Source: Branchiostoma floridae (lineage: Eukaryota > Chordata > Leptocardii > Amphioxiformes > Branchiostomatidae). Taken from it: a DNA stretch of 64,000 nt. Under the pieces are notes generated by a model that was not told the DNA's origin, did no database searches, and was given only the letters and a program-made list of their open reading frames with translations. The translations under genes were made by a program, and so were the position numbers. Position 1 is the stretch's first letter; every line of letters starts with the position of its first letter. Of the stretch, positions 1-64,000 are shown piece by piece. The DNA lies in NCBI RefSeq assembly GCF_000003815.2, contig NC_049993.1:18536127-18600126 (forward strand). The letters run 5' to 3'.

Positions 1-150
1 CTAATGTGAGGGGGGTAGAAACACAATGGATAACAACCCTCTGGCCCCACAGCCTCAGAAATGCTGTGTCACTACAGTTTTACCCTTATAGAAGAATATG
101 TTTAGACGACTCTTTCCTGCGTGTTATGATATGGTAGCCGCAAGAGAAAG

Positions 151-535
151 CCGTAGCCAATATGCAGTGTTTATGTCATACCTGTGACGCGAAAACGTTC
201 GATACGGGTGTTCCGGACCGGCCGATAACTTTCCGTACGGCTCGGGCTTATCACACGGGCTCCATTCGAATAAATCGAACTGTTTCGAGTGGGCCGAGAA
301 CGGCGCCATCGAAAGTTCGGATACCTGATTCGGACGTTGGAACATTACTGTTGCAACGCTTTTTTTCTCGAAGGCACCAAATTTGTTCAACTTCTGGCGC
401 ATTTCGCATCAAAACATGGGTTTTCTCAGGTGGGTATGACATAAATAAAATACAACACGGTGTATTCCGCATCACCCGCGGGTCGGGCTGATACCTTGGG
501 CGATACGGAATACACCGTGTTGTATTCTATATTTC
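151..535. mobile_element. Composite inverted-repeat (MITE-like) element, copy 1
   Basis: The left part (from about 172) reads TTTATGTCATACCTGTGACG and recurs at about 5998. The right part (about 446-535) is bounded by inverted arms ATACAACACGGTGTATTCC and GGAATACACCGTGTTGTAT. No coding capacity. Its right end lies about 17 bases before the acceptor of the first recognisable polycystin exon at 553. Confidence 0.75.
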
Positions 536-552
536 CATTATCTCTGTTCCAG

Positions 553-3500
553 TCGAATGTAACATAACACAGCCATATAGCCAGCTGAACGCATCGTGGA
601 CAGGAGAGGGCTGTGAATGCCGGGAAGTCTCCAACCTTTGTACCGCAGACCCGACGGAGGGAATCGCCCTGACCACCAGATTCGACTTGAGCTGTCTCGG
701 TAGGTTCATGTCTGATTTTGCGAGGCACAAGCTTATCAATACGTCTCGATTATTTATGTAAGTAATATATTTACTTTAAGATATTTACTATTTATTTGAT
801 TTTGTTCTATTTTACATTGTTTTCATATTACGTTGACACTAAATCCAAGCATGACTACGTCCCCCTGGTTGTACACGCATCATAAATTAAAAAAAACCCT
901 AATGGTAAGGATTTTAGACTGGTTGACGGTTGAGTTTACGGTGCATTTTCTGATTTCTACCACTAGAATTTGAAGCGCAAGGAGCGATTCGTTACGAGTT
1001 CTACTACAGAACCATGGCCACAGCCTTGGTCAGCACCCTGACCACTTCCGAGTCTGGACATAACAACTTATTCCATTATGGAATGGTAAGCCTTATAATG
1101 CTTGAGGACGTAACATCTATAATTGGAGTGGAAACTGCCTGTCACACTCGTAGGATGACCAATCGAGTGGGTTGAAATCCCGGCCCTTAGATTCCATATA
1201 CTATTAGACTAAATATTCTCTTTATTTCACCACGATTACACTGTTGGTGAGGTAGTCAAAGTCTTTTGTGTAGATATACATAAAGGATGCACCCACTTTA
1301 AAGGATCCCAGTTCAACACAATACATCCATCGCCAAAAGGTAGTTACTCAAGCAACTGGATATGGTTTTGGAAACGGTCAAACGTTTAGGATAGAATCCA
1401 ATATCCTTCGTCAGTGACACTGAAGTGATCTGGAAGAAACAGGTCTTTTATACTCAACTATGAATGAAGACAATTTCAGATGTTCAATATAGGAAACGTT
1501 GTAAGACAATTCAGACTGAAGACAATTTGGATTCCAAAGAAAACAAAGGTAGGGCAAAGTCAAGCTGAAGACAATTTGGACAAAAGGATAGCAAGGCTAA
1601 GACACAGTTAATGCAAATGAGTCAATTATCCATGTGTTGTTTCTCGTTTGCAACAGTCGCCGTCTCCGCCCCCGTTCAAGCTACCGTCCGGCCTGGCGTC
1701 CGATGACTACAAGGTCTTCATTATTGTGAAGATGATTGACCAGATGGATACGTGGAAAACCAGTGAACTGGAGCTGACGGTAAGGGTCTTAAACTGCCAA
1801 ACCCGGATATATCCGGCACACATATACATGTCTTGTGTGCCGCACCCGGATATATCCGGGATAGCGTATTCCCCCGAAGTAGCAACTTTGCCCGCGCGTA
1901 GCGCACGAACCCCGGAAGTTAGGGACTTTGGCCTTGTTCTGGGGGTTCTTTTTGGAGGTCAGCAGCTAACCCTGGCACTGATAGCATTTTATAGTGCTGA
2001 AACTCTGGTAGTTTAAGGGTTAAGACCACTTCAGCAGTAATACGAGTAACATATCAACTTAGAGATAGGGGATGAAATTTCAATATAAATTGCTATGTTA
2101 AAAGCTGGTCCGTTCTAGTTTACGATCAAATAAATCAGGAGATTTATTTTGGTCTTCTACATAACGTCTGAGTACCTTTTTTAGTTACTGTGCTCCTTCA
2201 AAGTTCATCTAGTCATTACCTAGTACCTATATGAAAAATTATGGTATTGTTTTGTGTATGCGCGTGTCTGTCATTGTGTGTGTCTGTATGTGTTGTTGTT
2301 TCAAAATGTTTTTGGTCAGTGTAAGTCTAGAACGTCTGGATGGATTGTACTGATATTTGGAATGTGGATTGGGGTTGGTACGACGGAGGCAAAAGTCGGT
2401 TTTGGCTCCGCTTTTGTGCCCTGCAGCAGGACTTCCATTTTTAGATATCTTTTGTCCTGGACATGTCATGGTCTTGACAATTTTGGTAGCAGATATCTTT
2501 TGGTGTAACGAATATGTGGTGAAGATTTGAACCCCCTGGAAACTTTTCTTTCTGAATTCACAACATGATCATCATGGAAACATGCGGCTTACAACAGACG
2601 CTTCCGTGTAGAGTTGGAGTGTTTATCTCCATGGGTAAGTTAATGAATGAATAGAATCCGGTGATATTGGAATGATTGTTAACAAGCCTTGGTGTCTGAC
2701 CATACCAGGTCCGACTGCCCACCTTTGAGGACCTGCTCACCGCTATTGACGTCACCAACGCTGAAATGGAGACCGCCATCCGCGAGGGAAACAAAATGGA
2801 GGCCTTGCATCTAAATACCATCACAGCAGCGACTCTCAACAACATCCGCGCAGAAGGAGCGTATGGGGAGGTGGACTGGAGAGAGGTAAGTGCAACAATT
2901 GTTTAAAAGAAAATGGCCATGTGCATGTCAATAACTATAAAGTAACTAAAGACTATATGCATTAGATATCTTAACCCCATTTGATTTGTTTTATGCAGAA
3001 AGGTATTGACAAAAGATACTTTCCTATTGTCTCTGACAAGATACCTCTGTGTTGACGGGAGGTCAACTAGTGCACTGTTGATAAGCCTATATCTTATGAT
3101 AAATGGTATATTTTAACTTGACCTTCGACTACAGTCTCACAGGGAACTAGTTAGTCGTCTGAATTTCACTGTTCACTATGACAATGAACACTTAAGTTCG
3201 TTGGTGTTTTTGTGGGTCTGATTTTTGTTGTTTGTTTACAATGAATCCCATTCCAGGCCCGACAGGCGATCATCTATAACGTCGGCAGAGTTCCCATAGA
3301 GAGCGTTGAATCCGTCATCCAGTCATCCGAGTCTCTTATCCAGGCCACTCATTATGACGACCAGGTCACGGCGGACGCACAGGTCATTAACGAAGATAGT
3401 CCAATCCATAGCCAAGCATACCCATTAATATTGCTATTTAAAGAGAATATATAAGGAGAAAGAGAGAGAGACAGAGAGACAGAAAGACAGACAGACAGAC

Positions 3501-4149
3501 AGACAGACAAAGAGACAGAGAGAGACAAAGAGACAGAAACAAAAAGAGACAGAGATGTAGAACAATGTCATTAGAGGGAACAATGTTCCTATGACTAGTA
3601 TGAGATGTTCCCGCTACTCTTCGGCTCTTGACTCTTGTCGTCTCGGGAGACGGTCTACAGCTTCAGTCTGGGCCTGTCAGTTACTGGTTACAGTTCTCAC
3701 CCGACAGTGCCTTTGATGACTTCGTTCCCGCTACTAAGTCGTCATTATGAGCATAAGTGCATGGTTGGCCCACCAGGGATACTTTCTGATCTAGAAGATT
3801 TTTATTACATTGGTTCAAATGGTGCATCTCATTGCAAGCAAGCTACTTTGCTGTGTTACCTGATGCTAGTATTTGCCCACAGACCAGTGCAGCGGACCAG
3901 CTGTTCAACATGGCCAAGTTTGTTACCCAGAAGGTTACCGAGGAAGACATCACACAAGACATGGTGGAGAGGCTGTCCGGTGTCATCTTCACAGGTTCGC
4001 GACTTGTTCTTCTATTAAAAAAAAAATAATAATTTATGTCCAGCTTATGAAACTCTTAGAATACACAAAACACATTTTTTTGCTTAGGTTGAAGTAAAGG
4101 GTATCTTCAGGAATCTGCGATGTCAAAAAAGTGTTTAATATAATATATA

Positions 4150-4196
<47 letters not shown>

Positions 4197-7100
4197 TTAA
4201 CTTCTGTCTTTTTCCCTTTTTCTCTGTATTACAGGTATCAGTTTGGTATTGCTGGTATCATGTGCAATATCGGAGATTCTAGTATAGGACAGTTAAGCTG
4301 TAGGGCTGATATCAATGAGGCTGATTTTGTAACGGTATTACTGACCAAAGTGGGCCATATGCTTCGACATATTCCAGGTGCCTTTAATGTCTTCAAAAGT
4401 TCAGAAGTTGTTGCAGGCTGGAAACACACCGGAAACGGGCCACCTGAAGATGCCAACACGACAGAAGCAACTTTGCATAAGGTAAAGGGTTGTTAGTATT
4501 TGTCTGTTGTTAATAACTTAGTCTACTTATATCACAAACCTTCAAATCTATCGCCACGCTGCCAATGTTCACATACAATTCTAATCTGGATAAAAACAGA
4601 GACTTACTTCCGGACGTTTTGAGTGTGTGGTACTTATCATTCTTCTTCAATGTCCTAGAGACGCTGAAAAATGGACAACTGAAACGTCTGAAAGGAAATG
4701 TGCGTTTTTTAAATCCAGTTTTAGAGCTCTAATTGTATTTGACTATTGTTTACCTGGATGCCTAGTCTTCATCAACGTAGCACGGGAATGATGCTATGGT
4801 CGCTACAAACAACATTTCATGGATAGCACCCTCATTATAAGTCCATCCGAATTTTACCCGTTGCTTATCCATCCCTAGTGTAGATAGCATACTGTCCGAG
4901 GTGTAGAATCGTTAACTCACCATGTCTGATTGTTGTTCTTACAGAACCGACACGCCACCACCGTGGCTTTCCGCGCCATAGATCTACTTACGGGTCAGAT
5001 TCTGAAGGGAAAACGGCCGCGTGAAGACGTCACGATGATATCATCACGGGACTTTCAGGTGGTTTCAGATTAAAATAAATTGATATAAGGCATGAAATAA
5101 AGATTCCAATAAAGTTATCATATGTTTGTAGTTTTGCATGTTGTTTCATCTCTACCATTTTTCTGAGTCTGAAGGACTGGAACTTGCCCGGCAAAATGTA
5201 TAGAGGACTTTCTCCGCCTGACATGGCCTTTCAACCATCCCCTCTCACTTTTCATAGGTTGTGATCAACAGGACCGACTGCCTCAAGTGGCTCAATGATG
5301 TAAACTACACCGTGCATTTCACCAGTTTTGAAGAGGGGACCTGGTTTCGACTGCCTCCATTGCCAGTATTTCTGAAGGCATACGCACGTTCAGTTTTGGT
5401 AATCGTTCATGTTTCTACATCTTTATTATCATTTGTATGTTTTCCTGGTGCTTCTTTCTTTACAGAAATGCTTTAGCGTTATCCCAAATTACGATTATAA
5501 TATATAAACGGCTTAATTGGTATAGCTATATTCAGAATAAAAGTTTTGGTAAAGTTTGGAGGTGATTCTGGTCATCCACCTCTTCAAACATATGTGTGAA
5601 TCTTTCCCTGTTACAAATAAATGTTTAATCTTTCCCTACGACAGAACTTCAACGGTAATATTAGTAAGGATCAGCTCATGACAAGTAGGAGACACTTCTG
5701 TGAGTTAGGCAGTTTTGGAACACAGGTAAGACCAACATTGGTACCAGTATATGTATGTAATCCTTATGTTATATTCATTCGGAGTCTGCCTTCATGTATA
5801 TACCTTTGAACTTAGTTTGATTTCAATATGCACTGGTGTAGTTTTGACTTGTGTAAAATAAACACCATTCCGTGGACATGCTCTAAATATTGTACACTGC
5901 TAGTTGATTCTATGCAAAATTGACTTGAACATAAGAACATGGCTTTGTGCAATGTAACCTGGCCTTGTGAACTTTCTGTGCCGTTGCAAATATATATTTT
6001 TATGTCATACCTGTGACGCGAAAACGTTCGATACGGGTGTTCCGGACCGGCTGATAGCTTTCCGTACGGCCCGGGCTTATCACACGGGCTCCATTCAAAT
6101 AAATCGAACCGTTTCGAGTGGGCCGAGTACGGCGCCATCGAAATTTCGAATACCTGATTCGGACGTTGGAACATTACTGTTGCAACCCTTTTTTTTCGAG
6201 GGAAACAAATTTATGTCATACGTACCTGTGACGAGAAAAAACTCGATACGGGTGTTCCGGACCGGGCCATAATTATATAACTTCTGTATCGCACAGGTTC
6301 GAAAGGCGTATCACACAGGCTTTCTTCGAGTAAATCGAACCATTTCGACCGGGCCGAGTGTGGCACGGTTGGCAATTCGAATACCTGATTCGGACGTTGG
6401 AACATTGCTGTTGCAACATTTTTTGTTCGAGGGCACCAAATTTGTTCAACTTCTGGCGCATTTCGCATCAAAACAGTGGTTTTCTCAAGTGGGTATGACA
6501 TAAATAAAATACAACGCGGTGTATTCCGCATTACCCTCGGTCCCAGCCCTCCCGCGGGTCGGATCACCCTCCGGCCTTCGTGCGATCCGACCCGCGGTCG
6601 GGCTGGTACCTCGGGTGATACGGAATACACCGTGTTGTATTCTATATAGAAATAATCTGTGATCGAAAGATGTCTAAACCCTCCCATCGTTCTTCTGGGG
6701 TCCTTAGGTATTCCATAGCCGCTGGAGGAACCCTTTTGAGTACGCGACGAACACCAGTCGCACAAACTTAGACATGGGCATAGGAGGACTGCATTTTAGT
6801 GATTCTTCGGAAACGAAGACGATCTCTGGCCTCGAGGAGCCCATAGAGTTTTCCGTCCTGAGGCACAACGAGTCTGCGGCAGCTGTGGAGTTTTATGACG
6901 TTGTCGTAGACGGGACAGTGGTGGTACATGCTCTATTTAACCATATTATTTTCTTACCAGGATATGGCATTAAAAATTTGTATTTTCAATGCTATCAATA
7001 ACAATTTGCGGGAAAAGCATGGAATGTATTTACGCCCTGTTGTTTAGGCTATTAACGATATTTGATGCCAAAAAGGAAAGAAAAAAAGGAAGCAAAAATT

Positions 7101-10100
7101 GCCCTACATTTAGACAACATTTGATATCAAATAATAGAAATACCAGGATTAGAAATCTATATCTTGTAGCGTTTGTGTTACCGTGCCCTTACTCTTCTAC
7201 TCCTCCACAGTACGTCCCATTCAAGTACAACAGCTCCGTCAACCCGGCAGACACTTTCATCTTCCTGACGCCCAAGGATCCTCTGATGTCCCCAACCTTT
7301 ACCCTGTACCTGGCTTACGGCATCAAACCCAACGCGACTCTGAATCAGTTCGACCTGAGAACCACTCTGCCCACCCCTGACCACAACAGGTGTGTGGTAT
7401 AACAATTGAAATTAATACATGATAGGGGAAGACGATATTCATCTTTTGAACAAAACGAAGATTAGAAAATAAGTATTCACATTTATTTGATAATATTGAA
7501 GTATGATAGCTACTGCCCATTAGCACATACAAAGATGTGAGAACGTACATTTGTAGCTTTGATCATTATGCAAATGGCAAACATAGCATCGGTGCAGTGC
7601 TGTATTTTCTCGTATGAAAACTAATATTAGGCACAATAAACCTAGATGACGTCATCTATATGGTCTGAAAATCATTTTTTAAATCCTTGCATTCCCAACT
7701 ATAAATGTTCAATGCAAATACAGTTCTTTCTCAAATCATCAGTGGGAAAACAATAGAAGGTCAAAATACCAAAGTCAACCTGCCTTGCATGTAAAAAGGT
7801 CATAAAAAGGCTTATCAACAGTAAGCTGGAGCATGTCACATTTGGAGTACTGATTTGATTCCAAACAGATTAATAGGAAACTTTTGAATCGCACCTTTTT
7901 CTCACAGCTATTCTCTGGATCTTTCTTCGGAGGAAGAAAACATGACGCGTACAGTGACGTCAGACCCGTACAGCTGGGGCGTGCGTCTCGGTGACGTGGA
8001 GATTTTGAACGACAGAAACGACACCAGCTGGTACCTCGGTGAGTGTCACAGCTAGATAAACAGATTACAAAAAAAGTCTGATATCTCTTATTTCAATACA
8101 ATTTGCCATTCTAACACCCTCTCGGTTGCTCTTGTGCAGTCGTCTTATAAAACTCGATTTGCATTTGTAGGAATCGAGCCTACAAGCTTGGACGGAACGG
8201 ATGACGAAGGTCGCCCAAAGCAGTCCGGAACGGTGTCATTTTCAGTTTTCGTTGAACCTGTAGAGTGCGTCTTCTTTAACGAGGAGGACCATTCCTGGGA
8301 CCGAAGTGGTTGTGAGGTAAGGAGAGCTCGTAGGCATTTCCTTATTTAGTCAACGATAAGTGAGGTGACACCAGGCACACTGTAGATCGTTCGGAAAAAG
8401 AAGCATATTGATCCAAGTATCTACTGATAGCAGTGAACTTTTAAGATGTTTTACCTTTGATTTCTGCTTTCCTTGCCTTTGGGTTGTATCTAAATAGCTT
8501 TGTAACCACTTGGTAGCACTGTTGTAGTTGTCAGGTCCGGAGCTTGGTTAGGCAAGTTCAAGACAGCAGGCACAACTTTTTTTTTCATATTGGTCTAACT
8601 TCTCACTGATTCATAGCTAAAAGCTATGATTTTGGACCTTTTGAACGTTTTATTTCTGCTCCCTTTGCTTTGTATTTATAACAGCAGTGTCTAAGTTGAG
8701 ATCCTAAATTTTGCAGGTTGGACCCTTAACAAATACGACCCATCTCCACTGCCGCTGTGACCACCTGACCAAATTTTCTGGTCTGGTTGCTCCGAACGAG
8801 ATCAACTTTGAGCGCGCTCTGAAAGGGTTCCTGCTGAAGAACCTGATTCAAAATCCCATCGGCATCATCACTTGCTGCGTCCTGTTCTCCTTCTACATCG
8901 CCTTGTGTGTGCCCTGGACAAGGAAAAATGACGCCAAGGACCTGAGGAAGGTACATCTGCCTCACAAGCGTCTACATTTGAAAAATAAATTTTCTACTAT
9001 CACGACTAAAATGTTACCTTTATATTAGCCATGATTATTGTCTAGAAAAGACGATGTAGTTTGTCTAGAAAAGACGATGTAGTTTCTTACAGGCCACTGC
9101 ATATATTGTAAAGCTACTTCCCCCGTACCAATGTTTGTACCAGATCACGACGGCAGCAATCTTCGACAATACAAAACATCCCAAACCTCGCTACTACCTG
9201 AGGGTCTTCACTGGACCGAGAGCAAATGCCGGGACAACAGCAAAGGTAACCAAAATTCCACGGTTACTTCAAAGATTTGACTTGAAATTAAGTTCTGTCT
9301 GCATCTTTTCTGTACCCATTGTTTACCTTCTAATATAAGGTGTCCATCATGCTGCACGGAGCGACCCGGGAGTGCGGCCCGTTCCTCCTGCACCAGCCCT
9401 ACTCCGCCATGTTTGAGAAGGGAAACATGGCCGGGTTTGTTCTGTGCACCGAGACGGACCCGGGCTGGCTCACCCACGTGCGCGTGTGGCACGACAACTC
9501 CGGGAAGGAGCCATCCTGGTAAGATGTAAATGAAATCATAGAAATCCTATCGTACAGAGTATTCTATAAAGGGAAGACTTCTTGTGATTATCCTGAGCGA
9601 AAATGTGAACGACTGGTTACAATTTTCGTCTTTACGTCACTTGAGATTCAGATCTGTTAATCTTTTCCCTTCGCAGGTTTCTGGACAGGATCATTGTGGA
9701 CGATCTACTGCTCGAGGAGCAGCACTATTTCCTCTGCAACAGGTAGGCATTGCTACAGGTCAATGTTCACTGATAAGTTCAAAATGTTTGAATGGACCTC
9801 ATTGTCACTGGTTAACGTTCTATCGACAACATCAGTTTATCAGAAAGCAACAGATACAAACTATAGGGGGTACTGCACTAACAGAATCGATGATCAACAT
9901 CGTGCATATTGTTCTCTACTGCAGATGGCTGGCCTTTGATGAGGACGATGAGCAGATTGAGCGCGTGCTGCCTGCAGCTAAGGACGAGCAGCTGGTGGCC
10001 TTCAGCACTCTGTTCACTGATAGAACCACCAAGTAAGATTGACAATAGAAATAGTCACATGGTCAAAGTCACACTACTGCCGTATGAAGTGATATATTCA

Positions 10101-13100
10101 TTTGTTGTGTTTGTTATGCCTTGCCCTCTTAACGATCTTTCAGTCAGTCCTCTGACACTTTTGACCGGACCCTGGTTGACTGTCTCTTGGGCAGGTTTAA
10201 CTGTATTTTTGTTGGACCACAGAGACCTGCGCGACGGCCACATCTGGTACTCTGTGTACGGCCGGCCTGCCAGCAGCCCCTTCACCCGCACCCAGCGGGT
10301 CTCCTGCTGCCTGTCCATCATCATGTGCACCATGCTGGCAAACATCATGTTCTTCGGCCGAGGAGACGACTTCGACCCGCCGGAACCCGTCACGATCTTC
10401 GGGTTTGATGTGCAGATCCCCATTTCATGGCCTCAGGTAGCTTTAAACAACATTTGCAATCAGATGTGCAAAGGTTAGCTGTGACAGGTCATTAAGTGTA
10501 ACCAGCTGCTGCAACGCCTGCGAAGTTAATGTGTTACGGCGAGGGGCGATACGTGTACACACTGTGTTCTGTCAGGAGAAAATTCGTGCTGTAATCTGCG
10601 TTAACTTGACAAGTAGAAACCACACGTAAAATATGAGCTGCAACTTTGATATGAAAGCTACATCTAAATATTGACATTGAAGCATAGACCACAAGGGATT
10701 TAGTTTTGGCACTTTTATGGTTACTCCAAGGTTCTTAAAAGATAAACTTTGATGTTTCCAATCTAATCAGATCCTGATCGGTCTCCAAAGCGCCGCGGTG
10801 GTGTTTCCCATCAACGCCATCATCATCTGGATCTTCCGGAACGTCAAACAGCGTCCAGTTGAAAAGGGTAGGATGAAGAGGTTTTACTTGGTACATTGTC
10901 ATGGGGAAGCTTTCTCAAATGATTCTTTTATTTTCGTACATTTTAGGATTATATAATCAAGAAAGTAGCTACGGTCCCATTTTTGATATATCATTTACGT
11001 TTAGGAACTTCTACGGACAACCGTGCTGTCAACAAAGACAATGGCGCCAGCAACAAATCGTCTACTGCACAACACAACACTCCAACCCCTATGGAACTGT
11101 CAAGCATTGACATATACCTGATGAATGCCTCGACGTCATTGCCAGAAAAGGTATGTTCTCTAAATGTATAGTTGCCTTTTATTTGTTCCAAGATTAATTC
11201 AGCTCCCAGGTACTTAAAAACGGCCGGTGTTGGTTCTTCCCAACTCCCCCGTCTTAATGATAGTGAAAGAGATTGGAAAATATTGAATTCTTTCAATTTC
11301 AGAGGTCCTTTCTGCTGTTTTATCACCGTGTTTTTATTGCCATTAAAGGTTCGGCAAAATACTGCACAACAGGACAGGCAGAATAACGTCAATGACGTGA
11401 CTTCTCCAGGACAGATCAAGTCTCAAGGTAAATTTTACAAGCACATAGAAATATTTTAACAATATCAGGCAGGATGCACTGATTTATGGGTAATTTTGTT
11501 GTTCGCATAAAATCAACACATTGTTAAAAATAACTTACCTTGCGGCAGAAGGAAATATTAACTTAATATTTCCTTCTGCCGCAAGGTAAGTTATTTTTAA
11601 AGGTGGATTGAGTCGTAATCAAAGATCTCTTTATGTGTAACGAAAGCTACTGTGTGAAACGTTGGAATGTGTCGTTTTCATCCCTTTCACAACAATACTT
11701 GTCTTATGTACAATACTGTAACTATATGTGTCATGTCATGAACAATTCCAGATTAAATGTGTCATGTCATCAATATTTACAGAGGTAAATGAGAAGTACG
11801 CTGTACTGGATGATCCCGAGAACGCCACACCCGGGCTGCTGCCGTGGTGGTTTGCCTATATTGGTAAATAACACTTGTGACACTTATTTATGTTTTATAC
11901 TATAGATCACAGAAAGCTTAAGATAACTTAAGGGAGTTTACAAAGAGTTTAATTCAATGATATATCATGCATGGCAACGCAACGCGCTGCCTGGAACCAG
12001 TTTTACGAGGGCGGTTCAAATAGTAATGCCACTGATTTTATAACAGGCTCGTGTTTTCATCGAATAAGTTGAAATTTGGCGCACAGGTACAAGAATATAT
12101 CCTCTTGAGATTGACATATCTCAATTTGTTATCAAGATTTTTATGAGTGACCGAGTTGAGTTCAAGATGACCACACCCTTGTTATCCCGTCGGAAGAAAT
12201 TAGAGGGTCAATTAACATGCAATTGATAATGTCTCTAAATCACTTGTAGCTACTGTAAGGAACTAAAATTGCACATGTATCAAGTTGCATTTCTCTATAA
12301 GCCACATGCCTATTTTCATCTTTGAAATACAATCAATTATTATTTTTTCGTTCCTGGTGTGAAGTAAAGTCGTCAGGGTCGTAATTATCAGTGGGTTAGG
12401 GGTGGGCTGCTTAAAGTTTCCATAACCGATTTTTTTTATTAACTGAGAAAAATCAAACTTAACACACTTCTTGATCTTGCAACAGTTAATGATTGTGCCA
12501 AGTTTCGCATCTTTTGGCTGATAGAAAAGCAGTCTACAAAAACCTTTATTCAACAAATCACGTATTTGGCTTTTGATTAAACTGTCTGTGATACAGCAAC
12601 TCGCTCCATTCTAGAAGCTGTAAAAGATGCACCATTGAGAGTTCAAACATGAAATTTGACATGTAATCTATAGAGACATTTGTTATTATACAAGTGAAAT
12701 TTAAGCTTCCTACAATAGTTTTAAAATGGTAAGATCTAGAGGAACTGATCTCCTGACAAGCTTTGAAGGGTGTGGTCATCTTAAAATCATCTAAGTTGCT
12801 CATAAAAATTTGAACCACAAATTGAGATATCTCAATCTCAAGAGGATATAGTCTTGCACATTTGTGCCAAATTTCAACTCATTCGATGGAAACATGAGCC
12901 TGTTATAAAACCAGTGGCATTACTTTTTGAACCGCCCTCGTATCTTTCGGTTAATCAAGAATCACCTTTAAGATTTTTTTTAGTTGATCCAGTCAGTCGC
13001 AAAACTTGTCAGAATAACCATACCAACTGCATTACTTGAGAAGTACACGACCCTACTGCAGCCACCTCTAATCAGAATCTCTGCTGTTTCCCAACCACCT

Positions 13101-16100
13101 CCCCAGGCTTCATCCTGGTGTTCGTCACCACCAACACCGCCGCGTTCTTCGTCATGCTGTACACGTTTGAGTTCGGGCGGGAGAAATCAGAAGCCTGGCT
13201 GCTCATCTTCCTGACGTCATTCCTCTCCGACCTCCTCCTCCTCCAGCCTGTCAAGATCCTCGCCATGGCGGCGCTGTTCTCCGTGTTTTTCAAGGTGCTT
13301 GGTTTCACCTTTAGTCACAATTTTAACCAAAAATCACAAAAGGTAAGCAAAAATCAGAAGAACTAGTCCCACATTGTATCCAAGTTTCTCGTATTCCTGA
13401 CGTGTATGTTGTTTCAGAAAGCAAACAAGGAAGACGAAGTGAAGAGGTCTGACGTAAAGAAGTATGGGGAGATGGTTGCAGGCCAAAAGCAGGTAATGAC
13501 TTTGACCCCATTTCACGCGTTTTCAGAGTCGACTCTTGACAGTTCAAGAACAATACTAAGTAACTCAGTAAGCGTTTTCTAGAATGGAAAATTGCGCAAA
13601 AGAAATAGATCGGGCCAATATTCAAGTGTGCATGCGCTGTTTATAAATAAAACTAATCACCTGTCATTTTTCAAACTCATAGCCACTTACTGTACGTTTA
13701 GACATATAGACATAGAAAATGTGCCATCAAAGGCTTTTTCCTCAACGAGGAAAAGAAATCAATGGCTTGAAATGTAGACTACGGAGTTTCGTAAGGATTC
13801 GCCCCGGATGTAGCCATGAATCATATGTTCAATTTCAGAGTCCACCTGTCCCGGCACCACACGATTCCCCGGACCTAGCTGAGGCCCGCAGGATTGCCGT
13901 CCGGCGGAGGAAGCTGAGGAACATTCTGAAGGAAGTGGCTGTTTACGCCCTTTTCCTGGCCGTGGTCATGCTGGCTGCGTATGGACAGAAGAATCACCTG
14001 GCCTTTCATATGTCGAACGAGGTTCAGCGACTCGTTGTACACAGTGAGGAGATGTCTTTCGAGGACGTAAGTACTAATCTACATCTTGTCAAGTTATCTG
14101 CTATAATGTTTGAACAGAAGCTGACCTTCTTACATCAAACCTATGACCATTATACTGATGAGGATGTCAAAACTGACTCACCAGAATGTCCTTCATTTTA
14201 AGCCATCGTGAGATATATAACGTTTTATTATTTTTAAGATGCTTCTTGTGTAATGTTGTCTAATCATCATTAAACCGTTGATGATGTCGATATCGATTGA
14301 TCAATGTGTTTCTATACTGTAGACGTAATTAAATGACCCTCTTACTGTTTTCATCACCACGTTAGGTGGCTGATGCCGATTCCTACTGGACCTGGCTGGA
14401 AGATGCAGCCGTCCCAGTTCTTTACCCAGACGCCACTTCAGCCGTTCCGGACCCGCCTGTCTATCGTGTAGGGCCGATCCGGCTCCGCCAGGCTAGAGTC
14501 AAGCTGGGTAGGTCATTACATCAATATTACATCCAATTCACAGTAGGAATTACATCGATATACTGAACTAATCAACGAATTCATCAACAGCCTAGTGATT
14601 TAATGCATGTGCTAATCTAATATAATCCGTAAATAAAAGTAAGACCTAGGGCGAAGAGATGATGTTACAGTTACAATCGTGTAACCCGTTACCTTGAGTG
14701 GCCTTCAGGCCTTGTAACGTGGTGACCATTAAGTAAAAAAAAGTGATAAGCTACGCCAAATAGCTACTCAATCAATTCGATATGATGTTTCAAAATCTTC
14801 TGTTGTGTGAGCAATTGCTGTTGCCTATATGCTAGTCTATACTAGTCCATAAGTCCTACCGTTGAATGATGACAGCGACTGCAAATTAGTAGCAGCATGT
14901 CATAATAGAACGAGTTTTAAATTTTAAAGTATTTAACGTCATATAATGTACATTGTTCTCCAGATCCTGCCTGCCTGACGACAGTGTCACCAGGAAACCA
15001 GACATCCGGGTGCGACAGACGTTATGACTACCTCAGTCAGGACGAAGGGCAGTACGGAGAAGGCTGGTTGCCGCTGCCCACAGTCAACATCACCACTTTC
15101 AACGGGACCAACGGCACCGCAGAGACAGCAGAGCAGAACGGCACAAGTCCGTGGAGGTACCGGTCGTCTGACGATCTACAAGGTAGTCGTCCAACTAATC
15201 TCTCTATCTTTTTCTTAAAGAGCTGTATGGAATTGGAATATTAAATTTTTAATCAACTGTGCAGCATAAGATTTAGTGTAATGTACATACTGACATTTGT
15301 CAATAGATAAATAGATATGCTATTGATGTAAAGTATTGTGTTTTTCATTTGCCCTCGGCTCTTTTATTAGTAAAAAAAAGTACCAACGTAGACCTGTGGC
15401 TTTGTGAGGAGTTACATAAATGTTTAGTTTTGCCAGCTAGTCGCCCAAATGCAACAATTTTTCCATAAGTTTTCTTCCAATGTTTACAAAACAGAACTGC
15501 CCTACGCGGGAGACCACGGCGTGTATTTCGGTGGAGGCTACGTAGCCGACACGTCCGACAACGCGTCACGGGTAATCGGAGATCTGAAGAACCATGGCTG
15601 GATCGACAGAGGTATCTGATTATCTCATTTATCAATTCATTATTCACCCTACTAGGTAGGTAGTGGTGCATAGGGCGGTGCCCGTCTCCGCTTTCGTGTA
15701 GCCCAGGGCCACACAGCTTTTTGACGCCACCACGGTTATAGCTAGTCCACTGCTCATGGCCTGCGTATTCAACTACAGTAGCCATACTCTTCCCCAAATG
15801 AGTGCTAAGCAGTGAATCGAAATCATGCACCAGTTTCAAAGTCTTTGGTATGACTCGGTCGGGAATCGAACTCACGACAGCCGACTCGATGCGAATACTC
15901 TACACATTTGGCCATTGTACATCGCCGTACCTGTATGTATGACATACATGTATTGAAGTACCAAAACATACCTACCAAACCTACCATCTCTGACTGACAT
16001 GATTTTGTTGGTTTGCTCAGCAACCCGAGCTGTCTTCACCGACGTCACCCTGTACTCGCCCGACTCCAACCTGTTCTCCATCGTGACCCTGCTGGTGGAG

Positions 16101-17350
16101 TTCACGGCTATCGGGGCCGGCTTCCCCCGCTGGGAGGTCCACACGGTCCACCTCTACCGCTTCCACGGCGGCTGGGAGGTCTGGATGGCGCTCCTCTACA
16201 TTTCTGCGCTCGCCGTTTTCACTGCGGTCTTCGCGATCAAAGAAGGTTGGTATTTCTTCAGCCATGCTTTTTTAAGATATCGAGAGCTGTAAATGAGAGT
16301 TTATTTCTGTTCCGTCCAGGGTAAATCCCCCGGATGGAGGCCTGGCGAACCTCCATACCGTATCAGTTTCACGGTGATTTACATCATTCACCCGGACGGG
16401 AGACCTGGCGCAACCCCGTCTCGTATTCAGCTAGAAGAAAGGGTATGCCACCCCGTAAGGGGCGGTATAACCCCAACGGTGCTGTAATACACCGTATGAA
16501 TATGACTGACTGACTGTTTCTATTGGGTTTGTGTCTTACAGGACGGAAGGCCTACAACAGTGGAGCTCTGTACATCATGGACTTCTGGAACTGGGTGGAA
16601 CTGATCATCATCCTGCAGGCCCTGGCGGGAGTCGCCACCTTCTTCTACTCTGAGGCCGTTCTGGAAGACGTAGCCAGTAAAATGAAAAATGGTGAGAACT
16701 CTGGTCTCTTTGGACGATTCGTGAACTACAGACGCGCGGCCGTCTGGGACCAGGTCTACACTTACGTCATCGCCACCCTGCTGTGCAGCGTCACTCTCAA
16801 GATGACGCACCTGCTGCGCTTCAACCATCGCGCGTCTCTCCTCATCCACACCCTCAAGCGCAGCGTCGGGCCGCTCTCAGGCTTTTCCGCCATGTTCTTC
16901 CTCTACTTCTTCGCCTTCGCCATTCTGCTCCATCTGACGTTTGGTCTGCGCATGCTCTCCTACAGTTCCTTTGCTCGGACATTCGAGGCGATGGTGACCA
17001 TCATAGCTGGTGACATCAACTATGACGAAATATCTTCTACTACTGGCAATCTGGGAACTTTCATTCTGTTTCTGTTTGTTTTCGTCTTTAACATCTGTCT
17101 GATTGGTTTCTTTGTGGCCATCATTGACGAGTCTTATCATAGCGCAAAGGACGATGAACAGTTAGAGAAAACTGACTACGACCTGAAAGGGTTTTTCAAA
17201 TATCAACTGCAAAAACTGAAGCCAAAGAAGAAGGCAAGAAAGAATGATAATGACAACTCGTCATCCATATCCGGGCCTGGTTATGATGAGTTTAAGGTTA
17301 ACGTGATGAAGAGGCTGAGCACAGTTTTTGAAGACTTGGATGAACGATAG
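553..17350 (+). CDS. Polycystin-1-like (PKD1 family) protein, 3' part, about 32 exons; 5' end lies outside the window
   Basis: Membrane receptor-channel of the polycystin-1 family. Exons I can place: 553-699, 967-1085, 1657-1779, 2709-2885, 3257-3382, 3883-3994, 4288-4481 (uncertain), 4945-5058, 5258-5398, 5645-5725, 6708-6923, 7211-7389, 7908-8038, 8171-8316, 8717-8950, 9144-9245, 9340-9518, 9677-9742, 9925-10032, 10223-10436, 10771-10867, 11005-11150, 11349-11427, 11783-11863, 13107-13294, 13418-13492, 13839-14066, 14366-14507, 14964-15182, 15495-15611, 16021-16245, 16542-17350 (TAG). Splice phases agree throughout except around exon 7. Domain order: REJ/GAIN-like region (exons 1-14, with NPFEYATNTS), GPS motif with CDHLTKF (exons 14-15), first TM helix (exon 15), PLAT domain (exons 16-18), cytoplasmic loop and further TM helices, the polycystin motif TRAVFTDVTLYSP (exon 31) and the last channel helices with pore loop TIIAGDINYDE (exon 32). 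PKD1L-type family membership is clear; the exact orthologue is not. The first listed exon begins mid-codon, so the gene continues upstream. Confidence 0.9.
3446..3560. repeat. Simple repeat, (GACA)n/(GAGA)n
   Basis: Imperfect GACAGACA and GAGACAGA repeats in the intron after the polycystin exon 3257-3382. Confidence 0.9.
4140..4196. repeat. (TA)n microsatellite
   Basis: Uninterrupted AT dinucleotides directly upstream of the problematic polycystin exon 7. The open frame that runs through it is spurious. Confidence 0.9.
5998..6653. mobile_element. Composite inverted-repeat (MITE-like) element, copy 2
   Basis: Same family as the copy at 151-535. The left part TTTATGTCATACCTGTGACG is present and the middle segment occurs twice in diverged form (about 6000-6200 and 6210-6460). 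The right inner element at about 6506-6650 has arms ATACAACGCGGTGTATTCC and GGAATACACCGTGTTGTAT, enclosing a second GC-rich inverted repeat. It ends about 55 bases before the acceptor of the polycystin exon at 6708. Confidence 0.75.
8171..8950 (+). other. GPS autoproteolysis motif and first transmembrane helix of the polycystin-like gene (two exons)
   Basis: Exons 8171-8316 and 8717-8950 join in phase 0. Together they give a classical GPS: cysteines in ECVFFNEEDHSW and RSGCE, then HLHCRCDHLTKFSG. In this family self-cleavage occurs at HL^T, which would be between bases 8767 and 8768 (CTG|ACC). A hydrophobic helix (GIITCCVLFSFYIALCV) follows, as expected directly after a GAIN/GPS unit. All GPS cysteines and the HLT triplet are intact, so cleavage is predicted from sequence. 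Confidence 0.85.
9144..9742 (+). other. PLAT (LH2) domain exons of the polycystin-like gene
   Basis: Exons 9144-9245, 9340-9518 and 9677-9742 encode a PLAT beta-sandwich. It starts with YYLRVFTGPRANAGTTAKV, continues through HVRVWHDNSGKEPSWFLD and ends with VDDLLLEEQHYFLCNRW. A PLAT domain immediately after TM1 is diagnostic for polycystin-1-type proteins; polycystin-2 lacks it. It is thought to bind lipid or protein partners on the cytoplasmic side. Confidence 0.85.
11524..11600. repeat. Perfect 77-bp palindrome (37-bp arms, 3-base loop)
   Basis: The left arm 11524-11560 and right arm 11564-11600 are exact reverse complements, separated only by ACT. Core motif: CTTGCGGCAGAAGGAAATAT. It lies in an intron between polycystin exons 11349-11427 and 11783-11863. 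The right arm contains AAGGTAAGTT, a strong 5' splice-site look-alike. There is no coding content. Confidence 0.95.
12006..12940. mobile_element. Non-autonomous mariner-type DNA transposon with long terminal inverted repeats
   Basis: It begins CGAGGGCGGTTCAAATAG and ends with the inverse (..GAACCGCCCTCG), flanked by TA on both sides (12004-12005 and 12941-12942). The inverted arms extend about 170 bases imperfectly (matching blocks around 'ctcttgagattgacatatct' and 'gatatctcaatctcaagag'). No transposase frame is visible, so it is a MITE-like deletion derivative. It sits in the polycystin intron between exons ending 11863 and starting 13107. The TA duplication and CGAGGG ends are typical of the Tc1/mariner superfamily. 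Confidence 0.85.
15640..15930 (-). mobile_element. tRNA-derived SINE-like element
   Basis: Read on the minus strand from about 15915 it resembles a tRNA head: TGGCCAAATGTGTAGAGTA, a CGAGTCGGC middle and the B-box-like GAGTTCGATTCCCGACCG. An unrelated body follows, down to about 15650. It lies in the polycystin intron between exons 15495-15611 and 16021-16245. SINE assignment rests on the B-box and A-box-like region only. Confidence 0.6.
16310..16515 (+). mobile_element. SINE/MITE-like repeat with a GACT-rich tail
   Basis: A GC-rich segment ends GCTGTAATACACCGTATGAA, then TATGACTGACTGACTG. The same end, inverted, is at 40565-40620 (CAGTCAGTCAGTCATAGTC then GCGGTGTATTACAGC), which shows it is a dispersed family. 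It is intronic, directly before the last polycystin exon at 16542. Confidence 0.6.
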
Positions 17351-18971
17351 AATGGCGACACTAATTGGAACTGCAGAAAGAAAGTCACACTCTTTTGATT
17401 GTAATTTCCTCTGTAACAGTTGTCTGGTCTTTTGATCAAATTGTAAACAGACTCCCCCAAACGTTAGTATTCTAATGCTAACTTTCTACTAGATAACCAG
17501 ATTCTGGATGCGTAAACCATTTGCCTGCAGAACGTTTGATTTGAATCTAAAAAAAAAAGCCAAGGAAACCTTATGAACCTTTGTAAATGTTATTATCCAT
17601 TCGCACCAGTTAATGGTGTGTTTAATTGTGCATGACAATAATCATGTATAATAATTATAGGACTTCGTTGAAAAATTTTACTGTACTGTAAGCCACCGAA
17701 AGGATTCCAGTACCTATACTGTAAGCCACCGAAAGGATTCCAGTACCTATAGTGAGGAATGAAATACTGACTTTGATTGATAGGTCACAGAAGTAGAACG
17801 GTACATAACTACTACTTATTTCAGATTTTTCTCTAGTTTATTGTATTGCTAATACTACAACACATTGCATTGTGTATAATGAGAATATATTTACAATTAT
17901 GATATATCATTTTAAGCATATCATAGTATTTTATTTCAAGTTAATCTTATTGCATTGTATAATTGTGTCTTATTTCAAGTTAAGGTTGATGAATATAATT
18001 GTTGTGAGGACTTAACGAAATGCTGTAATGTAGATGTTCACTATTGGGGAATCTAAATAAAACAAAGCTGAAAAATACCAGGACTGGTCCATTGTCTGTC
18101 GCAGACGCCGTATCATGTACCAATCTCGTGGCCTCTTGGTCAAAACGTAGAAAAGTAAAATACAAACAGAAAAATGCAAATATTTCGTCAGCATGTAGCT
18201 GCTCTGTTGATAATTAACCTGTCCTTGTAAAATTCCATCTGTATTGTCCTTGTTTCTGTCAGCAGGTGTGTTTAATTGTGCATGACAACACCCTTTGTAA
18301 TAGCCACAGGCTACTTGGGCAGCCTTGGTTGTGCGTGCTGAACAGCCAAACAAACAAATAAATAAATAAATACATAGATCTGTCCATTGGAAAGCCACAT
18401 TCCTGCATTCAGCACCAAGGACAGGAGCAAATAATTCAGCACCAAGGACAACAAAGAAGTCCCAAGCACCAAGGAAAAAAATACTACATGGTTGTAGCGT
18501 ACAAGCCGCCTCCCCAAAACACAAACACACACACAACAACACACGAGTGATTGCTTGTCCTTCTGGTTGAAGCAGTAACCTCTGCCCCCCCCCCCCCCAA
18601 AAAAAAGTGTGTAAATGGATGAAGAAGGCAATGGTTACTGTAGCTGTAACTGTGCACCTGGTATGGTTGTAGCTGTACCTAATAGTATGTACCTAGAATG
18701 GTTGTAGCTTTACCACTGCACCTGGTATGGTTCTAGCATGACCACCTGTAGGTCAGGTACTTAGGTTAGGCAACGTTAGGTTAAAATAGGTACTGGACCC
18801 CACCCCCACCCCTCCCGCAAGCATGTCTATATTAGTGTTAAAGTTGGGGCTAAGATGGGTCTAGCATGTCTATCTTTTGACCCGCAAAAGACATCAAGAC
18901 TTGAATCAAGTACCACATTCATAGATATAAAATGTAAATGTTAAAAGGAACAGTTCTATTTATATCCTGTG
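17351..18971. other. Convergent 3' intergenic region: polycystin 3' UTR and ERCC6L2 3' UTR
   Basis: AT-rich, with no gene. It contains a direct tandem duplication of about 36 bp at about 17681-17753 (CTGTAAGCCACCGAAAGGAT twice). A plus-strand AATAAA lies in 'ctaaataaaac' near 18054. Minus-strand poly(A) candidates are the TTTATT sites near 17838 and 17931. Also present are (AAAT)n near 18355, poly-C at about 18588 and a short TGGTTGTAGCT-type repeat between 18640 and 18740. The two genes converge here. Confidence 0.6.
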
Positions 18972-21900
18972 CTATCTCTTTTCTTCTGCTATGTCTTCTT
19001 GATGTCTCAATCTCTGAAAGACTTCTCCGAGAGCCGAGTCCCTGTCTCTGTAGAAAGTATGCAGCATCTCCAACCGACTCTTGGTGGAAGCTTGCAGCAC
19101 TTTGTCTGCAAGTTCTTCCTGTGAACATCCCATGGACTTAGCCAGAGCAGCAAAGTGGTCTCTGTTGGTAAGAGCAGCAATATCAAGATTATTTCATTAC
19201 ATATAATCTTTTGTCCCTATCCATTTTAAAATATCTATACAAGCCTTAAGAACGAAACAGAAATGTCATCAGGAATACCTGCTTAAGGTCATGCTTAATT
19301 TACTTCTTTTTAAATACGATGCAATTGAAAATAAAGTTGAAAAAAAAAACAGACTGAAAGAAACAATACAGGGGGTACACTCGTAAACAGACCTTCTCCT
19401 CACACTCTGGTTTCATGTTGATTTTGACATCCAGCATCATTTCTAAATTAGTCTCAGGACTAACATCTTGGTTTGCTTCTTGCTGTAAGTATATGTTTCT
19501 CAACAAGATAGAATCCATAAGATGAAGGTATATGGCATTACCTTCTTGTCGCTGGAGGGGTTCCTCCTACAATCACTGTCTTGTTGTTGATCTTACACAC
19601 ATGCTGTGCAGGGGGCGGTCTAGACGGTCGAGTTCTAGTTGTTGAATTATCAAGTTCTGCTTTTCTCTGTTTCTTCTTCAAGGCATGTGGTGATGCTGAA
19701 GGCCCTAGGTCATCACTCTCTTCACTCGACTAAATGAAAAGAGTAGGACAATATATTAAATTGTGAAAGATGTGGCTTGTCACAGTCAATCAGCAGTGTG
19801 CTTTAGAAGCAGACAATACAGCTAACTACATGGCTCACAATATTTCTTCAGTAAAATACCTGCACCACACAAGTTATGTTTTAGTGACAATCTATCACCT
19901 CCCTAAGGGTTATTCTGAATGGTTCACATTGTACTGCAGCTATTGGTGTTGCAGCTTACAGATGCGGTCACATCAGTGGAACTAAAGTAAGGGTTGTACA
20001 AAAAGGGTCTCTTTAGTTTCAGTTTCAGTTTTCAGTTTCAGTTTATTTATTTTACCAGGAATACATCTCAGGTCAGCGTTGACCTGTTTTTCAGGCAATC
20101 CTGGGCACATGCGCATACATAAAAACAACACAATAACAATGAATAACAACATACTGTAAAAATAGCATTACTAAGCCATTAGGTGTAATTGGCGCCTAAA
20201 TGTCCTGAACTTCATCATGCTTCGTGTTTCATGAGAAAGCTTGTTCCACAGCTGCACACCGTAGTACTGCAGACTCCCGCGAAATGACGTCACTCTGACA
20301 TGTGGCAACTGAAGCAAGTGGGGGTCATAGTCCCGTAACCGTGTAGACGCTGCACGTGTGTTGACCCTTAGGGTCGGGGGTGACATCCATCGGAATAATG
20401 TGGACATATATGATGGTGCTCTTCCCCGGACTGACTTGAAAACTGTAGTAAGAGAGACCGTTTCCAACCGTTCACGCACAGACTCCAGCCCTGCAGCAGT
20501 TAGCAAGGTGTGAACTGGGACATGATCTTGAAGTCTGTATCCAGTAATCAGTCTTGCCGCTCTGTTCAACAGTCTGTCAAGTTTTGCGGTTTGTCCTTTA
20601 TTGCACTGAATGAGACTTGGTAGCCACGCGGTGGCGCAGTAGTCAAGGTGAGACAACAACAGAGTTTGGCACATGGTCTGTAGAATTTCCGTAGAGACAA
20701 AACCTTTGGCCCGCCACATGGCACCGAGACCACCAAGGATTTTCTTCATCACCTTCCCAGCGTGTGAAGTCCACAGGAGAGATGGATCAAGTGTGACCCC
20801 CAAATATGTAAACGATTGAACTTGTTCATACACGTTTACACCATCTGTTATATTGACAGACCGACCAGTATGTCTTAGTTTATTCACTGTACAGATGTGC
20901 TCAAGGGATGTAGAAAATTTAAATACATTATGACACGTGACAACCACTGTATCGTATACATAGGAAAATATATTAAAGAATGTCTAGCCGCTAGAAATCC
21001 CTCCAATGATTGTAAAAGACCATTTTCATCCCATACTATGTACCCTTGTATTAAGTAGATTAGCCTCATAAAACTGTATTCAGTAGATGCCATGCTTTGT
21101 ACCAGTCCTTGTACAATTAATGCACAATAAAGTTATTAATATCAATATGATATGCTTACATCCTGGAACTCTGCAGCGAAGTTTGCCGGCTGCTGAGAGA
21201 ACTGGTGCAGCTCGTAGACATCCTCCATGGCGCGGTGGCTCATGTGCGCCTCTGCCTTGCTGCCACCGACGACTCTATCGCTTCTGTGTGTGTACGCTAC
21301 ACCACATTCCCCTGGTAAAAACAAAAAGCAAGATGACTAAGCACACTCACTGCAAGATGCAGCATTGATATACCAACGCCAAAGTAAGACACACGTTAAG
21401 CTGAAACAGATTTAGAATAGGTTTTGTGTGCTTTCGCCTTGCTGCCCCCAACGACTCTATCGCTTCTGTGTGTGTACGCCACACCACATTCTTCTGGAGA
21501 AAATATGATAATCAAGAGTAAAAATTCACACACAGTAACAGTACTGCAGGATATAGAATCGATATACATGGGCCAATGCAACTGTTGTTTAACACACACA
21601 AAAAGCTGATTTAGAAAAGGACATGTGCACTTCCGCCTTGCTACCCCCAATGACTCCATCACTTCTGTGTGTGTACACTACACTACACTCTCCTGGTTAC
21701 AACGAAATACAGCAAGAGTAAGACTTCACACACAGTAAGTGTTGGATATGCAGCAATGATACATGTACAAACATGTATTGTCCATCGCTGTGTAACACAC
21801 ACATTAAGCTGATTTAGAATAGATTAGGTAAGCTTCCGCCTTGCTGCCACCGACGACTCCATCACTTCTGTGTGTGTACGCCACACCACATTCCCCTGGT

Positions 21901-24900
21901 AAAAACAAAAAGCAAGATGACTAAGCACACTCACTGCAAGATGTAGCATTGATAAACCAACACCAAAGTAAGACACACGTTAAGCTGAAACAGATTTAGA
22001 ATAGGTTTTGTGTGCTTCCGCCTTGCTGCCCCCAACAACTCTATCGCTTCTGTGTGTGTACGCCACACCACATTCCCCTGGAGAAAATATGATCATGCTT
22101 GAGTAAGAATTCACACACAGTAAATGTAGAATACAGTTTGTGTAACACACACATTAAGCTGATTAAGAAAAGGTTATGTGGGCTTTGGCCTTGCTGCCCC
22201 CAACGACTCTATTGCTCCTGTGTGGGTACGCTATGCCACAGTCTCCTGGTAAAATAAATGCAGCAATAAGTGTTCCTACATATACATCTTTCCAAAACAA
22301 AAAGATGTCTGACCAAATAAAATAATCAATATTGTACACATAATGTCATGTAATTTTCATAAAATGTCCACATTCAAGTTTTCTTCAGATTTCATAATCA
22401 TTTTTATATCAATTGTCAGATCAAAATACGAACTGTGATTTACATGTACAAAGAAACATGTGTCCTAAGAAGAAGCTTCAGAAACAAAACATTGTAATCA
22501 AAGCCAAGAGTACTCACTAAAGACATCTGATACTGTCCTTGTCATCTTTCCTTTTCTTCTCTGTACCGTCCTTCTTGAAGACACTGACCTTCTTGGAGTT
22601 GGCTTCTTCCCCTTCACAACTTTCACCTCTAACTTCCCTGTTCTTCTCTTCACTTGTGATGGCCCAGAATCTGACTCAGAAGACGAGAACTCAGAGATGT
22701 CTTCTCCGAATGACTTCCTAGAAGTACCACTTCTTCTTCTTGAAAATTGAGTTTTCTTCTCTGCTTCTTTTCTCCTGCTGTGGATAGCTCCTACTTTGCT
22801 TCTCCTTTTCGATGCTGATGTTGTATTTCTAGTGTCCGCATCGTTGTCTGTGCTTGCTGGGGATGTGGAGAGGCTGTGGGGCGTGGTCTTCTGTTCTGTT
22901 GCCATGTCAACTGTTGCCATGTCAACATCATCCTCAGGCAGTAGCTGTAATGTAGGATCAATGCCACACACTCAATACTTACTACATGTATAGTTGGCAA
23001 CAATACCTGCATAATTTTAGCCAATTAAAAAACATTTTCAGTCCTAACACATAATTAGAAATAGCACAATTAGAAGTTGCTACAAACAACATAGCCTGAT
23101 CTATTTAGTCATAAATTGTTGCCCCTTTCTTTACAATCATGAAATACAGAAAAAAAAGGAGACAGAAATACACAGCTTGTACTGATCAAAGTACAGAACG
23201 GGCATGTCATTCACATAATACAGCATGAGACACTTAATATGTGCTACAAAACAAACAAACAAACAAACAAACAAACAGTTACCTGACTGGCAAGGGTGTG
23301 CATACTGAAGGGATCCCTGTCCTGTGCGTCCTCCCTGCTTGAGTCTCGATCAGCCCGATGTCTCTTCCTGTGGCTCTTGTCTGCTTGGTCTTCTGTGTAA
23401 CAACATTTGTAAAGGTGGTAATATTCTAAAACATGAGAGATCAGCAGGTTACATACAACAGAGACAACATTATATAGAATACAACACGGTGTATTCCGTA
23501 TCACACGAGGTACAAGCCCCACTGCGGGAAGGATCACCTGATGGCCAAAGGCCAGAGGGTGATTGGACCCACGGGAGGACTGGAACCGAGGGTGATGCGG
23601 AATACACCGTGTTGTATTTTATTTATGTCATACTCATCTGAGAAAACACATGTTTCGATATATAAAATGCACCAGAAGTTGAGAAAATGGACCACAACAA
23701 TGAGGTTAAGGGGATACTAAGATGAAGGACACAAGTGAAAAAAAATTCCATATGGTTTAGTTTGGATGATCTAGGACAAAGCAATCATATTACCACATAC
23801 CATCATCAGTTTCCCTCCTCTCCTCTTCATCTTCCTCCATCCTCTCATCTTCTTGTTCATCCTGCTCTTCGTTTTCCTTCCTCTCTTCCTCCTCCTCCTC
23901 TTCCCAGATGCTCTCCTCCTCTGTTCTCTTCGTCTCCTTAGGTTTAACAAATTTGGTGACCTAAGAAAGTGGAGAAAGCAACTTGAATATCATTGTTGTG
24001 TACATGTAAGTCATTTCTTTAGCATAACTTGTGTGATAGACATAAAGTAATGCATAACTGTATCTCACTTAGAAAAAAAATAGAGTTCTTTTTCAAAATG
24101 GCCACCTTGAGTTCTCATCTATCTGGTCAACCTAACTGATGAGGTCGAGGGTCAGGCAGGATGTCAGACAAGCTTCCATATATAGTATAATTCGAACGCA
24201 CTTTGAGTGTGACGAGTGCACCGCTGTTGAACATTAATTTTGATTACCAGATTTGGACGTTGGAATAGCTGTTGTTACAATCTTCGTTCGAGGACACTAA
24301 ATTTTCTGACCTTCTGGCACATTTCCTACTGAAACAATAATGTATTTCGTAGGGTGGGTAGCTCAGTAACTTTTTAGGACAGTCACCTTGAGTCCCCCCT
24401 CGATCTGGTCGACCCTGCTGATGAGGTCGCGTGTGAGGCAGGATGTCTCCATACGCAGAGCGAACATGTTACTGATGCCAAATATCTCCCCCTGCTCATC
24501 CTTCCTACCAGCCACGCCTGTGAAATATCTGGAAGAATCAAAGAAGAGAATGATTTTTCAATTATTAAAAACTTTTAAGGAAATTCTAAAGAAGACTACA
24601 CTGTACATATTGTGGATTGTAACCTTTTCTAAATCCATGAAGCTTTCATAGTCTTTGTAATCCCTGCTTCCCCTGTTGGGTCAGTTATTCCTCACTCTTA
24701 GTGAGCAGTTGAGCTGGTCTCAATCATGATGTTTTTGACTTAGGGAAAAGAGGTACTACACAAAAGTTTTATATCCTTTTACGGTACTCCCAGAGATATC
24801 TATGTTGCAGGAATATAGATTTGTTTTAATCACTGGTCACTATGTAACAAGACCTCAAGGCCACTCCAAGGTTACGGGTTACATTGTAACTGTTATACGT

Positions 24901-27900
24901 GTGTTTGCCTGGGATGATGATGATACTTTAAAGCCAAATAACATGGATAAAATCCTTTCAAAACTCATTCTTGAAGTGGAAAACCTTGAATGTTTGCTAT
25001 GATTTACATCATTTTGTACATTATCCCAATGCCAGGCAGAATGCAAAGTTTCCTGTAACTACAGATGATGTGCAGAAGCACCTCCTGGCAGTTTTATCAG
25101 AAACTGCAATCTCTGACAGCTGCTGCTTGTACACCTGGCGCAGGTACATGTTCTCCTCGATGGTTCCCATGGTTACCAGTCGGTACACGCGGACGTCCTG
25201 CCGCTGACCAATCCGGTACGCCCTGTCCTGTGCCTGCTGGTCATTGGCTGGGTTCCAGGTGGGCTCGAAGAGGATGACCACACTGGCACCAGTGAAGTTC
25301 AACCCCAGACCACCAGCCCTGTACAGAGAAGTCCATTGTAAGTTTTTAAAGATTAGCCATTTGTTTGTATCTATATAAAAATAAGTTTTGTATCGAGTAT
25401 TTGCTGAAAGGTTCACAGTTGTTGAATATCAAAATAATTTATTTTCATACGTTACATCTATAAGAAAAACAGCATTCTGAAACCTCTACTGTCAGCACGA
25501 GTGTTGGAGTTGAGAGGGCCGGGATTTGAACCCTAAACTGTTGATCTAGAATTCACCACAAAGTGATGGGGAGGGCAAAACAGGTCTAGAGCGACATTCA
25601 CTACAAAATATGCAGCCAGTTTCAAAGGGTTGTGCAATGTGATACCTTTAACTAGAATATCAGAAATTGAAACTCACGTGGTGGAGACCAGACAGAGCAG
25701 TATGTTGGGGTTGGTGTTGAAGTCCTTGACGATGCGGAGCCTGTCTGATGTTCTGGTGGTGCCGTCCAGCCGAGAGTACACCTCACCTGTACTCATCAGG
25801 TACTGCTCTATAATGTCCAACAGCTGGGAATGGAGAATATTAACATGAATGATAAAATAACTATTTTTGTATGGCACAGATATTTCTCTCAACCTTCAAA
25901 TTGCTATCATGGTAGCTGTCACAATTTGCCCTATTCACATTTCAGTGACTTGCAGCTCAAACTAGTGTAGATTCAGAATGATTTATTTGATATATTAATT
26001 TAAAACATTTTATGTACAGGGCTACTTTTGTTATTTTCCAATAATCATGTTACAGATTATATCATCTGAAAACCTTTCAAACATACTTGTTTTTAGTCAT
26101 CTCTTTTAAGTGAAGGTAAAACTGCAGCAGTGACTAATGTGGCCTCAGGCAATTGCTGTGAATGTACTGTGTAGCTATAGCCTTTTATACTTTGTGACCT
26201 GGGACATACCTTTGTGTAGAAAGAGAAGACCAGGACTTTCCTTCTCTGTTTGTTGAAAACATCCAACAGTTGCTGAAGGACCTGCAAAGATACCACTGCT
26301 TTGTCAGTGTATCATTTACAAAATTATAACAAGAAAAACAAATTAGATTCCTCAATTAAGCCTCTTTTCAGCAGATTTGCTGTTTCTGTCTGACCTCTGA
26401 AATTCATTCAAACTTTTAACACCTGCAGTTTGACAAAGTGTAGATACAATAAGGATAACACTACTTTTTTATTAAGTACCTGCCACAGTACTTTGGGTCA
26501 GGCAGGGTCCTAAAAGCTGCCTCCCTGGCAAGCTTGGCAAAATGTAGACTATTTGCAAACAGACTCGAAAAGGAGCCACTATGGGGACAACCTATTGCCT
26601 AACTTTAACCCATGAATATATATGAAATGTAAATGAATATGTTAACATGATAATGCAGTCACACCTTCATTTTACCACTCTGAGTGAGCAAATATAATTA
26701 GAGCCTTATTGCCTGGATTGCTACATATACACTCAGTCACACACCTGCATCTTGCCACAGTACTTTGGGTCAGACAGCGTCCTAAACGCCGCCTCCCGGG
26801 CCAGCTTGACGAAGTGTGGATGTTTCTTGAAGACGACATCGCAGACTCTCTGGGTTCTCTTCAGGGCCTTCTTACTGCCCTGCATCTCCGGTAGGAGGAG
26901 CGCCACGTGGTTGGACACCTTCAGCAGCACACTCAGGTAGCTGAACATTAGTTCCTTCACTGACTCTCCTTCTGCATTGGTCTGTGGAATAGCAGAAACA
27001 AAAATGATTCATCATCTAAATGGTAGACAATTTCAATCCTTTCAACTGTTCATGACTTGCCATCTGTGTTGGTCTGTGGAAGAGCAGAAACAAAAATGCT
27101 TTATTCAATCCTTTCAGCTGTTTAATAAAGGCAACAACAAATTCAATTTAGCTTGCCTTACAATGTGTCATTTTCTGCTCTATTTTTGTTTCAGAGGAAA
27201 ACAAAGTCAGCACACTAAAGAATACAGGCCATACACTATATATGCAACATAACAGTTACTCAAGCAACTGGGTAGATTTTGAAAAAAGTTTCTGTCCACC
27301 AATGAAGGTTAGACATCCAGGTATCTAATAGCATTTGCAAGATAGCAGTTACTCAAGCAACTTAATAGATTTTGGGATGAAGGTTTAGAATTTCGATAGA
27401 CGTCTACTCGTCCAGGTAATATTCCAACGTAATTTTCTAATTATATAAGTTTCCCAAATCTATCCAGCTGCATGAGTAACCGTTACCTTGGGTATGTTAT
27501 CACCTGGAAGTCTAACCTTCATTGAAGTACTGTAACATTAATCAGTCCAATTATGCAGCTTGTTTTCTTCAGTACAAACCTGGTGTGTTTTCCCATGAGA
27601 TAGTTAACTTGGTATGCAATACAAACAAATAAACAATCCATTACCTCGTAGCAGCAGTCCCTTTGCTTGAGCCCACTGTTACAGTCACACGGGTCGTTCT
27701 GATGTAGAACCAGCTGCACATCCTCACTCTCCAGCACTGACTGGTAACACGTCTGCTGGAAACTGGACAGCTTACAGAACACTACCTGCTCGTCTGGGAG
27801 GAAAAAACAATTAGTCAAACATTTCATCATTTCATCAGAACACTGCCTGCCGTCTATGGGGTGGGGGGGGGGGATAAACAAACATTTCATCATTAAATTT

Positions 27901-30900
27901 TTTTAAACAACACAACATGAACATCCTAACTGTCGAGCACTGACTGGTAACAGGTCTGCTGGAAACTGGACAGCTTACAGAACACTACCTGCTCATATGT
28001 GAGGAAACAGCAAACATTACATCATTATTCAGAACACTTCCTGCTCATCTATGGGAAGGGAGGGCAATAAGCAAACATTTCATCATTACAACACAACATG
28101 CACATCTTCACTAACCATCTGTGATCAAAATAAACATCTCATCATAACAACTACACAACAGTACTGTTACATGCACATCCCTCCGGTCTCCCAGCAATGG
28201 AATGGTAACATGTCTGCTGGAAACTGGACAAACTTACAGAACACTACCTGCTCATCTGTGATCAAAATAAAACAACATCATTATCATCAATACAACAACA
28301 CAACATGAACATCATCACTCTCCAGCACCGACTGGTAACAGGTCTGCTGGAACCCAGAAAGCTTACAGAACACAACCTGCTCATCATTGCATTAGAACAC
28401 TGCCTACTTGTCAGAGTGGGGGGGGAACAAACATTTCATCATTACAACAACACAACCTGAACATCATCACTCTCCAGCACTGACTGGTAACAGGTCTGCT
28501 GGAACCCGGAAAGCTTACAGAACACAACCTGCTCATCATTGCATTAGAACACTGCCTACTTGTCAGAGTGGGGGGGGAACAAACATTTCATCATTACAAC
28601 AACACAACCTGAACATCATCACTCTCCAGCACTGACTGGTAACAGGTCTGCTGGAAACCAGACAGCTTACAGAACACTAAGGGACTTCCACTTAACATCC
28701 TTTCCGAAGAACGTCCGTAACCGAAGCTAGGTAGTCATTTTCACTGTGTGAAGCGAGGAAAGTTATGTTAAGTGCCTTTGATATGAGATATGGGGTGTTC
28801 TGAGTTGCTTTAACTGGGCTTTCACTGTGAAGTATACACAGTTGCACACAAAAAAAAGTAATGCTTTTTTTACTTATACTCTGAGACTTTTGTCTTCATT
28901 TTGTTAAAATGTTACTCCTTGTATTCCTGACAAACATTTGATAATTCCAAGGTTATTAAAGAGACTGAACTGCTAATACTACCAGATACATGACTTAGTA
29001 AGCTCCCTTTGGTCAACAATAAACTTGTACAAGCTTTAGTCATATGACATTGTTTATCTAATTGGACTGTTTTTAGTATTTGTCTATCAAACGCTCAGGG
29101 GGCTGAATGTTTGCGAGATAAAATAAGACCCAATCACCAACAAGAACAATTATTTGTCAGGGCCAAAGTTCATTGGCAACAGAACGCTGGGTGAGAACTT
29201 TGGGCGCACTTGCAGCTGTTTTGGGGACAAACTGTTTTAGGGACAAATTCCTGCTAATTCTTCTGTTGCTCCAGAGTGTAAAACACTTGTGAAATCATGG
29301 CGGCAGCAAGTACCAGTGCTGATGACTTTGATGACGAGTTCCTGACTTGCTCAGTTTGTCTGAGCTTGTATGAGGATCCAAAACTCCTGCCCTGTTTTCA
29401 CACCTTTTGTCGAAAGTGTTTGGAAGAATTTGCTAACAGTAGTGGAGGGATGAGGTTCAAGTGCCCTGAGTGCCGCTCTGATGTGGCTCTTCCAAGCCCA
29501 GCATTTTCAGGAGGTGTGAACAAACTTAAGAGTAACTTCTACATCAACAAACTGCTGGACTTCAGGAAGCTGAGACAAAGCAAGACTTCTCGTGTTCTGT
29601 GCCAGATGTGTGAGTCTCACATCCAAGCAGCGGCTGTGTGTGGGGACTGCGTAAAAATGTTGTGTAACAACTGTGTCACTGCACACAGGAACACAGAAGA
29701 ACTCCAACATCACAGCATCATCACCTTGTATGACCTTGAGAATCCCACCGCAAGATCACGGTATGCCCGACAGATCCACTGCCCAAAACACAAGGACCAG
29801 CGCATGACTTTCTACTGTGAACCTTGTGAGTGTTTGGTGTGCATATACTGTACTGTGGATGATCATCGAGCTGGTACAAATCATGATCCAAAGGAACTGG
29901 AGAAAGTAGCTCTAAGGTACAAGGCTTCAATAAAAAGTCAAATGAACAAAACTGAGGCAGTCATCTCTCAGATACAACAGACAGTGGAGAACCTTGACAG
30001 GGAACTTACAGCCACAGCAGAGAATTGTGACCAGGAAAAGAAAAATATCCAACAGCATTACAGAAACCTAATCTCCAAACTCCAGCAAGAAGAGCAGGAG
30101 ATGATCACCAAGGTGGACAGGGTTAAGAAGAACAGGAAAGATGAACTGATTTGTGTAAAACAAGAAACAAACAGAGAGTTGGATAAGACCACTGAAGGTC
30201 TTACATTCTGTCAAAATATCTTAGATCGTGACAACAAGACAGAAATTTTGTTCTTAAGGCGACAAATGCAAGAAAGGCTCAAGCAGCTGGCCTCAGAGCA
30301 AACAGGTAATAGAACTTTGGAAGGTCGTACAAGAGTGACCTTTGAACCCTGTAGTCTGTCCCAGGTTTCTGGGGGTTCCTTGTCAGTGTTTGCAGGGTTC
30401 AGTATTGAGGTAGAGGAGCCAGCAGTAGAGCGTCTGCCCTGCTCTGTCACAGTCACAACCAACACTGCAGATCTTACAGGTGGGGATGTTACACCACAGA
30501 TAGAGGTGACCTCACCACAGGGTAAAACCACCCTGATACAGACTACAGCACACAGTAGCCCCCCACTAGCTGCAGGGAAGGGACAAACCAGCAGAGTTAG
30601 AAGGGTCTGGTGTTCAGAGTGGAGACCTCAGGAGTCAGGGAAACACACACTGGGGGTCTGTATGGGGGGTAAGAAAGATCTTGGTTCTCTCACTGTAGAT
30701 GTGGGCAGTAACAACCCTGTACTGAGGTTTGGACAGGAGGGCAGCCAGCAGGGGCAGTTCGACGGGCCTGTAGGTGTAGCAGTCAGGGGGGACAGACTGT
30801 ATGTGGCTGATGCTTGGAACCAGCGTGTTCAGGTGTTTGATCTGAGTGGGAAGTTTTGTCATTCATTTCCAGTAAATCCTGGCCCTATAGGAATTGCAGT

Positions 30901-33900
30901 TCAGGCTGATGGCACCATAGTAATGACATCTGGGAAAGAAGTGAAGAAATTTTCCCCATCAGGAAAACTGCTGCACACATTTCCACTGGGTGAATATTGC
31001 ACACAGCTCTATGGCCTGGCAGTACAGAGGGATGGGAGGGTTGTTGTAGCTGATCCAGAAACACACAGCATCTTCCTGTTTGAGGCAGATGGGGCACTGG
31101 TGAAACAGGTGGGAGGGCAGGGGCAGGGGGAGGGGCAGTTTAATGGCCCATATTTTGTCTGTGTGGATAAAGAAGACAACATCATTGTGGCAGATAAACG
31201 TGATCACTGTGTTCAGGTGTTTGACAAGAATCTGAACTTTAAACACAAGTTTGGTCAGTTTGGCAGACAGCCACAGGGCATGTGGGGCCCAAGTGGGGTG
31301 TCAGCTGACAGCAGGGGGAACATAGTTCTGGCAAACATTGGGGGTGTAACTGATGGTGTTGTACATAGTGTGAAGCTTCAGGTGTTCTGCACAGACGGCA
31401 CCTGGGTATCAACCATTACCTGTGATGGGGACAAACTGAACAAACCCCATGGGGTGGCTGTGACAGAGGATGGACATGTGTTTGTAGCTGATTACCAAGA
31501 CAACTGTATCAAGAAGTACAGATACATGTAACAGTTTAAACTGAATATCCTAGGTCCAGGAACCCGTAATAGTGACCAATATTATCAAGGATATCTTTAG
31601 GATAGGAATAATTACTAATCAATTTAAAATGACTGCAAAAATTAATTGATGCTCGGAGTCTTACTTACAATGTACAAAGGACTGGAATTAGCTACATGAA
31701 TTATCATCACCATTCGTAGGTATAGAGGTACAGGTTATTTCCTAACAATCTGACTGAAGAGGATTTTAGAAAGATTTTTTAGAATTACTAAAATATTGAC
31801 TAAAAAGTGTTGAATGACCAGGTCAGCTTCTTTCATCTACACTTTACAACTGGATATAGTTTAGGAACAATCTGGTTGATTTTAACAAGTTTTGCAATCT
31901 TTCACTTACACATGTAACATATAGATATTGATGAATCAAGATTTAGTTTGATAAAACATGATAACATAATTATATCAAAAATTCATAGATACTTGACTGA
32001 ATGTATCAAATTCCAGTTTCAATCAACGTATTCAGCATTAAAAAAACTGCTTTAAATTTGCTATTGAAGAAATCAAGCTAGATGTGGAGAATGTGTATCT
32101 GATATAAACGTTTAATCTAGAAAAGGACTTGTCTTGAAGTTCATAACTCATTGTGTGTGCTATACATGTATAACACTTGATAAACTGACACGCCTTAAGG
32201 AAAAGTGTTCTTTTCTAAAGATGTATTAAATTAAAGCTTTGCATAAATATTACATGTAAGTCTGACAATGTAAAGTAATATTTTGTGATGGCATCGGACA
32301 ATGAATCATATTAAACCTGGGATGATATTGCATGTGGGCAATGAATCAGGAATCTCCTTTCAGACAAGATTTTAAAAAAAAGATAGTACCATAGATGTTC
32401 AATCTGCTTATGATTTGTGTTGTTGAGTGCAAAAAAGTTTCCAACTACTGAGCTTTTAAGCTTTACCAGTTGATGGACCAGACTGAATTGCTACACTGCT
32501 GTGTTGTTGCCTGTAAGTGTTTTTGTGACTTTGTAAACTCTACAATTAATTATATGACAGTTGCTGTTCCAGAGTCTACTAGCGCAAATTTGATTTAGCT
32601 TTCCATTATAGCCTTTTTCTTTGGCTACTTCTCCCCTACAGTAAATAAAATTATAAAAAAAATATACATATAATAATAATGTATGTATCATAATGCCATA
32701 TTCAAATGATCACCTTTAGTGGGAAGCTGATCAGCGATGATCTTCTTTGTTCTTCGGATGAACCATTTCTTCCTCAGGTTGCTCAGCACCTTGGCTTCTG
32801 TGTTAGAAAAAAAACAGCCTTTGGAAAAACATCTTGATGATAGTTACATGTTGCTTAGAATGCTTTTGCTCAATCATAATGTGTGCATGTATTATCGTAG
32901 TAAGTGAAAACTTGAACAAAAGAACACAATGCATTTTGATATTGAAACCAAACATACTCAATTCATGGATCCGATGGGTTTGTAGCAAAAGCAATTCAGG
33001 TATCCATCTTGTTACAAAAAGAAAACGACCACAACAAAAGCACAAAAACAACTTAATCAAAAAGAATAATGGTGCCCCTTACTTCTCCGAGCTTCAGCCA
33101 GCTGTCTTTTTGTGGAGTTCATCTTCTGTCCCTCCTCAATCGGCTTCACAAACTTGACCCTGAAGTCCTTGTCATCACCTAGGCAACCAGGGTTGGCCCT
33201 GATGAGAGACAGAGAGACTTAAGACAGATGTAGCAAAATGAATGAACCGCCTCACAGGCATGCGCATGTTGGTGAACAAGATGCTTCAGGAACAGTGGGT
33301 TTGTAGAAATCAGGCTCAGGAAATGGATTGGTCCACATCAGATTTGGTCTGCAGAATTTATTGGTCTGTGTGTGTGTGTTCACGTGTGTGTGTGTGTGTG
33401 TGTGTATACGTGTGTACATGTATGTGTGCCATGTGTATTTGTGTGTGTGTGTATGTGTTTGTACTTGAGTGTGTGCACACGTGTGTTTGTACATGTGTGC
33501 AGTTTTCATAAAATTATGTGTGTGTGTATGTGTGTGCGACCATGTGTATGTGTGTGTGCACATGCGTGAGTGGGTGCGTGCATGTATGTAAGTGTGTACA
33601 GATTCCTCACCAGTTGAGCACACACCACATCTCCATCAGGTTGTTCTGCAGTATCGTCCCAGTGAGCCCCACCCGACGACGGACCCTCAGCCGCCCCATC
33701 GCCTCGGTGATCTTTGCCTTCTTCTCCTTAATCTTGTGACACTCGTCCACAATCACAGCCGACCACTCAAACCGCACGGAGTTCATCTCATTCTAGTAAC
33801 ACAGTAGTAAATGCAAAATGCAATATGGAATCAGTGTAATTAAGACATTTACAAGCTGTTTCCGTATTAGAATCAAAACTGCAAAAACAAAAAATTTTAA

Positions 33901-36900
33901 CTTCTATAAAAGTGTGTGTTATACAAAGAACAAATAGTAAAAGACACTGGACTGAGTCTCAAGGCAGCTGAAGCTAGGGTACAGGACTGTGCAATATGAT
34001 GGAAACACATTGAGAGGAGCAAGGGGCCAGTCCCCAGCCAAGACATTTAGGAAGGCAGGCAGGACATAGGCTTGTCTTTTCTGACATGGCCATCACCTGG
34101 TCACTACATTATAGTTTGTGAACAGCTCTTTGGAGAAATTTGGAATACATGCACATTGAATTTCTTTTTTTTCGGGTGGGATTCAAATGATGACATCATA
34201 GAGCCTGTGGGTTTGAATTTTGACTTTCAGCTCTACAAATATCTTTGATTGTGTTGCTTCTTCCTTTAAGAACACAAAGGTCTTACCAGGTTCCTCCTGA
34301 GGGTTTCATAAGTGGTGATGACGACGTCCAGGCGACCCTGCTCAGCTCTGGTCAGGACCTCGTCTCGCAGGCTGGGATCTCCGTGGTACTTACTGAACAA
34401 GCAGGAAATACACAACTTGCTTTTAAAGATGTCCAAAACATTATCAGCTCAGGGCATCAAAACTAGAAATATTCTGGATAATACTTCTGTTCCCATATAT
34501 TTACATAATGTTTATGGTCAAGGACATGCATACTGACCAAGCCCTACAATAGATTAGTTCACTTTATGTAATGAATGAAGACAAAATTTTAAAAGACCAA
34601 CACTTTGAAGAAAAATATCATTGTAATCCATCAAGAGGTTCTTGAGATATGCTCACTACAAAAATCCAGACACACAGACAGACCCACAGACAGACAGACA
34701 GACAAACACACACACACACACACAGACAAACCCAAAACTATATCTCCATTTTTCATGGAGATAATTAGAACTCAATTAGAACCCAAATTTTTAGCTGAGC
34801 TTCATGATATCATTTACCAGTACTACTGTTCTACTGTTACTTCTCTGTGTTACTTCTCTTGTCTGGTAAAAACACAACTTAGCAGCCTGAAGCAGAAGTA
34901 ATTCATACTCAATCCCGGAAGCATTAACACAAAGTTTTTTACCCGACTCTAAAATGTCCCCACGTTTCCAGCTCGTCTAGCCAGTTGTAAAGCACAGAGG
35001 CAGGGCTGACGATCAGGAATACATGCTGATCTTTGTCAGGTGGTATCTGCTTCTTCTGAGGTGGAACAACAATGTCAGAACTATGATAAATACATGGACA
35101 TGAACGTCAAGCATTTAGAAGAGGTATGAGTGCTGTACAGTACAGAGGTAGAACAATGACAGAGCTGTGATAAGTACAAGACTTAGTGTACATAGACAGA
35201 GTGTGGGACAGGACTGACTATTATGGTCAGGTGGGGCACTACTTTTTCTGAAGTGGAACAACAAATTGAATGTTACAACTGTCAGATAAATATAGTGCTT
35301 AGAACAATTATGAGTTGTGTACAGAACAGAGGCAGGGCTGGCAATCAGGAATATCTGCTGATCATGGTCAGGAGGGGACTGCTTTTTCTGAGTTGGAACA
35401 ACAACTGTGATAAGTACAGGTGTATATAGACAGTGCTAAGAACAAGTACAAATTTTGTACAGCAAACAGGTAGGAGGCAACTGTTTCTTCTGGAGGGGTG
35501 GGAAGTAACAATGTCCAAACTATTCCCATGTACAACTATATTTATTTAAGCTTCTGAAGCTTCCAATATCTTAAGATGAAACAAAGCATCTACATAACGT
35601 CATTGTAAATGCATCTGCCAAATACCTTCTTGAAGTTGATGATGTCTTCCCTCGTCCCAGTTCTCCCCAGAACAGCAGACAGGAAGGAGATGACCTGAGA
35701 AAGTTGATAATATTTTTTATGATAAATGTTTACAATAAAAGCTTTCATACCCTTTTCCATACATCTGTAAATGCTAAGCACTAATTATAAGCAGAAAAGT
35801 ACATGTATTTTTTTGTTGGTTAGATTCAAGGAATCAGATCACAGTCCTATTTATATATAAAATATATACTGTAAATGCATTTAAGTTCGCGGGGATTTAA
35901 TTTTGCGGTAGCGGGACAAAGGACTTTTCAAGGTAACACCATGCACTGTAGTCTCATATTGCCATGGAAAAATGTTCGCGGTGATGCGGCCATCATGAAA
36001 AAGACGAACATTAAACCACTGCGAAAGTTTCTGCATTTACAGTATACACTCTAACACTGAAGGAAGTCTCAATGTTTCCAACAGTCCAAGTTTTCCAAAC
36101 CTGCACAGTTTTTCCCAGCCCCATGTCATCCCCCAGGATCGCTCCCATCCCTCTCTCGAACTGCCGATACAGGAACTGCACTCCCTCCCTCTGGTAGTCA
36201 CGCAGGTAGCGGTTGATGGTGGCAGGAATCTGTGCAGAAGGTATCATATCATCCACAAATAGTTTCATCAGGTTGGTTAATTACTCATATAGTAAGGTTC
36301 TTCGAAACACAACCGGAGTTGTACTTACTTCCGATGTTTCGATGTCTATCAGACACCATTAGGATTAGAATGACTGGGTCTGATCTGAACCTTGCTATAT
36401 GAGGTATCATAATTACAAACTGACATCCACCACTTTGGGGAGAGAGCCTAGCATTTGACAATTTCCTTATGAGCAAGATTTTAGGCAGAAAGTTTTTGTG
36501 TTACTAAATTGAAAACCTTTATCAACATAGACATTATAATAACTTGTAAGAAAAATCAATTCATGTCAGGCAAAAGAATACAAGGGGTCCACATGTATTT
36601 AATAGTTTGTCTCAGAAAAGCAGTCTTTGAAGAGACTAATACCAAAGATGCATACTGCATACACCTTAACCAAGATACATTTTACATTCAATTGCATCTA
36701 GAGCAAAAAAACAAACATAATCCTCAATTTTAAACATACATCATATCTTACATAATCTTTTTTACTTCAAGCAAGCATTAAAATTTTTCTTTTTTACTTT
36801 AAGCAAAAATTTCTTTTCAGTCAAGACTTTGTCTAGGAATAAGTCAACCTAGTAGTACAAGTGGTGTATTTTATCTCCACCTCACTCTCACCTGTACAAC

Positions 36901-39786
36901 AGGTGATTTCCCCACAGGTGAGAGAAGAAATGGCTCCTTCTCCCCAACATGGGAGTGGTTCCTGAAGAAGGGCTTCTCGTAGTCTTCATCACTGAAACCT
37001 GTAAAAAAATAATATATTATGTAAGAATATAGCCCCAACGTTTCCTTACATATGTTGTATGGTCTAAATGACAGTCTGCCTCAACTCATACTGATATACA
37101 GTGATGACGACAATGATGAAAATGGTCTAAATAAAGAATACAACCCACAAATTTGATTTTACTTTGACAGTCACACACATGCTCATCCTTCTGCTACCAA
37201 CTTTTACTAAAAAGCGTGGAAGGAGAGGGATGAGGGATTATCGTCCACTTTTGTCTCCGCCAGACTGAATGCAACATGTCCTATTTTGTGTATACTGGGT
37301 GCCCTTGGAAATCAAATAACTGTCTTGAGATCAAATAAATGAATAAATGAATGATGTTTTAAGCTCCATGTGTTTGAAAATAGATGTACCTTCTATCCAG
37401 AAGCTGTGATCACCAGTCTTGGTACTGTCTCCTTCTTCCCTGTTCTCTCTGGGGCTGGAAAGGTGAGACGAGCTGATAAAAAATCCAGTTATCAACAAAA
37501 ACAGGTTAGAAATGTCACAAACAAGCATATGCTTACAAGGCCTACAGTGAAAAATAAGCTTAAAATTCAAACACTAACATATCGACATTTTAAGCCGAAA
37601 GAAACATTGAATACTTTGTAGTATCAACATTGCTAACCATTGAACTTAAGTTATAATGCACATTGCTACACCATCTGACTCACCTTGATGAGGAGAGACA
37701 GGGACTCCTGTCCTGCCCCCTGCCAGATGATCCCGGTACTGCAGGTTTGCTTCTCTTCCTGTTTCCGAGTTTTAGAGGTTTGTACTTCTGTGTGGCGACA
37801 GGCCACAGTGGAGGGGAAGTCATCTCTTCATCTGAGTCTTCAAACTTGGCAAACTTGGCACTGATGAGTGAGAGGAAGAACAATGTTGAAAAGTTGTGCA
37901 TTACATTTAAAGTAGAGGATGAGTAGAGGACAACAACCGGGGTTCAAACTAACGTTAGTCTTGGTCCAGGGGCAGAACTACTACTGAACTAAACATAGCT
38001 ACAGGGTGTAGATATACATTTTACTTCCCATGAAGACCACACCTTCGACAATAAAAAGAAGTGAGACAAAAAATGACCATAAGAAAATTTTTGCGGGACT
38101 TAGAGGAGTTGGGAGCAAGGATTAGTAAGCAATAGACAGAAGAGCGTGGCATGCTGTATTGGCCCTCGTAGCATCCACCCAGAAGAAGACCACCCATTCA
38201 TGCCTGAGACAGACACTACAGGTAACCAGTTATAACAGACAGGATATTCACAGAACTTGCTGCAGCAGGACTTACAAAGTCTAATCAATGATTGCCTGAA
38301 ATACTTACCCCAGATGTTTCCTGGCTTCATCTCCCTGTAAAGGGCTGAACATGCTGACGTCACCAGCGGGACCTTCCACTGTGGAAAAAACCATTTTATT
38401 AGTAATTCAGCCCTCGCTCTAAACTATAGCCCTTTTGAGCTAAACTATGGCCTTTTCATGTCATGAGCCCAGAGTTGGCACCTGATCCCTATTGCCGTAT
38501 TGGCACCCAGAGCTAATTGGCACCTGGTCTCTGATAACTATACCGCAAGAGATATCATTTGTAGCTTTGGAAAATGACAGCTCAGAGATGATGGTACTCT
38601 ACTGGTTTTGACTTTATTCGTCTTTTTCAAGAATGACGGAGATCGGATCAGTCCTCCTTTTATACCTTTTCTGTGCCTCCCTAGTGCAGGGCGCTCTAAT
38701 TGTGTTTGCCGTGGGGCAAGTTGTATCCCGGGATGAAAAGATAGGCGACTATAGCACAGCGGGCTGGTACCCAGGCTAACAGTAATTGTGCTCTACTCTG
38801 CTCTATTCTTTTGTACTTAACAGTTCAGTACTGAATATTATGCTGAACTTAACTCTACTGCACTCTACTTTATTCATAAGTCAGAAGGGAGGGTTCCAAA
38901 ACATACAAGTACAATACGCCAAAAAGCAGTTACTCAAGCAACTGGATATGATTTTGCAAAAACAAACTTGAGTAACTGCTTTTGGCGTATCTTATTACTT
39001 GGATGTCTAACCTTCATCGACATTTACAAGTACAATGATTTTCTGGATTATCGGAGTTATACCAAGGATCAAAACATAAGAAGCGCCCTTACCATTTCTC
39101 TCAGGAGTACACGCTTGAGGTTTCTCCCTCCTGGATAACTTCTTAAGCTCTGCCACAGGTACATCCTCGTTCTCATCTGAGTCAAACCCACAGAACTTCA
39201 CGGTGACTCGAGGCGTTTTAGCTGGAGTTGTCTGAATGGACCGAATGATGGCGTCGTAATACCCGTCATCGTAGGAGCAGGGAGCCTGACACCGGTCACC
39301 CACACACCACACTGGAGCACGGGGGCAAGGGTTGGGAAGTTAATCTCAGATAAATCTTTAAAAGGGTTTTGCTGATTCACACGCTAGACAGATCAAATCT
39401 ACTCTACTAAAAAGCATCGAAAAGTAACAGAAGGTCACTGTGATTTCTTCTGCATCAGGGTTGCCTCATGGTGGAACAATCTACCAGAGCCGGTGGTGAC
39501 ATCTCCAAGTGTAAACTGCTTTAAGGAAAGACTAGACAACCACATGAAGAAACACAGTGTGAAACTTTAGAGCCCTGGATGATCCGCGGTTACCTGGGAT
39601 GTCAGTGTCTTGAGAACGAGAGAGCGGCCTAAACTGGAACTGGAGTTCCTACCTGTGCCTGAAGAACTCTACTACTCTACTAGATACTCAGACCTCATAC
39701 ACGTACTTTAAAACTAAATGTAGCAAAGGATGATTTGAAAATAACAAAATTGAAGCTATGAATGACAATTGCTATATATATTAAAG

Positions 39787-39817
<31 letters not shown>

Positions 39818-40173
39818 CTTTGGAAGCCCACGTTCATCGTGTTCAACATTATTATCATCATATTAACATCATTCACGACATAACTAGTATTAAACCATTG
39901 TTTGGTTCACAATTAAAAATGTTTTGCATTTAGAGTTCATTGCTTTACTCGTTTCTCTAGTTTAATGAAAATCATCATATTCATTTGTATATTCTCCCAT
40001 CTTTTATTTTACCGAGGGCTTATTCTCTTAATGATTTGCTAAAACATAACAATTTGGCATAACTCATCACACAAAGTGACAAACCTTTCAAATTCTCACT
40101 CACCTCTTTCAGAATCCTCCTCAAATTTTGTATCTTCTGTCTCCTGATCCGCCTGACAATCCTCAGTGGACAT
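18972..40173 (-). CDS. ERCC6L2: ERCC6L2-like SNF2-family DNA-dependent ATPase, 25 exons, complete
   Basis: Nuclear SNF2/RAD54-type ATPase of the ERCC6-like 2 branch, implicated in DNA repair. Exons in transcript order: 40173-40104 (ATG), 39311-39093, 38378-38309, 37860-37684, 37472-37390, 36998-36892, 36229-36101, 35694-35626, 35055-34943, 34392-34287, 33792-33611, 33198-33083, 32797-32714, 27793-27645, 26981-26745, 26281-26210, 25823-25678, 25318-25082, 24528-24387, 23960-23801, 23392-23283, 22944-22518, 21311-21160, 19729-19542, 19161-18972 (TAG). All junctions are GT/AG, all phases match and the sum is 3,735 nt (1,244 aa). Visible domains: N-terminal Tudor (exon 2, [20 protein letters not shown]); ATPase motif [10 protein letters not shown] (exon 7); motif II DECH and LTGT (exon 11); lobe 2 with [12 protein letters not shown] and [11 protein letters not shown] (exons 17-18); an acidic/basic linker (exons 20-22); a HEBO-like segment [20 protein letters not shown] (exon 23). 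Tudor plus HEBO separates it from ERCC6/CSB. Four exons have tandem fragment copies in adjacent introns. Lysine and aspartate/glutamate of the ATP site are intact. Confidence 0.93.
20016..20947 (-). mobile_element. 5'-truncated non-LTR retrotransposon (CR1/Jockey-type), 3' end of reverse transcriptase ORF
   Basis: The minus-strand frame 20947-20171 encodes the C-terminal part of a LINE reverse transcriptase. It has [49 protein letters not shown] and the end [19 protein letters not shown]. Typical family features are the YLG...W..H, LDY..W and N.AAR motifs. Everything upstream of about 20885 is missing. A short 3' UTR follows, then a TGAAAC-type simple tail near 20016-20045 ('agtttcagtttcagttttc' on +). 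It is inserted in the ERCC6L2 intron between exons 23 and 24 in the same orientation as the host gene. Confidence 0.85.
21424..22245 (-). repeat. Five tandem partial copies of the ERCC6L2 HEBO exon (exon 23)
   Basis: The functional exon is 21311-21160. Copies with their own acceptor AG start at 21493, 21692, 21895, 22077 and 22245 (spacing 168-203 bp). Each keeps phase 1 and the frame of [18 protein letters not shown] with few changes. Each then departs from the exon and reaches a stop after about 3-12 further codons, four of them through a shared tail of the YSKS or FSKS type; the copy at 22245 stops earlier, after ITFS. Intron sequence is included: 21310-21424 is nearly identical to 21895-22013. 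The copies lie upstream of the true exon in the transcript and lack a donor, so they are pseudo-exons or alternative terminal exons. Confidence 0.85.
23250..23280. repeat. (AAAC)n microsatellite
   Basis: Seven or so ACAA/AAAC units immediately next to the donor of ERCC6L2 exon 21. Confidence 0.85.
23464..23640. mobile_element. Inverted-repeat (MITE-like) element, copy 3
   Basis: Arms ATACAACACGGTGTATTCC and GGAATACACCGTGTTGTAT enclose about 125 bases with a further internal palindrome (CTGATGGCCAAAGGCCAGAG region). The right flank TTTATTTATGTCATAC matches the flank of copies 1 and 2 in inverse orientation. It sits in an ERCC6L2 intron between exons 21 and 20 (transcript order 20 to 21). Confidence 0.75.
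24200..24360. repeat. Diverged fragment of the same inverted-repeat family
   Basis: The sequence 'gatttggacgttggaata', then 'cgttcgaggacactaaat' and 'cttctggcacatttc', matches the middle part of the elements at 310-400 and 6150-6460, with many substitutions. It lies in an ERCC6L2 intron just downstream (in + coordinates) of exon 20. Confidence 0.6.
26465..26560 (-). pseudogene. Partial duplicate of the 3' end of ERCC6L2 exon 15
   Basis: On the minus strand it reads like [20 protein letters not shown], matching the end of exon 15 ([18 protein letters not shown] at about 26745-26820). It runs on into a GGTAC-type donor position. It lies about 270 bp downstream of the exon in transcript order and has no acceptor half, so it cannot act as a full exon. 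Confidence 0.75.
27060..27115 (-). repeat. Duplicate of the ERCC6L2 exon 15 acceptor region
   Basis: 'ttggtctgtggaagagcaga' followed by 'aacaaaaatg' repeats 26978-27007 ('ttggtctgtggaatagcaga' plus 'aacaaaaatg'), about 90 bases away. 'caatcctttca' is also repeated. It contains the intronic side of the acceptor and only a few exon bases. Confidence 0.7.
27255..27530. mobile_element. Inverted-repeat element of the AGTTACTCAAGCAACT family
   Basis: It contains 'gcagttactcaagcaact' twice (near 27255 and 27345) and the inverse 'gctgcatgagtaaccgttac' near 27470. 'gaaggttagaca' and 'tctaaccttc' lie near the outer ends. Same family as 38915-38989 and a fragment at about 1345-1375. Intronic in ERCC6L2. 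Confidence 0.6.
27928..28680 (-). repeat. Five tandem partial copies of ERCC6L2 exon 14
   Basis: True exon 14 is 27793-27645. Copies carrying 'gtctgctggaa...cttacagaacac' lie at about 27928-28010, 28190-28262, 28316-28385, 28466-28536 and 28617-28678. The last three form a near-identical array with a 152-bp period. All contain the 5' portion of the exon ([15 protein letters not shown]-like). The second copy keeps a CACAG acceptor; the first, third and fourth have lost it. Confidence 0.85.
29297..31531 (+). CDS. TRIM-NHL protein (RING, two B-boxes, coiled coil, filamin-like, NHL repeats), intronless, 744 aa
   Basis: Likely an E3 ubiquitin ligase of the TRIM2/3/56/71-like group. Single exon; ATG at 29297 in 'aatcatggcg'. 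RING: C18, C21, C33, H35, C38, C41, C56, C59. B-box 1: C102, C105, C115, C118, C123, C126, H130, H138. B-box 2: C162, H165, C174, C177, C182, C185, H190, H196. A Lys/Glu/Gln-rich coiled coil spans about 200-310. A beta-rich filamin-like segment follows at about 345-470 ([11 protein letters not shown] ... SLTVDV). NHL repeats run from about 475 to the end, e.g. [20 protein letters not shown] and [20 protein letters not shown]. It lies wholly inside ERCC6L2 intron 13 on the opposite strand. The lack of introns suggests a retro-derived or lineage-expanded TRIM; no poly(A) remnant is obvious. All zinc ligands are intact, so it looks functional. Confidence 0.92.
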   Translation: MAAASTSADDFDDEFLTCSVCLSLYEDPKLLPCFHTFCRKCLEEFANSSGGMRFKCPECRSDVALPSPAFSGGVNKLKSNFYINKLLDFRKLRQSKTSRVLCQMCESHIQAAAVCGDCVKMLCNNCVTAHRNTEELQHHSIITLYDLENPTARSRYARQIHCPKHKDQRMTFYCEPCECLVCIYCTVDDHRAGTNHDPKELEKVALRYKASIKSQMNKTEAVISQIQQTVENLDRELTATAENCDQEKKNIQQHYRNLISKLQQEEQEMITKVDRVKKNRKDELICVKQETNRELDKTTEGLTFCQNILDRDNKTEILFLRRQMQERLKQLASEQTGNRTLEGRTRVTFEPCSLSQVSGGSLSVFAGFSIEVEEPAVERLPCSVTVTTNTADLTGGDVTPQIEVTSPQGKTTLIQTTAHSSPPLAAGKGQTSRVRRVWCSEWRPQESGKHTLGVCMGGKKDLGSLTVDVGSNNPVLRFGQEGSQQGQFDGPVGVAVRGDRLYVADAWNQRVQVFDLSGKFCHSFPVNPGPIGIAVQADGTIVMTSGKEVKKFSPSGKLLHTFPLGEYCTQLYGLAVQRDGRVVVADPETHSIFLFEADGALVKQVGGQGQGEGQFNGPYFVCVDKEDNIIVADKRDHCVQVFDKNLNFKHKFGQFGRQPQGMWGPSGVSADSRGNIVLANIGGVTDGVVHSVKLQVFCTDGTWVSTITCDGDKLNKPHGVAVTEDGHVFVADYQDNCIKKYRYM
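32644..32649 (+). terminator. Candidate poly(A) signal for the nested TRIM-NHL gene
   Basis: AATAAA in 'gtaaataaaattat', about 1.1 kb after the stop, followed by an A-rich and AT-rich stretch. It is the first clear plus-strand AATAAA that I see after the stop codon at 31531. It lies only about 65 bases before ERCC6L2 exon 13. Confidence 0.4.
33365..33600. repeat. (TG)n-rich microsatellite region
   Basis: Long imperfect TGTG runs with interspersed CATG and CACG, in ERCC6L2 intron 11. The long Val/Cys/His-rich frames over it are artefacts of the repeat. Confidence 0.9.
34668..34732. repeat. (ACAG)n/(CA)n microsatellite
   Basis: ACAGACAGACAG followed by a run of CA dinucleotides, in the ERCC6L2 intron between exons 9 and 10. 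Confidence 0.85.
35080..35505 (-). repeat. Decayed tandem copies of the ERCC6L2 exon 9 start and acceptor
   Basis: Exon 9 begins at 35055 (acceptor CTCAG). Related units occur at about 35215-35290, 35320-35425 and 35460-35510, e.g. 'ggcagggctggcaatcagga' then 'ctgctttttctgagttgg'. They contain the first part of the exon plus the upstream intron ('gaacaacaa', 'gataa.tac'). The open frame is largely lost. Confidence 0.75.
35867..36044. mobile_element. Short MITE with TACTGTAAATGCA terminal inverted repeats
   Basis: It starts TACTGTAAATGCATTTAAG and ends TGCATTTACAGTA; internal inverted blocks include 'gttcgcggggat' and 'atgttcgcggtg'. About 178 bp with no coding capacity. It lies between ERCC6L2 exons 7 and 8. 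Elements with TACTGTAAATGC ends and TTCGCGG interiors are, to my knowledge, common in marine invertebrate genomes. Confidence 0.75.
38915..38989. mobile_element. Small hairpin element of the AGTTACTCAAGCAACT family
   Basis: The arm 38915-38938 (TACGCCAAAAAGCAGTTACT + CAAG) pairs with 38967-38989 with a single-base bulge, around a 28-base loop. It lies between ERCC6L2 exons 2 and 3. Confidence 0.75.
39400..39700 (+). mobile_element. LINE 3'-end remnant (reverse transcriptase C-terminus)
   Basis: One plus-strand frame reads [20 protein letters not shown] then [17 protein letters not shown] and stop. This is the typical W-N-x-L-P ... F-K-x-x-L-D end of CR1/L2-type reverse transcriptases. A short tail with TCTACT repeats follows. 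It sits in ERCC6L2 intron 1, opposite to the host gene. Confidence 0.75.
39786..39822. repeat. (TTC)n microsatellite
   Basis: About eleven consecutive TTC units, in ERCC6L2 intron 1. Confidence 0.95.
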
Positions 40174-42352
40174 TTTTCAAAATAACATCGTCTCTTTCCG
40201 CTAAAATCAGTGTCATGTCATTAGTTAATTCGTAGTAGAATGTTGTCATGCGAAAGGCAGCCAGCTAATGGGGAGGGGGGCGTTCCCGTGAGGAACCGTC
40301 AGAAACAAATGCTGCTGATGATGCCGTTTTCTATCATATCTGGCACAAAATGCATAAACGTCTTCTGTCAAGTATCGCAAACATGGAAATACCGTGAAAT
40401 AGAAGTATATGTCGCAGTTTCAGGTATAAACGTCAAATTATACGATGAAAACACGGAGGCATGCCTCGGCTTGCCGTGAGGTCAATAAGGTCAAAGGTAG
40501 CTTGAATTCTTGACCTGATTATCTAGATAAAAACAGCGTAGGACGGCTGGGCCGATATAATACATAACAGTCAGTCAGTCATAGTCATGCGGTGTATTAC
40601 AGCACCGTGTGAATGCATTACAGAGATGAGTTATGACAGTTAATGGTAAGTAGCGATAGAATATTTCAGGTCAATATTTTTAGTCTGCATCTATTTGGAT
40701 TCTCCTGTCGATTCGACAGATGAGCAGGCAGACAAGCATTTTACCTGTTTGCCTGACCTGCACACAACTTTTTATGGCGAAGGAGGGGTGTGCAATTCCT
40801 TCTCCACCCTCTCGTCTACTGGAGCACTAAGTTTCACAGGGACAGAACTCTGCATCTATAATAACAATATTATTGGCGGTGCTGCCTACCTCACCAAGTC
40901 ATGATCATCATCAGGTATACGCACGCAATGCCTCATATACCACCGCAGCTAGTGATCCTGTTATACTTTGTATTGCAAAAAACAGGACTATCATCTTTGT
41001 GAATATCTGTTTGTATCAAATAATTTTGCATAACGTTAAGCATTAAATTCTATTAGAATGAACATGCTGCAATTTTATCATCATTATGAAAAAAAGGATA
41101 AAGAAAGGCAACATTCATTCACCAATGGTATTTATTATGTAACGTTACTCGATTAAGATACATCCCAGACACAAAGCGATTTATCATTCTATGATAAAAC
41201 ATAACGTTTTCTAAGCAGAGAAATATACATCGATACACAGTAATAATACATTTTTTTTACCAAAATCTTGTTTATTGTATCATATGCAAAACTATTGTCG
41301 ATAATCCATGCTATGAATTACATCATTGCTCGTTTGTTTTCAGAAATGTCGTTTTACATTCATAGACCAAGTTTGGTCATGTGACCACTGGACATGAATA
41401 TGCAATAAAGAATATTGTTAGTAATGTAACAGAATCATTTAATCGAATCATAGTTACCTATAAACCAATCGCTCATGGTTACGTCACGATCTTAATTCTG
41501 TACATTGCGTCAACCTCAACGCTCTTCACACCTTCGAACAGTACAGCGGGGCAAAGGTGAATGACCGGGCGGGCGATGACACCTTCTATCTGGGGTAACA
41601 CTGCTATTGAATTGGGCATGAATCGGGATTGTCCATTAATCATTGCAGAGTTTTTTTTAAATAGACTTACGTAAATTCAAACATAAGTCATAACCTAGGC
41701 AAAATCAGACTGTACCGTTTCTGAATATCTAATTTTGGAATTCTTAATAAAACAATATCCGTTGTAAGTGGACAAACAATAAGATAAGAAGAAGATTGAA
41801 ATAAACTCCACACGTGTATAAAGTGAAGAAATACACCCTTACTTTATCAATTAGGTGATGTCATTTACTGCTACACTAAAAACTTAAGCGAAATGTCTGA
41901 ATTCCTTATAATTCTACAACCAGATAATTCTTATCAGTCAAGTGATTAATATAAAGGTTACAAAACATCGTTAGTCCAGAATAATGCATTCTTTAAAAGT
42001 TCAATGTACGTTATTTTTGGCGTATGCAAACTTTCCTGCTGCCCCATATATGTGACTCTCGCCGAGAATAAACATTGGTCAAGGTCGCCACTCCCCTCGA
42101 GGACAATGTGCGCAGGTTACCTAACATTAACCAAGGAGCACGTTAACTGGGCCAAGTGTCACTTCACCTACGGCAGACAGCCTCCTTAAGCAACATGCCG
42201 CCTTAAAGACGTGCTCAAGTAACTGTGTCGTCTTAGCTGGAACCTTCCGGTGACTCTTACAGGTGTGAAGAACGAACCCTGACTCAACACTTAACCTTTA
42301 AATGCGTACGTGTTTTTAGTTATCGGTGACCTTGATACAGTTTGCGACAAAC
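40174..42352. promoter_or_regulatory. Divergent intergenic region between ERCC6L2 (-) and deiodinase (+)
   Basis: About 2.2 kb between two start codons pointing apart, so it must hold both promoters. No TATA box is placed convincingly. A fragment of the GACT-tailed SINE-like repeat lies at 40565-40620 (inverse orientation). A 69-codon open frame at 40695-40904 resembles nothing I recognise. From 41000 to 42000 the sequence is AT-rich and featureless. Confidence 0.4.
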
Positions 42353-44559
42353 ATGGCCGCGCCAGGATTCTGTCGAACGCTCTTCTCGTATACGTGGTTT
42401 CTTGTAAGCTGGACGTTTCAGGTGATCTTTCTGCGCATCCTTGGCGTCATTTCTCCAGCAAAGCAGCGACAGATTCTGGTTAAAGTTGCCAAGGCTACCC
42501 AGTTCTGGGACAGTCAACTCCAGTTTGACGACTATGCAGGTATTATGTCACGCTAGAATTTACAGTTATACAAGCATTGAGAGCTGTTGAGTGGTAACCG
42601 AACTTAACTCCGCTCGAGTTTGCCGACTATGCAGGTATTATGTCACGCTAGAATTTACAGTTATACAAACATTGAGAGCTGTTGAGTGGTAAACGAACTT
42701 AACTCTCTGTAATGTTATGGAAATATATGTAACAGATGTCATGCAAAAATGACAGTTACCAGTATATGATTAATGAATACAATGTTCCTCAATGTGTGAC
42801 CGTAGTTCAACGTTGCTTTGTTTGATTTGTGCGTGTGTATATACACACACTTTTCTAACCTTTATCGACGCACAGTTTTTGCTGTATATCATTCTACCAC
42901 ATCCAGCGAGGATAGCCTTTTGCCATACATTATCTGGTTTGTCTGCCTACAAGATAGTTAAAGTCGTTATATGAACGTATATTTGAACTTGGTAGACGTT
43001 CAGATCATTTGCACTAACGTATCTCTTAACAGAAGCTATATAACGACTTGTACTATTGTTTACTTCTGTTTGTTTTATCCAGACACCTTTCTGAGTTTCA
43101 CAGCTTATTTGGACGTGTGTTGGGCGGTGTGGCATGACGTCACAAGCGCCGTCAGGGTCGGGTCCCGCGCGCCCTTGTGTGACGTCATCGAACTGGAAAC
43201 GGGGACTTCACGTCATCTTTTAGAATTTGAAAATGCAGGTATGGACTTGATATTGTAATTGGTGTGTATGTGTAGAGAAAATGTCGTCTATTCACTACTG
43301 GAATACACAATATGTCCTATATTCGCACCTGGGGCAAATGCTGTCGTATTGAGGTCACCTGAGTTTATAGCGCCAAATGGCAGCCGCTCCAGGCTCTTGC
43401 GATTTAACCTCGCCTATTGTAAGCTCTTCGCAATTAAGCTATGATTTGATATATGTACACTGTACATTGAATTTAAGCAAATTATCGAGATCAGTTATTC
43501 AGTAACTGGATAAGAAGCGACATCGTGGTGTTTCTAAACCTAGCTAGGTTTTGTCTTTGGAGATCAGGGCTCTGCTGTGTATATCCTCGCGTGTCTACCT
43601 TTAGAGAAAAAGTGCGAGGTTTTAATCAAATACCTTTGATAATTGAATATCTATATTACAATATAATTGCATATGAATATTATCATATGAATATTTCTCC
43701 CTATCCCGTCAGGCCGTCCGCTGGTGTTGAACTGTGGCAGCTGCTCCTGACCGCCGTTCCTGGCCAAGCTGGCCGACTTCAAGCGCCTCGCGGCGGACTT
43801 TGAGCAAACTGCAGATTTCCTCACGGTAATTAAAGTTACGCCAGGCACGTTCAATTCATCCATCCATCCATCCGTCCGTCCATCAATCTATCCGTCCATT
43901 CATCCATCGCTTTTATCTTATTCAGTTACACGCACTCAGGTCACGTGACATAGGTTCTGGTCATTCCAACTTGAGGAGGATCAGAAGACTGGCGGAAAAC
44001 TTGTTGATATATAAGTGCTTTACGGAAATAGCGTGTTGAGTTGTCATGACATCATGGGAATTATATACTTAGTCTGGTATTCAATCCTATCATAGCTGTC
44101 AAGTCTCCTTTGCCCTCTTCCGCAAATATGATTTCGAATTAATTTCTTAAGGGTAGATAAAATCTTATGAAGATTTGGATATCATCGACAGATTTTCGTC
44201 GTTCATCTGCCTCTTTTATTTTCTCTTTATTTTTGCTGCAGGTTTACCTGGCTGAGGCGCATCCACCCAGTGGTTGGGCTCTAAAAAACAACATCGACAT
44301 CCCTCAACATCGTTCTCTCCAGGAACGCCTAGCGGCTGCCAGAAAACTGCAGCGTTACGATGACCACACCCCTTGCCCCATTGTAGTTGACACCATGGAC
44401 AACGCCGTGGCTAAGACCTACGCCTGTTATCCTGACCGTCTGTTTGTGATACTAGACGGTAGAGTGGCCTACAGGGGAGGCCTTGGGCCGGAGGGCTACC
44501 ATTTGGACGAGGTTCGCCACTGGCTACGAAACTTCAGTGGTATCGCTCGGAAAGAATAG
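42353..44559 (+). CDS. Iodothyronine deiodinase (selenoprotein), four exons, 257 aa with Sec at codon 127
   Basis: Removes iodine from thyroid hormones and related iodotyrosyl compounds; type II-like membrane protein with a thioredoxin-fold catalytic domain. Exons: 42353-42539, 43083-43238, 43713-43825, 44242-44559. All are GT/AG, phases 1, 1 and 0, total 774 nt. An N-terminal hydrophobic helix (YTWFLVSWTFQVIFLRILGV) is followed by VGSRAPLCDVIELETG. The active site is RPLVLNCGSCS-U-PPFLAKL, where U is the TGA at 43748-43750. The family's conserved VYLAEAHPPSGWA and TMDNAVAKTYACYPDRLFVI follow. Length and Sec position match vertebrate deiodinases (about 250 aa, Sec near 126). The ATG at 42353 (acATGgcc) is chosen because an in-frame GTG at 42326 is not a likely start. 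A conventional gene caller would split or truncate this gene at the TGA. Which deiodinase paralogue it is cannot be told here. Confidence 0.93.
42518..42707 (+). repeat. 95-bp tandem duplication across the deiodinase exon 1 donor
   Basis: 42522-42616 and 42617-42711 are nearly identical. Both contain GACTATGCAG|GTATTATGTC. The second copy therefore provides an identical 5' splice site at 42635, 95 bases downstream of the proper one at 42540. Confidence 0.9.
43748..43750 (+). other. In-frame TGA decoded as selenocysteine
   Basis: Exon 43713-43825 reads ...N-C-G-S-C-S-TGA-P-P-F-L-A-K-L. The TGA falls exactly on the catalytic selenocysteine of deiodinases. The frame continues open through the rest of the conserved domain, and a SECIS lies downstream. 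Confidence 0.93.
43855..43910. repeat. (CATC)n microsatellite
   Basis: CATCCATCCATC with CGTC variants, just after deiodinase exon 3. Confidence 0.85.
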
Positions 44560-44860
44560 TAACTTCTTACCTACTAAGTTGCTAACGCAACATGAAGCAC
44601 AGAAGATCCACATAACGAATTACAATATAAAAGAATACAGACAAAAGATACATGAGAACAAAACAACAAAAACGGCTCAAACAGAAGAGAGGGATAGAAG
44701 AAAATGAATAGATGATATTGTATAGATTGGAATGCAAGTAATACGGTGGTAATTTACATGGCTGCCAAAAGAAGATCAGAGCTATTCCTTGCTATCTTTC
44801 ACGTTTTATCAGCTTCCGAATTCCCAAAAATGGACGAACGAGAAAAGTTTTCAAGAGATG

Positions 44861-44938
44861 AAAAGTGCGACAAAGAATGACGGGATGTGCCTGAAAGCCT
44901 CAGAGCGGTTCAACCCTGAAAAATAGGTCGTTACTTTT
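44861..44938 (+). promoter_or_regulatory. SECIS element of the deiodinase mRNA
   Basis: Helix I: 44861-44866 AAAAGT pairs with 44933-44938 ACTTTT, and CGAC (44868-44871) pairs with GTCG (44927-44930). The non-Watson-Crick quartet is ATGA (44877-44880) opposite TGA (44917-44919). Helix II: GGGATGTGCC (44882-44891) against GGTTCAACCC (44906-44915), with three G-C, U-A, G-C, G-U and two C-G pairs and two internal mismatches. The apical loop has the required AAA at 44894-44896, 13 bases after the quartet. It lies about 300 bases after the stop codon, as expected for a eukaryotic SECIS. Confidence 0.88.
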
Positions 44939-44984
44939 ACCTTCTACTTGAAAGTTTCACATGTTTGTGAAATACTTTTTAACC

Positions 44985-44990
44985 AATAAA
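44985..44990 (+). terminator. Poly(A) signal of the deiodinase gene
   Basis: AATAAA in 'aaccaataaagactttt', about 50 bases after the SECIS and 425 after the stop. It is the first canonical signal after both. Confidence 0.7.
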
Positions 44991-46599
44991 GACTTTTGTC
45001 CAACTTTGACTTTTTAATCATCTATTCATTAATTCATGCATCAATACACACAGTGATTGTCAAGGTGCAGCGAGCGGGGCAACAAGATAATAAGTAGATT
45101 ATCAAAGGAACGGGATATAAATAACACAACGACTACACAAATGGAATGTCAACACCCTCAATACGGATTGCAATTGTTTAAAAGTACACAAAATTAAGTC
45201 TGCTAGCCTCAAAACACTTTTGCAGACACACAAAAAAACACATAATGTATGGTAGTTGACTTGCAGTACCACCTATGAATAAAAGGTATCGCTCATGCGA
45301 TGTGCAGTCACCAAGTTGTCAAAGTTGTCATTGCTACGCATGTCTATCATCAATTCGTAAATGTTGAATTCCACTATTGTTATCTCGTTAGTCTACACTT
45401 CTTCCGATGTTACATAGTTTGTATTTCCTTACCTCTAACCTCGCTGATGTAGGGTCTCTTTCATAACGAGGAAATGCCCCCCCCCCCATCCTAAAGTGTT
45501 TACTGAAACGTCCCTCTCGATCTCTTGCGCACCTGTTACCTGGAAATGGAGTGTCCCTAGCCTGTATGTTGTCTCCCGCCAAACCACTCTGGTTAGTATA
45601 GGGGTACGTTTGGGTATGGATAGACACATTTTCCACAACAAATTGCAAACTGTAACATCATATTCATGATCAGAGATTCTACACAAACAAATTGTCACTT
45701 CAAATTAAATTATAAGATTCTTCATAACTGTTCTGATACAAATATTTAGAAATAGTCTCAAATGACACCCCCTCACCAACGAAAATGAGGCACACTGCAA
45801 TACGCAACAAATACAAATTGAACAGTCTTTTTTTTAATTTGATATTCAATATGTCAACTATCTATGAACATAATTATACACGATGTACTTACATTAATAA
45901 ATAGATATTGTCATATTTTTGTGCATACACCTGTTAATATCTCACGAGTGAACCAACGACCGGGGAGGCAACTTTTAGCTTTTCTTTGTTTTTCTGTTTT
46001 ATAGACAAATTTATCAAGAATCTACCTCCGAAATATAAATACACAATATATTAATACTTTGTAAGTAATACTAGTATCAATTACAAAAAGAACGGAAAAG
46101 AGCAATAAGGTAAAATAGCTGTCTTTTGTGTTCCCCCCGAATTGTCCCAATGCAGCAGTCCAATCCCCCAGGCCAATCAACATCCACGTTCCAGTGTCGT
46201 CATCTTTCATACAAACTTTTCGCGCCACTTACCCTTCAGAGAAGTTGCACTTCGGATGTCCCGTCTGGCCTTTGAATCGCCAGGATTTTAGGTGAGAATT
46301 TTCCTATTTCATGCGGCAGAATTCCATGTTTTACCCATGCATTACCTTCTATACCCTGCAAAGAACATTCTGTTTTGTGTCCTCGCTTATTTACGCTTAT
46401 TTCTAGGTATTTCTGACAGACTTAGTCTTGAACTTGAGTTTTACCATAGGGGTATTGCGTAACCCATGTCAGGAATGTCTAGGAATGTCTGAATTTTCCT
46501 GTCAGAAATTCATTAAATTTTACAACGTCATCGTTTATCACCATCAAACATGTATTTATGTGTAAATTTTCTCCGTATTTTTGCGAATTTCCTGTCAGA
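44991..46599. other. Non-coding AT-rich interval after the deiodinase gene
   Basis: No gene, RNA or transposon is recognised. It contains a poly-C run near 45480. The short open frames here have no recognisable features. Confidence 0.5.
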
Positions 46600-47760
46600 A
46601 AACATTGAAAAGAGAGTGCGGGTCCATCCGCTCATTTACAAGTATGTGTATACGGTAGGCGTCCAAACATTGATATAGATAGTCGGTCAGAATTTGAAGA
46701 AACTTGATTTTTCCCCACAAGTTTGCCTCAGAATTATCGGTCAGAATGTTTTGACACATAGTAGCATAACTTCTAGGTCAATTTTAGCAGTTTTTATTGA
46801 GGAAAAATCGAGAAAAGTTGAGCGGTGTCTCGTAGCGCGGGCGCCGGGGAAACAGGTGTAAGGTCCCATGTACGTCTGTAGACAATGTCCGGTTCGAGTC
46901 TCGGGGACTAGCTACTGTAACAATTGACTCTTGATTTTAACATCGAAAGCTGCAGTAGAAAACAGTAAAATTCTAACTACTACCATTTCGTGAAACGAGT
47001 TTTGTAAATTCTCCAGGGATTCGAGAAAAAAACGTTCATTTTGGCACGACGGCGGCCGATCGTCTGACTGAGCTGTCAATCATCGTAAGGGTGCACAGTA
47101 ATTGTTAGGTCAAAAGTTGCAACGAAAGTGGCGTTTTCTCACAAGTTTACCTCAGAACTGTCTTAAAAAGGGCACTGTAATTTAATAACAACACGTTTAG
47201 ATCAGCTTTATCAATTTTTAACGGGAAAATACCGAGAAATGTTACGTAGCGGTCTCACGTAGTGGGGTCGCCGGGAAACAGGTGCGGGGTCCCGTGTAGC
47301 TCTGTAGGCAATACCCGGTACGGGGCTCGTGGAAGAACTACCGTTGGATTCTTGAATATAATAGCCAGTTGAAGTTATAGTTTGATTTTAGGTAGTATTT
47401 ACGTTTTTGTAAATTCATTCGAAAATCCTCAAAGAAATTGATCGTAGATTTTCATTTTGGGACGAGGACGTCTGAATGAGCTGTCAATCATCATAGGGGC
47501 GGTGGTAAATGTTACGTCAGAACTTGCATATAAAATGATGTTTTCTCACAAATTTACCTCACAATTGCCGAATAAACAGTACTGAAAACCAGTAGTATAG
47601 TTTTTAGGTCAGTTTTGTCGGTTTTTATCGGGGAAAATGCCGAGGAATGTTGAGTAGCGGTCTCATGTAGTGGGGTCGCCGGGGAACAGGTGCGGGGTCC
47701 CGTGCACACCTGCAGGGAATACTCGGTACGCGGATCTCGGACTAGCTACAGTGGATACTA
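46600..47760. repeat. Satellite-like tandem repeat, three units of about 410 bp
   Basis: Shared blocks recur near 46840, 47265 and 47680 ('gtagcg...cgccgggg.aacaggtg..gggtccc', then 'tgta.acaat..cggt'). They recur also near 47060 and 47480 ('gagctgtcaatcatc'). The units are diverged by substitutions and small indels. No coding content. Confidence 0.75.
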
Positions 47761-47854
47761 TAGATATGATAGGTAATGGTTGCAGTTCCCATGAAAATAT
47801 ATGTATATTTCTGTATTGCTGGGATGATTTCTTGAATCTTTCAGAAAAATTATC

Positions 47855-48410
47855 AGACACCGTATCCTTACCGTAGCGTTCAACCTTTTGTTGACGGTGA
47901 GATTTTAGCGCGGCTCCGCGTAGATGGAGCCGAGTTGACGGTCCCTTCCCAAGGACAAATGCCGGGCCACGCCTCCCTTTTCTCCCCTTGGAAATATTTT
48001 TTCTGTATTTCTTGGCTGGTTTTTTTTTTTGGAATCTTTCAGATAATTATCGTAGGGATGACAGGCACCGTATCCTTACCGTAGCGTTCGACATTTTGTT
48101 TATGGTGAAATTTGGCGAGGACTCAGCCTGACGGGATCCAATCTGACGGTCCCTTCCCGAAGACAAATGTCGGGCCAAGCCTCCCTTTTCTCCCCTGGAA
48201 GATATTTTCGTGCGTACTATCATTAGGCTGATTTTTCCTAATCTTTCACGAAAATTAGCGTACTACTGACAGATACAGTGTCCTTAGCGTAGCGTCAATC
48301 TCGTGTTTTCGGTGAAATTTAGCGAGGCATCTGCTTTAATATAACCAGCTAACGGTCCCAACCGAGGACCGGACCACGTCCCTCTTTTTCTTCCCCTGAA
48401 CATATTCAGA
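47855..48410. repeat. Second tandem repeat, three units of about 190 bp
   Basis: 'accgtatccttaccgtagcg' occurs at about 47858 and 48068, and in degraded form near 48270. Each is followed by 'gacggtcccttccc.aggac' and 'cctcccttttctcccc'. No coding content. Confidence 0.75.
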
Positions 48411-49149
48411 TCTTTTTCATTTTGTTTTCACAAATCTCATTTTTCCTGACATGTTAATCTTTTTGGCTCTTGTACTTGACAATTGATGATGGGGGAAATC
48501 CACCGATTTTTTAACGCTGTTTACAATAAATGTTGACACCTGTTTCTAAATTCTATTACTGTACTTCCAGTTCGGCAGCGCCGCCTAGCATACCAGCAGC
48601 AAACTGCAGGTCAACTTGACAGAGGGCAAAAATGCATTCTCTTAACAGGTAAGCAATGTTCTCTTCACTATTTGCGATAGATAGAAGAAAATCTTAAGTA
48701 TGTAATGTAATGTGTCATCCGAAAGGTTCTTTAAGGAATTTGAACTTACCTTTAACGAAGCAATCCCTCAAGTTGGGCCACAGACTGTTGCAGTCGATAT
48801 TCTTGTTACCATGACAACATGTTAAGATAAGTCCTTGGTGCTGATATGGTTTCCTTTCACCAATAGAACACTGAAGGAGGGATGCCATCCATTCCTGTCC
48901 TCCCTGCTTTCGAAGCATCCTGGAGCTTGTCTGGGACCTGCTACAAGGTATTTTGAGACTTTGTGTCTGATTCTTACAACACTTTTTTTCACTCTGTATA
49001 TGGAAAACCGTCTTGGCTTATGTAGAAATCATTTTATATCCCAAATAAAATTCTGTATAAAATGTATTTGACTCTACTGTATTAAACTGTGTTAAGGTGT
49101 CACTGAAACTTTTGTATATGTTTGCCAAACTAGTGATTTACTCTCTTTC

Positions 49150-49160
49150 TCCTTCCCTTT

Positions 49161-49193
<33 letters not shown>

Positions 49194-49202
49194 TCTCTCT
49201 TA
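49150..49202. repeat. (CT)n microsatellite
   Basis: CTCTCTCT runs directly before the acceptor-like CTTATACAG at 49200-49208. Confidence 0.9.
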
Positions 49203-49664
49203 TACAGATCCTCCTTTCAACTGATGTCACTGTTTCCTGGCTACCTAAAGGGAAGCAAGCCTCAGAAAGACAGCAAGAACAGGATAAGTAGATATCCTTT
49301 CCTTTTTATGTATCAGGATGGGGGTGTTTGGGTAACCTGAGCCAAACTCTACTTTGGTTTGCTCAATAAATGAGTTAAAAGTAGGGACCTTTTTGGAAAT
49401 AAAGTGCCTTGTTCCAAAGATCTTAAATTTCATCTGATTGAAATACTGGGGTTCTGGGATAGAGCTAGTCTAAGAATAGTGCTAAGACTTAGTAGTAAGC
49501 CGCACGCACTGCTGCTGTTCCTGAGCTAACGAAGGATGTCATCATCAGCATCGATGGACTACCAGAGAGAGAGAGGACAGAAATATGTAATATTATAGCT
49601 TTTTGATGACAATGTGTCTATGAATTTACCTCGTATGTGATTTCGATTTTCTTAGTCGGTCCCT

Positions 49665-50330
49665 TGGTCCCTCCTGTAAGTAAAAGGATGGACTTTGAAA
49701 GATGATGAAATTGACTTGTACCAGTGTTCTGAATGATTGCACCCGTCTTGTAAGAGAAAAAGCAGAACACTGACTCAGAATTGATTTGGTTTCATCCATC
49801 TTTAATTCTTCTTTACAACCATCTTGTAAGTGAAAAGGTGGAACTAGAATCAGAATACTTTCTTTTCATCCATCTTGTATGTGAGAAGACAGGTCTTAAG
49901 GCTTTTCTTTCGATCAAATTCATCCGTCCTGTAAGTAAAAGGATGGACTGAAATATTATGAAAGTTGAATCTGGTCTAGTTTTCTGAATGTTTGCACCCG
50001 TCTTGTAAGAGAAAAGGCAGAACACTGACTCAGAAATAATTTGGTTTATTCTTTACAACCATCTTGCAAGTGAAAAGGTGGAACTAGAATCAGAATACTT
50101 TCTTTTCATCCATCTTGTATGGAAGAAGATGGCTCTTAAGATTTTTCTTTCCATCGAATTTATACATCCTGTAAGTAAAAGGATAGACTAAAAGATGATG
50201 AAAGTTGTACCCGTGTTCTGAATGTTTGCTTGAATACTTTCTTTTCATCCATCTTATATGGGAAAAGATGGCTCTTAAGACTTTTCTTTCAATCAAATCC
50301 ATCCGTCTTGTATGTAATAAGAGGATGAGT
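49665..50330 (+). repeat. Array of short hairpins (CCATCTT-loop-AAGATGG), block 1
   Basis: About eleven units of about 23 bases, spaced roughly 50-75. Examples are 49822 (CCATCTT/AAGGTGG), 49924 (CCGTCCT/AGGATGG), 50114 and 50251 (both CCATCTT/AAGATGG). Loops mostly begin GTAAGT or GTATG. Stem changes are largely compatible (A-U, G-C, G-U). Confidence 0.75.
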
Positions 50331-51379
50331 AGCTATCATTGGAATTTAAGAATTGGACTGCTGAGTCGCGATTGCTCCAGAAGACACCCCCACCAAGAGG
50401 CTTCAACCACTCTACCATCATCACACATTGAATAAAGAATTAAATATTACACACTGAATAAAGATTCTCAATAACTTTCAATGCTTTTCTTTATTCCTCA
50501 ATAAAGATATTCCTTCAGTAATGCTAAATGACAGAAGATTGGAAAGAATAAAACCTTAAATGATTGAGTTTGTTAAGTTGAAAGGCAGTACTTTCACCTG
50601 CCTTTGGCTGGCTCTCTGGTGTTCACATGTACTTTGACTTAGACCAGGAAAGGTGAGTTAAAAACTAAATTATATCAGGAACTTAGTTAGTAGTTGAAGC
50701 GTGTGTGATCATTCAGAGAGCAAGCTCAGTTGCCAAATTCTTTGGGGGTGGGGTGACAGAAGCAAAATTCAAATTTGAAACATCTTTTTCAAACAGGATA
50801 ACAAAGTTGTGGATTTAATTCTTATCCACAAAAACTTTTATGATTTGCATAATGATGTAAATTATAAAGCTCATTAGTTAAGGACTACTTCTACGCTAGT
50901 TAAGGTAATCAATATTGTGTTAATTCTAATAATTTTTACCTAATTACAAGGCACACCCCAATTTTTAGCTGTAGTTGTATAAGGCCAAAGGACTTCTAAG
51001 TTCTGGTGAACAGAGAATTTCTTTAGCCTGACCTAATATCCTAAGTCTTAAAATTTTTCATTTGCATAATTGCTATAGGACTGTTGAAGTTCTACATCTT
51101 CGAGACAACAGCGAGCCACTACCCAGATGCCAGAGGTAAGAAATGCTTGCACTGCGCATGCGGCGTTGCGCTAATTTCTCTCCTCATACAAACTGCTTCT
51201 TTCCTCAATACCAACAAAGAGGGGGGTCCTTTTCAATGCCTACTAGTGTTAAGCTCTAAACCATGCTTTTTGTGTTTTTATGCCCCATGATGGGAAGGGA
51301 ACTTGGGTCCTTGGGAAATATGGGAATTCTTTTTTTGTTTTAATCTTGTGCACACACTGTGTAAGCTGTGTTGAGGTTG

Positions 51380-52265
51380 AAATAAAGAAACTGTGTCTGA
51401 ATACTGTGTGGTGTGAGTTACTCGTGATTACAATGTAGTTATACAATAGAATACAGACTTCTACGGAACTTTTACAGATATTTTTGTGACAATTTTCCAC
51501 ACACACACTAGATTGAAATAAAGAGACATTGTCTGAATACTGTGTGGTGTGAGTTACTTGCATTTAGTTATAAGATAATAAGACTTCTTTGAGATTCGCG
51601 ATTATAATCTTAAGAAATTTTGTGCAAGTTTTGGATTGTTTGTAAACTACAATGTTTGAAATAAAGAGTTAGGGTTTGAATACTGTGTGGTGTGAGTTAC
51701 TCACGATTAGAAATACGATAGAATAAGGACTTACAACACTTTTGCAAACCTTTTCGTGAAACTTTTCCACACACACTGTGCAAGCTGTATTGAGATCTTT
51801 ATTGAAATAAAAAGACATTGTCTGAATATTGTGTGGTGTGAGTTACTCGCAGTTTTTTTTTATAAGATAAGACTTCTTCGTGATTACAATCTTAAGATGT
51901 TTTTGTCAATTTTGGATTGTTTGTAAGATGCAATGTTTGAAATAAAGAGACAGAATGTGAATATTGTGTGGTGTGAGTTACTCGCGATTAGTTATAAGAG
52001 AGATTAAGGACTTCTACACAACTTTTAAAGACTTTTTTCACAGCCATTTTCCACACACAATGCACAAGCTGTATTGAGATCTGGATTAAAATAAAGAAAC
52101 ATTGTTTGAATACTGTGTGGTGTGAGTTACTCGCAGTTAGTTATAAGATAAGACTTCTTTGCGATTACAATCTTAAGATATTTTTGTAACAAATTTGGAT
52201 TGTCTGTAAGCTGCAATCTTTGAAATAAAGAGACAGAATCTGAATATTGTGTGGTGTGAGTTACT
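51380..52265 (+). repeat. Tandem AATAAA + GT-rich cassettes, block 1 (7 units)
   Basis: AATAAA lies at about 51383, 51517, 51660, 51807, 51944, 52089 and 52223, period about 140. Each is followed 20-25 bases later by CTGTGTGGTGTGAGTTACT or a close variant. This is the standard layout of a poly(A) signal plus GU-rich downstream element. Confidence 0.9.
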
Positions 52266-53329
52266 CGTGATTGGTTATAAGATAGGTTAAGGACTTCTTT
52301 GCAAGTTTTGGTGATCTTTTTGCACCGATTTTGCGGATGGAGCACACTTGACAGAAAGGTTTGTATCTTCCAGGTAAACACAATAAATTTTCTACGTTTC
52401 TTCTGATCTGAAAGTTTCCTAACTTTTTTGTAGTTTCTTTTATTTCAGGTGATTCCACGGAAGACGTCCGTTTCCTGGCTACCGGCAGGGCAAGCAGTAG
52501 GACCATGACAACAGAAGTCAAACACCAGTAAGGGATTCTTTTCTTACAGCTATCACAGATGTTGAATCACTGTAGTCTTCATAATCCCAGTAAACTGATA
52601 TATAGTCACTGTGATGGTTCGTGATAGCTTTACTGGTACTGTATAAAACAGTATGATGTACTAGTAGAACATATCTGCAGTATTATGAAGAGATTCATAC
52701 AGTCATGAAAAATGTAGTATTCTAAATGCTTTATTTTCTCTTGAAGCTTCTACCTGTGGTATAGGGTCAGTTGCTACTGGCAAATATTCCATGGCAAATG
52801 TTTGAATTGATATAGTTTGATCAATAATGATAGTCTAATCAATTCTTTATTCCCCTGAACAGAACCTTTCCCTGGATTGACGGCCCTGCCTCGAGGGTAC
52901 TTGTTCCACCATGCTGTGGACAACAGGAACTGAACCAGATAACGAACTCTTTATGTTACAATTTGTGTTAAAACTTTATAGGAGGTATAAACCAAATGTA
53001 AAGATAAGATAACAAGAAGTAAAGTAAAATATTCAAAATGCATTTGTTTAGTGTTCAAGATATTTGAGATTATAGGGTCAGCTATTGACAGCTGAGTATC
53101 GTGATGTCTTTTCTTAAACAAAATTATGTACTTCAAGAACATGACTTCACTTTAATCTATACTTGAAGTAATTTCTGGCAACCTTTCTGCTAAATTTTCT
53201 TGGACATTGTTGCGAATATTAACTCCTTTGTTTTCTGACTTTCTGCAGGCATGTTCACTGGACAGATGGCACCACCTCAAGGCTACTTGGAGGAGGATGC
53301 AGATTGGAGGCATCAGGAGATAGCATCTT

Positions 53330-53720
53330 ACTCTTTCTGTCTCCCTTCTTTCCCTTTGTCTCTTTGATAACATTTAATTTACTTCTTCAACAGTTACATT
53401 TCACTTACAGCTTGACGGGATTTGAACCCATGTCCTTGTGAACATACCGTCAGGTATTGCAGTTACTTCCTTCCTTCCTTCCTTTCTTTTTTCTTCTTGA
53501 TAAAATTGCTTCTTTAATAAAGACTTTCATCTCCTGCAGTCTGGGATCTCAACCTGCATACTCCTGAACAAGCAGGATTTGCACTTACACTGATACAATG
53601 TTACAGACAAAACAATTTTTCCTTCATTCACTTCCTGTCTCCCTTCTTTCTTCCCTATCTCTTCTTGATAACATTGCTTCCTCAACAGTTACAGTGACAA
53701 ATAATCCTTTAGATCCAGTG
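53330..53720 (+). repeat. Diverged tandem repeat with TTGATAACATT and TTCAACAG blocks
   Basis: 'tctttgataacattt', 'cttcttgataaaattg' and 'tcttcttgataacattg' recur near 53360, 53493 and 53662. Each is followed by CTTC/CCTC and a CAG (acceptor-like). Pyrimidine-rich throughout. Confidence 0.6.
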
Positions 53721-53949
53721 TATACATGTACAAATCAGTAAGCACAATCATGCTACAGCTTGGGAATCAAACCAACAACCTCTGGTATAACACAGGTTTC
53801 TAACTTGATCAGTTTATTTCAGTGTGACTCTGCTGAACAGGACTCCTAACAATCATCTGCCTTTGAGTACATGCCAGGAAACAATTATTAGTTTCTTTCA
53901 CTGTTTAGGATTTGAACAAAATCCTCAGGTAAAATACAGGTTTCTAACT

Positions 53950-54385
53950 TTCATTTCCATTCATTACAGCCTGACTGCAGATTCTGATACTATCACTTCT
54001 TTTTTCCCTTTCACAGCCTCACTAATAAGTACTTCCTTTCCCCTATTACAGCCTCACCGATAAGTAGTTCTCCCTACTACAGCCTAAAGGCTAAGTACTT
54101 TTTCCGAATTACAGCCTCACTGATAAGAATGTCTTTTCAGTCATATCACAGTGTTGCTGACAAGTACTTTCCCCTTATCACAGCCTAACTGATGAATACT
54201 TTTTTTTCCTTTTCCTTTTTACAGCCATATTGATAAGACCATTTTTCACCTATTGTTGTCTCATCGATAAGAACTTCTTCCTCTTTGTAGTCTAATGAAG
54301 AACTTTTTCCCTTTTATAGCATCACTGCTAAAAATCCTTTTATACCCTAACTGGTATATCATCCCCTTCCACAGCCTCATATGAA
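53950..54385 (+). repeat. Minisatellite of pyrimidine-tract + CAG + CCTCACTGATAAGTACTT units
   Basis: Roughly ten units of about 35-50 bases. Most have a T/C-rich tract ending (T)(T)ACAG or CACAG, then CCTCACTGATAAG. Each unit looks like a 3' splice site. No open frame. Confidence 0.75.
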
Positions 54386-55679
54386 TGCATGGGATTTTGA
54401 AGTCAAATATGGTAGATGATCCAAAATGATTTCATCATACCTCAGCAAGGATGCAAGAGTTACCAGGAATTCAGCACTAAGGACAGAAAGGAAATTCTTC
54501 TGCCTGTTAAGTTAAGACTGGTAAAGACTAAATATATTTTGCTTTTTCTAACGATCATACCCAACTCAAGAGGAACTAAGACAAACAGAGGAGTCTTTGT
54601 TTGCTTTATAAAGTTGTTTCTGCTTCATTCCCAGAGACTACATGGAAATATTGACCTCTGCATTCTATTGTTTCCTAGGTGTGACAATGCAGACTTGTGT
54701 GCTAGTGTTTCTTCCAGCAGTGCTCCAAGACAGTTAACTTAAATATTTTCTTTCAGATTTCTCTCCTTGTTTGAGTTCTAAAAGCCTATTTATTTTCAGT
54801 GATCTTACCCCCAGCTTTGTATCATGACCACACTTGAATGAAGGGCTGTCTTTGTCTATGTACCTGAGTTTAAGTTTCTGCAGGGAAAGTCTAACAAAGA
54901 CTGAAGGAAGACAAACAGCAGTGGTTCCTACACAAAGCAGAATAAGGCTCGGTCCACGAGTCTACTAGGTAAAGATTCTGTCTCATCCTTCCTATATTCC
55001 TTCTTCCTTTCATCCTACCCTACTCCAATATCTTTCTTCCTCCCTTTCTTTCTAACATTCACTCACTCCTTCAGAAAAGTAACTTAAGCTACAAATCTAA
55101 CTATCTTATTTAACATGTTCCTATAACATGCTTAACATCACATCCTTTAGGTTTGAAGTGTTTTTAAAAGGTGAGCTAATAGAAAATTGTTTTTCATGTG
55201 CTTTCAGGTGTGAATTTGGTGACGTCTGACCCTGATGCCATTGATGTTACTGTTTCCTGCCTACCTGAAGAGAGGCAAGCCTCAGAAAGACAAGCAAGAA
55301 CAGGATTAGTAATATCCTTTCTTTTTCATGTATTAGGGTGGGGGGTGTTTGGGGAACTCGAGTCAAACTCTACTTTGGTTTGGCTCAATAAATGAGTTAA
55401 AAGTAGGGAACATTTCGGAAATAATGTGCCTTGTAACAAAAATATTGAATAGCATTAGAAATAAAAGTACTGGGGTTCTGGGATAGACCTAGAATATTGC
55501 TAAGATGTAGTAGACTTAGTAGTAAGCTGCACGCACAGCCGCCATTCCTGAGCTAAAGGAGGATGTCATCATCAGCATCGATGCACCACCATAGAGAGAA
55601 AGAGAGATATTCAGTAGTTTGCGTATGACTATACTGTTTCTTTATGAATTTCTATTGCAACTTATTCTGTATTTCTAAG

Positions 55680-55985
55680 TCCAATTCTTGTAAGTGGAAA
55701 GATGGGACTTTGAAAGTGCTTCAAATGTTTGCAACCGTCTTGTAAGTGAAAAGGTGGAGCACTGACTGAGAAATAATTTTTTTACGTCCATCTTGAAGAA
55801 TTCTCTTGAACCCATCTTGTATGAAAGAAGATGGATCTGCATTGTAATGTTTTTATACCCATCTTGTAATGAAGGTGGCACACGGACATTATTGTGATGT
55901 TTTTCACCATCTTGTAATGGAGAAGATGGCAAAAGGATACTATTGTGATGTTTTTCCACCATCTTGTAATGAAGAAGATTGCACA
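55680..55985 (+). repeat. Array of short hairpins, block 2
   Basis: About six units of the same type. Near 55735 CCGTCTT pairs with AAGGTGG using two G-U pairs; near 55813, 55859 and 55908 CCATCTT pairs with AAGATGG or AAGGTGG; near 55961 one pair is lost. Loops are GTAAGTGA, GTATGAAAG, GTAATG and GTAATGGAG. Confidence 0.75.
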
Positions 55986-57114
55986 CGGATATTACAATCA
56001 AACTATTCAAAGACAATATCGTCACTGTTCAAGAACCGGACTCCTGAGAGACATTCCTGAGGATGTCCCCAGCAAGAGACTTCAACCACGCTACCATCAT
56101 TACACACTGAATAAAGAATCACACATTGAATAAAGAATGTCAATAACTTTCTATGCTCATCTTTATTCCTCAATAAAGATACTCCTTCCTTCACTCTTTG
56201 AATCCAGATATTCTTTCAATAAAGCCAAATGGCTGAATGCAACAGATAATATCGAAAAGAAAATCCACCTAAACGATTGAGTTTGTTAAGCTGCAAGGCA
56301 CTTCCACCTGCCTTTAGCTGGCTCTCTGGTGTTCACACGCACTTTGACTTAGACCAGGAAAGGTGAGTTAAAAATTAAATTAGACTAGGGACTTAGTTAG
56401 TAGTTGAAGTGTGTGTTGATCATTCAGAGAGCAAGCTCAGTTGCCAAATTCTTTGGGGGTGGGGTGACAGATAAGAAAATTCAAATTTGAAAGTTCTTTT
56501 TCAAACAAAATAACAGACAGAAAACAAAGTTGTGGATCTAATTCTTAGCCACAAAACTTTGATGTTTTGCATAATGATGTAACTTGATATGAAGCTTATT
56601 AGTTACAGACTAGTTCTTAGCTAGTTAAGCTAATTAACATTGTGTTAATTCTTATCATTTTCCTAATTACAAGGCACCCCAAATTTTAGCTGCTATAAGG
56701 CCAAAGGGCTTCTCAGTTATGGTGAACAGAGAATTTCTTTAGCCTGGCCTAAAATCGTAACATTGTGTTCATTTGCATAATTACAACAGGACTGCTGTTC
56801 TTTCTACATTTTTGAGACAACGGCGAGCCACCCGGATGCCAGAGGTAAGAAATGTTTGCACTGCACATGCGGCGTTGCTCTAACCACATAAGTAATTTCT
56901 CTCCTCATACAAACAGCTTCTTTCCTCAATACCAACAAAGAGGGGGGTCCTTTTCAATGCCTGCTAGTAGCATTTGGGGTTATTTCTAGGGCCAAACCAT
57001 GTTTTTTTCTGTTTTTACATCCCATGATGGGAAGGGAACTTGGGTCCTTGGGAAATGTGGGAAATCTTTTTTTGTTTTGATACTCTGCACTCACTGTGTA
57101 AGCTGTATCAACAT

Positions 57115-58085
57115 TGTAATAAAGTCAAAGAATCAGCATCTTAATACTGTGTGGTGTGAGTTACTCGTGGTTAGCAATAAGATAGATTAAGGACTTCTTT
57201 GCAACTTTTGCAAATCGTTGATAATTTTGGACACACAATTTTGGCAATAAAGAGGCAGTGTCCAAATACTGTGTGGTGTGAGTTACTCGCGATTAGTTAT
57301 AAGATAGAGTAAGGACCTCTTCGCGACTTCGCTTTCGTGAGGAACTTTTCATGCAAAATTGTCTGTCAAATGATTGAAATAAAGAGACAGCATCTGAATA
57401 CTGTGTGGTTTGAGTTACTTAATATATTAGCTACAAGGTAACGTAAGGACCTCTTTGTGATTTCTTGAGACCTTTTCATGGCAATTTTGAGGATTCTCTG
57501 TAAGCAACAATGATTCAAATAAAGAGAGAGTGTCTGAATACTGTGTGATCTGAGTTACTTTAAACATTAGTTATAAGGTAGAGTAAGGACTTCTTTGCGA
57601 TTTCTTTTTGTTTGTTTGCAAGCTGAGAGGTTTGAAATAAAGAGACAGAGTCTGAAAACTGTGGTGTGAGTTACTCGCAGTTAGTTATAACTTAAAGGTA
57701 GAGTAAGGACTTCTTCACAATTTCTTGAGACCGTCAGTTTGCAAGCTGACATGTTTGAAATAAAGAGACAGCGTCTGAAAACTGTGTGGTGTGAGTTACT
57801 CGCGGTTAGTTATAGGTTAGAGTAAGGACCTCTTTGCGATTGCCTTTTCGCGAGGACCTTTTCATGCCAAATTTGAGGATTGTTTGTAAACAGCAATGAT
57901 TGAAATAAAGAGACAGTGTCTGAATACTGTGTGGTCTGAGTTACTTACGTTAGTTATAAGATAGAGTAAGGACTTCTTCACAATTTCTTGAGACCTTTTT
58001 GTGCCAAATATGAGACATTTGTAAGCTGACATGTTTGAAATAAAGAGACAATGTCTGAATACTGTGTGGTGTGAGTTACTCGCGG
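57115..58085 (+). repeat. Tandem AATAAA + GT-rich cassettes, block 2 (8 units)
   Basis: AATAAA lies at about 57119, 57246, 57380, 57519, 57636, 57756, 57903 and 58041. Each is followed by 'ctgtgtggt.tgagttact' at the spacing seen in block 1. Confidence 0.9.
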
Positions 58086-58589
58086 TTAGTTATAAGTTAG
58101 AGTAAGGACTTTTGATGAGTTTTTCATGCCAATTTTGTGGAAGAGTCACAACTTCTTTGGGATGATGATGAAAAGTCAGGTTTGTATCTTCTAGGTAAAC
58201 ATGTAAGTATGATACTGCAAAATATTATAACATTTCCTTTACAGAAACTTCTCTAACATTTTCTGTAGTTTATTTTTACAGGTATCTCTATGGAAGCCAT
58301 CTGTATCCTGGCTACCATCAAAGCAGGTGTTAAGATCATGACAACAAAAATTAAGCAGTAGTAAGTGCTAAGTTCTTTACCCCGGTACTATCTCTCTCTC
58401 CCTGTACCTACATTTTTATACCCCTCCCTTCACCCTCTCTCTCATTCTCTACTTTGGAAATTCTCCCATGTAGCTATACTAATGCAAGTAAGGTCTGTTT
58501 TTTTTTTTGGGGGGGGGAGATTTCAAGTGTAATACTAGTTATATTTTTACCACTCACATTGTTGTAACAGTTGAATTCCTAATCTCTTC

Positions 58590-59430
58590 TGCATATACAT
58601 GTAGGGCCATTCCCTGCTTCGGATAGACGCTCCAGCCTTCAGGCTACCTGACGCAAGAAAGCCAGCAAAGTAGCCTTGGACAAGTCACAAAAAAAGATAA
58701 GCACTTTGTTTTAACTGAATTGAATTTGAATTCTGAATTGAAGCTAGAAATGATCTCTGAGTTACATGGACTAGAAAGCTGGTAATTTGGGGTGGGTAGG
58801 GTCCTTGAAGTCCTAGTGTTGGCATCAGTAATTTGTCACTTACATTGTTGTTGCATTCCTTGTTTTCTACACCAGAACCACTCCCTGGATAGATGCATCC
58901 ATGCTCCAGTACATATACCTGAAGTAAGAAAATCAAACCACACTTTGGACAAGTCTAAAAAAAAGATAAGTACTGTTTCTTATTCAACTTTGGAAAGTAG
59001 ATATGATACCTGAGTAAACTACTCTGTGTGGGTATCTGATTTTTCACTTACATCTTTTTGTTTCATCCCTCGTTTTCTGCATCAGGACCACTAGCTGGAT
59101 AGAACCCGCCTGCCTCGACGCTGCCTCAAGAAAAGATAAGCAATGGTCCTGAGTCTTAATTCAACTTTAGAAAGTAAATATTTTGATATGTAAACTAGTC
59201 TGCAAATTTTCAGAACATGTTTGTTTGTGTGTGTGTGTGTGTGTTGGGGGGGGGGGGGTGTCTGTGGATGAAAGGATGGTGTTTGATGATTCATGGAGTA
59301 TTGGGGGTTGATTTTTTACTTATATTTTTGTTCCATCCCTTGTTTTCTGCATCTGCAGCAAGACCTGACTCCCTGGGAAGTTGTCCCCTGCCTCAAGACT
59401 ATTTGAAGCAAGAAAATCAGTTCAGCTTAG
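58590..59430 (+). repeat. Four tandem diverged exon-like units
   Basis: Segments near 58605, 58873, 59086 and 59358 share 'cc(a/t)(c/t)tccctggatag', 'gcctgcctc', 'acctgaagcaagaaa' and 'ggacaagtc.caaaaa.gataag'. Each is preceded by 'cattgttttctgca(t)c(a)g'-like sequence, that is, an acceptor-like CAG. Period is about 210-270. A more distant relative lies at 52861-52930. Confidence 0.65.
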
Positions 59431-60204
59431 GACAAGTCTCAAAAAGAGATAAGTAACTGTAATGATATAATCGTAGAAACTAGAAAATGGTCTAATGTTG
59501 TGATAAGATATACATATAGTTTGCAATGACAGGTACACACAAAGATGCTTTCATCAGCTGTTGTAACCTTTATAATAATTCAGCACAGTATGTACAATTG
59601 TAACTTTGTTTTGCCTGCCCATAAGTTCTCAAAACCTTAACTCAGCTGTACCCACACAGAAGGCCTGGTTGGCTCTTGGCTACATAATCAAAGGAAGGAT
59701 GTCTTGCAGAGCGTTGCAATCAGAAGAAGTGTGCTGGCTACTAACTGAGGGAGGATACCAAATAAGGTAAGAGCTCATTAGCAAACCCAGTAGTTTGTAA
59801 ATAAATGTACAGGCCATTGCACCACGTTGTTATCACCATTTTCTTTCTAAAGATGCTTTTTGCCTCAATGGATGGCATTTCAGCACCATGTAGCTCGAGC
59901 TTTGAACAAATGATGATGACTGTCTGGCTGTAGGTCTTTCTTTCTCCCTCTATGCATGTGTGTGTGTTTGTGTGTGTGATGATGAATGATTATGAATGAT
60001 CATCTCCTTCAGACAGTGTGAACCCTTCAAAAGCTAGATTAAGGATTTGGCAGCCTTAAACATTTTTCAAGTCTCTTGTTTGTATTCTACTCAGGCCAGT
60101 AAAGACAACCAGGGGTGTTCCTGACTACATGAGTGCAGCAGGTCAACCCTGCAACTTGCAAGAAAGGCAGAAACCAGGAGAGCAGAGGGGAGAAGATGCT
60201 ACAA

Positions 60205-61160
60205 ACAGAAAAGAACTAGTATCACTCCTATCCTTTTTTGTCTCCACACTGCCAAAAAAAAATATTGAGAAGAAGGTCTGTTGTCTTCAAGTTGGCTATA
60301 TGAGTAAACTGACACCCTTAGGGATGGGTGCACCAAGTTGAAGATGCTTAAAAAAGGAAACAACTAGTTTCACTTCCATCCCTCTTTTGTCTTGGCAATT
60401 CCAAAGAAAAAACTTGTGTCATTGGTAATGTTTTACTTATGATATTTTATTTTCCTTTCCATTTATTTTTTTGGCTCAAGAATAGAACTAGTTTCACTAC
60501 ACTTGCACTATCTGTTTTGTCTTGTTTTGTCCTTTGTCCAAGAAAAGAACTAGTGTCACTCATTTTCTTCCTTTGGATTTATATATTTCATTTTGGCTTT
60601 GAACAAGAAAAGAACTAGTATCACTGATGTTGCTGCCTGGCAATGGTCTTGTCAATCTCAGAGGAGGACAGCAGTGCAGCTGTTCATCCCAATAGAGAGA
60701 GAGAGAAAGCATAAAAGAGCGGCAGGGAAAGAAGAGAACCACAGTCCCTCAGCTCATCCCTTTGCAGCAGCAGATCATCCCAGTGAAGCAAGAAGAGGCG
60801 GGGAGGGGAGATGATATGAAGATGGAAGAAGATAGAGAAGACACTGGGAAAAGAACTAGCTATCGTATCACTCTGAAAAGAACTAGCCATTGTTTCACTC
60901 TGAAAAGAGCTAGCTATTGTTTCACACTGAAAAGAACTAGCTCTTCTATCACACTGAAAAGAACTTGAGCTATCGTTTCACCCTTAAAAGCACTAGCTAT
61001 TGTATCACACTGAAAAGAACTATTGTATCACTGATACTTTCCTTTTTAATTTGCATCTATTTTGATTTACTTTTTCACTTTTCAATTTAGTTTTCATTTT
61101 GTATTGTTTTGGCTTGACTTTGCCTACGAAAAGAACTAGTTTCACTAGTAATGTTCAATT
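60205..61160 (+). repeat. AAAAGAACTAG...TCACT repeat family with a compact 27-bp array
   Basis: Dispersed units occur near 60205, 60362, 60482, 60545, 60605 and 61128. A tandem array of 27-bp units occupies about 60848-61030 ('gaaaagaactagc' then 'tatcgtatcactct'). The unit is a multiple of three, so one frame reads periodic TLKRTSYCF. Confidence 0.8.
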
Positions 61161-61400
61161 TTTTTCTAGATTTTTTTTTTTTGGTCTTGTATCACTATTA
61201 TTCTTGGCACTGGCAAAGAAGAGGATGGAAGAAAATCTGTGGTCTTGAAGTGGCTTTACAAAATAAACTGACACCCTTAGGGATGGGTGTGCCACCTTCA
61301 AGAATGCAGAAGATCAAGAGAAGATGACTGAAGAAGAGAAGATGCTGCAGAAATTAAAGAGCTTACATCACCTGTGTCCTGTCTTATCTTTCTTTAATTA

Positions 61401-61600
61401 CTCTCCAAGCAGAGGTTGGGCTCCGGCTGTTTTTTGAAGTGTTTTGGGGTGTTTTTATTACTCTGGCTTTTTATTTTGTGCTGTTTTCTTTATGGCTGCG
61501 CACATGAAGAAAACAATACAAAATAGAAAACCTGATAAAAAACACCTAAGAATACATCCAAACGACCGCAGCTGAACTTCTGATTGGACAGTACCATATA
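61401..61600. mobile_element. Foldback element 1 (CTCCAAGCAGAGGTT ends)
   Basis: It begins CTCTCCAAGCAGAGGTTGGG and its far end is 'gctgaacttctgattgga', an imperfect inverse. The interior also folds: 'tattttgtgctgttttctt' against 'aagaaaacaatacaaaata'. Confidence 0.7.
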
Positions 61601-61749
61601 AAAGCACATACCCAGAAATATCAAATAGCATGTTGGTTGAACAAATTAGGTGTTCAGAGAGAAATATTGCAATGTCGATTATTCTGACAAACAACTATTA
61701 GATGCCACAGATTATAATGGCATGTGCGTTACATCCTGGGTATGTGCTT

Positions 61750-62002
61750 ACCTTCTCTCCAAGCAGAGGTTCGGCTGTTGTTTTTTTAACGTGTTTTAGA
61801 CGTTCTTGTCGGGATTTCTATCTTGTACCATTTTCTTCATGTTCGTTGGCCATGTCTGGCCAGCGAATGGGAATAAAATGGTACAAAATAGAAATCTTGA
61901 CAAAGGTATCGGTATCGACTGGCTGTGGTTCAAGGTAAAGATTCAAGGTAAAGAAAACCGTTTAAAACACGTTAAACAGCCGAACTTCTGCTTGGAGGGA
62001 CG
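61750..62002. mobile_element. Foldback element 2 (CTCCAAGCAGAGGTT ends)
   Basis: It begins CTCTCCAAGCAGAGGTTCGG and ends GCCGAACTTCTGCTTGGAGG. The interior inverted blocks are 'atttctatcttgtaccattt' and 'aaatggtacaaaatagaaat', with TGGCCATGTCTGGCCA at the centre. About 250 bp, almost entirely self-complementary. Confidence 0.8.
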
Positions 62003-62006
62003 TATC

Positions 62007-62216
62007 TACTCTCCAAGCAGAGGTTTGGCTTCGGAAATTTTTTTACTTCTTTTTAGGCATTTTTATTTGGTTTCGTTTCTATTTTGTGCTGTTTTCTTTA
62101 TGTCTTCCAGCCAAGGAAGACATCAAGATAACAGCACAAAATATAGAGTCCGATTTTTAAGAAACGCCAAGAAATTTTTAAGCCAGAGCGCCGAACCTCT
62201 GCTTGGAGCTTACCTT
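62007..62216. mobile_element. Foldback element 3 (CTCCAAGCAGAGGTT ends)
   Basis: It begins CTCTCCAAGCAGAGGTTTGG and ends CCGAACCTCTGCTTGGAG. The interior arms are 'tattttgtgctgttttcttt' and 'ataacagcacaaaatatag', with 'gtcttccagccaaggaagac' at the centre. It directly follows element 2. Confidence 0.8.
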
Positions 62217-62285
62217 AATTGCCCCCTTTCCAAAAATATGCAGTTCTACAATACAACTGTCGCACTGTGGCTAGTCTCTGCAGAA

Positions 62286-62341
62286 ACATCCTCACACTCA
62301 GGGTTGACAATCACGGCTGTCAACCCTGAGTGTGAGGGTGT
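62286..62341. repeat. Inverted repeat, 24-bp arms, 8-base loop
   Basis: The left arm 62286-62309 and right arm 62318-62341 pair fully except for one G-T. The loop is ATCACGGC. It lies just after foldback element 3. Confidence 0.9.
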
Positions 62342-64000
62342 GCAGAAATAGATCAAGTCATTCCTTTCCCAAATTTCCCAATTTCAAAGTTAGGACTTAC
62401 TTTCCCCGTCTAAAAACGCCATCCCTAAATTACCACCCGGGTTGCAGTAATCTTCCTCAACAAACATTGACAGTCCCTACCTGACCGAAGATCTACCTTC
62501 TCTATCAGTATTCTATTGAGATTGAGATTCTCTAGAAACTCAGTACTGACTGAGATTTTGGCAAAGTTGCCTTTGTAAGTTTCACAAAATTTGTTCAAGT
62601 TGAAAGGTCAACGGCCTGTTCTACTACAAGTAAGGGGTGTGCATGATAGGCGAGACCATTCTGGCCAACGGGATGGTAATTGGAAAAATCGGACATTGGC
62701 GATAGTCAAACAAATATCTTTTACCTTTGCCAATTTTGTTCTGATTTCAGTAGCATTTGTACGTATGTAACGTTATCTGCAGACAAAATAAAGACCTTGA
62801 AATGACTAGATGGACCCCTGTTATAGTACTGACGGCTTGTTATAGGTCTTATAGTACTGCAGTGAAACGTACGGTTTTGATATATTTTTACTGTGAATTA
62901 AATGTATTCGTATGTTATTAGATATTTCTATTCGAAACTAAAACTCATTGAACTTGGTTCCAAATTAGAAGATTATGTGCTTTATCTGTGTTGATTGTGG
63001 AGCTCATTATTGTGGGAGCCGCGTTGGCATGTTGCATTTCGTTTCTCACCAAAATAATAAAAAGTTATTTGCAAAGTTTTTGCTTGTCCCTAGTGTTTAT
63101 TTTGAGCATTATTGTACACAAAACACAAGAAAAGAAACACTCGTTCTGCGTTTTGTCTCAAAAGCAGATCTGTCATGTTTTTTTAGAGAAATAGTATGCA
63201 AAAAGTAACGTTAGCTGATAAACTACATGAAAACTATATGAAATAGATTTGATACATTGATGTATGCCAATTACTGCAGTAAACGAATCTCTTTTAAAAC
63301 AAGGAGCTTTTATAAAAGCTCCTTGTTTAAAATGATTACGAAACGAGCAAAAAGTCGTAAGGGAATCTAGCAGATTCCATACACAGCACGTCTGCTTGAA
63401 CTAGATGTAGAATGAATAAAGTTCAGGGTAGCCCACGTCAATATGAAAGGTTACCTCAGGACATAACAGGTTTGCTCAATCGTAAACTGATGACGTCAGG
63501 GTCAACCTTAGGCGGATGTTTGTTACCATGAACGTTACATTGTACTTTTAGTGATAATGTAACCCTAAATCCTCAGAAAAACGGATAAGGTTTTTTTTGT
63601 GGTGGGGGGGGGGGGTATGTATATACGCGGAGATATTTTATCTTATATATCTTATATACGCGGACATATTTTATCTTATGGTTTGCATAAAAGTTCATCA
63701 AAGTTGGTAAATTGGGCGTGCAAGGATGTACAAAACATTTTACGTATAATCCCTCGTATCTGCTTGAAGTTTAAAGTTCATTTTAATACTCACCCTGGTT
63801 GATAAAGGGTAAGGTCAACCCGGTCCAAAGGTAAAGGTGATCACAGCACGAAATCTGGTATTTAAGCAAGCTTAAACTCAACGTAAACGCGACGTTTCTG
63901 CACCCTTTCCGCAACTTAACGACATCTATCCGCGAACGTAAAGATCCCCTTTAATGTTACCTTTACGTTGGCACTTATATGTACTTATATGCACTCCTCA
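62342..64000. other. Non-coding end of the window
   Basis: No gene is recognised. A perfect 32-bp palindrome lies at 63297-63328 (AAACAAGGAGCTTTTA and its inverse). There is a G-run near 63605-63615, and a short direct repeat 'tatacgcgga.atattttatc' at about 63622 and 63656. Confidence 0.5.
63297..63328. repeat. Perfect 32-bp palindrome
   Basis: AAACAAGGAGCTTTTA is followed immediately by TAAAAGCTCCTTGTTT. There is no loop, and no flanking terminator-type context is expected in a eukaryote. Confidence 0.95.

Follow-up and report, generated by a model that had tools for sequence, protein, structure and literature searches.

Conserved rows of candidate polyadenylation sites behind a constant predicted 5' splice site in an apparently non-coding amphioxus gene family

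A 64,000-nucleotide stretch of Branchiostoma floridae DNA (GCF_000003815.2, contig NC_049993.1, positions 18,536,127 to 18,600,126; hereafter the window) carries two plus-strand blocks in which an AATAAA hexamer followed by a GT-rich element recurs, raising the question of whether these are rows of cleavage/polyadenylation sites and, if so, why they stand in rows. An earlier note, made from the letters alone, had described 15 such units, with the GT-rich element 20-25 bases after the hexamer. The 15 units are present (Table 1) and all contain AATAAA, with seven hexamers at 51381-52224 and eight at 57118-58039, spaced 118-149 bp apart within the blocks; the GT-rich element lies 22-30 bases after the hexamer start. 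Measured start to start, AATAAA and TGTGTGG are 24 bases apart in 13 units; the exceptions are the units at 57636 (22) and 57118 (30). GTGTGGTGTGAG is exact in 11 of the 15. Searching the window for TGTGTGGTGTGAGTTACT with at most three mismatches returned 15 matches, every one inside the two blocks, while shuffled sequence gave a mean of 0.10 and a maximum of 1. Of the 15 array hexamers, 14 are followed by a 10-mer containing nine or more G/T, compared with 9 of the 118 other AATAAA in the window (both strands). Upstream UGUA is weakly enriched (43/79 array hexamers vs 43/118 other window hexamers, p 0.019).

Self-comparison shows that each block sits in one copy of a larger segment that is present twice. 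Both copies belong to a family of tandem genes with 20 or more long copies, distributed over three chromosomes of the same genome; 13 family copies contain an array, for a total of 81 units in arrays of 3 to 10, and 7 of the 20 long copies are array-less. A dispersed satellite or transposon was rejected as an explanation, as the genome matches to array B (at least 23) all fall within the family's own C15, C16, and C18 loci. A protein-coding repeat was likewise rejected: only 15 of 69 unit spacings are divisible by 3, and the four related exons that our search caught (113, 113, 114, and 118 nt) share no frame open in all four. The family is apparently non-coding.

Table 1. Positions of array units, predicted splice sites, and family copies, counted from the first letter of the window
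Feature	Position	Strand	Basis
Family copy A, approximate ends	49222..55240	+	self-comparison, profile
Predicted 5' splice site GGAAAG/GTGAGTT, copy A	50653..50661	+	PWM 12.0
Predicted invariant 5' splice site GATGCCAGAG/GTAAG, 245 nt before first hexamer, copy A	51136..51144	+	PWM 10.3
G-rich element CCCATGATGGGAAGGGAACTTGGGTCCTTGGG between donor and array, conserved, copy A	51284..51315	+	alignment of 13 array copies
Unit A1, AATAAA to TGAGTTACT	51381..51422	+	motif search, hexamer spacing
Unit A2	51517..51558	+	motif search, hexamer spacing
Unit A3	51660..51701	+	motif search, hexamer spacing
Unit A4	51806..51847	+	motif search, hexamer spacing
Unit A5	51941..51982	+	motif search, hexamer spacing
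Unit A6	52090..52131	+	motif search, hexamer spacing
Unit A7	52224..52265	+	motif search, hexamer spacing
Predicted 3' splice site TTTTATTTCAG/GTGATT after array A	52431..52449	+	PWM 10.2, family alignment
Family copy B, 3' end approximate	55242..60200	+	self-comparison, profile
Predicted 5' splice site GGAAAG/GTGAGTT, copy B	56363..56371	+	PWM; family alignment
Predicted 5' splice site GATGCCAGAG/GTAAG, 273 nt before first hexamer, copy B	56845..56853	+	PWM; family alignment
G-rich element CCCATGATGGGAAGGGAACTTGGGTCCTTGGG, copy B	57021..57052	+	alignment of 13 array copies
Unit B1, linker 6 bases longer	57118..57165	+	motif search, hexamer spacing
Unit B2	57246..57287	+	motif search, hexamer spacing
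Unit B3, GTTTGAG: no GT at would-be splice site	57378..57419	+	motif search, hexamer spacing
Unit B4, ATCTGAG	57518..57559	+	motif search, hexamer spacing
Unit B5, linker 2 bases shorter	57636..57675	+	motif search, hexamer spacing
Unit B6	57759..57800	+	motif search, hexamer spacing
Unit B7, GTCTGAG	57904..57945	+	motif search, hexamer spacing
Unit B8	58039..58080	+	motif search, hexamer spacing
Predicted 3' splice site TATTTTTACAG/GTATCT after array B	58264..58282	+	PWM 8.6, family alignment

We compared rates of change along the unit using 81 units derived from 82 nhmmer hits (hit C18c 6052 and the adjacent hit were counted as one) and counting columns at least 80% occupied (98 of 252 alignment columns). 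On the 81-unit tree, parsimony changes per site number 1.3 for AATAAA, 1.6 for TGTGTGGTGT, 5.5 for the linker, 7.2 downstream, and 9.9 upstream, and the slowest six-column windows are TGTGTG (7 steps) and AATAAA (8 steps). Across the 13 arrays the hexamer and GT element together thus change 1.5 times per site vs 7.1 elsewhere, 4-5 times slower (16 core columns vs 82 others, Mann-Whitney p 9e-8), so the earlier note's refuting condition, a hexamer and GT-rich block no more conserved than the remainder of the unit, did not come true. Of the 81 units, 79 have AATAAA exactly (a stricter count over raw hits gives 78 of 82), and the remaining two have GATAAA and AATGAA in its place, both accepted variant poly(A) signals. 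Among the 78 hits that have a hexamer, the nearest GU element starts exactly 24 bases after the hexamer start in 56 (range 14-30); four of the 82 hits are badly anchored (9-12 of 18 letters), which slightly affects motif counts. The consensus has a TA 21 bases downstream of the start of the hexamer (T 66/81, A 72/81), a candidate for the CA or UA dinucleotide of a cleavage position. A model restricted to sequence 3' of the GU element found 63 hits at E <=1e-5, of which 60 carry both hexamer and GU element. Selection on the hexamer and GT-rich element, as a processing signal, is well supported by the slow core and by these core-blind hits. Nor is the similarity among units mere local homogenisation, because the nearest relative of 57 of the 81 lies in a different array; the mean distance is slightly lower within arrays (0.23) than between them (0.29), so some homogenisation is present.

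The strongest challenge to this reading is that the unit is a family tandem repeat with no role in 3' processing, its core being kept for another reason, such as a DNA or RNA protein-binding site that contains AATAAA and a GU run by coincidence. The earlier note had called the hexamer and GT-rich part the best-conserved parts of the unit, and within the 15 window units this does not stand: TGAGTTACT, directly 3' of the GT-rich element and not among the classical poly(A)-site parts, shows no change in any of its 9 columns, and no other nine-column stretch is free of change. A second block further downstream is also fairly conserved, and poly(A) sites need neither; the last eight TGAGTTACT columns (3.75 changes per site) and this block (4.9) are both slower than average. 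Family-wide, however, the ranking claimed in the note holds, as TGAGTTACT varies (only 45 of 82 hits match it exactly) while AATAAA and the GU element are kept, and the nearly fixed distance between the latter two fits cleavage sites. We therefore regard a repeat without a processing role as unlikely.

What lies on either side of the arrays bears on what such sites might do. Splice sites were scored with a vertebrate PWM, and the strand contrast in matches at 48.4-62.5 kb is small (donors 23 on the plus and 18 on the minus strand; acceptors 27 and 22). The predicted donor GATGCCAGAG/GTAAG stands upstream of 13 of 13 arrays, with the first unit match 167-264 nt downstream, and the donor sequence GCCAGAGGTAAG occurs in 20 of 20 long copies. 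The motif GGAAAGGT[GA]AGTT, which covers the other predicted donor, GGAAAG/GTGAGTT, further upstream, is found in all 13 array copies and is also visible in the 7 array-less ones. A conserved G-quadruplex before the arrays was considered and rejected, the pattern being found in 4 of 13 copies only. The region of the predicted post-array acceptors is alignable in the C16 and several C18 copies and different in others.

The array-less copies keep the predicted donor and have a stronger predicted acceptor 55-56 nt away. The best acceptor score within 140 nt of the donor is 14.2-14.3 in these 7 copies vs 4.4-10.6 in the 13 array copies, a comparison among related copies and not among independent events. 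The next 1300 bases contain no AATAAA in the array-less copies vs 4-11 in the array copies; we rejected this absence as a separate proof, since it is not significant alone (1.3 expected jointly, zero in 27% of shuffles). The constant donor and the array-less sisters with their stronger acceptor point to a possible competition between splicing and polyadenylation, as far as predicted sites can indicate. The case for a clean switch is weaker, because all 10 C18 array copies retain a predicted acceptor at 59-61 nt scoring 8.9-10.6.

That same acceptor lends itself to another interpretation, in which the arrays are ordinary gene 3' ends, a normal terminal poly(A) site having been multiplied by tandem duplication with no splicing competition involved. 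Splicing to it would place the array in a terminal exon, the arrays could act as 3' UTRs, and every copy could form a unit by itself. In the window, however, each array has exon-like sequence with a predicted acceptor downstream of it (52449, 58282), and the donor is retained by sister copies that have no array. We consider ordinary 3' ends quite improbable.

Two further readings fare far worse. Reading the units as small exons or as serial 5' splice sites (GTGTG, then GTGAGT) draws on a donor score of 6.1 for GGT/GTGAGT. It is rejected because many units do not preserve GTGAGT, which is intact in only 45 of 82 hits (the four badly anchored ones included), and the variants in three window units score -2.4 to -4.6; this reading is largely refuted. 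A tandem structured RNA element is highly improbable, as its one lead, a sub-threshold Rfam match to ceN53 (57891-57943, touching one unit; E 3.3, 20.7 bits vs a cut-off of 50), stands against an RNAalifold consensus of -0.68 kcal/mol with 6 weak pairs for the 15 units, and neither the window nor 14 related loci gave an Rfam match that reaches gathering score. Of the 35 sub-threshold Rfam matches at 48.5-63.0 kb, inverted repeats at 61.4-62.4 kb account for 30, and a single match touches a unit. No tRNA genes were found in the window. An snRNA 3' box and a histone U7-type signal were considered as alternatives and not favored.

We therefore favor, as the probable explanation, that selection maintains the units as redundant cleavage/polyadenylation sites, which together make up an alternative 3'-end module in competition with splicing, in a family of non-coding RNAs. 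Each unit would comprise an AAUAAA bound by CPSF, about 18 bases, and a GU-rich element bound by CstF, held by purifying selection, and rows of 3-10 such units would lie directly behind the constant 5' splice site in 13 family copies. Once past the splice site, a transcript would run into one usable site after another and, if splicing were not quicker, would end there by cleavage, polyadenylation, and termination. Sister copies that have a strong acceptor but lack the row would instead be spliced, and their RNA would run on into a succession of short exons. From what can be read in the DNA itself (the family, its arrays and their position, the rates, and the difference in predicted acceptor strength), we infer that the sites may be used, that splicing may compete with them, and that redundancy may be the point of the array. 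The function suggested in the earlier note, a termination buffer or the 3' end of a variable-length RNA, would fit this model.

Several known systems offer partial parallels. RNA polymerase I tandem terminators downstream of rRNA genes are redundant stop signals in a row; the analogy is functional only, as these are protein-bound DNA terminators serving another polymerase and are no relative of the arrays described here. In the D4Z4 macrosatellite, the presence of a poly(A) signal decides whether a stable RNA is made. D4Z4 is likewise a tandem repeat array, but it has a single signal beyond the array, whereas here nearly every small unit has its own. Tandem alternative polyadenylation usually involves a few unrelated sites within a 3' UTR, and such serial AAUAAA and GU-rich sites can yield RNAs of differing length. 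The arrays differ in comprising 3-10 homologous sites derived from one tandemly duplicated unit, whose core evolves more slowly than the spacers, and in following a constant donor within a gene family that is apparently non-coding.

A further parallel is intronic polyadenylation, which takes the form of composite or skipped terminal exons (PMC10960005), together with U1 telescripting, the protection by U1 against poly(A) site use (PMC5499120). In both, a poly(A) site behind a 5' splice site can end the RNA when splicing or U1 protection is outcompeted. AATAAA is reported to be counter-selected within introns in every one of 17 species surveyed (PMC5499120), and conserved rows of AATAAA behind a donor therefore run against the rule as reported there; in this family the hexamer is multiplied and kept, in predicted sites, behind a predicted donor identical in 20 of 20 long copies. 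We found no description of poly(A)-site arrays of this kind among titles and abstract openings in the open-licence PMC literature, and no such array among the open-licence PMC matches listed for amphioxus alternative polyadenylation and Branchiostoma lncRNA clusters.

If the sites work, the family provides a natural series of 0, 3, 4, 5, 6, 7, 8, and 10 units behind one constant donor, in which the trade-off between poly(A) site number and splicing or termination could be measured. A more speculative and rather doubtful extension is that the number of sites per row sets how complete termination is, and that a cluster would thereby encode short and long non-coding RNAs in a fixed proportion, or report how U1 snRNP and the cleavage machinery are balanced. 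To describe the arrangement, we term "stop" a copy with the constant donor, a weaker or lost acceptor, and 3-10 poly(A) sites in a row, and "go" a copy with the same donor, a strong mini-intron acceptor, an exon series, and no AATAAA for 1.3 kb. In the three C18 clusters, the copies found follow the orders stop-go-stop-go-stop-stop, stop-stop-go-stop, and stop-go-go-go-go-stop-stop, so that, among the copies found, each cluster begins and ends with a stop copy.

The earlier note had described two blocks of units pairing AATAAA with a GT-rich element, and this was borne out: the seven units of array A and the eight of array B all lie on the forward strand, with a start-to-start spacing of 24 between AATAAA and TGTGTGG in 13 of the 15. 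A search of the window for TGTGTGGTGTGAGTTACT with up to three mismatches returned 15 matches (0.10 expected), every one inside the two blocks. AATAAA is present in all 15 units, the B1 linker being six bases longer, and a 10-mer in which nine or more bases are G/T follows 14 of the 15 array hexamers; elsewhere in the window, both strands taken together, 9 of 118 AATAAA have such a follower. The further claim that conservation peaks in the hexamer and GT part is only half right for the window alone, where the GT element is strongly retained and upstream spacers are about 40% shared, but the sole invariant nine-base stretch is TGAGTTACT; it holds family-wide, across 81 units.

The genome searched comprises 513,431,437 bases in 431 contigs, with the window at C15:18536127-18600126. 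The 851 bp upstream of array B have at least 33 matches; among those listed, chromosome C15 has two copies and C16 a single one, C18 has three tandem clusters, and C11 has two pieces of 122 bases. Array B itself has at least 23 matches, and all 23 of those listed fall at family loci on C15, C16, and C18. The stretches retrieved from these three chromosomes contain 20 long family copies, spaced about 5 kb apart on C18, where the clusters are interrelated, so that copy counts do not equal independent events. Using nhmmer, we obtained 82 matches, or 81 units once one split unit was joined, in 13 arrays (7, 8, 6, 5, 10, 5, 8, 3, 5, 8, 7 [6 after merging], 4, and 6 matches); misassembly is possible in tandem arrays, and the joined stretches contain 0 to 852 N per region. 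No array units were detected by nhmmer in the two C11 stretches (10 kb). The C11 pieces themselves (C11:19931450-19931571 and C11:18653206-18653327) resemble the pre-array region at about 56309-56434 of the window and lie 1.3 Mb apart in opposite orientation.

Per-position conservation, a check proposed in the earlier note for the 15 units, was computed as parsimony changes per site on a FastTree tree of the 81 units. AATAAA (1.3) and TGTGTGGTGT (1.6) change least, followed by TGAGTTACT (3.3), the linker (5.5), and the downstream (7.2) and upstream (9.9) segments; no other six-column window of the unit changes as slowly as TGTGTG and AATAAA. The hexamer and GT columns are the slower ones, with a mean of 1.5 changes in the 16 core columns versus 7.1 in the other 82 (p 9e-8, the columns not being fully independent), and 79 of 81 units keep an exact AATAAA. 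A model of the segment 3' of the GT element alone found 63 matches at E <=1e-5, of which 61 have AATAAA, 62 a GT-rich run, and 60 both; at E 10, both occur in 75 of 86. Trained on the same units, this model removes the scoring bias from these counts but not wholly the selection bias.

The nearest relative of a unit lies in its own array for 24 of the 81 and in another array for 57, indicating that much of the diversity is common to the copies, though the mean distance is slightly lower within arrays (0.23) than between them (0.29). One array in C18a, a tandem cluster on C18, has four consecutive 107-bp spacings and has expanded recently.

The anatomy of cleavage/polyadenylation sites has been described for human gene ends (PMC10072996), and the array units are like these sites in having the hexamer, a possible UA, and a GU-rich element. 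Upstream UGUA is weakly enriched, accompanying 43 of 79 array hexamers versus 43 of 118 others. Alternatively, the unit may be a binding site on DNA or RNA that is not a poly(A) site, a possible reading because of TGAGTTACT and a second conserved downstream block. Exact TGAGTTACT occurs in 45 of the 82 nhmmer matches, however, so beyond the window it is this extra block that varies and the poly(A) elements that persist. A shared RNA fold found no support (consensus energy -0.68 kcal/mol), and across the window and 14 related loci no Rfam family reached its threshold. A row of 5' splice sites was dismissed, GTGAGT being retained in just 45 of 82 matches (four badly anchored).

A predicted 5' splice site, or donor, stands upstream of the arrays. 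GATGCCAGAG/GTAAG precedes all 13 arrays, with the first unit match 167-264 nt downstream; array copies have their first exact AATAAA at 178-330 nt past the donor G (245 and 273 nt in the window), and GCCAGAGGTAAG occurs in all 20 long copies. A PWM of vertebrate frequencies predicts an acceptor behind each of these two arrays, at 52449 for array A and 58282 for array B. This PWM gives 23 donors and 27 acceptors on one strand versus 18 and 22, nearly as many, on the other; single predictions are therefore weak, and the argument depends on conservation among copies. In the seven array-less copies an acceptor scoring 14.2-14.3 lies 55-56 nt past the donor; in the 13 array copies the best acceptor within 140 nt scores 4.4-10.6. 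Within 1300 bases, AATAAA is absent from the array-less copies versus 4-11 occurrences in array copies, but the expectation for all seven combined is just 1.3, and 27% of shuffles give zero. By eye, short exon-like repeats follow in series behind the donor of most array-less copies. Four exons sampled on C18 (113, 113, 114, and 118 nt) share no open frame and thus look non-coding.

AATAAA is reportedly counter-selected in the introns of 17 eukaryotes, and in human, mouse, and fly U1 at a 5' splice site is reported to suppress sites in its vicinity (PMC5499120). A row of strong sites by the donor could override such suppression. A transcript continuing beyond the donor would encounter the row and usually terminate there, while in copies with a strong mini-intron acceptor the RNA would be spliced and carry on.

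Sense AATAAA outside the arrays is, by eye, mainly grouped upstream of each copy in the clusters. No GT-rich follower was found for the seven hexamers of the two such window groups. There (50431-50505 and 56110-56223), AATAAAG recurs each 19-46 bases, about 630-735 nt upstream of the donor; similar groups precede other family copies. Short inverted repeats of type CCATCTTGTAAGTGAAAAGGTGG, in several variants, occur at 49670-50330 and 55680-55990. The loop of these repeats is similar to a 5' splice site (GTAAGT) or UGUA motif, and stem changes appear, by eye, partly compensating.

Coordinates of hexamers and coding features in the window
Feature	Position	Strand	Remark
Block A hexamers	51381, 51517, 51660, 51806, 51941, 52090, 52224	+	7 units
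Block B hexamers	57118, 57246, 57378, 57518, 57636, 57759, 57904, 58039	+	8 units
Non-array sense hexamers, two groups	50431, 50457, 50500; 56110, 56129, 56172, 56218	+	AATAAA
Iodothyronine deiodinase exon	44161-44559		Pfam E 6e-35; matches type III and II deiodinase structures
Polycystin channel exon	16514-17350		
RING/B-box/NHL (TRIM-NHL type) protein	29282-31531		one 749-aa open frame
Helicase C-terminal exon	25021-25428	-	

Repeats of about 35 bp at 53980-54400 combine (T)ACAG with a pyrimidine tract, often together with CCTCACTGATAAG, so that seven positions in a row score like 3' splice sites (9.3-13.7). By eye, repeated exon-like segments at 58600-59460 end in AGATAAG, possibly an AT-type donor or GATA motif. 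At 60200-61160 a 27-bp repeat, GAAAAGAACTAGC..TCAC, has 6.4 tandem copies (60848-61022), with a similar motif also in scattered copies (by eye). Several inverted repeats at 61399-62351, for example self-complementary over 98 bases (80%) and 64 bases (84%), are probably small hairpin-type mobile elements; they yield sub-threshold miRNA-family matches.
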